64,000 nt of DNA from Thalassia testudinum (lineage: Eukaryota > Streptophyta > Magnoliopsida > Alismatales > Hydrocharitaceae). Shown here one piece after another: positions 1-64,000 of the stretch. Under the pieces are notes generated by a model. The model worked only from the letters and a program-made list of their open reading frames with translations. It did no database searches and was not told the DNA's origin. Location: positions 55,357,501 through 55,421,500 of the forward strand of contig JAZHRO010000012.1 in assembly GCA_037157565.1 (NCBI GenBank), read 5' to 3'. The translations under genes were made by a program, and so were the position numbers. The number at the start of each line of letters is the position of its first letter. The stretch's first letter is position 1.

Positions 1-3000
1 ATTTACATATAACTTAGGTTTAAGTTATATATACAAGTATATACATAGTATACATGGTATTTTTGGGAGTTTTTAGGGCTTTTTTGATTTTTATGGATTT
101 TATAGGTATAGTAGAGATAGGGATGAGAAAGAAAGAGAGAGATGAGAGACAGAAAGTTGTTTTTGTTGTTTTTGAAATTGATGTCTTTTATTAAGTTCCA
201 AGGTAGACTAAACCATCCGCTGGTATGTTCTACCAAGTTGGGGGTTCAGAATGCCTTGAAACTTGGCATACATCTTAAAATATACCTAATCTTGACCAAG
301 ATAGGTTTATTTTATTTTTTTGGAAATTTGGTAATATTTTTATTTATTTACAAAGTTCAAGAAGTTAGGGCCTTTAAAGAGTATTCAAAAATAACCTAAG
401 GCCCTAAAAAGCTTTCTAGTGGCAGGGAAAGCTACATGAAACATGTATAAGCAATTAAACTTGATTTTTACTGTGATTTTCATTAATATTCAATTTGGAC
501 AGTTTTACATAAAGGAAAGTAGCTGACAGAGATATTTAAGCAAGAAATCAGGACATTCAATTCAAATTTTAAGCTATAACAATACATGAATGGTTGATAC
601 ATGAGGTTCTAACACTATCCAATAGGTCAGCTCCATTTAAACATCAAAACCCAGCTCCATTCCACTCAGATCAGACTCCAACTCAGCCAAAACAGTGGCT
701 AACATTTAGTAGCAACACCTGCTACTAAAACTCAAATTCCAACACTTCAGTCCAAAATTGAGTTGCTGTCTCAGTTGGAATCAAATGAAGGAACCAAAGT
801 TTAGACGTCTTAAAATCAAACCAAATCAGGTCCCAAATCAGGTCTACATTGAGTAAAATCTAAATCCAACCTCAGATTCAGTCCCCGATTAAATGCTTAA
901 GTAGTAAACAACCTCCTATTTGATTCTCACCTTCCACTATAGATAGAGTGAAGGTAAGCATCAACAATAGGGGTTTAAACTCATAGAAAAACCTAATCTA
1001 ATCACCCTACTGCTACTATAGACAGTAGAGGAGATTAGATCAGTCCAAAAATTCCACTGAAAACCATATTTAAACTTTCCAATGCTTGAAACAGGAAGTA
1101 ATCTCATAGAATGTTGCTGCTGACCAGCTATTTAATGTAATGAAATAAGGGGATTTAAAATAAAAAATCACATGTTCAAGCAATGAAAACCCATCTAAAA
1201 GCAAATTCAAGTGATGCAATTTTCATCAAACACATTGAATCTTATGAGACGAATCTGAAAAATCTTCTAATTAGCAAGAAAACCAAGAGAAATCTAGATA
1301 ATTCTCCCCAAAAATTCCTTGAAATCCTAATGTGCTCCTTATCTTACATTATGGACAATGTAAGATAAAGATGCAAATCAGGATTCCAATGCGATAAACC
1401 CACAACAAAAATACTTCAAATGCTTCCTGAAAGATTTGGGATTCATTTCCTCTAGAGGAAAACTTGAAAACCAAAGAGAAATCTGATTTAGTCTCTCCCT
1501 TGTGCTATAGATAGCACGAAAAGAGAGTTTAAATCCTATAATAAGATTCACTGAAATCAAACCCAAATCCTTACATTCATTCAAAACCAATAGAGGGTTA
1601 TTGTGAACAAGTGGAATGAGTAGAGTAACCCTCAAATGAATTTGAGCGATTAAATCAGATTTGAATGATCAAGAGCATCAAATCTAATTTGATGCTCTGA
1701 TGAGTGGGTGATTGGCGAAAAACATGCACAAATTAGTGAAGGTGGACAGTGAGATGTGGAGGGAGATTAGGGAAATCGATGTGCAAGTGGAAAATTGCCT
1801 CTCTAATCTTAATTGATCAGAGAGAGCGAGAGAGCTCTAAACTACTCTAATCTACACCAAACCAATCACTGAATTTGTATCTAATCTGCTCCTAGCTACT
1901 CTAATTACACTAATCACTTCTTTAAATTACTCTGGAAAGCATATAAATCCTAATCTAAAGGAGGAATAGGATGCCTGGGCTACAACTGGTCACTGCAGTG
2001 ATGACGGGAGATGAGGAGGACTCCAGCTAGGAATGGGATCCCTGGATCCACAGCGGTTTACTGTGGTGACGAAATTGAGGAGGGAAAGCCGCACCCCGTC
2101 ACAGGCGCAGTTGATGAAGGAGGAAGAATAATTGGAGGGTGGAAGAAAGGAACCACTCAAGGGGAGGGAGCTGGTTGGGCTTGCGCGCAACTCAGGGGAC
2201 TCCTTAAGTAGCTGAGAGAGTGATTGGAATCACCATGAGGTGAGATTAAGCATTTAGGGCTTGGGCGACTGTGATGAAGGGAGAGAAGCGCATGAAGTTT
2301 CAAATCAAAAGATGGTCGTTGGATGAGATCTAGAGGGGAAGGTGATCACATGTGTCGAAGCGCACGAAGGTTCGATTGGAGATGGCCCCTTGGATCAAGA
2401 GAGCAAAGGATGGACAACCAAGATTTCATGTGTTCTTGAGGCGTGACAATGGAACGCATGACATTAGGTCTGATAGTGAATTTGCGTGAAGGCCCTTATG
2501 GGCGAAGGGGTATAAGTTTTGCAGTGAAGCCCATAAGTGGTGAGAAAGCACTTCAGAATAGTCCTTAAGTGTTGCAAATAGGCCCCTGCAGGTTTCAAAA
2601 TGGTCCCTGGAAGGTTTTTAATGTAAATAAATGTTTATGACTTAAGGACCTAAGTGAGAAACCATAAATGCGAGTTCTTAATGATGTCCAAATGCAACCA
2701 AGTTTTATTTAAGCTTAATTGCACATTAAGGAAGTTAATTGTGCTTTTGATTTGAATTTTTGATCTCAAATGTTTGTTCAATTTGCCTATGGATAATCAT
2801 TTTACAATAATGAATAGAATACCTCATTTTAATAACCTAATTTTGCATTTTTAACATTGATTTGATGTTTTAGGTCTTTTTCCCTATTTCCTACACTTAA
2901 CCCATTTCGTATATTAATACAGTAGTGTTTAACCTAGTTTTTAGCTTAACTTTGGCATTTTAGCGATTATGAGCCACACCTCATCAACTAACTTAAGGTT

Positions 3001-3652
3001 AAAGGAAAGGGCAACATCCAAACCTACAAGGGAAAAGCAACCAACTCATGTTTGAGAAAAGAGGATTACAATTCTATTAGTTAAACTATGTCAGAGTACT
3101 CATTGAGAAGAAAGGTTTGACTCCACTTGACTATTAGATACATCCGGCAAAATAGGCAATGCCTAAAGAGCTTTTCAAGTTGAAGGGATGGCTCACAAAT
3201 GTCTAAATAATCATTCGAGCCAAAGGATTGACTTCTTAATTCAAATAAAGATCCAATGTAGAATAGGCTACACAAAAAAGGTTATTTAGCATATGCAAAT
3301 GAAACAAAAAATGTTGTACAAGCAAGGCCAATGAGCCTACATAAATAAGGTCAATGGGCCCATTAAAATAACCCTTGAGGTCTAGAGTATTTTCTATAGG
3401 GTTATATATATAATGAATCTGCACATTATTGTAGTCAAGCTCATTGTAACAAAGTTGCTATGTTAATAGAAGGACATGTCATCATTGACCAAGTCAAAGG
3501 TTCAAAGACCAAACAGATGACAAAAGCTTATTGGATGGAAGAAGATGTAGGCTTTTGGATGGAGAATCTTCTCGGAAAAGACTAGTGGCCACAGAAATCT
3601 ATAAATAGCGGAGCACCAAATTCAAAGACTTTTCTTACTCTTCTCATTCCAT
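1..3652. other. Unclassified AT-rich flank
   Basis: No reading frame here resembles a known protein; the frames are short and low in complexity. The stretch holds several strong inverted repeats (929-955, 996-1040, 1339-1368, 1493-1527). A sequence on the minus strand beginning TGATGAG at 2986 resembles the start of the OTA LTRs found elsewhere in the window, so 1-2986 may be an old LTR remnant, but I found no matching far end or primer site. A TATA-like TCTATAAATAG lies at about 3598-3608, just before the solo LTR. Confidence 0.5.
929..1527. repeat. Cluster of four inverted repeats
   Basis: Four hairpins can be read directly. 929-955 has arms ACCTTC and GAAGGT around an imperfect inner stem. 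996-1040 has outer arms ATCTAATC/GATTAGAT and inner arms CTACTG/CAGTAG. 1339-1368 has a perfect 12-bp stem (TTATCTTACATT) with a 6-nt loop. 1493-1527 has GTGCTAT/ATAGCAC inside CTCTC/GAGAG. Three of them share the centre CTATAGAYAG or a close variant. Their origin is unknown; remnants of small inverted-repeat elements or a structured LTR are both possible. Confidence 0.6.
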
Positions 3653-4299
3653 TGAAATTCCCTACTTGGAGGGGGTGACGTCAGTGTGACGTAAAAAAAT
3701 GCGTAATTGAAATATAAACAATCTCACAAATAGTCAATCACACAAAGTACACAAGTATTTTTAGGTGGAAACCCAAACCGGGTGAAAACCACCACCTAAC
3801 CCTCTCGAGTTAGGATTTTCCGATCAACCTAGTTGATCAAATCCACTAACCGAATCACTTTAAACGAGGGTGATTCAACCTCAGTACAACCACGCTACAA
3901 GTACGAGGGTAGCGTTCCTCAACCCCTTCTCTCCACGAGAAGGATTTTGTCCCACGAAGGAGACGGGAATTCGCAAAGCGAATACCCAACCAAAAGACAA
4001 AGATAAAATAAAACAACAGGTCCTATAGAGCCAACAAAGTAATTATAAACCTAAGCTTCTATAGGAATTAGGAAACTCCCCTTTGCAAGGAGTGCGTCGA
4101 CGATGACGCGGGTGCGTGAGCCACGCAACGGCGCAATGTCGCTCTCGTGAACAACGGTGGGAGAGCGGGTGCGCGAAGACTTGATGCTCTCAAGGGAATG
4201 GAGCTCAAGCTTGGAGAGCAAGATCTTTTCTGGACACAAAAGAGTGTGAAAGTGTGTAGCTAAGTGTATCCAAGTGTGTTTTGGTGTTGCAAAGGTTCC

Positions 4300-4315
4300 C
4301 CTCTATTTATAGAGG
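4300..4315 (-). promoter_or_regulatory. TATA box in a palindrome (Sirevirus LTR)
   Basis: The sequence is CCTCTAT-TT-ATAGAGG, a perfect 7-bp inverted repeat that contains the TATA box (CTATAAATAG in element sense). It occurs at the same place in all four Sirevirus LTRs of the window. It lies downstream of the AGACGTCT array in element sense, as expected for a core promoter at the U3/R boundary. Confidence 0.65.
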
Positions 4316-4434
4316 CCTTAGGAAGGCTTTGGAAGGCTTAGGAAGGGTTGTATAGCCGTTGGGTGCAAAGCCCAAGAGAATCAGGCCAAAATCAGGACAA
4401 TGATTACATTTGAAAGGGTCATCAGACGTCTAAT

Positions 4435-4961
4435 TCTGGCATCAGACGTCTGGAAGGCCACTTTAAGACGTCTGATCTCAAGGTCAGACGTCTGATTCTA
4501 TGCGGGTTTCCTCCTGACTTGAATCAGATCTAAACAGGGTTTTTGTTCAAGTTGATCAGACGACATACAGGACGTCTGGCACTATGCCCGGACGTCTGGA
4601 AACCAACTTTTCCTACGGAATGGATTTTCCAACCGTTGCAACGGCTAGAAAATCTCTGAGAAGAGATTTTGGGTCAGCCGAGGCAAAACGGTCAATTATC
4701 AGACGTCTGGTAAGTCCTATGGACGTCTGATAAGGCTCTAACGGTCATATACTGCCGTGCTTGCTAAGTTAGCCAACGGTCCACTATCTGGACGTCTGGC
4801 AAGTCCATCAGACGTCTTCTAAGACGTCTGGACTAAGGTCTGGACGTCTGATTTCATCAGACAGAAAACTAAGTCCAACCTAAATGGTTATCAGACGTCT
4901 GAAACAACAGTCAGACGTCTTAAAATACTTTATCAGACGTCTGATTTGGGAATTAGACGTC
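4435..4961 (-). repeat. Dispersed AGACGTCT palindrome array
   Basis: I count about 16 GACGTC hexamers in 527 bp, usually extended to TCAGACGTCTGA or CAGACGTCTGG, at irregular spacing of roughly 15-80 bp. Chance expectation is well under one. The array lies in U3, upstream of the TATA palindrome. Sireviruses of other plants are known to carry repeated palindromes in U3, so this is probably a cis-regulatory array; the role is inferred. Confidence 0.8.
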
Positions 4962-5377
4962 TGGAAGTGCTGTTTGAGCCCTATATTGGTTTTCTAAGTA
5001 TTCTACAGAAAACCTAAGTATCCTAGGGTTGTGCAGGTGTTCCTAGGACTACTTTTAGGGTTCTTTGAGGCTCTTTAACATAATATTCTAAGAAAATAAA
5101 AAGAGCAAGAAAATAAAGACAAGAGATACAAGAAAGGATTAAAAAGAATCTATCATATTCTTCTTGTCTTCTATCTTCAATCTGTCGCTCCACGCGAACC
5201 TCCTCTGTTTTCCGTCAAGCTCCTCCAATCCGTCCTGGATGCGAGCTCGAACTCCGTTTAAGCACGTCTACATTTGCAATTGACCTGAAATCTAGGACTC
5301 AAATTGCAAATGTTAAATAACACGTGTTTTGTTATCATCAAAATAAATGATCGTGGTGCTCTAGCACCAACATCCAC

Positions 5378-6402
5378 CACCTGCAACTCCCGAGAGTAGC
5401 AAGCTCTAGTAATCAACTCTATCAATTTCACCTTCTGCTTCCAGTGATCTTCAACTATCTCCTCTCTCTTCTTTCCCCATTCATCGATCAACTAAAGGTG
5501 AATTGTAATAAGTTAGGAACAAGATTATTTGAGAATAGATTCTAGAATTTTATGTGTTTAATCTTTTATTTTGTGGAGTGCACATTGATGAAGTCATACA
5601 AGATTCATAAGGAGAGATACACAACTTATCAGTTTAAAGCATGCTTGGATCAAGGTGCAATCAAGGGAGAAACAAGGGGAAAACTCACAACTTGCACCAT
5701 TCTAAAACCCACTTCTGTACACCAATATTGAGCTTTCAACACTAGTATAGATTTGTACTAATAGTAAGAGCTCAAATTAATGTTGGCTTTCCACACTTCG
5801 CAATTATATATGGTTGAGGTTTTGGGGACTTCTAAACTTTATTTCATGTGGGGTTTTTGAGGGTTATCTAAGGAGTACTTTAAGGGATATTTCAATATGG
5901 AAATTTGAGGTTTAACCAGGATAAAATGGACAAGAACAAGGTTAAGAAAATCCCCCTTTATGATGTAAATCTTGTGTTAGTTGCCCCTTGTGCATGAATA
6001 CTTTTTTTGATGTTTGGTTGAGCTTTTCTAGAATGGATTGCGATGAGTTAAACCCTATTTAGTAAAAAAGGTATGTGCTATTTTCAACACCTACATACCA
6101 CACAAATTATGTTAGCTAACATGAAACAAATAGTGCATGAAACACCTTGTAAGGGCTCCTAAAGAGTAGAGACTATGAGATGAAGTTGGGGTAGTTAGGA
6201 TCTAAAATATGGATCTAAGGATTAGTTGTTCTCTACTTGAAATAAAGGCCAACCCAAACTATAACATAGTGGATTCTAGGGCATGCCATTGGTACCCAAT
6301 GATACCTAGATAGGAATTAAATAGGTATGCCTAGGTGTTATAGCTACAAGTATGTGTATGCTACGTACTCTGGTACCTATGATTCTATTCAAGCACCTAA
6401 CC
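5378..6402. other. Unclassified stretch between two solo LTRs
   Basis: I see no coding potential or recognisable repeat. The first part is probably the continuation of the sequence left of 3653, interrupted by the Sirevirus LTR. Confidence 0.4.
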
Positions 6403-6407
6403 TAAGG

Positions 6408-9122
6408 TGTTACGACCCGGTTCTCGTATCCCTATAGGACCCGAGATCGGCTCACCTCGACTAATCTCAAGACCCAGTCGTCCAACAAGAAATAACAAAA
6501 AAGCAGGAAAGTAAACCACATTCACACATGCAATATAACTAAGCAGTAAAAACGTATAAAGTAGTAAAGGAAAGTAATACTACTGTTCCATTACATACCA
6601 CCACAACAACAGAAACAACGGAAGCGAAAGTAACAGTAACAAGAACAGTAGCTAAAAGTTTGAAACTCACTACAACAGTAAAGGGGTACAACAAAGAAGT
6701 GTAGAAAACTACGGTTGGGCTCGATTGGGCCTAGCACCCTCCGCAGTCGGAAGCTCGGGCTGCTCAACTCCTGGACTTGAACAGTGTTATGAAAAAGACA
6801 GAGTCAGCGAACGCTGAGTAGAGTGGTATCTATACTATCTAAAGCAGTAAAAGCAACATGTTTAATTCTCTTTTCTATTTATTTAGTTTTTATGTGCATT
6901 TCCTTTTCACCCATTCTTCTCAATATCTAGATATTCTTGATCTCACATGTTCCTCGTGGGAACGATCTTGATTGTAGTCTTTTCCAAAGAGTAGAAGGTA
7001 CACGTGGTGCTTTCTTGGCCGGGAGAGTCCCCTGTGGTAGTCTTACACCCAGTCAACCACCCCGAGGTCACTGACAAGATGTAGCGGTGACTACGACATG
7101 CGTGATAAGCGCATGGGTAGCTATCCCGCACTGACACGCGGTCAGTCGTTTCCGTTAGCGGGTACATTCAAAGTACAACACAGAACAGTATAGGACCTAA
7201 CCCTCTCAGAAACAGGGGTCTTGCCCATCAGAACTAAACAGGGGTCTCACCTTTCCACAGTCCGTGCACTCTCGTCTGACTACCCCAGTTTGCCCAGAGG
7301 GCCTAACAAGTCAGTGTAGGGTGGCTAGCTGAACCCCAGGACATGTGGGGTGGCTAGGTCCCTCCATACACTAGTAGCTCGCCTCGGTACCGTGTACACG
7401 AGGGCCAACAGAAGTTGGTGTAGAGTGGCCAATCCTAACCCCAGGTCTTAACCCAAGGGCGGCTAGCTCCGCTCTACACAAAAAGGGGACAGTCGCTCTC
7501 CTTGGTACCACATACTCAAGGGCCAGCACACTTCCCGTCTACATTCCAGATTTTCCATCTAACCATAGGAGCTCTACTCCTAATTCTCCGTAGGGTTCAT
7601 GCTCATGTTCACCACATTATTCCGATCCAGATTCTACCATTCACAATTCAGTTCTCGTTTATATACAGGCAGCTCATGTTTCCACAATTCAATACATGCA
7701 ATTGATGATTTCATAGGTAATTGTTCATTTATCTCAGGCATCTTATATTCTAATAGGCAGCTCACAACTATATTACAGGCAATTGCTAGTAGTTTAACTT
7801 AATCATGTATACAAATACAATCATGCAGTACAATTGGTTTATTCATTTCTCTGTCCTAGGGTTCATGCCACATCTTAGGATTTCCAGTTGGCTAATTCCA
7901 CAGACACATTCTTATTTAATATGATTAACAGAAGTAGACCACTCTACCAGACAATCAGGGAGTAATGGGGGCTCGAACTGTAGACCCAGGCGTCTCTGCG
8001 AGCCCCAAACACGTAGTAGGCCGAAACCCCATACCAGGGAAGACATCATAAAAGGAAGGTTCAGAATAGTGTACAAAGGTTTCTAGTACGTAGAGAAACT
8101 TGCAAGGAAACTACAGATACTTTGTTTGTGTAAAACAGATCCCGATCGGATCCCAAATAGGTCCAAAACGTGTCTACTGACTAAAATCAGACATCTGGCA
8201 ACAAGTCCAGACGTCTTAAAAGATACAGAACCTCACCTCAAGTCCCTGCGGTGTCCTCAGACGTCCAAGACTCCTCTGTGATCGTCTGAAGGCAGTTTTA
8301 GACGTCGGACCACTCCTCCGGTCGTCTGGAAGCACCTCCGGTCATCTGGTGAGCTGATCAGACATCTGAAAGTGCATGGGAGGGCATTCTGCGCTCCTTC
8401 CCAAGGCTGCTCCTGCGTACGACAGTTGCAGCCACCCAAATCAGGCACAACACATCTTCTGCGGTGTAGCCTGCATGGCCGTAACTGCGAAAAGAACGTA
8501 CCTTCACGATAAACGAGCTTTCAGACATCTGGTCTTGACTCCAGACATCGAGATGCTTCGCCAGTAATCCGGACTTCGCTCCAGATGTCTGATACTGAAA
8601 AATTTCTAGTATCAGAACTCGCTCCCAGCTCTCTCTGCGATGCTTCTCCTCGCTACGCTGCAGCTCCAGCTACTTCAGGTGGTCGAGGACGCCTCTCCGG
8701 AGGTCTCTCCTCCTTCCACACGCTCCCACGGTGGCCATGCGAGCTTCAACGAGCTTCCACCGAAGCTCCCAACCTCAGCCTCCTCCTCCTCCTCCTGCAC
8801 TCTCCTCCTTCTTGCCCTCGTGCTCTCCCTCGCTCGCCTCCTTTCGCCGCTCCTGCATGCTATGGAGGTGAAGGTGGTGGTGTGTGGAGTGGAGAGGAGA
8901 GGAGGGGAGAGTGGCTTTTATAGAGGCTGTGGGGTTTAGGGTTCGGTAGGGAGAAGAGCAAAGAGAGAGAGAAAGGGTCCTGCGCGTCGCTCGTGCGCAA
9001 GGTGCATTATGCGTACAGAAATTTCATTTTCAGACGTCCGGGAAAGGGTCCAGACGTTTGGACAGACATCTGACTGAGACTCTAGATGTCTTAAAAGGCT
9101 AAAAGTGGGACGGGTCTTTACA
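6408..9122 (-). mobile_element. Solo LTR of the Tekay (T1) family
   Basis: The + strand begins TGTTACGACCCGG and ends CGGGTCTTTACA, the same termini and layout as the two LTRs of T1. It is flanked by a perfect 5-bp duplication, TAAGG (6403-6407 and 9123-9127), so this is a 2715-bp solo LTR with no internal sequence. A minus-strand TATA box (CTATAAAAG) lies at about 8915-8925. AGACGTCT-type palindromes, many decayed to AGACATCT, lie on both sides of it at about 8190-8590 and 9030-9095. Open frames such as those around 8585-8940 fall in this GC-rich LTR and are not genes. Confidence 0.93.
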
Positions 9123-9127
9123 TAAGG

Positions 9128-9660
9128 TAACAAGTTTAGATGGGTAAGTAGCAAATTCAAGAGGAACTTAATCAATTAACCATACATTTCATGAGGTAAA
9201 ATCATCTAAACTTGGGTGAACTTGAGGTTCCTTGAACTATGATGGTTCACGAATGGCACTACTGAGATTGAGCTAGAATTGGAGATTTCTCATTGATAGC
9301 AATAGGTTGTGAACCAATCACTAAGACTCATAGTTAAAATTACTTGAGGTAGCAACCCTAGTGATATATATAAGTGACGATGAAGCTAGGGTACCTTCAA
9401 AGTAGAGATTTGAGCTCATCCTAGACAGTAATAGATTTAGGCACATTTGTGCCCTACCTCCCACCTTCTCCACCCCAGTAGTTGCCCCTCCACCTTCCCC
9501 ATTCTCCCCTGTCATCACCCCTCCTCCTCCCTTTTTTCCCTAAGTCATCATTGCTTGACCTCCTCCCTCTTTCATAGCCATCACTACTCCACCCCCTCTA
9601 TCCTCTTCTTCAGCCATTACTACCTGTTAATAGGGCTATTGGGGAGGTTTAAATATGTTT
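9128..9660. other. Unclassified stretch with a pyrimidine-rich tract
   Basis: About 9440-9620 is strongly C/T-rich on the + strand. No gene is recognisable. The next element (X1 LTR) probably begins at 9661, but its outer edge is uncertain. Confidence 0.35.
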
Positions 9661-12379
9661 TGTTGTAGCAAAATCTTCTAAATCAACAAATATAATTTAT
9701 AACTCGAATATCTAAAATGAAGTCCGAGGTCAAACACAGAGAGAAAGTATTGCAATTCACACACTAATCAAGATGAATATGTAAATGAGCATAAGAAGTT
9801 AAGCTAATAATGATATTCAATGAATAATCTCTACTCAAAATTGATATTCAACGCATAACATGAGTATATCAAGAGTTGAAGAGGATAAAAAGAAACCTAG
9901 AAGAAAATAATGGTGATTTAGATCACTAATTATTAGTCTAAGCACATATATATCAATTACTTAAATATATAAATGAACAGTGGCTTGAACCACTTAAGCT
10001 AAATTCCACGTATCAAATATATCCACAGTGCTGTGCTTAAAGGCTCATCAGACGTCGGCTTTGGCAAACAGACGGCTTAAATGTCATTGCTACAGTACAT
10101 GCACAAGCCTTTCTTCTCCTCTTCTTCTTTCCTTTAGCCTCTTCCTTTGCATAGGGCCTTTTCTTCCTTTCTTCCCTTCTTCTCAGGGCCTTCGCCTTTT
10201 TCTTTCTTCAAAGCCTTTTCTCTTCTTCTCTTCTCCTTCCTTCTTCTTTCAGCCAATACCTTCTTTCTTCTCAGCGACTAAGTGTTGCGTAATGCCTGCA
10301 AGAGCAAAATCCTCCCCTCCACCGCTCTCTCTTTCTTTCTTGCCTCTTTCTCTCTCAGATACAGGTTGTAACCGGGTATTTGGGTCAGAGCAATATTGGG
10401 TCTAGGCTCACCAACAGTGGGTGATGAGCGAGGAGTGAAGGGCTTAGGTGGATTTGGGTCATGCGGGTAAGGGGACCTCACCCCCGATGTCTGAGGTGAT
10501 AAGCCTTAGGCAAAAAATCAATTTATGCCACTATGTTGCTCTCAACTCCCACGATGTGGGACTATCAGCCCACACCTTCTTCACGCGAGTGCAGCAGAGG
10601 GCTTCTTCGTTAAATTAACATTGAAGTCACGGATGAGGCCTCTAATTGAGGACCTGGGAAGGGTCCTAAAGAGTATCCGTGTCACCTAGAGGTTGCGCTT
10701 GGAGCAGCTATGAACGGAGAACTAGATGCGTGGTCGGAAAACTTGAAGGCGACGACGGAGAGACGGCGAGTACCTGAAACACTAGATAAGGCCTCACGGT
10801 TACATTAAAATTGCTTAAGAGCTTTTCCTGGGCTTGGCGAAGTTGGTGGTGGGTGTTTCATGGCAGTTGAGGGCGTGTGGTGGTCTGCAGAGGTCGAAAG
10901 ATGACGTGTGAAGGTGAGTTGTTCGGTGGGTGGTTTAGGTGGTTGATTGACGGAATTAGAAGAGGGATTTTGATCGTGGTGGTGTGGCAGAGCTTTTGGA
11001 GTAGGTGGCGAGGTGGTTGGAGGTGTGTGGTGTGAGATGGACCTTGTCAGAGGTATGGCCAGAGGTGGAGACAAAGGTGGTGAATGGCGTGTCGAGGGGT
11101 TGAATTTGGGTTTTAAATAGAGGGAAAGATAATAGAGGGAGAAAGAGACCTAGCTAACCTACTCAAATGGACGAAAGGGTAGAAGGGACACCAAGTTTGG
11201 TGTGGCCAGCACCATGGAAGGAAGTGCCTCTGGTGGGAGAAGTGGCGACGACAAGGGGGTGTAGGTGGCAGCCGCTGGTATTGCGACGTGTGGAAGAAGC
11301 TGATGAAGAAGAATTCACCTGCTATTGTTTGTGAGGGTGGACGAAGAAGGTGGTCGGAGGAGGTCACCGGAGCTCGTGGAGCATTTGGTCTGAGAGGAGG
11401 GAAGAAGGAGGTATTCCAGCCAAAAACAAGTTAAAGGGGTGAGGAAGGCATCTTGGGTTCTTTTATAGGGCTTAGGAGAGCTCTAGAACAGGAAACAAGC
11501 TTCATTAGCTTGCTTATGATTCAAGAAGAAACCCACTGATTTCGTGGGTTCACGCACATGAATCAGAGGGATTTGGGAGTTAGAACCAATCCCAACAGGT
11601 TTCCCTACGTGCAAACATCAATCCCACCAAATTTGGTGGGATTTGATTGAGATTCGAGTGGGATTTGGCTTGGTCAAAGCCTACTTGGAGGTTAGTTGAC
11701 CTCCAATGGTGGTAGGGACCAATTTACGAAGAAGATGAAGAAGTTGGGGGGCTTTTTGTAAGAATTTCAAAAGTTGAGGGGCCTTTTGTAAGAAAAAGAG
11801 TCAAAACATGATTAAAATGGAAACTAGGTCAAGATGATCTCAGATTGGACCCAAATTATGGCACAAACCTAATTTGGACTCAAGGAATCTAATGGTGAAG
11901 TCAAATTTTGGTTTTGATTAAGTTTGACTGGGTAATTTATGTAAAATCCCAAATTAAGGAATTATTTGTCTGAGACTCTGTTTTAGGTCAAATTGAGTTC
12001 AGATGGCCAAATCAAGGATACCAAACTTAGAGAATTTTTTTTTATGATTTTTAGAAGGCTTAGATAAATTTTATCCTGACCAGAACCTCAGTTAATTATG
12101 CATGTCTATTTTTTGGATTTCAGATGTTCATTAATTCTTAAAATGCATGAAAACCGATTTCGTTATGCATGAATCCACTTATTAGACATTAATGATCATT
12201 TGACCTTTAATAAACCCCTCAAATACCCCATGGTTATTCTGTATTTATGGAATGCTATTAATTTTGCAGAAATAACCTTGTATTCTTCTCTTCTTTCCAA
12301 AACAGGATAATGTGCCCTTAGGACCTTTTGATGGATATGTAGGAGCTTTTATCAACCTTATCAGACCGGTGTTCCCATA
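9661..12379 (-). mobile_element. X1 element: 3' LTR, larger part
   Basis: This is an LTR of an OTA-type element on the minus strand, interrupted at 12379/12380 by element Y and continuing at about 40673-40794. It shares landmarks with the OTA solo LTR at 42682-45424: a pyrimidine-rich stretch (about 10100-10350), a TCACC-rich block near 10390-10490, a GTAGGAGCT motif near 12340, and the leader-like GAGGTCAAAC block near 9730. A likely minus-strand TATA box (CCTATAAAAG) is at about 11461-11470. The outer edge at 9661 (TGTTGTAG, like X2's TGTTGTGA) is a best guess; an alternative is 9625. Confidence 0.65.
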
Positions 12380-13835
12380 TGTTCGGCGCGTAATTCACGT
12401 TTAAAATATTATTTAGTTGTAGTATAACGCGAAAATACGTCGACAAATGAATTTATAAAGACCGGTGAGTACCGGGTCATTCGCAGGGAGGTAATCACAA
12501 TTTATGTAGAAGCATTTGAATAGAACTTGTTCTAAACAGATATTTATATATGTATAGGAATCAGATATATGCATTCAGAAGATCAGAATTTTATTGCAAT
12601 TAAAATAGAATTTTCACAATAAAGAATGTTATTAGAAACAAATAGATAGATAGATACAGAGAGATAGAGAGAGAGATAGAAAGTGGTAGAGAGATGACGC
12701 CACTTGTAGGATGCTTGTGTGAGATGCGGTAGCACCTCAGATCCAAAGCACCGGTGTGAAGGTCAGAGCGGAGTTGCAGAGGGATGGAGAGTTGTAGAGA
12801 AGGTGGAAGATGTCTAGAGTTGATGGAAGAGTAATGCTTCAACTGGGGGGCCCTAGTCCTTCTTTTATAGTTTTAATGAGGGGCAAAGTGGGTATTTAAC
12901 CCCTTTATCTCATGAAATAACTCTTATTTGATCAGATCCATTGATCTCATTGTTCATATCTAGCCTCAAAACACCTTCATTTGCGCCTAAAACTCTCGGA
13001 TTCAACCTGGGCTTGATACATGGTAGCTTCTTGGTCTTCAGATCGCCATCAGACGACACCCTCACCTTCCAGCGTGTTCTCTTTTTTTTCCCGCTCGGTG
13101 CTCGTTCAATCTGAGTGCCTCATCCTCAGCCATCCGATCTCTCATTTGTGTTTCAAAAATCGCGTGGGATCACGTGTTTGGCCGCGGTGCCCTCTGATCA
13201 CGCCACGTGGTCTCCCCTGCATACGCCGATGCTGATCAATGGCCAATCGCATGCTTGCTCAACACATTCCTGATTTCGTGCTCAGGTGATTTTGAATCCA
13301 CACGCTTCGCTTCCAACGCATGCGCATGAGCCAACCCGTTACGCGTGAGTTTTGTTATAGTTTCTTCTTTGTATTTATTTATTCTTATCTTGTTGGTTGG
13401 GCGACGTAGTGTGCTTGTGGCCGTTAGATGAAGATCCAACGGCCTACAGCTTGTGAGTGTGGCCTTCCTAGATGGGGCGGTGGTGAGGGAGCGGTTGTGA
13501 CAATGCCACATGGCACCATTAGAGCCATCCATCTTCTTTTCCTTGTACTTGGTGCTGTAGAGCTCCGATCAAGTTAATTTTTTGTCGTTGGATTGTGATC
13601 GTTGATTCAGATTCATCTGTATGGTTGGATTCTTCATCTGAGGCTCGGATCTTTGCCCTTTGGCTTTATGATCTCCATTCTTTTATGGATTGCGCAAGAT
13701 GCCTTGGTTGTCTGATCGAGACGATTTCGGAAGCGTTGGACTCCCGTCGTCGTTCTAATTAGATCTAACATCCGCAGCTTTGAATCATCTATGATTAAGA
13801 TCGAGTCAATTTTAGGTCATAAAATGAAGATATTA
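12380..13835 (-). repeat. Y 3' LTR
   Basis: The + strand begins TGTTCGGCG followed by TAATTCACG and matches the right LTR at 39302 closely. It has a TATA box CTATAAAAG on the minus strand (12861-12870), a GATA/GA microsatellite-like tract at about 12640-12685, and the OTA motif TATACTACAAC near the element-sense 3' end (about 12416-12426). In element sense the LTR starts TAATATC rather than TG, in both copies. Confidence 0.75.
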
Positions 13836-14741
13836 GGAGGGTTTCTCTCAGCCAATGTGCAGCTTTACCAAAGGGTTCAGGTTGGGCATTAGAGGGTTCT
13901 AAAAGTCACGAAGGGGCTGGTCTGCCCTTTCGTTCTGGAGTTGAGTGATGGCCTGCACTATGACTTCCATCTGTCGGTCATGATGCTAGCTCTGCTTAGT
14001 GATCAGCCTTTATAAGAGAGTCATAAGTTATAGATTTTCCTCATCAATCTCTTCTTCCTCGTGATGACTAGCCATTGCAGAGGGTTTAGATTCAGATACT
14101 GGATAAATAGGTCTTCTCCTAGGATTTCTTTCTAATGGTCGTAGCAAATTAGGATTTTGAGATCTTCTACTTTTCATACACCAGAAGAATGTCTGTAGAT
14201 GAGAAAGAGAAGACGGATGAGAGAAATCCCGCCTGCTCAATGTAAGCAATCAAACTAGTCCTTATAGTGTTAACCCTAAATAGACTTAATCTTGGTTCCT
14301 CAAAACTCGATTGGGTTAGGTCAACCCTCGAATTACTTGGCTGGCCAGAAGGGTGGAACCCCTTAGGACACCCCGCACGGCTGGACATCACTAAAGGTTA
14401 ACGGGGTTACCGCACCAACCTTTCTTGTCACCAGTGGTTCCAAGTAGACAAGGCCTTGACCTTAGCCCAATCTAGTTTTAAGTCCCCAAGTCTATTAGTC
14501 TTGCTTAAAGCACGTATACTTAGTTTTAAGCTTAGGATTGATGTGCTTTTAGAATATGATGGGAGTTAGGGAGTGTTTGCCCTTAAAGTTGATTTCAGAT
14601 GCATGAAGTGCTCAGGCAAAGGGTTCACAAGCAATTCTTTTATAAAGAGGTGATTTTAAGATTTGAATGCTTGTGTTAATGAGTTTCAGGGTTCAATTGA
14701 GTTAATATTTTCAATCAAGGTTTTGATGAGGCATACAAGAG
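13836..14741 (-). pseudogene. Y interior with gag start remnant
   Basis: The minus strand has short frames resembling an OTA gag N terminus, including one of about 23 codons around 13880-13975 ending before a TAG, followed by an NPLMPNLNPL-like segment. A second short frame near 14041-14080 is acidic (HHEEEEIDEENL). No protease, RT or integrase is present. The last five bases (14737-14741, AAGAG) are the left copy of the T1 target-site duplication. Confidence 0.45.
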
Positions 14742-17527
14742 TGTTACGACCCGGTTTCCGAATCCCTACAGGACCTGAGACTGGCTCGACTCAACTAATC
14801 CCAAGACCCAGTCGTCCAATGAGAAAGTAACCAAAATGCTGGAAAGTAAACCACATTCACTATGCTAAGCAACTAACAGTAAAAAGGTACAGCAGTAAAG
14901 AAGTAAAAACTACTACAGTACATATCACCATCACAACAGTAGAAACGTAACAAGAAACAGGAACATAAAGTACAGAATGTAAAAGTACGGAATATAAAGG
15001 TACAAGCGTCCAACTCACTACTACGAGGAGTACAACAAAAGAAGCTACAGCTACTGGGCTCAGCACCTTCTGCAGCCGTAGACTCGGGCTGCTCAACACT
15101 TGGACCTGAAAAGGGGTTATAAGTACACAAAGTCAGCGAACGCTGAGTAGAGTGGCAACCAACTAACTAAAGCAGTAAAAGTGGACAAGTAGCTGTTGTT
15201 TTCCAATTACATTATTTCACAAATTATTCCTTTTCACCCATTGGTTTATTTCTTAGATCTCTTTCTTGATCTCAAATGTTCCTCGTGGGAATGATCTTGA
15301 TTACAGTCTTTTCCGAAGAGTAGAAGGCACACATGGTGATCTCCTGGTTGGGAGAGTCCCCCGTGGTGATCCTACACCCAGTCAACCACCCCAAGGTCGC
15401 AGACAAACATAACGGTGACTACGGCATGCGCGATAAGCGCACAGGTAGCTACCCCGCACTGGCACGCGGTCAGTCATTTCTGCTAACGGGTGCACCCAAA
15501 GTACAGCACGGAACAGTATAGGGCCTAGCCCTCTCAATAACAAGGATCTAGCCCCTAAGAACCAAACAAGGGTCTCGCCCCTCCATAGTCCGCGCACCCT
15601 CGCTTGACTACCATGGTTTGCCCAGTGGGCCTAACAAGTCGGTGTAGGGCGGCTAGCTGAACCTCGGGCCCAGTGGGGTGGCTAGCTCTCTCCCTACACT
15701 AGTAGCTCTCCCCGGTATTGTGTACGCGAGGGCCAAGAAGTCGGTACAGAGTGACCAATCCTAACCTCGGGTCCCAACCCAAGGGTGGCTAGCTCCGCTC
15801 TGCACTAAACAGGGGATAGTCGCTCTCCTTGGTACTACGTACTCAAGGGCTAGCTCACTTCTCCACTCACATTTCCACATCCATTCCATTTATTTCCAAG
15901 AGCTCTACTCCTAATTCCCCGTAGGGTTCATGCTCATATTCCTCATGCCATGCCATACCAGGTTTCATAATTTCTATTTTCATTCTAAGGTTATACATAT
16001 GCAGCTTGTATTACTATCGTTCACATTTCCATACTCAGGTTACACACAGGTAGCTCGTATTTCCATCATTCACATTACCATTCTCAAATTATATACATGC
16101 AGCTCGTATTATGTCATTTAACGTATACAACAGAAAAGTTACATGCAACAGTTAGTACTTCATATTTCACAGGCAGTTGTTATTCATTTATAGGCAATTG
16201 TTATCATTTCTATTTACTCATTCAAGACTGCAATTCAATCATCCAATACAGACATTTCCAGTATTTCTCGTCCTAGAATTCATGCCATATCCTAGGTTCT
16301 AATCATTCATTTCACACATGTATTCATGTTTGTAATTAAATTAGGGGAAGCCACTCTACCAGTAAACCTAGGAGTATTGGGGGCTTGAACGGCAGACTCA
16401 CATGCCTTAGTAAGCCCCGAATCCGCAACGGAACGAAGTCCTATAATAAGGAACAATCACAATGGAACATTCAGAATAGTATAGAAAGCCTTCTAACAAT
16501 TAGAGGAACTCACAAGGAACACATTGGTATCTTATTTGCGGAAAACAAACCTCAAACGGACCCTGAACGGGTCAAAAATAGGATTTCTGACTCAAATCAG
16601 ACGTCTGGAACAACTTCCAGACGTCTCAAAAGCGTCCAGTATCATATCTCAAGCTTTGCACCAATCCTCAGATGTCCAGGAACTCTTTTGGATCATCTGG
16701 ATCCAGCTCCAGACGTCCGACCACCTCTCCGGACGTCTGGACGTGCTTCCAGTCGTCTGGTAAGCTCCCCAGACGTTTGAAATTCATGGGAGGGCGTGTC
16801 CCGCGCCTTCCTGAAGTGAATCTTGCACACCACCACCAGATCTTCTCAAAAAGGGCATGCAAAGAGAAGCTACGGAGTGGCCTGCATGGCCGTATCTGCA
16901 AAGGGAATGTACCTTCGCAAAACTCTCACCTCAGACGTCTGGAATCGTCTCCAGACGTCCGCACCGACGTCTGGAGGTTACTCCAGACTTTTGATTCTGG
17001 GAAAAACCTAGAACCAGAACCTGTTTCCGCTGCGCTCGTGCCGCGCATGGCCACGCCTCGCCCCCTCTCCTGCAGCTCTAACTACAGCAGTGTCAGGGAG
17101 GACTCCCCCGACGCACTCCTCCTCGCACACGTGTCGCTTTGGCCGTGCGCTCACAGGTGAGCTCCCACGCGAGCTTGTGAGCTCACTCTCCACCTCCTCT
17201 CCTCACGTCGCTCCTCCTTGTCATCGCTCTTGCGCTCTCGCTCGCGTTGGCTCTCTCACTGGAGTGGAGAAGAAGAGGGGAAGGGGGCCAATGTGAGGAG
17301 AATGAGAGAGGGGAAGGGGTTTTATAAGGTCGGGGGTTTAGGATTTGTTGGAGGCGGGGAGAGAGAGAAGAAGGGGAGGAAAAATGAGAGTACTGTCTAT
17401 GTGCAGCTCGCGCGTAGACGTGAGCTCATACTGAAAATTTTTGATTTCCAGACGTCTGGGAAGGTGTCCAGACGTCTGACCCATAGTTCAGATGTCTTAA
17501 AAGGCTCAAATAGCACGGGTCTTAACA
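14742..17527 (-). repeat. T1 3' LTR
   Basis: This 2786-bp LTR matches the split LTR at 22484-38410 throughout. It holds AGACGTCT palindromes at about 16599-17000 and 17450-17490. At 16599-16626 two palindromes form a perfect 12-bp stem (AGACGTCTGGAA) closed by a CAAC loop. A minus-strand TATA box (CTTATAAAA) lies at about 17322-17331. Only 11 nt separate the chromodomain stop codon from this LTR, and I see no clear polypurine tract there. Confidence 0.92.
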
Positions 17528-17538
17528 TCATAACAAAC

Positions 17539-17934
17539 TTAAAGAGGACCGAAGCTGATCCGAAAAGACTTACCCTCAAAAAGCTCTGGGTAATGCTCTT
17601 GCATCGCCGCCTCAGGCTCCCAGGTAGCCTCCTCGTACCTTTGGCTCCTCCACAAGACCTTCACCAGGGGTACCTGCTTCCGTCTCAAACTCCGAACAGC
17701 TCTGTCTAGTATCTGCACTGGTCGCTCGGGGTAGGTCAGGTCGTCACCCACCTCGACACTCTTGTGGCTCAGAACATGATTGGGATCGGCGACGTACTTC
17801 TTGAGGTTGGACACGTGGAACACGTCGTGCACACCAGAAAGCTGGGGAGGAAGGGCAAGCCTGTAAGCAACGGGTCCAACCCGCTCCAGGACCTCAAAGG
17901 GCCCCATAAACCTCAGCGCGAGCTTCCCTTTCAC
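17539..17934 (-). pseudogene. T1 integrase C-terminus with chromodomain
   Basis: This frame follows the integrase core after a frameshift near 17970. It begins in the GPY/F-type region ([25 protein letters not shown]) and the HVSNLKKYV motif. It ends in a chromodomain-like segment with VKVLWR and EEATWEPE, then MQEHYPELF. Chromodomains at the integrase C terminus define chromoviruses and are thought to guide insertion into particular chromatin. The frame ends 11 nt before the LTR. Confidence 0.85.
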
Positions 17935-18032
17935 CCAAAAACGCTACAGGATCTTCATGGGCGAAACGGAAGAAAGACGTGATCCCCAACCTCGAATTGC
18001 ACCTCTCTGCGCTTCTGATCGGCATAACTCTT

Positions 18033-18890
18033 CTATCTACTCCTGACAGTGCGAAGTCGTCTGTGTATCTGCTCTACCACCTCCTGACTTTGCCAGAGCA
18101 GTCGGGGGCCAACCTCCCACTTGGTCCCCACCTCAACCCAACTCAAGGGCGCAATACACCTCCGTCCGTACAGAGCCTCGTATGGTGCCATGTCGATACT
18201 CGAATGATAGTTGTTATTATATGCAAACTCTACCAGGGGCAAGTGCTCCTCCCAAGAGCTCCTCCAGTCCAGTACATAGGCATGCAAAAGGTCCTCGAGT
18301 GTTTGTATCGTGCGCTCTAACTGTTCGTCCGTTTGGAGGTGGTACGCTGTACTAAACCTCAACCGTGTCCCCAAAGCTTGCTGAAACTCAGCCCAAAACT
18401 GAGACGTAAAACGGGTATCCCGATCGGATACAATCTCATGCCGAACTCCATGAAGATGTATCACATCACGAATATACCTCTCTGCCAACTGTGCTGGTCC
18501 CAAGGTGACTCGGATCGGCAAGAAATGTGTCGTCTTCGTCAATCTGTTTACAATCACCCAGACTATGTCGTGTCCTCGCTAGGTAATGGGCAAGCCCACC
18601 ACCAAGTTCATGGTGATGCTCTCCTACTTCCACTCTGGCACTGGAAGTGGCTGCAACTGCCCTGCAAGCCTCCGATGCTCGGCCTTCACCTGCTGGCACA
18701 CTAAACACTGCTGCACGAACTCACCTACATCCCGCTTCATCCCCCTATACCAAAAGTCATGTCTTAGAACATGATACATCTTCGTGTTCCCGGGATGTTT
18801 GGTGAACCTGGAACCGTGTGCCTCACAGAGGAGCTCTCTCAACAACTCATCGTCCCTGGGAATGTACAAACGTTCCCTCATACGCAGCAC
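18033..18890 (-). pseudogene. T1 integrase (zinc finger and core)
   Basis: The N-terminal HHCC finger is readable (KHPGNTKMYHVLRHDFWY, then CLVCQQVKAEH). The core follows with VSDRDTRF and the ERTIQTLEDLL helix. Where relatives have the first catalytic aspartate (VDRLTK), this copy reads VNRLTK, so one DDE residue is lost. Stops interrupt the frame between the finger and the core (near 18570-18625) and after the core at 18033. The core and finger share a frame. Dead copy, certain family. Confidence 0.9.
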
Positions 18891-18938
18891 CTCGTCGGTA
18901 AAGGAGAAGTCTCCTGGGTCCCCTGACAGTATCCTATC

Positions 18939-19529
18939 TCACAATGACTGCAGGTATGAATCTGTCATCTGTCCTATAATGATGCGGTCTATCAACTTTG
19001 GTCTCATCTGTCGTGTCACAGTCACTGCCCCACAGTGCCCCGGTAACTCTAGGGGTCTCCAATTTCCCAACTCCTCCATGAGTCTCCAACTCTGTGCTTG
19101 TAAACTGGCCAAGTAGGCGGGCACCTTCCGGCTCAAGGCGTCAGCCACCACGTTGGCCTTCCCCGGATGGTAGGAGATGCTGCAGTCATAGTCCTTCAGG
19201 AGCTCTAACCAATGTCTCTGTCTCATGTTAAGCTCCTTCTGATCAAACAAATATCTGAGGCTCTTATGATCCGTGAATATCTCAAAAGTCTCACCGTACA
19301 GGTATTGCCTCCATGTCTTCAACGTGAAGACGACAGCTGCCATCTCTAAGTCATGGGTAGGGTAACTATGCACATGGGGCTTTAGTTGTCGTGAAGCGTA
19401 AGCGATAACGTGACCCCGCTGCATGAGCACATCCCCTAACCCCTGCAACGAAGCGTCCATGTACACAACGAAACTGCCACTATTGTCTGGGATGGTAAGC
19501 ACAGGAGCCGAAGTTAGCCTCTCCTTCAA
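18939..19529 (-). pseudogene. T1 RNase H
   Basis: Typical Ty3/gypsy RNase [59 protein letters not shown], and [12 protein letters not shown] at the end. The D, E, D and later D of the active site are all readable. A TAG separates it from RT upstream and a TGA from integrase downstream, all in one frame. It would remove the RNA strand during reverse transcription. Confidence 0.9.
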
Positions 19530-19532
19530 CTC

Positions 19533-20501
19533 CTAAAAACACGCCTCACAAGCGTCTGTCCAAGAAAAGGGCACGCCCTTCCTGGTCAATTGTGTTATAG
19601 GACGTGCAATATGCGAGAAACCCTTAATAAACCGCCGGTAGTAGCCTGTCGGTCCTAAGAAACTGTGGATCTCTGTCACTGTACGTGGTCTCTCCCACTT
19701 GAGCACTGCCTCAACCCTGGCTGGATCCACAACCAAGCCATCCCCTGAAATCACATGGCCTAAGAAGGTCACTTGCCTCAACAGGAACTTGCACTTGCTG
19801 TATTTGGCATACAGCCTATGTCGTCTCAATGCGTCCAGAACCATCCGCAAGTGCTGTCTGTGCTGCGCCTGATCTCGCGAGTAAATAAGCACATCATCAA
19901 TAAACACCACCACAAACTGATCCAGATACGGTTTGAACACCTGGTTCATCAAATCCATGAAAGCAGCGGGGGCGTTGGTCAGCCTAAACGGCATGACCAA
20001 AATCTCATAGTGTCCGTATCGGGTGTGGAAAGCTGTCTTGGAGACGTCGGTCTCCCTGATCCTTAAATGGTGGTAACCAGATCTCAAATCTATCTTGGAG
20101 AAAATTGTGGCACCTCGCAACTGGTCAAACAAATCGTCAATCCTCGGCAGCGGATACCTGTTCTTGATGGTGACCCTATTCAGATGTCTGTAGTCCACAC
20201 AAAGGTGTAGGGTACCATCCTTCTGCTTCACAAATAACACCGGGGCTCCTTACGGAGATGCACTGGGCCTCACAAAGCCCTTCTTCAAAAGGTCCTGTAA
20301 TTGGGACTTGAGCTCTTGCAGCTCAAGTGGTGCCATCCTATAAGGTGCTGTAGAAATGGAGCTGGTCCCCAGTACCAGTGAGATCTCAAACTCGATCTCA
20401 CGCTCAGGTGGTAGTCCTGGCAGCTCCTCTGGAAACACGTCGGGGTACTCTCTGACCACTGGGATGCTTTGAAAGTCTGCCACGGGGCTGGGCTCTGCCA
20501 C
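19533..20501 (-). pseudogene. T1 reverse transcriptase
   Basis: The N-terminal part (YPDVFPEELPGLPPEREIEF) and palm are readable. The catalytic motif is [10 protein letters not shown], and the thumb region includes [11 protein letters not shown]. An in-frame TAA at about 20250 sits where the family has tryptophan (SPWGAP). The MPFGLTNAP motif has become MPFRLTNAP. These are G-to-A or C-to-T type changes. Between protease and RT the frame changes, so at least one indel lies in 20502-20725. Confidence 0.92.
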
Positions 20502-20725
20502 TACACAAGCCAGAAAGCCCTCACACCCCTAGCCTAAAAGTCTCGCCGCTCGAAGTGCAGAAATGCACCTGAAGCCTCCGTCCACTAGCTATCCGTGAAA
20601 CTCAAAAGAAGGCATCTCTGGTATGGAGAAGACGATCTTCCTCTCGAAACAGTCCACCAAAGCGTGGTAAGCGGACAACTAGTCCATCCCCATAATCACG
20701 CCAAAGTCCTCCATCGGTATCACAA

Positions 20726-21358
20726 TCAGGTCAGCGGGAAGGCTGTCTCTCCCAACACTGACCTCACAGTCTGTGTAAACCTCCTCGCTACAAACAGCTG
20801 ACCACCCGGACCTCTGATCACAAAAGGATCCTCTAACAACACACAGTCCTGTCCCAAACTGACAGCAAAACTAGTAGCAAAAAACGAGTGCGTGGCACCG
20901 GAATCAAAAAGTGTGTAAACTAATCTACCGGAAATTGTAACCATACTTGCCACCACTGAACCTGAAGCTCTGGCATCTCTGTGTGTCAGGGCATTGATAC
21001 ACCCCTCACCTCTTCGTGCGGAAGAAGTAGCCACACTCTGCATCAGATAGGTAGCTGCTGGCCGGTACCCTCCCCACGACTGCTGACCTCCCCCACGCGC
21101 CTGGGAACCACAGCCTCCTACTTGTCCTCCAACGCTCGATGTGGGGAGCATCTGCTGACCTCCAGCCCTAGACGGGTAGTCCCTCCTGATGTGGCTCGAC
21201 TGGCCACACTGGTAGCAAAGGGGAACTCGACTCCCGCCCTTGGTGGGTCCCTGCTGACTGTTGGGTGGGGGTCCAGTCCTGGCAGTTGGCCCCTGTTGGG
21301 GGCCCCCAAAGGCCACTGACGGCCCCGCAAAGTGTGACGGCTCTCCTGCGGGCGCCAC
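20726..21358 (-). pseudogene. T1 gag zinc knuckle and aspartic protease
   Basis: The knuckle reads CYQCGQSSHIRRDY. The family's CX2CX4HX4C has lost its last cysteine (now tyrosine), a G-to-A change. The protease active site is VYTLFDSGATHSFF. The frame matches the gag part at 21371-21814 and differs from RT. Confidence 0.85.
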
Positions 21359-21370
21359 GTGCCTCCTCTC

Positions 21371-22299
21371 TCACCAGCCCTGTGAGTAGTCTAGCTGGTA
21401 GGGCGTCTTCTGTCTGCTGTCAGTGTTACGTGCAGCCGGATTGGTCTCCTCATATGTCATAGCTGCCTCCACCACTCTCGAGAACGCGGGCAACTTCAGG
21501 GGTTTGACATACCCCCGAATAGCAGGTTGGAGCCCCTCAGTGAACCTCCATAGGCGCTCCTCCTCAGTAGCCACAGTCGTCGCGGCGAAATGTGACAGCT
21601 CCAGAAAATGCGTACGATACGCGCTCACAGTCATCGTCCCCTGGTGGAGAGTGTGGAACTCTCGCCTCCTCTGATCCTGCCACGTCTGCAGGAAGTACTG
21701 CTCGTAGAAGAGGGTCACAAACTGGTCCCACGTCGGCTCTACCCTCTCTTGACCTCTGACCGCCCTCCACCACCTGTGTGCTGTGCTCTCCAGCTGGTAC
21801 GTGGCAAAGTCCACGCGGCACTCTGCAGGGGGTGAAGGGTGTCGAACACCTTCTTGATCTGCTATAACCAGTCATCCGCCTCAGTTGGGTCCTCATCCCC
21901 CTTGAAGGAGGGGGACTTCAGCTTCCGGAACTATCCGAAAAGCTCGTAATGTCGTTGTAGTGGGGAAACGGGCACGCCTCCAGGCAGGGAGGGCTCGTGC
22001 TTGAAAGTGTCAGAGTGTGGTGGGGGTAGTGGAGGACCAGCCCCTCCCCCACGTCCAGCGCTGCATCTGTCTCGTGGTCCCATAGAGGACTCCCCCTCCA
22101 CGTCCCTAGGGAGAGGTGCTTGTGGAGGCGGGTGGAGCTCCTCTTGTACAATCTCTCGTATCAGCTGGGCGAAGTCCTGGGATTGAATGCTCGGAAGAAG
22201 TGGTTGGTCCATTGAAACGTCGGGCTTAGCACGTCCGCCCCTCCGACCTCGTCCACGACTGCGTCCGCAGCCCACCTCAATGACTCTACGTCGAGGCAT
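21371..22299 (-). pseudogene. T1 gag (broken)
   Basis: Two frames make up one gag. The N-terminal part (22299-21931) is arginine/glycine-rich (RGRGRRGGR), and the capsid-like part (21814-21371) has WWRAVRG, FYEQYF, EFHTLHQG and ERLWRFTEGL, as in Retrotrans_gag of chromoviruses. A frameshift and a stop lie between 21815 and 21930. Gag forms the particle that packages the element RNA. Confidence 0.85.
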
Positions 22300-22462
22300 C
22301 TCCTATAAAGAGACGCGAACAACAGAACAAGAATACGTCAATTCCAACGGACATTGGCAAAAGAATCTCAGAACAGATGTCAAAAGGTACGTTGTGGTGG
22401 TTATTTTAGTTACAAGCACGTGAATTGGTTATTCTCAAGCTAGTTGATTCACTTCTAGGGAC

Positions 22463-22480
22463 GACCTTGCTCTAATACCA
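22463..22480 (-). promoter_or_regulatory. T1 primer-binding site (tRNA-iMet type)
   Basis: In element sense the site reads TGGTATTAGAGCAAGGTC, three bases after the LTR end. The usual plant initiator-methionine site is TGGTATCAGAGC, so one C has become T. It proves that the LTR at 22484 is the 5' LTR. Confidence 0.9.
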
Positions 22481-22483
22481 TCT

Positions 22484-24116
22484 TGTTACGACCCGGTTCC
22501 CGAATCCCTACAGGACCCGAGACCGGCTCGACTCGACTAATCCTAATACCCAGTCGTCCAACGAGAAAGTAACCAAAAAGCAGGAAAGTAAACCACATTC
22601 ACTATGCTAAGCAATTAACAGTAAAAAGGTACAATAGTAAAGAAGTAAAAACTGTTACAGTACATATCACCACCACAACAGTAGAAACGTAACAAGGTAC
22701 AGGAACATAAAGTACAGAATGTAAAAGTACAGAATATAAAGGTACAAGAGTCCAACTCACTACTACAAGAAATACAACAAAAGAAACTACAACTACTGGA
22801 CTCTACTGGGCCTAGCACCCTCCGCAGCCGTAGACTCGGGCTGCTCAACACCTGGACCTGGAAAGGGGTTATAAGTACACAAAGTCAGTGATCACTGAGT
22901 AGAGTGGCAACCAACTAACCAAAGCAGTTAAAGTGGATAGGTAGCTGTTGTTTTCCAATGACATTATTTCACAAATTATTCCTTTTCACCCATTGGTTTA
23001 TTTATCAGATTTCTTTCTTGATCTCGAATGTTCCTCATGAGAATGATCTTGATTGCAGTCTTTTTCGAAGAGTAGAAGGCACACGTGGTGCTCTCCTGGC
23101 TGGGAGAGTCCCCCGTGGTGATCCTACACCCAGTCAACCACCCCAAGGTCATGGACAGACGTAATGGTGACTACGGCATGCGCGATAAGCGCATGGGTAG
23201 CTACCCCTCACTGTAACATGGTCAGTCGTTTCCGCTAACAGGTGCGCCCAAACTACAACACGGAATAGTATAAGGCCTAGCCCTCTCAGTAACAGGGGTC
23301 TAGCCCCTAAGAACTAAACAGGGGTCTCGCCTCTTCACAGTCCGCGCACCCTCGCCTGATTACTTTGGTTTGCCCAGTGGGCCTAACAAGTCGATGTAGG
23401 GCGACTAGCTGAACCCCGAGCCCTGTGGGTGGCTAGCTCTCTCCCTACACTAGTAGCTCTCCCTGGTACCGTGTACGCGAGGGCCAAGAAGTCGGTACAG
23501 AGTGGCCAATCCTAACCCCAGGTCCCAACCCAAGGGCGACTAGCTCTACTCTGCACTAAACAGGGGACAGTCGCTCTCCTTGGTATTACGTACTCAAGGG
23601 CCAGCTCACTTCCCCACTCACATTTCCAGATCCATTCCATTTATTTCCAGGAGCTCTACTACTAATTCCCCGTAGGGTTCATGCTCATATTCCTCATGCC
23701 ATGCCATACCAGGTTTCATCATTTCTATTTCCATTCTCAGGTTATACATATACAGCTTGTATTGCTATCATTTACATTTCCATACTCAGGTTATACACAG
23801 GTAGCTCGTATTTCCATCGTTCACATTACTATTCTCAAATTATATACATGTAGCTCGTATTATGTCATTTAACGTATACAACAGAAAAGTTACATGCAAC
23901 AGTTAACTAGCACAAGTACTTCAAATTTCACAGGCTGCTGTTATTCATTTATAGGTAATTGTTATCATTTCTATCTACTCATTTAAGACTGTAATTCATT
24001 CATCCAATGCAGACATTTCTAGTATTTCTTGTCCTAGGATTTAGGCCATATCCTAGGTTCTAATCATTCATTTCACACATGCATTCATGTTTGTAATTAA
24101 ATTAGGGGAAGCCACT
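22484..24116 (-). repeat. T1 5' LTR, part 1
   Basis: It begins TGTTACGACCCGG next to the primer site and is cut by A1. The last five bases, CCACT (24112-24116), are the target-site copy. It resumes after 37244. The joined LTR is about 2.8 kb and matches 14742-17527. Confidence 0.93.
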
Positions 24117-26807
24117 TGATGAGAACCTCATCATGAGTCATAACTAGCTCATTTTTACCTAATACAGAGGATAAAAGCTCCTACATAACTCAAGGAAAGG
24201 GTTAACTCAGAGAATTCTGAGTTTAAGAAGAAAACAAGTCATAAGGGGTAAAAATGCAATTTTACCAGTACAATCTGCAAACAGGGTAACTCAGGATCCA
24301 AACATAGGTCAAACTAACGTAATAAGAAGGAAAGTGGGATGATCTGATCTGATAAGGGATACAGCAACTCCGAGGAATTAAATGATAATCTGTAATCCTA
24401 AAACAAATCCACTCCAATTCGTGAGGTTCGAGGCAAAGAAAAATCTACTAAACCCTCTAAAATTCATATAAAAATAATCTGTAGGGTCTAGAACCTTCAA
24501 TTTTTCCTTAGAAACCCATTTTGACCTACATTGAGAACCATGCCCAATTAATAATTTAATTTGGGTTTTTACATAAATTGGCCGGTCAAACAAGGTCTGA
24601 CCTAGAAATAAAATTTACCATTAGAATCCTTAGGTCCCATTTAGTCATGCATAAAAACTTGAGCCTAAGAAGAGACCTTCTTGACCGACTTTGCATTTTG
24701 GTCCTCATCCATTACATTTTGACCCTCAACTTTTGAAATCCTCACATTTTGGCCCCTAGGTCTTCATCATTTTTGCATTTGGGTCCTCCCTGCAAAACCC
24801 TGAGCAGCGCCATGCTCCGGCGAGGCATGGCGCCGCGCAGGGTGAGGGGGGCCCTCTGCCAGTTGAACGGGGTGTTCCCTGCGACGCTTGCTGTCGCAGG
24901 GACACCTCCACGATCTCTGCCATCACCCACACCTTCCGTGCGAATGCGTGGAAGGTATGGGTTGCAATCTGGCCATCCTCCGGCGAGGGAGGCACGTCGC
25001 CTCCCTCCGCCCTCATCTCTGATTTTGCCTCTATAAAAGCCTCCCCCATCTGTCGAACTCAGTAGCTCGATTCTGATGGAGAATCACCCACAACTTTCCA
25101 CTCCTCCCATACAGGCAGGCACCCAGTGAGCTCCGGCGAGCTCCCTTTCCTTTCCTCTTCGCTCTGCCACAAAACCAGTGGCAGAGACTTCTTCCTGATT
25201 CTCCTCCGCGTCGCGCAATACCCGCGCGCACTGCTTCAGCCCCGTAGTCGCCGCCGTCCTCCCCCACTGGGTATCTTCTTCTCCGGCGACAGTCGATACG
25301 ACTGTCGCCCTGCTCCTCCCCCTTCGTCCCTGCAAGTAAGTTAGAACTACTTCCCTTCCTCTCCTCTTTCTTTTCCCTATTTCAATTTGTTCAATTAAGC
25401 CCTCGACTGACCCTGACCACTGTCACCCCCTTCGTCTCTGGCTACCCTCCGACGAGACGCCCCCATCGCTCCATAGCCTCACACGCCTCGCCGACCCTCA
25501 CCGAACCTCCACCTCATCACACTGAACACCCCCCACCCCTCCACTGCCACTCCACACCTCCATAACGCTCCCCCGAACAAACCCATTCCCCCGGCCACAG
25601 TCCGACCTAGGGCAGCCCCTACACGCCGCCCCACACCTCGCCACCACCCACACGAGCTTCGCCGCACTCCGGCGAAGCTCCCTGCACCTTCTGACTAGGC
25701 CGAGAGGCCGTATCTCTGTGAACAGGTTACCCGTCCTCCGCCGCCATTACCGAATAGGTGAAGATTCTTCAACCTGCAGCTGCAGCTCCACTCCCGCCCA
25801 GGCCTACGCTCCAGGACGCGCGGATTGCAACCACGCAGCTGCCCAGGCCTTTAGCTGAAGAAGAGACCTCAGAACGTCCGCGATTGCCTGCAGCTTTCTC
25901 AGCTGCAGGCGCCAAATTGGGGTGGGACATTTAGTCCCACCTCGGAAGATTTCGAAGCGCCGCACCGGTATAAATTGTAAAAGTGAAACGGACTATTCGC
26001 CTCCAAACGCACCGGGGTGAGGTCCCGCGCCCACACCTGCCCAGTCCGCGAGCTCACCACGCGGATCCGGCGGACCTGACCTGACACCCCACCTGCGCAC
26101 TCCTCGCGTACCATTCACGCCGGTACTCCTGGTCACGGGTACGAAACCCGACCCGATTACCCGGCGGCTCTGGGAGAGCTATCCTATGTGCGAAGTCTGA
26201 GAAAGAGAGAGACGTTCGGGTAGAGGGAAAGGGGTAGGTTTTGCGTTGGCTGTGGTGTGTGCAGGAACAGGCCGAGGCAGAGAAGAAGAAGGCCGACGAA
26301 GAAAGACTGAAGGAAGAAGAAGGAGGAGCACCAAGCAGCACTGTAGCAGCGGTGATTTAAGTCGTCTGATTGGAAAATCAGACGACGCTCTGCAGAGGAA
26401 GAAAAGAAGAAGAAAGAAGAAGCCGTGCAGTTGAGCAAGGCAAAGGGACCGCAAGGCAGAAGAGTTCTGCAGCTGAGGCAGAAAGAAGAGAAGATAAAGG
26501 GAAGAAGACGAGAAGCTCTGAAGAAGAAAAGAAATAAGAAGAAGTAGAAGAAGAACTGAAGGTAGAAAAGAAGAAGATAAGCTAAGAGAGAGAAGAGAAG
26601 CCATAAGACTTAGATTTATTTCTCCCTCTCTCTCTCTTATTTTTTTTTTGTAATAGAAACCTTGTACTTCTAGAATACAACTTGCTCCCTGAGTTCGACC
26701 TCAGGAACTCTTTTTCCGAGTAACAAATTGTATTAAACTGGTAACTACTTCTCTATGCTATACTACGACGAAATAATAAAACTATAGAGGAGTTTTGCGT
26801 CTCACCA
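24117..26807 (+). repeat. A1 5' LTR
   Basis: This 2691-bp LTR starts with a 17-nt hairpin (TGATGAG-AAC-CTCATCA) and ends GTCTCACCA before the primer site. A TATA box is at 25031-25039. A purine (GAAGAAG) tract lies at about 26280-26590. A hairpin at 26361-26386 has an 11-bp stem (GTCGTCTGATT) and a GGAA tetraloop. TATACTACGACG lies near the 3' end (26759-26770). It differs from the 3' LTR at scattered single bases (several per 60 bp in places I compared) and by one large deletion in the latter. Confidence 0.93.
25031..25039 (+). promoter_or_regulatory. A1 TATA box
   Basis: CTATAAAAG lies in the GC-rich part of the 5' LTR about 0.9 kb from its start. The matching segment is missing from the 3' LTR, so only the 5' LTR retains a recognisable core promoter. 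Confidence 0.55.
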
Positions 26808-26812
26808 GTTTT

Positions 26813-26830
26813 TGGCGCCGTTGCCGAGGA
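26813..26830 (+). promoter_or_regulatory. A1 primer-binding site (tRNA-Asp type)
   Basis: TGGCGCCGTTGCCGAGGA lies five bases after the LTR. It matches the complement of the plant tRNA-Asp 3' end as I recall it (TGGCGCCGTTGCCGGGGA) with one change. This primer is typical of Athila/Tat elements. Confidence 0.88.
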
Positions 26831-27745
26831 GCAACGGCTATTCTAGAAGCTTTAAATTTCTTTCAAGAGGTTGCTAATTCTTTTCTCTCTTATGTGCAGG
26901 TAAAAATGAGAAGAGCAGCCGCACAACAAACACTCCAACAAACAGGTAACCTTCATTAGCCCTCTCTTAAACTCCCTTAAAATCTAAAAAGGAACAAAAA
27001 GAAAAAAATCAATTTAGGGCTACCTGCATCATACATAGTAATTCTTCCAAGTTGCCTAAATTTTTCATTTCAACACATTTCAACTGTCCAGCTAAGGTAA
27101 CTAGGGCTAAAACCTTCTTGATTGAGCCCTAGATACTACATTCTTGAGGCAACTAAAATGGACCAACTAGAGCCAGCTCAGGAATTGAAAAGCTAGGGTT
27201 ATTAGAAACGCACCTTCTATTAACAAAGAAAAGATCTTCCCAAAAAGAGGTGCACTTAAACCTTGTTTGAAAAGATCTATACAAGAGAAACCCTAAACAA
27301 TTGGCTCTCTAAACACTTGAACCCTAAAAGAAAGGACCCAAAAGCTCTCAAAGGAACAAGAGGTGAAGTTGACCCCTTGGGTCAACCAACCTTAAAATTA
27401 GGTCACTTCTTCACTCAAAATACTTAAAAGCTCAAGTGGAACCTTAAGCACTCTGATCTTAAACTAAAATTGGTAGACTTAAGAGGTCAAGATCCCCATT
27501 CTGGTTTACCTAGAACCGCAGTGACAAGAGAGGTCGGGTGGGGGAAACCCTGTAACCCATGGGGATGCTCTACCGTGTAGGGGTCTTCGCGGGACTCACC
27601 CTCTCTGGCTGCCCAAGTAATTCTCAGGTGGACGATCTTTCTGATCAAGGGGTCCATCTGCCCCGCACCTCCATAGTCACCCAACACATTTTTGGGTGTC
27701 TTGATTGGGTCCAGCACCTTCTAAACTCTTCTACTCCAACAGTGC
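26831..27745 (+). other. A1 leader
   Basis: This is the roughly 0.9-kb leader between primer site and gag. A short frame opens with ATG at 26906 but does not join gag, so I take it as leader. I see no domain. Confidence 0.5.
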
Positions 27746-29683
27746 ATGTGCGGTAGGAGGTCCTTAAGACCACCCTTAAGACCTCCTTTAGGAATTCACT
27801 CTCGTCAAGGCCCAGCCTCGACGCCCGTGTTTGAACAACAACCCTACCCCATTATTCTCTCATCTGATTCAGAACCAAGCTCTTCTTCTTCCCCCATCAT
27901 GGCTCAGCCAGTTAAGGAAGAAAACAATTTGGAGCATCAGCTCCAGCGACTCAATGACCTCTTCCAAAACTTTGTGCACCCACCGCAGCGTCCTATGATG
28001 CGGGACCATTACAATCCTGCTGCGGTGGCCATTGAGCCTCGAGTTAGAATCCCGACTGGAGGACCTGATTCCGAATTGAAGCCCAACATGATTCATGATA
28101 TGCCTAAATTCCATGGGCTTAATTCCGAAGATCCCTTCCAGCACATCAAATAGCTAAAGCATTTGGCCCAAACTTTTGGGTTAGATGTGCAAAATCGGGA
28201 TATTCTTCTCATGAAGATGTTCTCCTTTTCTCTTATGGACAAGGTCGCCCATTGGTATCAAACTCAGACCCAGCCGATCAACACTTGGGAAGAACTTCAG
28301 TCCTAGTTTTTGAAAAAGTTCTTTCCCGTTGGTCGGACCAACGCCTTGCGCCATCAGATTACGCACTTCACTCAACAATCAGGGGAACCTCTCCATGAGG
28401 CATGGGATCGTTTTCAGGATCTCATGAGAAAGTGCCCCCATCACGGAGTTCCTAAATGGGAAAAGGTCCAATCTTTTTACCAGGGGCTCCGTGAGGACAT
28501 CCGTCTTTTCGTCAATGCAACTTGCGGAGGAAATATCATGGGTCAACATGAAGACACCATGTGGGAGATTCTCGAAAACATGTGCGAGAACTCCATCGAC
28601 AATGACTCCATGGGATTATTCGACAGGACGAATACCCGCGCATCGACGAATCTTAGGGGAGCACATGAGACGCAGGGCCTGTCCGCATCAGTCGACCTGG
28701 AGTTAATGGCCAGTCGATTGGACAAGGTCTCAATCATTGAGAAGAAGGTGGATGAGCCGACTCAGCACTTGCAGCGAGCCACCTCTGCGCGTAACTCCTT
28801 CGCACAACCTCCTTCCACACAGGAGACTGTGCGAAACATTCTCCACCTATCTTCCCCTAGGATGGATCCATATCCATCCCCATATGATTCTCGGATCGGA
28901 GGATCATCCGATCCTTTCTACACCAGCCCAGGGAATTCCATTCCCTCTTTCTCTGACTCTTTGGAGGTTCCTCAGACCTGCGAGGACCTCAACGCCATCT
29001 AGAACGACCCGTTCTCCAACACCTATAACCCTGGATGGCGAAACCATCCCAACTTTCAGTGGGCGGGAAATTCCCAAACCCAAAGACCACCCTTTCAGCC
29101 CCTCCCACAACCCTCTCGTCCTTACCAGCCGCCTCAGCCTCGGCCCAACCCTACTTATCCATCAGGGCCAAATCAGGATCAAATGTCCCTTATCCTTCAG
29201 ACTCTGGCTGACATTCAAAGAACGAATGCGGCTATCCAAAAACAACACAAGGACGAACTTACAGAGGTTAGAACTCAACTGGCCCAGTTGGCAAATTCTC
29301 GCCAGCCAGGCACACTTCCTTCCCAACCTCTTCCTAATCCAAATAACGCGCCAACCCAGTGGTGCGTTATGAACCCAAACCCGGGCCATGCCCATATGAT
29401 TTATCAGGCCCCCTCTGTTCCTTCACCCAACGGGATGGAAGCTTCAACATCTTATACGGGATTTCAGCAGTAGCCACCCTTCTTACCAAACCCAAACCAA
29501 AATCAGGCCGGATTAAATTCTGTAACAACATGTAGTGGTAAAACAACTCAAGACCCGCATTATCCGAACCACTCCGAGCCTGATAACCAAGACCCTAGGA
29601 TAGTTATCCAAGATACCACTGTCCCAGATCAAGAACCCGGACCTATCCTAGAAGAACCAACCAAGATCCCGTTTCCCGAGGCC
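27746..29683 (+). pseudogene. A1 gag
   Basis: The frame opens at ATG 27746 (an alternative is ATG 27899) and runs into pol without a shift. OTA gag features are visible: a helix-rich N terminus (QLQRLNDLFQNFV), the HDMPKFHGLNSEDP block, the FLKKFFPVGRTNALR / FTQQSGEPLHEAWDRFQDL block that typifies Athila/Tat gag, and the late NTYNPGWRNHPNF motif. It then becomes proline/glutamine-rich. In-frame TAG stops are at 28151, 28304, 29000 and 29471. Confidence 0.9.
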
Positions 29684-30814
29684 TTGACCAAGGGAAAGAA
29701 GACCACCAAGCCCGTGGCACCTGAGGAGGACCTGGTTAAGATCTTTGAGCAAGTCCACATAAACATCCCTTTGATGGATGCAATCTGCCATGTACCGGCT
29801 TACGCACGATTCTTAAAGAATGTGTGTACACCCCAGCGTAAGCCGCGAACCAAGAGTGGGAGTCCAATTGTTCTGTCAGAGCAAGCCAGCTCTGTAATCC
29901 TAAGCAGACTCCCACCCAAGGCTAAAGACCCTGGTACACCCCTAATTTCCTGCAAGATAGGTGATACCCAATTTGAAAGAGCTTTGCTAGACTTGGGTGC
30001 ATCCATAAATCTGATACCCACATCCTTACTTGACCATCTAGAAGAACCTGAGCTAAAACCAACCGAGGTGACATTACAATTAGCAGATCGATCTATAAAG
30101 TCACCAAAAGGGATTCTCGAGGATGTTATCGTAAGAGTGTGGGATTTCTATTTCCCCGTGGACTTCATAGTCTTAGATATGGACGCACCTGAGAACCCTA
30201 GGGATACACCAATCATTTTAGGGAGACCTTTCTTGGCTACTGCTAGAGCCAACATTAGCTGTGAGGAGGGCCAGATAGAGCTCAAATTTGGGAATCAAAC
30301 CCTGAAAATTAATATATTTAAGGCCCAACAAGGAATCAATTGTGGTGTCATCGAATAGGTTTGTGACATTAGGGCTTTGGTTGATGAAACACACTTCCAG
30401 AATGACCTGTTTATACCTCATCAACCACAGAAAGATCTTGACCCGCAAACTGAGGAGTCGAATCCAGATATGAACAACCCAGTAACTCCTACCCTTGAAC
30501 CTCACATCTATACTGAACCACCCGCTGCTGCTGATAACCCCATCCTCGAACTGAAGCCCCTTCCTGCTCACTTGAAATACATCTGTTTGGGTTCTAATCA
30601 GACCCTTCCTGTGATTATCAATTCCAACCTCAATCATGAATAGGAATCCCGTCTGATTGATGTCCTCCAGCAACATCGCAGAGCCATCGGGTGGACTCTC
30701 GATGATTTGACTGGAATAAGTCCCTCTTATTGTACTCATCATATCTATTTAGAAGAGGGCGCACGACCTTCTCGTGAAATGCAGAGACGCTTGAACCCCA
30801 ATCTGTAGGAGGTC
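29684..30814 (+). pseudogene. A1 aspartic protease and linker
   Basis: The protease reads LLDLGASINLIP, with the catalytic D-L-G-A variant seen in Athila/Tat, and closes with ILGRPFLATARANI. Upstream is the HINIPLMDAICHVPAYARFLK segment typical of this lineage. Downstream is an acidic, proline-rich linker leading to RT. In-frame TAG stops are at 30356, 30641 and 30806. Confidence 0.9.
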
Positions 30815-31666
30815 GTGAAAAAGGAGATCATCAAGTGGTTAGATGCCGGGATCATCTACCCGATCTCCAATAGTCGTTGGGTGAGCCCAATTCAGGTTGT
30901 GCCCAAGAAGGCAGGTCTCACCACTATAACGACTGAGACCGGAGAAATCATTCCTACTGGATTAGCCAACTCGTGGAGAGTCTGTATAGATTACCGCCGA
31001 CTCAATTCCTCCACGAAGAAGGATCATTTCCCACTGCCTTTCATTGATCAGATTCTCGAGAAACTAGCGGGAAATAGGTTCTTCTGCTTTCTTGACAGGT
31101 ACTCCGGTTACAACCAGGTGGCAATCCATCCTGAGGACCAAGAAAAGACCACGTTCACCTGCCCCTTCGGAACATACGCTTTCCGAAGGATGCCTTTCGG
31201 TCTTTGCAATGCACTCACTACTTTTCAGTGGTGCATGCTTGCCATATTCTCAGATATGGTAGGTGATTATCTGGAAGTCTTCATGGATGACTTTTCAGTT
31301 TTTGGAGCATCATTCGACGATTGCCTCCAACACTTGGTCCAGATACTCAGGCGGTGCATTGATGTGAATTTGGTTCTTTCCTGGGAAAAGAGCCATTTCA
31401 TGGTACCTGGGGGAATTGTCCTGGGACACTTAATTTCAGAAAAAGGCATCCAAGTGGATCGAGCTAAGGTTGATATGATCTCTCGCCTTCCTATGCCTAG
31501 CTCGATCAAGGACATCCGATCTTTTTTGGGGCACGTCGGTTTTTACCGTCGATTTATCCCTGATTTTTCAAAAATTGCGCGCCCCCTGACCACTCTTCTC
31601 TCTAAGGATGTACCTTTCGAAATTTCCAAGGAATGCACTCAAGCATTTGAGATCCTACGTGACTGA
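30815..31666 (+). pseudogene. A1 reverse transcriptase
   Basis: RT fingers and palm are readable: WVSPIQVVPKKAG, WRVCIDYRRLN, DHFPLPFIDQILEKLAG and the catalytic FMDDF. The thumb and connection follow (FLGHVGFYRRFI, FSKIARPLTTLL). Several family residues are changed by transitions; for example DGYSGYNQ reads DRYSGYNQ. The only stop is a TGA at its end (31664), where relatives read straight on into RNase H. Confidence 0.93.
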
Positions 31667-32359
31667 GTCACCCAAGCCCCGATCCTACAGTCCCCTGATT
31701 GGTCTCAACCCTTTAAGATCATGTGCGATGCATCTGACTTCGCTGTAGGAGCGATTTTGGGGCAGAAAATTGATGGGAAACCTGTGGTCATTTACTACGC
31801 CAGCAAAACACTGGATGAGGCTCAGCGTAACTATACGGTTACTGAGAAAGAGCTGCTAGCTGTAGTATTTGCCCTAGAAAAATTTAGATCATACCTTCTG
31901 GGTTCCCGTGTCATCATATACTCGGATCACACAGCTGTGAGGCATCTCCTTGCAAAGAAGGACGCGAAACCTCGATTAATCAGATGGATCTTGCTGTTGC
32001 AAGAATTTGACCTTGAGATTCGCGACAAAGTGGGAAAGCAAAATGTGGTAGCTGATCACTTGTCCCGTCTTCCTTCTCAAATAATTGACCCTTCCGGACC
32101 TATCACTGAGCATTTTCCCGATGAGCACCTGCTGACTACCGGTACTAGCCTTCCATGGTTTGCTAATATAGTAAATTACTTGGCATCTCATCAGATCCCA
32201 TCTGATTGGCCGAAGGCTAAGAAAGACAAATTGCGCTCTGATGCCAAGTATTACATTTGGGAAGACCCGTACCTCTTCCGCATAGGTGCTGGTCAAATCA
32301 TCCAGAGATGTGTCCCGGAAGAGGAATTCAACAATATCCTCTCTTTCTGCCATGACTAG
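31667..32359 (+). pseudogene. A1 RNase H
   Basis: RNase H motifs are APILQ, MCDASDFAVGAILGQ, VIYYASKTLDEAQRNY, TEKELLAVVFALEKFRSYL, YSDHTAVRHLL and KQNVVADHLSRL. The active-site D, E, D and D are present. It continues in the same frame into the linker before integrase. An in-frame TAG is at 32357. Confidence 0.92.
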
Positions 32360-33445
32360 GCATGCGGTGGCCATTTCTCTGGGCATAAAATCGCATCAAA
32401 ATTCCTTCAGTGCGGCTTTTACTGGCCCACACTGTTCAAAGACGCATACAGTCATTGCAAGGCATGCAGTCGTTGCCAAACTTTGGGCAACATGAGCCAT
32501 CGCGACATGATGCCTTTGCAGCCTATTCTCGTATGCGAAATCTTTGATGTTTGGGGGGTTGATTTTATGGGCCCCTTTCCTATTTCGGATGGTTTCGAAT
32601 ACATTCTGCTGGCCGTGGACTACGTGTCCAAATGGATCGAAGCCATACCGACCCGAACCACTGATCACAAAATTGTTCTCAAATTCATTCATCAAAACAT
32701 TTTCTCAAGGTTCGGGTTTCCTTGTGCTATAATCTCTGATGGAGGGACCCATTTCACAAACGCTCAGTTTAGGTCACTGAAGACCAAATACGGGGTGTCT
32801 CACCGAATCTCTACTCCTTACCACCCCCAAACTAACGGTCTAGCTGAGCTATCAAATCAGGAGCTCAAGAAAATCCTGCAAGTCACTGTTCGGCCTGACA
32901 GGAAGGACTGGTCGTCCCGACTTCCGGAAGCATTGTGGGACTATAGGACCGCCCACAAAACCCAATTAGGCATGTCTCCCTTTAGACTGGTGTACGGGAA
33001 GGCATGTCACCTTCCCGTGGAACTGGAGCATAAAGCCTATTGGGCAGTACGGAACTGTAATCTAGGTTTTTCGAAGGCTGGAACCCACAGAAAACTTCAA
33101 ATCAGCGAGATCGATGAATTACGCCTAGACGCGTATGAGAACTCGTGAATCTACAAGAAGCGGGTTAAAGCCTTCCATGACAATCATATCTCGAGAAAAA
33201 TCTTTCATCCTGGTCAGAAAGTCCTACTCTTTGATGCCCGACTCAGACTTTTTCCGGGAAAGCTGCGATCCAAGTGGGTCGGACCGTATTTAGTTCGACA
33301 GGTTTTTGGAAATGGAGCTATCGAAATCAGTCCGCTCAGCCATGATTCCGAACCTTTCATCGTGAACGGTCAGAGACTCAAGCCGTTCATTGATGTGACT
33401 TTTACTGATTTGGCTGAAACATCTTATATCCTCCATTCCCCTTGA
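32360..33445 (+). pseudogene. A1 integrase
   Basis: The HHCC finger is readable (GGHFSGHK, CKACSRC). The DDE core has WGVDFMGPF, IISDGGTHF and the NGLAELSNQELKKIL helix, so all three catalytic residues are kept. The C-terminal part has GQKVLLFDARL and SKWVGPYLV, then the VNGQRLKPF motif. An in-frame TGA at 33146 replaces a codon that is CGA in the A2 copy. The frame ends at TGA 33443-33445, which I take as the natural stop. Confidence 0.92.
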
Positions 33446-34990
33446 GTTTATTGCGCCCAGCCGATGGCGTAAAACTCAGCGCTTAACGGGAGGCAACCCG
33501 TCATTTTCCTAAAAATCCAAAACCTTTTTCACACTTTTGTGCACTTAACATTCACCCTTGTAGACAGCCGACCCCACCTCAGATGCTTGCATCTGGGATT
33601 AGAAATCGTCCGCGAAATTCATCCCGACCCATTCACTCATCTAAATTTCTGTCTTAAGGAATGAACTAAGTAAATAAAAAACCCCTTAAGTCACAATGAG
33701 GACATTGCAAACCTTAGACATGGGGGGGTATAAAAGTGCAAAACTTGTAAGGAAAGGTTTTAAACAAAAAAATTCACATATGCTAAAAACACCATAAAAA
33801 TTATATTAAAAAAAAAAGAAAAAAGAAAAGAAGGAAATTTTGTGAGAGAAGGAAAAGAAACAAAATGAAAAAGGAGCACAAAAATGTGAGAAAAGTGATA
33901 GTCATTAGTAAGGAACTAAGGAATTAACCTAAGTTCTAGACCTCATTCAAGAAAAGAACTGACAAGTGCACAATGGGATTAGTAAGAATGCAAACTTTAG
34001 GCATTCTTGGATAGACTCTTAGTACCCATTAAGATCTGGACACTCTTCAAGAGGTTGAGGAAAATGAAAAGCTGAAAGTATTAGGTCTAAGGCTTAGGGA
34101 GAATTTGACCTCATTAACTAACTTTTGGTCTACGGGACTTAGTAACCTAAGCACCCTAACCTCACACACAGCCTGGTTCAGTAAGTGTAAAAATCAAAAT
34201 CACACAGAAGCGTCGCAAAATTCTGAAAAGTACACCTAGAGTAGGAGCGGGCGATCAATACAAGTTGATTTGGATGAGTTCCCAGCGCGGAGAGGCGTGA
34301 AATCCCCTCGAAAATGCGTAACAAAATATCATCTCCTCGGTGCTTGTCTCTTAGGATATTTACATATCCTACTGGGGGCGTGTAAGCACTTTGCTGGTTT
34401 AAATTCCATGGATGGCATTATCACGAAGTGTCAATTGCCAGGGTCTGGATTCGGCCACGGAACACCATGGATGGGATTATCTCGAAATCTCAATAGCCAG
34501 GGTTCCGGGGATTGCCATGGGCGGTGCTATCTCGAAGCATCGATTGCCAGGAACCCTTGAGGATTGATGATGGGAGCAAGGAATCTGATACAGACCGTGT
34601 TGAAAAGCCAATCCTAAGCTAGAATTAAAAAGAAAAAGAGAGAGAAAACTCTCCAAATAGAAAAATTTTCTATCTCTCTTTTACAAAACGTACTGCGAAC
34701 TGAGCCAGGGCTAAAATCATTTCAAGCACGGGTGCTTTAACCACAAAGTCCAATAGACCTTGGGTTAGTTCTTGTAGGCCTTAAAAACCTTTGCTAAGGA
34801 CTGAGGCTGAGGCTAGACAGATTAGGATCTTGATTGGTACTAGAGTACCTTTTAGGCCTATGGTCAGCATTCTAACCTAATCTAAGCTCAAATAAAAAAG
34901 CACTTATCTGAAGCTATTAAAAACTTCATGGTCTAGAACAAAGGTTGAAACCTTAAGTTTTTTTTTTGCTAAGGGACTAGCAAAAGCTAG
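33446..34990 (+). other. A1 post-pol non-coding region
   Basis: No env-like frame is present. About 20-50 nt after pol lies a block with GCCGATGGCGT and GGGAGGCAACCC, which recurs in A2 and, more diverged, in X1. Then come an A-rich stretch (33760-33900), three imperfect tandem units at 34406-34564, and the polypurine tract. Some Athila elements carry an env-like gene here; this copy does not. Confidence 0.75.
34406..34564 (+). repeat. Three imperfect tandem units of 50-59 bp
   Basis: Each unit begins CCATGG or close to it, and then has a TATCWCGAA-like block and a TTGCCAGG-like block. Units start at 34406, 34465 and 34515. They lie in the non-coding tail of A1. Confidence 0.7.
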
Positions 34991-35001
34991 GCATGGGGGT
35001 A
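34990..35001 (+). promoter_or_regulatory. A1 polypurine tract
   Basis: GGCATGGGGGTA lies directly before the 3' LTR. The same sequence precedes the X2 3' LTR on the minus strand. It primes plus-strand DNA synthesis. Confidence 0.85.
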
Positions 35002-37239
35002 TGATGAGAACCTCATCATGAGCCATAACTAGCTCAATTTGACCTAATACAGAGGATAAAAGCTCCTACATAACTCAAGGAAAGGCTTAACTCAGAGAAT
35101 TCTGAGTTTAAGAAAACAAGTCATAAGGGGTAAAAATGCAATTTTACCAGCACAATCTGCAAACAGGGTAACTCAAGGTCCAAACATAGGTTAAACTAAC
35201 CTAATAAGAAGGAAAATGGGATGATCTGATCTGATAAGGGCTACAGCAACTTCAAGGAATTAAATGACAATCTATAACCCTAAAATAAATCCACTCCAAT
35301 TTGCGAGGTTCGAGGCAAAGAAAAAATCTACTAAACCCTCTAAAATTCATAGAAAAATAATCTCTAGGGTTTAGAACCTTCAATTTGTCCTTAGAAACCC
35401 ATTTTGAACTACATTGAGAAGCATGCCCAATTAATGATTTAATTTGGATTTTTACGTAAATTGGCCGGTCAAACAAGGTCTGACCTAGAAATAAAATTCA
35501 CCATTAGAATCCTTAGGTCCCATTTAGTCATGCATAAAAGCTTGAGCCTAAGAAGAGACCTTCTTGACCGACTTTGCATTTTGGTCCTCATCCATTACTT
35601 TTTGACCCTCAACTTTTGAAACCCTCGCATTTTGGCCCCTAGGTCTTCATTATTTTTGCATTTGGGTCCTCCCTGCAAAACCCTGAGCAGCGCCATGCTC
35701 CGGCGAGGCATGGCACCGCGCAGGGTGAGGGGGGCCCTCTGCCGGTTGAACGGGGTGTTCCCTACGACGCCTGCTGTCGCAGGGACACCTTCACGATCTC
35801 TGCCATTGCCCACACCTTCCGTGCGAACGTGCGGAAGGTATGGGTTGCAATTCGGCTACCCTCCGGCGAGACGCCCCCATCGCTCCATAGCCTCACACGC
35901 CTCGCAGACCCTCATCGAACCTCCACCTGATCACACTGAACACCCCCCACCCCTCCACTGCCACTCCACACCTCCATAACGCTCCCCCGAACAAACCCAT
36001 TCCCCCGACCACAGTCTGACCTAGGGCAGCCCCTACACGCCGCCCCACGCCTCGCCACCACCTGCACGAGCTTCGCCGCACTCCGGCGAAGCTCCCTGCA
36101 CCTTCTGACTAGGCCGAGAGGCCGTATCTCTGTGAACAGGTTACCCGTCCTCCGCCGCCATTGCCGAACAGGTGAAGCTTCTTCAACCTGCAGCTCCGCT
36201 CCCTCCCAGGCCTGCGCTCCAGGATGCGCGGATTGCAACCACGCAGCTGCCCAGGCCTTCAGCTGAAGAAGAGACCTCAGAACGTCCGCGATTGCCTGCA
36301 GCTTTCTCAGCTGCAGGCGCCAAATTGGGGTGGGACATTTAGTCCCACATCGGAAGATTTCGAAGCGCCGCACTGGTATAAATTGTAAAAGTGAAACGGA
36401 CTATTCGCCTCCAAACGCACCGGGGTGAGGTCCCGCGCCCATACCCGCCCGGTCTGCGAGTTCACCACGTGGATCCGGCGGACCTGACCGGACACCCCAC
36501 CTGCGCAGTCCTCGCGTACCATTCATGCCGGTACTCCTGGTCACGGGTACGAAACCCGACCCGATTACCCGGCGGCTCTGGGAGAGCTATCCTATGTGCG
36601 AAGTCTGAGAAAGAGAGAGACGTTCGGGTAGAGGGAAAGGGGTAGGTTTTGTGTTGGCTGTGGTGTGTGCAGGAACAGGCCGAGGCAGAGAAGAAGAAGA
36701 AAAGCGAGGCAGAGAAGAAGAAGGCCGACGAAGAAAGACTGAAGGAAGAAGAAGGAGGAGCACCAAGCAGCACTGTAGCAGCGGCGATTTAAGTCGTCTG
36801 ATTGGAAAATCAGACGACGCTCTGCAGAGGAAGAAAAGAAGAAGAAAGAAGTTGCCGTGCAGCTGAGCAAGGCAAAGGGACCGCAAGGCAGAAGAGTTCT
36901 GCAGCTGAGGCAGAAAGAAGAGAAGATAAAGAGAAGAAGACGAGAAGCTCTGAAGAAGAAAAGAAATAAGAAGCAGAAGAAGAACTGAAGGCAGAAAAGA
37001 AGAAGAAGATAAGCTAAGAGAGAGAAGAGAAGCCACAAGACTCAGATTTATTTCTCCCTCTCTCTCTCTTATTTTTTTTTTGTAATAGAAACCTTGTACT
37101 TCTAGAATACAACTTGCTCCCTAAGTTCGACCTCGGGAACTCTTTTTCCGAGTAACAAATTGTGTTAAACTGGTAACCACTTCTCTATGCTATACTACGA
37201 CGAAATAATAAAACTATAGGGGAGTTTCGTGTCTCACCA
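35002..37239 (+). repeat. A1 3' LTR, with internal deletion
   Basis: It is 2238 bp and colinear with the 5' LTR except for about 470 bp missing at 35851-35870. These correspond to 24971-25440 of the 5' LTR. The breakpoints share GGCYAYCCTCCGRCGAG-like sequence, which suggests recombination between short direct repeats. The lost segment includes the TATA box. A small extra GAAGAAG unit is present near 36690-36715. Confidence 0.92.
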
Positions 37240-37244
37240 CCACT

Positions 37245-38410
37245 CTACCAGTAAACCCAGGAGTATTGGGGGCTTAAAAGGTAGGCTCACGTGCCTCAGC
37301 AAGTCCTGAACCTGCAACGGAACGAAGTCCTATAACAAGGAACAATCACAATGGAACATTCAGAACAATATATAAAGCCTTCTAACAATTAGAGGAACTC
37401 ACAAGGAACACATCGGTATCTTATTTGCGGAAAACGGACCTCAAACGGACCCTAAACGGGTCAAAAATAAGGTTTCTGAGTCAAATCAGACGTCTGGAAC
37501 AACTTCTAGACATCTTAAAAGTGTCCAGTATCATACCTCAAGCTCTGCGCCAATCCTCAGGCGTCCAGGAACTCTTCTGGACCGTCTGGACCCAGCTCCA
37601 GATGTCCGACCACCTCTCCGGATGTCTAGACGTGCTTCCAGTTGTCTAGTAAGCTCCCCGATGTCCGAAATGCGTGGGAGGGCGTGTTCCGCACCTTCCC
37701 TAAGCAAATCCTGCATGCCACCAGCAGATCTTCTCAAAAAGGGCATGCAAAGAGAAGCTGCGGAGCAGCCTGTATGGCCGTATCTGCAAAGGGAACGTAC
37801 CTTCGCGAAACTCTCACCTCAGACGTCTGGAACCGCCTCTAGACGTCCTCACCGTCGTCTGGAGGTCACTCCAGACGTTTGATTTTGGGAAAAACCCAGA
37901 ACTAGAACCTGCTTCTGCTGCACACGCGCTGCGCATGGTCGCGCCTCGCCCCCACGCCTGCAGCTTTGGCTGCAGCAGCGTCGGGGAGGACTCCCCCGAC
38001 GCACTCCTCGTCCTTGCACACGCGCCGCTCTGGCCGTGTGCTCACCGGTGAGCTCCCACGCGAGCTCGTGAGCTCACTCTCCATCTCCTCTCCTCACACC
38101 GCTCCTCCTCGTCGCCGCTCTAGCATTCTCGCTCGCGCTGGCTCTCTCGCTGGAGTGGAGAAGAAGAGGGGAAGGGGTCCAGTGTGAGGAGAACGAGAGA
38201 GGGGAAGGTGTTTTATAAGGTCAGGGGTTTAGGGTTTGCTGGAGGCGGGGAGATAGAGAAGAAAGGGAGGAAAAATGAGAGTACTGTCTGCGTGCAGCCC
38301 GCATGCAGATGAGAGCTTGTACTTAAAATTTTTGATTTCCAAACGTCTGTGAAGGTGTCCAGACATCTGACCAGACATCTTAAAAGGCTCAAACAGCATG
38401 GGTCTTAACA
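37245..38410 (-). repeat. T1 5' LTR, part 2
   Basis: This continues the LTR cut at 24116, after the second CCACT (37240-37244). It ends GGGTCTTAACA and is followed by the right TSD copy AAGAG (38411-38415). A minus-strand TATA box (CTTATAAAA) is at about 38212-38220. The palindromes here are more decayed than in the 3' LTR (for example AGACATCT). Confidence 0.93.
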
Positions 38411-38415
38411 AAGAG

Positions 38416-39280
38416 TTTTGCAAATCCCAATTTTTTTGATAGATTTACTTTAAATATGGAAATGCCGGTGTGTTTTATCCTTAATGTAGAACCTTAAGCA
38501 TAGATAATTCTTGATGATTCTTTTAAGTTCAAAATTAGATGAGTGGTGCAACCCAAGTAATGAAATCAATTGACCTTCTTGCACCACCAACTATGCACTC
38601 AGAAAATATTTTTCAAGAATTTTCAATGCACGTTTTCTATTTTTTTCTGATTTAAAGTGTGTTGGAGGTTTTGTAGTCTGTTTTGACCTCCAGTTGGTGA
38701 TTGGATAATCCGTGTAATCAAACATGCAAGAAATAATTTTTTCAGATTTTCCCTAAATTCTTGATTATCTTATAAATTCAGTACTTCAAATTTCAAGTCA
38801 ATCAAAAATGTATAAAAATTCTTATGATGTTTTGAACTCCTGAAAATCAGGAACAATAATCGAATTGATAATTGGTCAGTACGAGAAATTTTAAAATTTT
38901 TATATATCTCTGATTTGTACAAAATTTGGATATGTTGTTTCTGACTTTGAAACCCACGTATAGTAAATATTTGAGAATTTTTTGACTTAGGGATCTTCGG
39001 GAATTGAATTTTTAAGATAAAACTTTATTTCAGCCTGAAAATCAAGAGAGATTTTTTTTGTTTATATAAGCAAACAAATTCAAACTAATCCTTGGGTTCA
39101 GGAAAATCCAAGATTTAACTAATCTAAACTATGGGAACTTACCTGAGGTTCGAACTCGCAATTCCTATTTTCGTGTTTTGTTCTGATCTCCTTGCTTTCT
39201 TGCACACATGAATTCAACGAAAATAACATGTTAGAAATCTCAAATTCACATCAAAGAAAGCTTCAAAAATTTTCGTTGCC
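38416..39280 (-). other. Y leader (5' untranslated)
   Basis: AT-rich sequence between the Y primer site and the T1 insertion point. No frame of note. It continues at 14741 on the other side of T1. Confidence 0.6.
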
Positions 39281-39298
39281 TCTATAGCAACGGCGCCA
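39281..39298 (-). promoter_or_regulatory. Y primer-binding site
   Basis: In element sense it reads TGGCGCCGTTGCTATAGA, four bases after the LTR end. The first 12 bases equal the tRNA-Asp-type site of A1; the last six differ. Confidence 0.8.
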
Positions 39299-39301
39299 AC
39301 T

Positions 39302-40672
39302 TGTTTGGTGAGTAATTCACGTTTAAAATATTATTTAGTTGTAGTATAAGTCGAAAACATGTCGACAAATTAATTTGTAAAGGCCGATGAGTACCGGGTT
39401 GTTCGCAGGGAGGCATTGCAATTTACGCAGAAGCATTTCAATAAAACTTGTTCCAAACAGATATTCATATATGTATATATGTATAGGAATCAGATTTATA
39501 CATTCAAAAGAATAGAATTTTATTGCAATTAAAATAGAGTTTTCACAATAAAGCATGTTACTAGAAATAAATGGATAGATAGATAGAGATAGAGAGAAAG
39601 ATAGAAGGTTGTAGAGAGATGATGCCGCTTATAGGATGCTTGTGTGAGATGCGGTAGCACCTCAGATCCAGAGCATCGGGATGAATGTCGGAGCGGAGTT
39701 GCAGAGGGACGAAGAGTTGCAGAGAAGGTGGAAGTTGTCTGGAGTTGATGTTAGAGAGATGCTTCAACTGTGGGGTCCTGGGACTTCTTTTATAGTTTTA
39801 ATGAGGGGTAAAGTGGGTATTTAACCTGTTTATCTCATGAACAACTCTTATTTGATCAGATTCGTTGACACGTGGCAGCTTCTCGACCTTCGGATTGCCA
39901 TCGGACGGCTCTTGCGAATCCATGTCTAATCTCACGATCGGATGGCACACGCTGGCATGCATCTCGCATTTGCATTTCAAAAATATCGTGGGATTGCATT
40001 CAACCGCAGTGTGCTCGGATCACGCCTTGTGGTCGCTCCTGCGTGCGCCGATGCTAATCCAACGGCCAATCGGACACTTGCTCAACACTTTCCTGATTTC
40101 GTGCTCAAGCAGTTTCGAGCCCGCGCGCTTTGCTTCCAATGTAAGCACGTGAGCCAACGCGCTACACGCAAGTTTTGTTATAATTTCTTCTTTGTATCTA
40201 TTTATTCTTATCCCACTGGACGGACGACGTGGTGCACTCGTGGCTGTTGGATGAAGATCCAACGGCCCACAACATGCGAGGTTGGCCTTCCTAGATGAGG
40301 CGGTGGTGAGGGAGCGGCTGTGATGGCGCCACAGGGTGCCATCATAGCCGTCCATCTTCTTTTCCTTGTGTTTGGTGTTATAGAGCTCTGATCGAGTTGA
40401 TTTTTTCGTCGTTGGACTGCGATCGCCGATCCAGATTCATCCATGCGGTTGGATTCTTTATTTGAGGTTTGGATCTTTTCCCTTTGGCTTTATGATCTTC
40501 GTTCTTTTATGAACTTCTCAAGATTCCCTGATTGTTTGATCGAGTCCATTTCGGAAGCATTGGACTCCCGTCATCATTCTTATCAGATCTGTCTGGTCTG
40601 ATCTGTCATTCGTGGCTTCAGATCATCTGCGATAAACATCATCTCTCATTGGTACATAAAATGGCGATATTA
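39302..40672 (-). repeat. Y 5' LTR
   Basis: It begins TGTTTGGTGAG followed by TAATTCACG and is colinear with 12380-13835. The TATA box CTATAAAAG is at 39787-39795 (minus) and the GATA/GA tract at about 39568-39605. It ends CGATATTA. Confidence 0.78.
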
Positions 40673-40794
40673 TCTATATGACTAATAAACTAGTTATTGT
40701 GCAAATTTCGATGCCTATGAATGCATTAATCCTAAGTTATGCTAGGATCTAGCTTAATTCAAGTGATTTAGCTTGCATGATTGCTGTGTAATCA
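40673..40794 (-). repeat. X1 3' LTR, end fragment
   Basis: This is the terminal part of the X1 LTR beyond the Y insertion. In element sense the LTR starts at 40794 with TGATTAC-ACA-GCAATCA, the X-family form of the terminal hairpin with one mismatch. The next bases (GGCATGAGGGTG in element sense, 40795-40806) are a decayed polypurine tract. Confidence 0.75.
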
Positions 40795-42681
40795 CACCCT
40801 CATGCCTAAATCTTACTAGTCCCTAGCAAATGCATGACAAAATGCAATGTGGTCCTACATGAGTAATTTTTACTAAGAGTTTGACTAGAGGTTTATGTCT
40901 TTTGTTTTCATCCAAAGCTTTAGTAATCCAGATAATCGTGATTGTGTTTTGTTGTAGCCTATGCAACGGATCCAAGTGAAAGCCAATCCTCATCTAAAGC
41001 TCTTACTTGACCCTTAGTAAAAATCTATTGGGATAGGTAAACTTCTTCTCTCGATGTTATAAAGTAACTTGTATTTTTGACCCTGGCTTTTGGCTTAGGT
41101 AGAGGATTTTTGAATCAACTAGATTTGTATTTGATGGCTTACACTCATCTGGTGCTACATATAGACCAATACTTTAGAACCTAGATTTCCAAATTCAAAT
41201 AATTCAACTCAAAGAAAGATGGAGAAACTGTGCTCTCTTTAGTTTCTTTGTACTCATTCTCTCTCTTTCTTTCTCTTTCTTTTCCTTTTTCTTTATCTTT
41301 TCTTTTCTTTTTGATCTCACAATCTTACCAAATTTTATCAATATATTTGGAGATCTCTCCTGGCATTAACACTTTGATTAGGTTCTGATAACTCTAAGAC
41401 TAAGTCAGCATTCCTCAGCTCGTATTCAGGAGGCCAGAAATACAGAAAAGTAGGTCAAGGCTATATTTGGTGGATTGTGAGGGTGGTAAGTGTTGTTGCT
41501 TCATTACATTTGAAACACTTATAAACTCTTTTTTTTCTTTTATGCTTTTTCTTTCTTTCTAAATTTTTTTTCTATATATATATACTTCTTTTCTTTTTCC
41601 TGTGTTTTTTTTCTATAAATGTATATATATATTCTTTTTCTCTTTTTTTCTGAATCTAAATATCTACTAATGCAACGTAGTATATTATATGAACTTTTTT
41701 TTATGTGGCATTATTCGGGATTATGGGTGTTCAAGAGGATATTGGTGGCTTATTTCGTGGAAGTGCCTATTCTCGACACCGGGAAGGGAATGAATAGGAC
41801 AATGTATTTTTGACCTTGACATTAATACCCTCCTTTAGCCGAGATTTCGTAAAAGATGATCGTGACCATCCGCCTCAGTCCTAGTTTTATCAGAATCCAC
41901 TCTCTGCGTATTTGCCTTATCTGGTGGCTCTCAAGATATTCACACTAAGAACTTGTATGCAGAAACTGAGAGCGAAAACTATGCCTAACCCCGAGTATCA
42001 TTATCTAATTATCTAGATGTTAAGATTCCTCATACTAGCCTTAGAGCACCAGTAGTCGTTCTACTCTCATCTCACACTTGTTTGATGGATCTGTTAGAAG
42101 ATAGTTTGCCTAACTCCCTAATTTCTGTCCAAGGGTTTAGGAGAAGAAGCATTTTTTCTTCTCGACAAACTAAAGATGTTTATCGATCTTCACAGAGGAT
42201 CCATTGCAAATTCTACGTGTAAGTGTGAAATTATACCGGATTCTAAACTTAGGAATCAACTTACGAATAAATCCCTAATAAAACTTTAATAAAAATTCTT
42301 TATGCCTAAATGCATTTTTTTTAGAGATAAAGATAAGACATGCAATGTCCACCCCCTCATGCCTATTCATTACAATGTCCTCATTGAAATGTATGTATGA
42401 AAATCAAAATATAATAAGCAAGAAGAGGGGATATCACCTGACTATGCTTGTTAATCCAGGTTAATATTGATGCAGAGCTACCTGTACAGAGTACTGGGTT
42501 GCCTCCCACCTAACGGTAAATTTGACGTCATTTGCTGGACTTAAACCCAAAAATATGTAGTTCAATACTGTGGGTTAAGAGAAGTAGTAACTATTGTAGG
42601 GGAATTTAAGATTAGTAGAAAGATATGATCATTTGGTCCCAGAATCAGTGATCCACAAATGCGAACTAGCTAATGATGCAG
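40795..42681 (-). other. X1 interior, 3' non-coding part
   Basis: This matches X2 56665-57697 plus 59441-60540 along most of its length (for example the TCTTGCTAG/TTACTAG block after the tract and the CATTAACACTTTRATT block). It has no coding frame. It carries the GGGAGGCAACCC motif on the minus strand at 42497-42508, which A1 and A2 have just after pol. About 41220-41650 is pyrimidine-rich. Confidence 0.7.
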
Positions 42682-45424
42682 TGATGATCGATGGATTTCG
42701 CGACAAGATCATGTTTTCAAAATATATTTGTTGTAGTATCATCGCGAAAACGATTATCAAAATTTTTTATTACTCGAAATTGAAAAAAACTTTCGAGGTC
42801 AAACTCAGGGAGCAAATTGGTATTTAGAAGTCAAAAAACACAAAACTTGAAAGATAATGTTTAGTAATAATGCACTGTATATAAAGGCTAGAGAGTAAAA
42901 ACATAAAAAGAAATAAATTCTTTTTCTTTTCTTACTTCTTCTCCTCTCTTTCCTTTCTTTAGATGTCTAATTCTGTGAATCAGACACCTTAAGTGGTGAT
43001 CTGCTACAGTGCTTCTTCAGCCTTCTTTGGCTTCTTCTTCTTCTTCTTCCTACTCTGCTGCAGCTCTTTCCTCCTCTTTTCTTCTTTTGGCTTTCCTCTT
43101 TGGCTCCTTCTTCTTCTCTTCTTCAGCTACTGCGCCTCCTCCGTCTTCAAGTCCTTCTTTCTTCTTCAGTTGCCCTTCTTCTTAGGCTCCTCCTTCTCTG
43201 CCTTTGGCCAAGTCCTTCTTCTGGCTTCTTCTTCCTTGGCCTCTATAGACTCCTTCCTCTTTCTCTTCTTCTCCGCAACTGCTTCCTCTTCCTCCTTCTT
43301 CCTTGCACAGCACAGAGCAGCAAAACCTACCCCCTACCCTCCCCGCGTCTCTCTCTCTATTTCTCTCTTCGCTCTCTCAGAGCTAGCCGGGTAATTGGGT
43401 TGGGTTACACATGCTCGGGTCCAGGCACACCGGCGTGGGTGGTGCACGAGGAGTGCAAAGTAAATGGGTCAACCAGGTCTGCGTAGGTGTGGTCGCAGAC
43501 GAGGCAGGTGGAGTGAGCGAGGGACCTCACCCCGTGTTACTTGAGGCGACGAGATAAAAGCACAAAATCAATATAAGTGACTCACCTACATTGAGAACTT
43601 CTGAGGTGGGACTAAAGTCCCACCTACTTCTACTTGCGTGCCTGCAGGAGGCTTTCCTTCGATTGCTATGGCTAGGTGATTTGCTAGGCCAATTTCCTGG
43701 CAGTGTGCATGTGCGAGACCAAGCCACGCCTTCTAGACCTGGGGGCCTAGAGCGCTGGGGCCTGGAGAAGCTTGCAAGGAAGCTTCGGGTTGTCACTAAT
43801 GGCGGCGAAGGCTCACACCTGAAACACACGAACACGGCCTCGCGGCCCTGTCAAATGCCTTGGGGAGCTTCGCCAAGGTGTGGCAAATGTGCAGAGGTGG
43901 TCGACGAGGCGTGAGAATGCCTGTGGGAGTGTGCCTAGGGCACACTGTGGATGTGCAGGTGGGTGTGTTCGGGGGAAGATTGTGGGACGTGTGGTGGTCG
44001 ATGGAGAGGGGAGAAATGATCAGTGGAAGGTGGTGGAGCTTCTGAGGGGTTTGGCGAGGTGGATGGAGGCGTGGAGAGGTGGGGATACCTTGTCGGTGGT
44101 CTGGCCGGAGGTGGAGAAGGTGATGGTGGATGCGCGATTTGTGAAATTAATAAGGGAAAAATGAAGAGGGAAGGAAGAGGACTTAACTGAGGTGTTTAGA
44201 GCAAAGGAGGGAGGCGGAGGGCGGGCAGTGGTGTCTGCTGTCGTCGGAGACGAAGGCCTTGTGGGGAAGAAGCGGTGACGAGGAAGAGAGGCGGAGGGTG
44301 CATGCTGGTACGGCGCGATGCGGAGGAGCATGGCGGAGATGGCTCTGCCACTGGTATGGTGGTAGAGCGACGAGAAGGGGGGAGAGTCGCCGGAAGCTAT
44401 CGGCAGTTGGCCAGAGTGAGGAGGAGACGAAATTGGGGGGTAATCTTTGGCCAAATTAGGTTTGAAGGAAGCAGAGGGGTCTGGGCTTCCTTAAATAGGC
44501 AAGGTCCGAGGGAGGAGTCGCGAGGAGACGGCGGGAAAACCATGCTAGTGGTAAGGCCAGAGGGAGACTCATACCTCTCGAGCATTCGCACGAGAGGTAT
44601 GGGGTGTTTCAGGGCATGGGGAGCTGCCCATGCGGTAGGGGGCTTCGTAGGTAGCTCCCCTTTCAAATCTGGGAGCGGCTCCCCATGAGATCGAGGAGAG
44701 AACCTCCGAGCAAAGTCGTCGGAGGTATGGGTCCTTGTTGCAATGGTAGAGGGACCGAAATGAATAAAGAGACGAAGAAGTTGGGGGGGGATTTGCAAAG
44801 GTTTCAAAAAGTTGAGGGTCTAAATGTAATTTGGTGGACAAATTTGCAAAGTGGGTCAAGACGACCTTCCCTTAGGTCCAAATTTTGGTATAAACCTAAG
44901 TTAGACCTAAGGAATCTAATGGTGAAGTTGGATTTTAGGTTTGACCACGTTTGACTGGATATTTTGCACAAAAACTTAAATTAGGTGAAATATTAGGCAA
45001 GGACCCTAATTTAGGTTAAAATAGGTTTCAAAGGCCAAATTGAAGGTTATAAACCCTAGAGGATATTTTTCCATGAATTTTAGAGGGTTTGGTTGATTTT
45101 TATCTTACTTGAAACCTTGTGAATTTAAGCGGATTTGTTTTAAGGTTACAGAATGTCATTTAATTCCTAGATTTTACAATAACCCTTTTCTGACTGAACC
45201 ATCCCACTTTTTCTCTTATTAAGTCCAATTGACCTATGTATAGACCCTTAGAAATCTCGTTGATGCACTGCAATGGTAAAATTGCAGTTTTACCCCTTAT
45301 TTTATATTCTCTTCCCAAATTAGTGTTTCCTTGAATCAAGCGTTTCTCTTGGTTATGTAGGAGCTCTTGTTCTTTTTATTAGGTCAAAATATGCTAGTTA
45401 GGGCTCATGATGAGGTTCTCATCA
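42682..45424 (-). mobile_element. OTA solo LTR inside X1
   Basis: In element sense it starts TGATGAG-AAC-CTCATCA at 45424, like A1, and ends near 42682. The flanks are TGCAG (42677-42681) and TGCAA (45425-45429), a TSD with one mismatch. X2 reads uninterrupted through the same point (about 60540), which confirms an insertion. It has the GATACTACAAC motif (42729-42741), a GAAG-rich tract (43010-43300 in complement) and GTAGGAGCT near 45357. Frames inside it (for example 44020-44454) are not genes. Confidence 0.82.
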
Positions 45425-45960
45425 TGCAACCCTATTCCAAAGAGTTTTTCTGATTTGGAATATGAAATAGGGTCAGGTGGATGAGGTTCAAATTGCAAGG
45501 TCTGTCTGTCAATCTAGTTCTACAAATCAAGAAGAGGTGGTATAGGGTTCGGATTGAAATCATGATTTAGCATTAAATCTGGTTCTGAATCAGAGTAATA
45601 AGGGTCTTCATAATGGTAGTTGATATAAAAAATCATGAGTACTTCAGGCTTTGGGTCATACGTGGATAGGGGTAGAGTTGTGTGGAATTCTTCAAAATCT
45701 TCATAAAAAATTTCCTCTTCCTCATCCAAAGTTACTTCTCTTAAGTCAAGCCATCCATTTGAACTAGTTGGCTTATAAGTTCTTCCCCAGTCCATTATGT
45801 GTTGAACTTCTTCTTTTGGGATTACTTCCGGGTTCATGTCTTTAGATAGTCCAATTTCGTGAACTCCCTCAGAATTCAAAAGTTCTTGAATTTTAGGGTG
45901 GATTGATGAGCCCATATTTGTGGACTATTTATGTATTTTAATTCCTAGACATTAAGTTAA
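45425..45960 (-). pseudogene. X1 ORF fragment (X-family acidic protein)
   Basis: A minus-strand frame (45915-45520, 131 codons) has no known retroelement domain. It is acidic and shares NGWLD, runs of D/E and NYHYEDPYYSDS with the X2 frame at 60665-62095, in the same order. It therefore looks like a real protein of this family and not a chance frame. The function is unknown. X1 homology to X2 stops near here, so the 5' half of X1 is missing. Confidence 0.5.
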
Positions 45961-46472
45961 CATGTAGATTTATATAGCATACATTAATATGTAAATAGAA
46001 TAACATAAAATTACATATTTCATGAATTTCATACATTACATGCATTGATAATATCATTTAGAATTTATTTAGAATATCATGCATTGAAATAGGTTGCATT
46101 ACATATAGATTTAACATTTCTTCTAAGGTGTTATAGATAAATAACCCTTGATTTATTATTATATTTTATTAACTCTTCTTCCAACGGCTGCAGCACCACC
46201 TTCATTATCGAGCCATGCATGCAGATCTTGCATTGATGGTCTTCGTGCGACCCTCCATCTCCCTCTCCACCTTCTTGCTGCATAAGAAGAGATCCCCAGC
46301 GACTCAACTCAGAAGGCCATCACCCCCGATCCACTACTGCGCAGAGAGTCAAGCTCTCCTCCATTCCACCACTACCGGCCTCAATCGCGAGTACAAGTCC
46401 ACACCATCGCGGGCAAGCGGGGTGACAGACCGCCATGCCAACAGTGGCTTGTGCAGCTTACTGTGAGCGTGT
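45961..46472. other. Unclassified: AT-rich, then GC-rich segment
   Basis: 45961-46160 is AT-rich with nothing recognisable. 46180-46472 is GC-rich and continues after the Sirevirus element at 52004. A short frame at 46215-46466 resembles nothing I know. Confidence 0.4.
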
Positions 46473-47490
46473 TGTTGGTGCTAGAGCACCACGATCATTT
46501 ATTTTGATGATAACAAAACACGTGTTATTTAACATTTGCACTTGGAGTCTTAGATTTCAAGTCAATTGCAAATGTAGACGTGTTTAGACGGAATTCGAGC
46601 TCTCATCCAGGATGGATTGGAGGAGCTTGATGGAGAGAAGAAGAGATTCGCGAGGAGCGATATATTGAAGAAGGAAGGAGATGAAGAATAGGATAGATTT
46701 CCTTCTCTTGTACTCATTGTATTTTCCATTTCTTTTGTTGCTCTTTATTTTTGTTACTTAGATTTCTGTTAAAGAGCCTCAAAGTACCCTAACAGTAGTC
46801 CTAGGAACACCCGCACAACCCTAGGATACTTAGGTTTTCTGTAAAGAACTTAGAAAACCAATATAGGGTTCAAACAGAGTTTCCAGACGTCTAATTCCAA
46901 AATCAGACGTCTGATAAAGTATTTTAAGACGTCTGACTGTTGCTTAAGACGTCTGATAACTATTAGGCTGGACATAGTTAGTTCTGTCTGATGAAATCAG
47001 ACGTCCAGACCTTAGACCAGACATCTTAGGAGACGTCTGATGACTATGCCAGACGTCCAATTAGTGGACCGTTGGCTGGCTTAGCAAACACGCAAGAATA
47101 TGACCGTTAGAGCCTTATCAGACATCCATAGGACTGTCCAGACGTCTGATAATTGACCGTTTTGCCTCGGCTGACCCAAAATCTCTTCTCAGAGATATTC
47201 TAGCCGTTGCAACGTTTGAAAATCCATTCCCACAGAAAAAGTAGGTTTCCAGACGTCCAGACATAGTGCCAGACGTCCTATATGTCGTCTGATGGACTTG
47301 CGCTAGAACCCTATTTAGATCTGATTCAAGTCAGGAAGAGACCCGCCCAAAATCAGACGTCTGATGCCAGAATTAGACGTCTGATAAGCCTGTCAGAGCA
47401 ATGATTATTCCTGATTTCAGGCTGATTCTCTTGGGCTTTGTTCCCAACGGCTATAGAACCTTTCCTAAGCCTTAAAAAGCCTTCCTAAGG

Positions 47491-47506
47491 CCTCTATAAA
47501 TAGAGG
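47491..47506 (+). promoter_or_regulatory. TATA box in a palindrome (5' LTR)
   Basis: CCTCTATAAATAGAGG is a perfect inverted repeat around AA and contains CTATAAATAG. Transcription would start about 30 nt downstream, placing gag about 690 nt from the start of the RNA. Confidence 0.7.
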
Positions 47507-47826
47507 GGAACCTTTGCAACACCAGTACACACTAAGAGAAAGACAAGACATACTTAAGCAACATAGTTCCACTCTCTTGTGTCCTAGCTAGCTCTTGCTC
47601 TCCAAGCTCAAGCTCCATTCTCTTGAGAGCATCAAGCTTCGCGCACCCGCTCTCCCGCCGTTGTTTACGAGAGCGACGTTGCACCGTCGCGTGGCACACG
47701 CACCGCGTCATCAACTCGACGCACTCCTTGCAAAGGGGAGTTTCCTAATTCCTATAGAAGCTAGGTTTATAATTACTTTGTTGGCTCTATAGGACTTGTT
47801 GTTTCTTTTATCTTTGTTATTTGGTT

Positions 47827-48052
47827 GGGTATTCGCTTTGCGAATTCCCGTCTCCTTCGTGAGACAAAATCCTTCTCGTGGAGAGAAGGGGTTGAGGTAC
47901 GTTACCCTCGTTTAAGTAGCGTGGTTGTATTGAGGTTGAATCACCCTCGTTTAAAGTGATTCGGTTTAGTGGATTTTGATCAACTTGGTTGATTGGAAAA
48001 TCCTAACTCGAGAGGGTTAGGTGGTGGTTTTCACCCGGTTTGGATTTCCACC
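47827..48052 (+). other. Chain of eight hairpins in R-U5
   Basis: Consecutive stems, by position: 47827-47849 (ATTCGC/GCGAAT extended by GGG/CCC), 47850-47865 (GTCTC/GAGAC), 47871-47889 (CCTTCTC/GAGAAGG), 47899-47922 (ACGTTAC/GTAGCGT), 47938-47962 (GAATCAC/GTGATTC), 47978-47994 (GATCAAC/GTTGATT), 48002-48021 (CCTAAC/GTTAGG) and 48023-48052 (GGTGG/CCACC). The same series occurs in the other three Sirevirus LTRs. A folded RNA leader is the natural reading; its role is not known to me. Confidence 0.7.
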
Positions 48053-48163
48053 TAAAAATAATTGTGTACTCGTGTGATTGCTTATTTGTGAGATTATTTA
48101 TATTTCAATTCCGCATTTTTTACATTACGCTAATCTCACCCCCTCCAAGTAGGAACTTTCATT

Positions 48164-48180
48164 TGGTATCAGAGCAGGTT
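48164..48180 (+). promoter_or_regulatory. Primer-binding site (tRNA-iMet)
   Basis: TGGTATCAGAGCAGGTT starts two bases after the LTR. The first 12 bases are the standard initiator-methionine site. Confidence 0.93.
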
Positions 48181-48216
48181 CTTGCAAGATCGGAGTAACA
48201 CCCGGCAAGAGATCAA

Positions 48217-49581
48217 ATGGAGGGAAGCACATCAGCGATCAAAATATCCGAGGGGCAGTCCACCGTCCGACCACCCTACTTTGACGGGAACAACTACTGG
48301 AAGCTGAGGATGAGGATGTGGCTTCAAGCCACGGACTTCGCTCTATGGGGACGTTGCGAAGCCCCATACGAGATCCCAGAGCGACCCGACGCAGGATACT
48401 CGCAGCAGCAGATTTGGGAACTCTCGCTCAATGCGAAAACAATGAACGCGTTGTATTGCGCGCTCAGCCCGGAGGAGTTCAACAGAATCTCACAATGCGT
48501 CACCGCATACGAGATTTGGCGCACACTTGAGGTAACTCACGAAGGTACCTCTAAGGTAAAAACTTCTAAAATTAATTTACTTTCTCAAGAATTTGAATCT
48601 TTTTCTATGAAACCTAACGAGTCTTTAAGTGAGATGAACACTAGGTTCACTCTCATTGTAAATAATTTGAAAGCATTAGGGAAGACTTTCATCAAGGGGG
48701 AGCTTCAAGGGAAGCTTCTTCGTTCCCTCGGACCGGAGTGGGAACAGAAAGTCACCGCCATCGAGGAGGCGAACGAAGTGGAGGAGCTCAACATGGAAGA
48801 TCTCCTAGGCAATCTAATGGCCTACGAGACAATGTTGAAGCAGAAGAAGAAGGATACACCGGAGCCTAAACCGAAGAAGACTCTCGCCTTTAGAGCCACG
48901 TCGGATAGCGAGGTAAGTTCCGACGACGAAGACTTTAGAATTTTACTTAAAAAATTTTCCAAGTTTTGTAGGGAATTAAAGGAAGAGAAGAAGGAGAAGA
49001 AGGAGAGCCCGAGACGTTGCTACCACTGCAACAAGAAAGAGCACCTACGACCAGAGTGCCCTCTTCTCAAAAAGGAGAAGAAGAAGGAAAAGGAAAAGAG
49101 ATCTAAGAAGAAGAAGTTCCAAGCCACTTGGGACGATTCCAGCTCGGAGGAAGAAGAAGAAAAAGAAGAAACCACTTGCTTTGGTTTCATGGCCAGGGGA
49201 AGCAATAGCGACAGCGAAAGCAGAAGCGACTCAGACAATGAGGTAAGTTATGATTTACAAGAAGCTTTTAATGAACTATTTGGGCTTAGTAAATCTCTAA
49301 AAATAGAAAACAAAAGCATGAAAAAGAATCTTAGCTTTCTTAAATCTGAAAATGATAGGTTAGAAATAAAACTTCAGGATCTAGAAGCTTGTCCTAAAAA
49401 TGATAACTTATTATTAGAAAATCATAACCTCATCAATGAAAATAATAAATTGATTGAGGAAAATGTTAGTCTAAAAATAGAAATTTCTGATTTAAAGACT
49501 AAGATGAGTATTATAGAAAAAGAAATTGCATGTCTTAGGGAAAACTCTAACAAATTAATCAACAAAGTAGATGATTTATAA
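48217..49581 (+). CDS. Copia-type Gag polyprotein (non-autonomous element)
   Basis: A 454-codon frame with ATG 36 nt after the primer site. Residues about 20-210 match the copia-type gag (UBN2-like) fold: YFDGNNYWKLRMRMWL near the start, then TAYEIWRTLE, FESFSMKPNESLSEM and LLRSLGPEW. A CX2CX4HX4C zinc knuckle (CYHCNKKEHLRPEC) lies near residue 268; the usual glycine before the histidine is a glutamate. Around it are lysine- and glutamate/serine-rich tracts, and residues about 345-450 form a coiled coil. The long gag with a C-terminal coiled coil fits Sireviruses. It would form particles and bind RNA. The frame ends in TAA but stays open for 122 more codons (see next entry). Confidence 0.88.
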   Translation: MEGSTSAIKISEGQSTVRPPYFDGNNYWKLRMRMWLQATDFALWGRCEAPYEIPERPDAGYSQQQIWELSLNAKTMNALYCALSPEEFNRISQCVTAYEIWRTLEVTHEGTSKVKTSKINLLSQEFESFSMKPNESLSEMNTRFTLIVNNLKALGKTFIKGELQGKLLRSLGPEWEQKVTAIEEANEVEELNMEDLLGNLMAYETMLKQKKKDTPEPKPKKTLAFRATSDSEVSSDDEDFRILLKKFSKFCRELKEEKKEKKESPRRCYHCNKKEHLRPECPLLKKEKKKEKEKRSKKKKFQATWDDSSSEEEEEKEETTCFGFMARGSNSDSESRSDSDNEVSYDLQEAFNELFGLSKSLKIENKSMKKNLSFLKSENDRLEIKLQDLEACPKNDNLLLENHNLINENNKLIEENVSLKIEISDLKTKMSIIEKEIACLRENSNKLINKVDDL

Positions 49582-49947
49582 AGCCTTAAGGTTGAGAAAG
49601 GATCTCCATCAAGGAGACCCGCTAACAGATCCGGATTCAAGCCCACTTGGATACCGAAAAAAGAATTAGAATCTTATTTTGTAGGGTTCAGGGATAATTA
49701 CAACACAAAGGACTGGACCTACAAACTCAAAGCTGGTCAACTCAAGTTGGGAGAACCAAGGAGTAGACCAAGGAGGAGACAAGAAGACCGACGAGACGGC
49801 GAACAAGCAACGGACCCGCCGCACGTCGACCACCAGATTGGAGACCAGCACCAATGGCTGGGCCTCCAAGCTACGGATGGGAGCCCCATCCGATGTGGCA
49901 TTCACCACCACCATTTGGGCCATTTTATTGGCCATGGTAGGTGAGGT
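49582..49947 (+). pseudogene. Gag C-terminal extension after an in-frame stop
   Basis: After TAA 49579-49581 the same frame stays open to TGA 49945. It includes GFKPTWIPKKELE, reminiscent of the end of Sirevirus gag before protease, then a sequence rich in R, D and H with no domain. A single C-to-T change could have created the stop. The last part may be out-of-frame pol residue left by the deletion. Confidence 0.5.
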
Positions 49948-50268
49948 AAAAATTCTTGACCCTATCTTTGTTTATCAGTAGCATTTAGATAGGGGGAGTT
50001 AAAATTTATGAGCTAATTGTCAATTTTTAAGGGGGAGATATAAGGTAGCTAAATTTCCTTTAGAAAGGGGGAGAAAAATAATAGCTATCTTGTTGTTATA
50101 AAAAAAGGGGAGGCATTACCTTTGTCAAAAGAAATTTATAGAAGAGCATGTCTTAAGGGGGAGTTATAGGAAATGTAAAATAAATTAAACCTTTTTGATA
50201 ATGTCAAAAAGGGGGAGGATTTTATGCATTATTATTTATGATTTTGTCATCATCAAAAAGGGGGAGAT
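49948..50268 (+). promoter_or_regulatory. Multiple polypurine tracts
   Basis: About seven G-rich purine tracts (AAGGGGGAG and variants) occur near 49992, 50031, 50076, 50107, 50157, 50209 and 50258. The last, AAAAAGGGGGAGA, directly precedes the 3' LTR and is the functional one. Repeated tracts of this form are a known Sirevirus hallmark. Confidence 0.85.
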
Positions 50269-51998
50269 TGTTGGTGCTAGAGCACCACGATCATTTGTTT
50301 TGATGATAACAAAACACGTGTTATTTAACATTTGCACTTGGAGTCTTAGATTTCAGGTCAATTGCAAATGTAGACGTGTTTAGACGGAATTTGAGCTCGC
50401 ATCCAGGACGGATTGGAGGAGCTTGATGGAGAGCAGAAGAGATTCGCGAGGAGCGATATATTGAAGAAGGAAGGAGATGAAGAATATGATAGATTTCCTT
50501 CTCTTGTACTCATTGTATTTTTCGTTTCTTTTGTTGCTCTTTATTTTTGTTACTTAGATTTCTGTTAAAGAGCCTCAAAGTACCCTAACAGTAGTCCTAG
50601 GAACACCCGCACAACCCTAGGATACTTAGGTTTTCTGTAAAGAACTTAGAAACCAATATAGGGTTCAAACAGAGTTTCCAGATGTCTAATTTCAAAATCA
50701 GACGTCTGATAAAGTATTTTAAGACATCTGACTGTTGCTTAAGACGTCTGATAACTATTAGGCTGGACATAGTTAGTTCTGTCTGATGAAATCAGACGTC
50801 CAAACCTTAGACCAGACGTCTTAGGAGACGTCTGATGACTATGCCAGACGTCCAATTAGTGGACCGTTGGCAGGCTTAGCAAACACTCAAGAATATGACC
50901 GTTAGAGCCTTATCAGAAGTCCATAGGACTGTCCAGACGTTTGATAATTGACCGTTTTGCCTCGACTGACCCAAAATCTCTTCTCAGAGATTTTCTAGCC
51001 GTTGCAACATTTGGAAATCCATTCCCACAGAAAAAGTAGGTTTCCAGACGTCCAGACATAGTGCCAGACGTCCTATATGTCGTCTGATGGACTTGCGCTA
51101 GAACCCTGTTTAGATCTGATTCAAGTCAGGAAGAGACCCACCCAAAATCAGACGTCTGACCTTGAAATCAGACCTCTTAAAGTGAACTTCCAGACGTCTG
51201 ATGCCAGAATTAGACGTCTGATAAGCCTGTCAGAGCAATGATTGTTCCTGATTTCAGGCTGATTCTCTTGGGCTTTGTTCCCAACGATTATAGAACCTTT
51301 CCTAAGCCTTAAAAAGCCTTCCTAAGGCCTCTATAAATAGAGGGGAACCTTTGCAACACCAGTGCACACTAAGAAAAGCAAAAGACACACTTAAGCAACA
51401 TAGTTCCACTCTCTTGTGTCCTAGCTAGCTCTTGCTCTCCAAGCTCATGCTCCATTCTCTTGAGAGCATCAAGCTTCGCGCACCCGCTCTCCCGCCGTTG
51501 TTTACGAGAGCGACATTGCGCCGTCGTGTGGCACACGCACCGTGTCATCAACTCGACGCACTACTTGCAAAGGGGAGTTTCCTAATTCCTATAGAAGCTA
51601 GGTTTATAATTACTTTGTTGGCTCTATAGGACTTGTTGTTTCTTTTATCTTTGTTATTTGGTTGGGTATTCGCTTTGCGAATTCCCGTCTCCTTCGTGAG
51701 ACAAAATCCTTCTCGTGGAGAGAAGGGGTTGAGGTACGTTACCCTCGTTTAAGTAGCATGGTTGTATTGAGGTTGAATCACCCTCGTTTAAAGTGATTCG
51801 GTTTAGTGGATTTTGATCAACTTGGTTGATCGGAAAATCCTAACTCGAGAGGGTTAGGTGGTGGTTTTCACCCGGTTTGGGTTTCCACCTAAAAATAATT
51901 GTGTACTCGTGTGATTGCTTATTTGTGAGATTATTTATATTTCAATTCCGCATTTTTTACGTTACGCTAATCTCACCCCCTCCAAGTAGGAACTTTCA
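50269..51998 (+). repeat. Sirevirus element 3' LTR
   Basis: It is 1730 bp and nearly identical to the 5' LTR, with the 42-bp unit (51151-51192) absent there. The TATA palindrome is at 51328-51343. It ends AGGAACTTTCA and is followed by CGTGT. Confidence 0.94.
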
Positions 51999-52003
51999 CG
52001 TGT

Positions 52004-52761
52004 GCCTGAAGGCCATTTAGTTATCATTCCTCACCACTATCACCATCACTGCCACCACAGCCACGCACCAGTAGCCAACCCCCACCATTTAAGACATCTG
52101 GGAATGTTCCCAGACATCTAATCTCCCATCAGTGTCTTCTTCTTCATCTCCTTCTACTATTGCTCAAGGAACCCATCATCACCACCGCACCTCTCACCAC
52201 GCCGCGTCCTCTCCTCGCCTGCGCACACCCAACAGCAATGCCCTTAGCTGCTACACGCAACCATCTCTGCGACCACAGCGCGACCAGCCCTCCTCGCACG
52301 CGCCCGCACAGCCTACGGCCCCCCTCCTCCGCAAGTGGCATCCACCTGCATGCAACCCTTGAGCAGCGCTACGCCCCCTCGCTATAGACCGCGCGCACCT
52401 CCAGCAACTCCCGTGTCCCCTTCAGTAGTGCACAGCACCTCTTCTTCCGCCTGCGGCCCACAGCAACAGCACCTGCGGCCGCGCTCAGCAGCTTCCGTGC
52501 ACGTGCCTGCACGACCCACGCACGCCCTCGCTGACCCCTCCAGTAAGCACGCGGGCATCTGACGCCCCTTGCGTGTGCACCTTCGCGAGCGCCACACCAG
52601 TAGCAGCAGAGAGTTGCAGCCACAGCCACCCGCTGCCACTCCTCACCTCCGATTGGCCACCTCCAGCCATGCCATGCCTCGCCACCACCACCAAAAGAAG
52701 TGGCCTGCAGTAGCTACCTTCGGCGAGATCCTGCTCTCCGGCTTTCGCCTCTCCATGCGCG
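52004..52761. other. GC-rich segment of unknown origin
   Basis: This continues 46180-46472. It is C-rich on the + strand with many short chance frames. At 52091-52123 it has TTTAAG followed by two AGACATCT copies around CTGGGAA-TG-TTCCCAG, the same module seen in the LTRs. It joins the A2 integrase abruptly at about 52762. It may be part of a diverged LTR. Confidence 0.4.
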
Positions 52762-53420
52762 AATACGGGGTGTCGAACCGAATCTCTACTCCATACCACC
52801 CCCAAACTAATGGTCTAGCTGAGCTATCAAATCGGGAGATCAAGAAAATCCTCCAAGTTACTGTTCGACCCGACAGGAAGGACAGGTCATCCCGACTTCC
52901 GAAAGCTTTGTGGGCTTATAGGACCGCCCACAAAACCCAATTAGGTATGGCTCCCTTCAGATGGGTATACGGGAAGGCATGCCACGTCCCCATAGAATTG
53001 GAGCACAAAGCCTCTTGGGCAGTACGGAATTGCAACCTAGATCTTTCTAAGATAGGAGCCCACAAAAAGCTTCAAATGAACGAGATTGATGAATTACGGC
53101 ACGACGCGTATGAGAACTCACGAATTTACAAAGTGCGGGTTAAGGCCTTCCATGGCAAGCACATATGCAGAAAGATCTTCCACCCTAGTCAAAAGGTCTT
53201 ACTCTTTGATGCCAAGCTTAAAGTGTTCCCAGGAAAACTATGATCAAAATGGATCGGACCCTACCTCGTCCGATGAATCTTTGGAAATGGAACCATTGAG
53301 ATCAGTCCACTCAGCAACGACTCAGAACCTTTCGTCGTGAACAGTCAGAGACTAAAACCATTCATTGAATTGACCGATACAAATTTGGCTGAGATATCCT
53401 TTACCCTCCATTCTCGCTAA
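52762..53420 (+). pseudogene. A2, Athila integrase C-terminal half
   Basis: The frame starts in the middle of the DDE core (YGVSNRISTPYHPQTNG, then the glutamate helix) and runs to the end of pol, closely matching A1 32790-33445. The finger and the first two catalytic residues are absent. Two in-frame TGA stops (near 53241 and 53274) interrupt it. At the site of A1's last premature TGA this copy has CGA. The frame closes at TAA 53418-53420. Confidence 0.9.
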
Positions 53421-54482
53421 GCTCATTGCACCCAACCGATGGCGTAAAACTCAACGCTTAACGAGAGGTAACTAGTCATTCTTGAAAAACCTAAAACCTT
53501 TCTTGACATTCCTACGCTAAATTCATATTGAGCTTTATAGTTCATCCGTTAGAATAGCCGACCCCACCTCGAGGTACCTGTACCCGAGTTTTGAAATTGT
53601 TCGCAACAGTCACCTCAACCCGTTCGCCCACCCAAAACCTGTTCTAATGAATGATCTAAGCTGAACTCGAACCCACCTAATTTACAATGGGGACATTGCA
53701 AATCGTAGGCATGGGGGGGTATGAAGGTGCAAAACATCATGAAAACTCATCTCACAAGAAAAGATTTCAACAAAAAAATCACATATCACAAAAAATACCA
53801 AAAATATGAAAAAATCTTGAAAAAGAACAAAAAATGCTGAGGGGAGAGAAAATTTTGAGGCCATACAAATCATGAGGGGAAAAAGGGGAAAAGTGAAAAA
53901 TGTCAAAAAAGGAGCACAAAATGAAAAGAAAAAAAAGAAGAGATAGTCATTAGTAAGAAATTAAGGGATTAACTAAAGTTATAGACCATATCAAGAAAAG
54001 GAAATGAAAGAAAAAGTGCTAATGAGACACAAAAGAGATTAGTAGGAACGCTGACCCTACCCCTCTTGGGCTAGACTCCTAGGCTTAAAAATTTAAGTAT
54101 CCGCTAAGATCTGGATAGTCCACAAGAGGTTAGGGAAACTGTGAAGCTTAAGTGTTAGGTCTAAGGCTTAGGGAGTATTAAGCCTCGTTAACTGACCTTT
54201 GGTTTGGGGGACTCGGTAACCTAAGTACCCCAATCCACACACTGACTGGTTCTGTGCACATAATTATCAAAATCTCGCAAAAGCCTTTAAGTGTTTTGAA
54301 AAGTCGCCTAGATTAGGAGCAACCGATTAACACAAGTTGATTTGGACGAGTTCCCGGCGCGGAGAGGTGGGAAATTCCCCACGAAGATACGTAATAACAT
54401 ATCGTCTCCTCGATGCTTGTCTCCTAGGATATTTACATATCCTACTGGGGGCACGTAAGCACCCTATGCTGGTTCAGATGCT
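53421..54482 (+). other. A2 post-pol region
   Basis: Colinear with A1 33446-34400: GCCGATGGCGT block, CATGGGGGG tract near 53711, A-rich stretch, and a TATCGTCTCCTCG block near 54409. It ends where X2 inserted. The A2 3' LTR, if present, lies beyond the window. Confidence 0.8.
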
Positions 54483-56664
54483 TGTTGTGACTCGTAGAGT
54501 GTGTTTTTGATAAGAAAAAGCGTCGTAGTATAGTGCGCAATACGATCGAACGAAAATATTTATAGAGATAGCGAGACTTGGAGTCCCGGTCGTTCGTCTC
54601 TGGGAGGCATTTATGGAAATGCAGATTTAAAATCGATCTCTTTCGCTCTACTTGCTTAAAATCTCATGCTGGTTTATGGTGATTTACGTATTGATGTAAG
54701 ACATGCTAGTTGCCAAAAGGTAGTAATTAAAACATGCAACTTCAATCACACCAAAAGATGATAACTAGACACATGGTGATTTTCAACATATATATTTATA
54801 TATATGAAAGATGATGATGATATCAGAGTTGCAGAGCATAGGTAGAGGAATGCTTGTACAGGGAAATAAAACTACTCGCTACCAGAAAATGACTGCATAC
54901 AAGAATCTATGGGGGGATTTTGCATGCATCATTGGGTGAGAAGTAAGGAACTACACTATTAAGTAGTAAATAAAGCATGTAAATCTAAGAAGAACTATAA
55001 TCTAATCTAGTAGAAGTAAGGGCATTCGGAGGTGTCTTCGCTGGCCTTTGAGTTGGTTGAGAGGAGGAGGGGCGGCCAATGGTGCTTATGCCGGCCCTTG
55101 GGGAGAGGTTGGAGAAGTGATCTAGCATCTTGGTGTGGAGGTGGTGGTGGCCATGGTGAAGCTACTTGTGGACATGGAGGTGGAGTGGATGTGGAATGAA
55201 ACTAAGCTAAATGGAACCAAGAGTGGAAGGGTGCAAACGGCCACCCCTTAGGTCTTTTTATAGACCGAAGGGAAGATCTCTAGAGAATTATGGAGTTCCC
55301 TAGAGAGGCCTATGGTGGGAGCTCGAGGGAGAGTGAGAGAGAGAGGATGGATGGTGGTTTATAGATCCACCAAATGTGGATCTAAAAATTGAATGGCTCT
55401 TGGTTGCTAATTTTAGCAACCAAGGCAACAACACATGGTAGAGAGTTCTGGAGAACTCTAGGCTAGGTATTTTCGTGTGGATGGTGTGTGTGGGTGTGTG
55501 TGGGTCGAAACTTAGGTGGCTAGGTTGATTAGGTTAGGTTCTAGTGGGTTTAGGTCAAGGTAGGTCTCAAATTAGGGTTGTAAACCCTAATTCAGTAAGG
55601 TAAAGTGCAATTAAACTTAATACAAGTTTAATTGGGTGTGTGAAAACTTAATTGAGAGTAAAATAACTCAATTAAGTTAGGTCTAGGTCAGTTGGACTCT
55701 CATTGGGTCCAATTGGATAGTGTGTGTTGAGATCAGGGCTCAATTGGACTCAATGAGTCCAATTGAATAGGCTGATGGAATTGACTAAGATCCAAGTCAA
55801 TTAGGTTTAGTAGGGACCTAATTAGGTCCTTAAGGAGGTCTAGAGGTGATGTACTAGGGTTAGGGCACCTTAATTTAGGTTCCTGTGGGGTTGGAATTGG
55901 GTTTAGGGACCTAGAGATCCAAGATCAAGGCTTGAATCTCAAAACAGGGTCTGGAGGGCAGTTCTAGATGTCCAATAATAGTGTCAGACGTCTTATAGTG
56001 AAAAATCAGAAGTCCAGACTTATTATCTGGATGTCTAATCGGAGTCAGGAGGGATTCTAGGTTCTGTCTTAGGTATTTTGCAGAAATTGGACGTCTGACC
56101 AAGTGTCTAGACGTCCAATAACACTGCAGAAGTGGGTTTAAGGTGTGCGGGAGTTGGCTAAGGGTTCTGGACGTCCTATAACTTATCCGAACGTCCAGAT
56201 AGAGGCTCGATTTAGGGTTTTAAGGTTTCCTAGGGTGCGGTGACCTAATCTAAGGATGGCTAAGGCTTAGGGAAGCTTCTAGGCTGTCTTGCGGCTAGGA
56301 TGGACCTAAGTTCTTCACAATTTATTGCTTTATTCTTACTTAATAGAATAACATACCTTAACTCCCTTACATTATTATCTACTACATCTAATCTAGGTGT
56401 TCCGCTCCAGCTCTGCTTCAACACCAGTTATTCTTTATTCTTCAGATCCAGCTTTAGATCCAGCTTCAGATTTAGCTTTTGATCAGCTTATTACCTGCAA
56501 TTGACATAATACACCTAATTAGTACATTTTAGCATTATTTTATGCATAGCTAAAAGAAAGCAGTAAGGATGCAAGTAATGCTTATGCATGCGTGAACTAT
56601 CCTAACTTATGCTAAGTCCTAGCCTAATTTAAGTCAATTAAGACCTATGATTGCTGTGCAATCA
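54483..56664 (-). repeat. X2 3' LTR
   Basis: The + strand begins TGTTGTGACTCG. In element sense the LTR starts at 56664 with TGATTGC-ACA-GCAATCA. The motif CTATACTACGACG is at 54521-54533, the TATA box (TCTATAAAAAGA, minus) at 55253-55264, and decayed AGACGTCT copies at about 55965-56200. Confidence 0.82.
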
Positions 56665-56677
56665 TACCCCCATGCCT
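56665..56677 (-). promoter_or_regulatory. X2 polypurine tract
   Basis: In element sense AGGCATGGGGGTA, matching the A1 tract, directly before the LTR start. Confidence 0.82.
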
Positions 56678-57697
56678 AAATCTTGCTAGTCTTTAGCGAA
56701 TGCGAAACTAAATTATGCACAGAAGGGTCTCTAAGGGAATGATTATTTTATCAAGTGTATGCGTAGAGATTTTTCTCCTTTTTGTTTTCGTCCTATGCTC
56801 TAGAAATCTAGACAATCGTGAAAGTGTAGCTATGTAACTTTTGTAATGGATTCTAGTGAAAAACTAATTTACCTCTAAAGCCTATACTTGATCCCTAGTA
56901 AAAATTCTAGCATGATAGGTGGACTTCTTCCCTCGAGGTATTCAAGATATTCTATGAATTCCACTCGGCTTTAAGCTTAGGTAGAGAATCTTAGTGGGAA
57001 AAGATTATATATTTGGTGGTTCACTCTTAGTTGGTGCAACATAGAGATTAGTACTATATAATCTAGATTCCCTAATTATCAAGTAACTCAACTCAGAGAA
57101 AGATGAGAAAAACTATGCTTTCTTTTGGTTCCTTTGTATTTATTCTCTCTTACTTTCTCGATTTATTTTTCCTAGAGATCACAATCTCACCAGATTCTCA
57201 CGTATGATCTGTATTTGGTGGTCTCACTTGGCATTAACACTTTAATTGAGTTTCATAACCCTAACACTAGGTCAAAATTCCTTAGCCAGTATTCGGGTGG
57301 TCAGAAGCACAGAAAAATAGGTTAAGGTCGTATTTGGTGGATCTCAAATTTATTTGGTGGTATTACCTCAATGCAATTGAAATAAACACTAAATATTCAC
57401 ACACTTTTTCTTTGCTTTTTCTTCTTTGTCTAATTTTTTCAAGTTTTCTTTCTTTTCATCATTTTTTTTCAATTTTTTCTCTCTTTCTTTTTTTTCAACA
57501 TAACACAACTAGTACACATCCATTAACTTTATTAAGGAGGCATTATTAGGGATTGGTGGTACTCAAGAGACATTGGGTGGCTTATTTGGTGGAAGTGCCT
57601 ACTCGCGGCACGGGGAGAGATGAATAGGACGGTGTATTTCTGACCTTGACATCAATACCCTCCTTAAGCCGAGGATTTTGTAAAGAATGGTCATAAC

Positions 57698-59440
57698 TGT
57701 TGGTGCTAGAGCACCACGATCATTTGTTTTGATGATAACAAAACACGTGTTATTTAACATTTGCAATTTGAGTCCTAGATTTCAGGTCAATTGCAAATGT
57801 GGACGTGTTTAGACGGAGTTCAAGCTCGCATCCAGGACAGATTGGAGGAGCTTGACGGAAAACACAGGAGGTTCGCGTGGAGCGAAAGATTGGAGATGGA
57901 AGACAAGAAGAATAGGATAGATTCTTTTTTATCCTTTCATGTATCTCTTGTATTTATTTTCTTGCTCTTTTTGATTCCTTAGAACATTATGTTAAAGAGC
58001 CTCAAAGTACCCTAAAAGTAGTCCTAGGAACACCTGCACAACCCTAGGATACTTAGGTTTTCTGTAGAATACTTAGAAAACCAATATAGGGCTCAAACAG
58101 CATTTCCAGACGTCTAATTCCCAAATCAGACGTCTGATTAAGAATTTTAAGACGTCTGACTGTTGTTTCAGACGTCTGATAACTGTTAGCCTGGACATAG
58201 TTAGTTCTGTCTGATGAAATCAGACGTCCAGACCTTGGACCAGACGTCTTAGGAGACGTCTGATGACTTTGCCAGACGTCCAGTTAGTGGACCGTTGGCT
58301 GGCTTAGAAGACACTCAAGAATATGACCGTTAGAGCCTTATCAGACGTCCATAGGACTTTACAGACGTCTGATAAATGACCGTTTTGCCTCGGCTGACCC
58401 AAAATCTCTTTTCAGAGATTTTCTAGCCGTTGCAACGTTTGGAAATCAATTCCCACGGTAAAAGTAGGTTTCCAGACGTCCATACTTAGTGCCAGACGTC
58501 CTGTATGTCGTCTGATGGACTTGCACAAAAATCCTGTTTAGATCTGATTCAAGTCAGGGAGAAACCCGCATAGAATCAGACGTCTGACCTTGAAATCAGA
58601 CGTCTTAAAGTGGCCTTCCAGACGTCTGATGCCAGAGTTAGACGTCTGATAACCCTGTCAAATGCAATCATTGTCCTGATTTCGGCCTGATTCTCTTGGG
58701 CTTTGCACCCAACGGCTATGGAAGCTTTTCCAAGCCTTCCAAAGCCTTCCTAAGGCCTCTATAAATAGAGGGGAACCTTTGTAACACACATATACAAGAA
58801 AAACACCAAGAGAAACAAGAGACACACCTAAGCAACTTAGTTCCACTCTTTTGTGTCCAATTGAAGCCCTTGCTCTCCAAGCTCTAGTTTCATTCTCTTG
58901 AGAGCATCATTCCCTTCGCGCACCCGCTCTCCCGCCGTTGTCTACGAGAGCGACGTAGCGCCATCGCGTGGCACACGCACCGCGTCATCGTCGACGCACT
59001 CCTTGCAAAGGGGAGTTTCCTATTTCCTATAGAAGCTAGGTTTAATTTTGTTGGCTCTATAGGACTGTTGTTTTATTTTATCTTTGTATTTTGGTTGGGT
59101 ATTCGCTTTGCGAATTCCCGTCTCCTTCGTGGGACAAAATCCTTCTCGTGGAGAGAAGGGGTTGAGGAACGCTACCCTCGTACTTGTAGCGTGGTTGTAT
59201 TGAGGTTGAATCACCCTCGTTCAAAGTGATTCGGTTAGTGGATTTGATCAACTAGGTTGATCGGAAAATCCTAACTCGAGAGGGTTAGGTGGTGGTTTTC
59301 ACCCGGTTTGGGTTTCCACCTAAAAATTACTTGTGTACATTTTGTGATTGCTTATTTTGTGAGATTGTTTATATATTTTCAATTTCGCATTTTTTTGTCA
59401 CGCTGATCTCACCCCTCCTAGTACAAGGGTAGAACCTTCA
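57698..59440 (+). mobile_element. Sirevirus solo LTR inside X2
   Basis: This is a 1743-bp LTR with perfect TSD ATAAC (57693-57697, 59441-59445). X1 reads uninterrupted through the same point (about 41860), confirming the insertion. It has the AGACGTCT array at about 58107-58645, the TATA palindrome at 58756-58771 and the R-U5 hairpin chain. A frame at 57791-57982 is within the LTR and is not a gene. Confidence 0.93.
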
Positions 59441-59445
59441 ATAAC

Positions 59446-60664
59446 CATCCACCTTAACCCTAGTTTTATGGAAACTCGCTTTCCGTGTATTTTCCTTATT
59501 TGGTGGCTCTCAAAATTTCACGCAAAAATATATACGCAGGAACTGAGAGTGAAAACTATGCCTCATCTTTGAGTATCATCACCTAGTTATCTAGGGTTCC
59601 AGATTCCTTGCACTAATCTTAGAGCACCAGTACACTCTACTCTCATCTCACACTATTTGGTGGATTTTTGGAAGAAAATCTGCCTAGCTCCCAAAACATT
59701 GTCCAGGGGTTCATGAGAAGAAGCACTACTTCTTCTCGATAGACTAAAGACGTTTATCAGCCTTCACCGTGAATCCATTGCAAATTCTACGTCTGTGTGA
59801 AAAATTATACTGGATTCCAGATTACAGGATTCAACTAGAGGATAAAATCCATAATGCATTCTCTTAATAAGACAATCTTATTCATGGATGCACTATGTAT
59901 ATATGCTATAAACAAGTAACATCTTATATTCGTACTTCATGAAATTTCCCATTAGGGTTACATTCAGCTTGACTCTAAATTTAGAACAAAAGGGTGAGCG
60001 GGTGAGTCGAAAGTGGCTGTTGCGGATGATTTTTAGCTCCAATGAGAGCAATGGAGGTGGAGTCGGTTGTTCTTTCATTTAGGGTCCTAAAGTACGTTTG
60101 ACATGCAGCTCCGAGGTTTTCCTAAGTGTTGGTATAAAAATTTTCAATTTTGTCATATCTACCCTCCCATGCCTAAGTTCTTGCATGTCCTCATGCACGA
60201 ATGTAAAAGAAAATAAATACAGCAGGGAGTAGATGGATAGAAATCACCTGGAATTACTCCTGACGTTTAACATTCAGCATCGGCCAACCTGACAGTATGC
60301 AATATGCGAAAAGGAAATATGCTTAAAGAAAAATATGCTATGTATAAAAATGGTTATGTATAGATGATGGTAGAATGTAGGATATGCTATCTATACGTGC
60401 TGAGTTTAATGCCTCCAATTGGGCGAGAACTTACTCAGATGTATCAGTTCTTGCATAGGAGCTGGTCAAGATTAAGAGAAAGATGTGCTCATATGCTCCT
60501 AGAATCAGTGGTCCGGAGATGCGAACCAACTGATTGTGCACCCCTACTCCAAAAAGTCTAGCCATAAGAAAGTGTGGAGTGGTGGTGGAAAATAGAGGAT
60601 AATCAAAGGGGGGATCATGATGTTGATTCAGCTGATTTATCATGTCCCACAATTCAGCAGTAAG
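59446..60664 (-). other. X2 interior, 3' non-coding part
   Basis: Colinear with X1 41870-42681 and then 45430-45520. A diverged form of the post-pol block is at about 60257-60290 (minus). No coding frame. Confidence 0.65.
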
Positions 60665-62095
60665 TTATTGAGGGAGTAGATCAAAATGTATCTCAGAACT
60701 AGAATCTGAGTCATAGGGATCCTCATAATGATAATTGACATCAATCATGCCCTCTCCAGGCTCTTGATCATATGGGGGCATTCGTGAAAGTAGAAGATCT
60801 GTGGGGAGGTCACTGAAATCCTCGTTAGAAATTACTTCATCCTCATCAGTACTCATCTCTGATTCATCGGAGGCTGACTCCTCAGGCTCATAGTCGAGCC
60901 ATCCATTAGATTGACTAGGATAGTTGGTGCGTCCCTAGCTCATTCTGCTCAAAGCTTCACCCTTGTATGCGTTGGGCTCCTCAGTAATTCCTGCCTCAGG
61001 TAGCATATTTATTTCTTCAATTAAATCATCCATAGCTACTTCTGGTCTTTGAATATCAGGGTTAGGGAGAGAAAGTGTCATCTCAGAATCTCTAGCATTC
61101 GAATTAGGGATGAAGGTGAAAGAAGAAGATTACAGATCAGAAGATGTTGGACTTAGCACAGGTTCACCTACAATGGGAAGTGGCCTAGACTGATCAGTAG
61201 TGTCACATGTAATGTTTGCCTCAGGATCCATATCCTCAATTGGATCTACTTCCCTTATCTCAGTTGGGTTTTCTAACCCATGAGATATCTTCCATGATTC
61301 AGGATAATCTGATTGTAGCTCAGTCCTGGAGATATCAACCCTTTCCTCCTCAGTTTCCTGAATGGAGTTCTTAGATGAACCCATTCGGAATACTTCCTGC
61401 TCCCGTCTCATATCCAAGCTAGATTCTTCTTCCCCTGAATGATCTTCCAGCATTTGCTCCCAAGAATCTTCCATGTGTCCTTCCGGCATAGTCGTTTCAG
61501 ATTCTTCGTGGTCTTCAAGGCTATTTTCCACTTGATATCTCAAAAGTAGTAGTTTTTGAGTTTCCCGATTTTGTCCAATTAGCCTTGTTATCCTTGCTGT
61601 TCCTGAAGGAGCTCCATCAGAGCTTGTTGATACGGAATCCAAGTTTGTCTTTGGTTCTGCTCAGTGATAGCTTGGATTTCGTGTAGCTTGGATTCCGTAT
61701 AGGTAGAATGCGGCCTTCTCCTTAGCGCTAGCTATAGCTCTCTGTATTCTATAATGCGGTCGCATATGCACCGGTAGTTCTTCAGGGGTTCCAGGGGGTG
61801 AATCAGGTCTACCCATATTCCATGGGTGAGAAGCAGGAGTTTGATATCCATATCCTGGGCTATAAGATGTGGTGCTTTGAGGGACAAGCTGGTATGGATC
61901 ATAATATCTAGGGTTAGGATATGGGTTAACCATTTCCGTAACCTGAGGAGAAGGATAAGGCGAAGAGAAAAGTCGTCTTTGCCACCTTGGGTTCTGATCC
62001 CAAGGTTGAGCTGATTCAGTGACCTGGGCTCTCAGATAAGCTCATGGGTCCAACTCTTTTGGATCCTGATTAGGTCTAGATCCAGGGTTAGCCAT
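60665..62095 (-). pseudogene. X-family acidic protein ORF (degenerate)
   Basis: One minus-strand frame from ATG 62095 to TAA 60665, about 477 codons, broken by four or five in-frame stops (near 62043, 61661, 61130 and 60940) but not shifted. It begins MANPGSRPNQDPKELDP, has a P/Y-rich part (NPYPNPRYYDPYQLVP), then an acidic middle, then NGWLDYEPEESASDESE and VNYHYEDPYDSDS. X1 has a related frame. I see no CCHC, protease or RT motif. It may be a gag replacement or an accessory protein; the function is unknown. Confidence 0.55.
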
Positions 62096-63664
62096 TGCGG
62101 CTAAGCAGATAGAAGAAGAGGGTGGGGGAGAAGATGGTCCTAGCGAGGTGACTCGCCTCCTTGGGAGAAGCTCCTAAGGTCCAACCAGTTAAGGTCTAAG
62201 TGACCTTCTTCCTTGCATACCACCCAACCCCTGGGTTGGTGTAGCCAAGTCAGACAAGGCTAAGGCCCTATCAATCAGATGGTCCTTATGATCGGATGAC
62301 CAGATTTTTCGTTTTAAGTTCGAATTCTTGAGGAAAAATTCGTCGTGCAATCGACTGAAAGTGATTTCCGCCTCTCAAGCTAACCCAGCCAGTCTGGTTA
62401 CAAGGGGACTAAGGGGAAGGTTCTTCCTTTGGCTTACACCTCCAGTTCCGTTACCCCTTTTCCACAGTCGTTTGACACTGCCCTGCAAACTTAGTCACCA
62501 GGTTCAGCAAGAGAGGTTGAAGACACCCAGTAGTATGACAACGAATTCGAGTTGATTTCGTGTTTCAAAATTAATTTTAGCCCTTTTTTCTTCAATTGGG
62601 GTTTATGGTGAGTGGCTCACAAGGTGACCAAGCTCATCGACTAAATCTTAGACTTGATCAAGTCTAGGTTAGCCCAAATGTGGTCTCTAGAATGTAACCC
62701 TAAATGTGTAGCCTAGGGTTCATGCAATTCTAGGGCTTTTTTTCAGTAGACCATGAAATAAAAATACTTCTCTGGAAAAAATTCAAATCCAAATAAGTTG
62801 AAATTTTGTAAGTATATTCCTTTTTCAATTTCCTTTTCAGAGAATAATTTTTTATAATTTTTACTATTTCAATCGAATTTCTAAAGATTTTTGAATGTCA
62901 GGGGGTTAGATCTGAAATTTTGACCCCTTGTTGATTTTTCAAATTGAAACAATATCAAATGATTTTCCAAAATTTTTAAAAAATATGGAAATTAAAACCA
63001 ATGTGATCATCTTTCAAACTCCACCATTTTTAGTCAAAAAAGATTCGTGGATTGCTCGGAATTGCTTTAGGAATTTTGAGAAATTTCAAATCTGAGTTTG
63101 TCTGACCCTCTTGCACTTCAAGAATTTTTAAGAATTTTATGCTTGGAGGTTTTTCAAATGAATGGTTCCATTTGAAATATGGTTTGAAAATGAAGGGCTA
63201 GCCCAAATTTCATAATTTTTAGTTCACTAATTTTTTGGCAATTGAATTTGTATATCAGAATTTAAAGTCTGAGTTTAAAATTCAACTTTCCTCCAAAAAA
63301 TATTTCTTTTTCAAAAAATTTTGAAATTTTTTTTTTCAAGAAGGAGTTTTTTTCAGAGGATTTTCAAATATTTTTTTTGCTTTTTCGAAACTAGCCTAGG
63401 ATTCAAAAAGAAACCTAATCAACTACCTAGATTTTTTTTTTCTTTTTCATGAAAATAAATAGGTTTTTTTTTTTCAAATAAATCTAACCTAGGGTTCAGA
63501 AAGGGAAATCCTAATCTAAGATGAGATGTGCACTTGATTTTTTTAATCTGCGCTCGCTGCATGCGCAGATTTCCATTTTTCCTGTTTTCCTGCACATCAA
63601 AATATAAGCAGAGGAAGATTTGTTAGTGATAGCTCATAAGATCGAAATAAAAAATGACTTTGCC
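62096..63664 (-). other. X2 leader
   Basis: About 1.6 kb, AT-rich with long T and A runs (63280-63480), between primer site and the frame. No coding signal. Confidence 0.6.
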
Positions 63665-63682
63665 TCCCCGGAAATGGTGCCA
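63665..63682 (-). promoter_or_regulatory. X2 primer-binding site
   Basis: In element sense TGGCACCATTTCCGGGGA, a few bases after the LTR. It differs from the tRNA-Asp-type site at three positions. Confidence 0.75.
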
Positions 63683-63685
63683 TTT

Positions 63686-64000
63686 TGTTGTGAATCGTAT
63701 AACGTGTATTTGATCAAAATGCGTCGTAATATAGTTGCGAAATATGATCAACAAAAATAATTTATAAGATAACGAGACTTAGAGTCCCGATTGTTCGTCT
63801 CTAGGAGGCATTTATGGAAATGCAAATTTGAAATCGATCTTGCTCTCTCTAGTTGCTTAAAATTGCATGTCGATTTATGGTTATTACTTATTTATGCACG
63901 ACATGCTTAGTTGCCAGAATATCAGAAATAAAAAATAGGCAATTTTAATCACACAAAATATATTGCAATAAGCTCAAGATAATTCTCAACACATAGATAT
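63686..64000 (-). repeat. X2 5' LTR (truncated by window end)
   Basis: It begins TGTTGTGAATCG and follows 54483 onward closely (GAGACTT-AGTCCCG block, ATTTATGGAAATGCA). The motif CTATATTACGACG is at 63722-63734. The rest lies outside the window. Confidence 0.85.

Follow-up and report, generated by a model that had tools for sequence, protein, structure and literature searches.

A short palindrome, AGACGTCT, arranged in pairs whose starts lie mostly 20 bp apart, is found in the LTRs of both copia and gypsy retrotransposons of Thalassia testudinum. The carriers seen are Sireviruses (copia), chromodomain-bearing chromoviruses and Athila-type elements, and the pair is probably a double site for one dimeric DNA-binding factor. 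A sequence-only reading of the 64-kb stretch analysed here (the window), which consists of nested LTR retrotransposons, had reported palindrome pairs in several LTR lineages. That observation was borne out for Sirevirus and chromovirus LTRs by the number and the spacing of the palindromes, the sites in the Athila-type (OTA) LTRs of the window being weak, and the phenomenon is larger than was described.

Palindrome Pairs in the Window

Exact AGACGTCT occurs 47 times in the window, against a mean of 0.56 in 100 shuffles, none of which reached 47. By element limits, 37 of the 47 lie in Sirevirus LTRs and 8 in chromovirus LTRs, the other two being located at 55986, in the LTR-like stretch X3, and at 803. 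The core is mostly CAGAC-GTCTG. When up to one mismatch is allowed, the distance recorded most often within 80 bp is 20 bp (45 counts); next come 42 bp (14), 32 bp (13) and 52 bp (9), with lesser numbers at 62, 22, 12 and 72 and few at 40, 50, 51, 60, 69-71 and 41; we infer that the main distances are close to whole helical turns.

The spacing was also evaluated for each LTR alone by counting pairs with at least 13 of 16 matching bases in S1, S2, S4, T1, T2 (37240-38410) and T3, with S3 excluded. In every one of these LTRs 20 bp is the leading spacing, and the count was reached in none of 2000 dinucleotide shuffles. Applied to the internal regions of T1 and A1, the same test revealed zero such pairs. 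In five LTRs, 50 of the 56 palindromes with at most one mismatch have a 20-bp partner with at most two (S4 16/16, S2 13/14, T1 12/12, T3 8/12, A1 1/2). T3 is less regular, and distances of 41, 50 and 60 are also present there. The nearest distances up to 60 bp in S4, S2 and T1 are 12, 20 or 22 bp, except for one of 52 in S4 and one in S2. An order of pair, 4 bp and pair (20-12-20) was observed at 525-577 of the Sirevirus LTR and in both chromovirus subfamilies (T1 536-588, where the first palindrome is decayed, and the start of T3), and the loops of the Sirevirus and chromovirus units are seemingly unrelated.

Table 1. Palindrome arrays, single sites and one associated domain, with window positions.
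Feature	Position	Strand	Remarks
Sirevirus LTR S1 (3653-5372)	array 4424..4962	-	8 palindrome pairs at 20 bp
Sirevirus 5′ LTR S2 (46473-48161)	array 46885..47382	+	7 pairs; TSD CGTGT; PBS 48164
Sirevirus 3′ LTR S3 (50269-51998), same element as S2	array 50680..51219	+	8 pairs, several decayed
Sirevirus LTR S4 (57698-59423)	array 58108..58647	+	8 pairs at LTR 411-950, upstream of TATA at LTR 1063
Chromovirus 3′ LTR T1 (14742-17527)	palindromes 16599..17497	-	12 with no more than one mismatch, each having a 20-bp partner
T2, outer part of the 5′ LTR of the T1 element (37240-38410)	pairs 37488..38380	-	decayed pairs; TSD AAGAG
Chromovirus LTR T3, second subfamily (6404 to about 9120)	pairs 8189..9091	-	palindrome pairs
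Chromodomain and integrase SH3 domain, T1 element	17539..17943	-	PF00385 2.5e-7 with PF24626
Athila A1 5′ LTR hairpin site	26360..26387	+	AGTCGTCT-N12-AGACGACG variant; 16 fetched copies retain it with point changes
Athila A1 3′ LTR, counterpart of the 5′ hairpin site	36792..36819	+	as in the 5′ LTR
Athila-type LTR A2 site	42961..42989	-	decayed, spacing 21 bp; the genome has exact relatives at other places
Third Athila-type LTR site	10050..10077	-	decayed
X3 LTR-like stretch	pairs 55966..56116	.	two 20-bp pairs, without clear conservation in a relative of 75% identity
Decayed single pair AGACATCT-N12-AGACATCT	52092..52119	.	in an unassigned stretch

Elements Carrying the Pairs

The Sirevirus copy bounded by S2 and S3 (46473-51998) contains a copia-type gag at 48199-49581 (460 aa, PF14223 3e-27, one CCHC) and seven polypurine tracts at 49992-50260 before the 3′ LTR, the terminal tract counted in. 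Its attachment site is GGGGGAG-AT-TGTTGG (terminal PPT, AT and TG), with a flanking 17-nt inverted repeat having one mismatch. No pol domain was found between its LTRs in the domain scan, and the copy is possibly a non-autonomous deletion form which has kept gag and the replication signals. The search with the gag frame returned relatives in plants and metagenomes, the closest on short contigs. The TTTAAG side of the pairs had been described as always facing in the same direction; this is wrong for Sirevirus, where S4 has it forward at 58150 and backward at 58598.

The chromovirus class was assigned by a chromodomain at the integrase C terminus, the name Tekay being an earlier label. The chromodomain gypsy element extends over 14742-38410 on the minus strand, and its 5′ LTR is split by an Athila-type element at 24117-37239 (TSD CCACT). 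Within the T1 LTR, pairs are located at 31-71, 536-588, 750-810 and 902-922, with TATA at 202. T3 and T1 are 79% alike across 1,237 aligned bases in the other half of the LTR.

Three Athila-type LTRs of the window have one site in common, which follows a conserved stretch like GCACTGTAGCA and consists of (T)TTAAG and then a decayed pair. The A1 LTR contains one 20-bp pair, a number reached in 21 of 2000 shuffles, and 9141-14736 likewise contains one (5 of 500 shuffles); 38416-46472, with the A2 site, contains zero pairs at 20 bp and one at 21 bp. A1 presents the order gag-PR-RT-RH-INT, with no chromodomain match in the six A1 frames scanned, and the PBS TGGCGCCGTTGCC, a sequence linked to Athila, is present. 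An Rfam match to snoR71, a C/D snoRNA (44.1 bits), lies at 28343-28450 on the minus strand, where it overlaps the start of the A1 gag frame on the opposite strand; this stretch could be a captured or chance snoRNA-like sequence.

The two 20-bp pairs of X3 form a count which 1 of 2000 shuffles reached. For X3 (54482-57697), whose part 55965-56200 had earlier been assigned to OTA, such an identity found no support in the comparisons, and the host element could not be placed in OTA; the relative at locus L018 indicates that the stretch runs on beyond the S4 insertion. The segment 54482-57697 and the sequence from 59424 onward are one unassigned element interrupted by the S4 LTR, the L018 relative being 75-77% identical. 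At the other end of the window, a lone AGACGTCTTAAAA at 803-810 falls within 1-3652, where four frames scanned gave no Pfam hit.

Genome-Wide Distribution

In the genome (4,261,771,670 bases), AGACGTCT-N12-AGACGTCT gives 212,299 exact pairs, against 6 for the pattern read backwards as control, and since a few amplified families supply the counts, these pairs are not independent events. One base wider (AGACGTCT-N13-AGACGTCT, 21 bp), 896 matches were obtained (control 3). The oriented form with TTA before and GAT after the pair, TTAAGACGTCT-N12-AGACGTCTGAT, gives 34,797 + 34,864 = 69,661 matches (control 0), and loops of Sirevirus and chromovirus type are both present among the places listed, all on contig C1. 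Among these listed matches, Sirevirus-type modules are often oppositely oriented, about 405-430 bp apart.

Eight overlapping loci with the exact pair, drawn from four neighbourhoods on contig C1, all match the Sirevirus and/or chromovirus LTRs of the window. Of eight further places, fetched for their unusual-looking loops, six look like chromovirus, one is Sirevirus, and one is Athila-like, judged by context and weak matches; L049 was counted as chromovirus on two short matches only, of 58 and 53 bp. A random genome sample of 10 stretches of 10 kb contained 2 exact palindromes, too few for use. In viral contigs one stretch with an exact pair was encountered, together with no confirmed relative of the RT in a search that may omit records of this genome.

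The weak Athila-type sites of the window have well-preserved counterparts elsewhere. The A1-type variant AGTCGTCTGATT-GGAA-AATCAGACGACG is retained with point changes across 16 fetched copies. The exact Athila form, TTAAGACGTCTGATT-N5-AATCAGACGTCT, gives 149 forward and 124 reverse matches, 273 altogether (control 0), of which, among the places listed, five are fetched Athila places and the others are Athila by pattern alone. Ten places with 21-bp spacing were fetched: eight contain exact palindromes and resemble the window's Athila-type LTRs, one matches the chromovirus, and the last has no window match of at least 50 bp. The presence of the module in OTA LTRs, claimed earlier from single, decayed sites, is poorly supported by those window sites; it is borne out by the exact modules in the genome.

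Conservation of the Palindromes

Between the Sirevirus lineages compared, 2/102 to 3/114 palindrome positions outside CpG differ (2-3%), a palindrome being counted if recognisable in at least one copy, which gives a slight bias toward conservation. For the loops the corresponding figures are 10/84 to 15/96 (12-16%) and for other non-CpG positions 111/1330 to 165/1341 (8-12%). The palindromes are 4-6 times less different than the rest of the LTR (palindrome versus other positions, p 0.0006 to 0.0095 in five comparisons). Indels number 0-1 in 224 bases of the pair units versus 12-20 in the roughly 1,190 bases beyond the array. The two LTRs of one Sirevirus element show no such gap (1/102 palindrome versus 22/1348 other positions, p 1), which places the constraint before insertion. 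In two LTR pairs that have diverged since insertion, CpG positions of the palindromes changed fast (5/34 and 10/38), as did other CpG (14/120 and 43/178), in line with methylated DNA.

In the chromoviruses the contrast is in the same direction, more weakly: 26/112 palindrome versus 264/763 other positions differ between T1 and T3 (p 0.018), p is 0.083 for T2 and T3, and the contrast between palindrome and loop is not significant (p 0.28).

A Probable Double Protein Site and Its Alternatives

The unit consists of two identical 8-bp palindromes with starts 20 bp apart, about two DNA turns. It is probably a double site at which a single dimeric nuclear factor recognises the palindrome, so that two dimers would lie on the same face of the helix. 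Sirevirus and chromovirus LTRs have arrays of such pairs near their promoters, and Athila-type LTRs have one copy in the places seen. The S4 pairs are upstream of the S4 TATA box, and the T1 pairs are on either side of the first T1 TATA box. The factor might be encoded by the host, or by one lineage and used by the others, and its binding may affect LTR transcription or silencing. The earlier suggestion of a bZIP protein, drawn from the ACGT core alone, would provide a candidate. A shared factor fits the core and the spacing held in common, and it fits palindromes that are conserved where the Sirevirus loops are not. A protein pair accounts better than a hairpin for the one constant distance and for Sirevirus loops that vary freely; Athila is compatible with both. 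A pure protein-site model has no need of the longer stems into which some pairs extend, chiefly in Athila, and the Athila spacing of 20 or 21 bp is a further point against it. Symmetry within a single palindrome and the bases beside it does not exceed that obtained with shuffled partners.

The rival reading with most in its favour, though we regard it as unlikely, is that each pair forms an 8-12 bp stem in RNA or single-stranded DNA, read in the element RNA, for structure, packaging or dimerisation, or by the host small-RNA machinery. The three stems quoted earlier (T1, Sirevirus and A1) do fold as stated, and stable stems were obtained in four folded modules (z -3.1 to -5.4). Athila arms reach 11-12 bp with a loop of 4-5 nt, the genome-wide Athila pattern itself requiring arms. 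In addition, Sirevirus palindromes of maize are small-RNA hotspots, according to the accessible text of two reports (PMC5311732, PMC10760457).

Pairing beyond the palindromes was evaluated in many tests, and the p values given here are uncorrected. Stem extension beats within-family shuffles with p 0.009 for five positions and 0.05 for four, the whole range being 0.009 to 0.06 depending on the positions chosen. In 18 independent loops it falls short of significance (p 0.06-0.14), as it does in Sirevirus alone (p 0.07) and in chromovirus alone (p 0.13). One chromovirus site gives p 0.02-0.04 for positions 3-4, but p 0.08-0.68 for positions 3-5 and p 1.0 for positions 1-2. On the Sirevirus sense strand, A-C mismatches number 48 versus 17 for G-U (32 sites, four related copies), and in chromovirus they number 22 and 22; moreover, a hairpin does not require one exact loop length. 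Taken together, the tests give weak support to compensatory hairpin evolution. The term hairpin module, as used earlier, is apt for the folding and less so for the functional form.

A less probable alternative still is module transfer: a unit of roughly 36 bp would have passed from one lineage to another through template switching or gene conversion, with later multiplication inside the LTRs of Sirevirus and chromovirus. The oriented TTA and GAT edges are common to Sirevirus-type and chromovirus-type pairs (69,661 oriented matches against 212,299 exact pairs), the TTA edge is also present at Athila sites, and one Athila-like copy, L046, has both edges. However, outside the palindromes the best match between Sirevirus and chromovirus modules (8 × 15 sites) is 15 of 26 positions, no better than in column-permuted modules (mean maximum 15.2, p 0.75), the permutation keeping the make-up of the edge columns and being silent on the six TTA/GAT bases. 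Homology of the whole module is thus not supported. Sirevirus and chromovirus modules have the palindrome and its spacing in common, and the TTA/GAT edges partly so. A shared host factor, convergence and transfer by recombination had all been offered as interpretations; transfer of the whole module finds no support in this comparison, and the shared factor agrees with core, spacing and conservation. The alignment that had been proposed to separate homology from convergence shows modules no more alike than permuted ones outside the palindromes, and it fits both convergence and an ancient shared module of which just the functional positions have survived.

Functionless chance or mutation bias in repeat-rich DNA can hardly be credited: founder copies were amplified along with their families, but this reading is already contradicted by the shuffles (0/2000 for six LTR stretches), by the backwards controls (6, 3, 0 and 0) and by the conservation of palindromes between but not within elements.

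Returning to the double protein site, one regulatory protein, or else one hairpin-reading mechanism, may serve LTR elements of this genome that are otherwise dissimilar in that region. In its boldest form, which we put forward with more doubt than belief, three LTR lineages from copia and gypsy would have arrived by convergence at one 20-bp palindrome-pair code. A single trans-acting factor would read this code, as a shared switch for regulation or anti-silencing that perhaps belongs to one lineage and is exploited by the others.

Comparison with Known Systems

The closest known system is that of the RM boxes of Sireviruses (Bousios et al. 2010), described in the accessible text as palindromic, present in at least eight copies per element and located mostly in the upper LTR half upstream of TATA (PMC2829016). 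The Thalassia palindromes are alike in position, palindromy and copy number, and S4 has 16 of them within LTR 411-950, upstream of its TATA. The Usier box GTCGGACGTCCGAC holds the octamer GGACGTCC, which differs from AGACGTCT only at the two outer bases (PMC2829016). RM boxes have a CGG-CCG core, which the Thalassia palindromes lack, as does Tnd-1 (PMC2829016), and a fixed 20-bp pairing, found in Thalassia, is not among the RM-box features described in that accessible text. The RM motif is termed there specific to Sireviruses, and the classic (copia) elements in the comparison do not have it, whereas the Thalassia palindrome is also present in chromovirus and Athila-type gypsy LTRs.

Two other systems are comparable by the accessible parts of their reports. 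In maize the palindrome CACCGGAC-NNN-GTCCGGTG is found in Copia and Helitrons (PMC10760457), likewise one palindrome in two unrelated transposon groups of one genome, but with a Helitron as the second carrier instead of gypsy LTRs and no fixed pair spacing described in that text. The target motifs of VANC proteins in VANDAL transposons are likewise short motifs arrayed in non-coding element DNA, and the VANC6 motifs are also present in the unrelated AT9TSD1 (PMC5735166). VANDALs, however, are DNA transposons with a known element-encoded reader, and their motifs are not termed palindromes in the text accessible (PMC5735166), whereas the reader of the Thalassia pair is only presumed.

Among the matches listed in a literature search, with most subscription papers outside its scope, there was no paper dealing with this palindrome in LTRs and no report of a palindrome pair common to Sirevirus, chromovirus and Athila LTRs. 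The palindromic boxes of Sirevirus LTRs were described in 2010 and their reader has not been identified in the parts of the literature covered; the sharing with gypsy elements directs the search to one factor, for which one genome supplies about 212,000 exact natural target pairs. It also points to possible co-regulation or co-silencing of unrelated retrotransposons. Palindrome boxes as such are known from Sireviruses, and what is new in Thalassia is that one sequence and its spacing are common to gypsy lineages as well.
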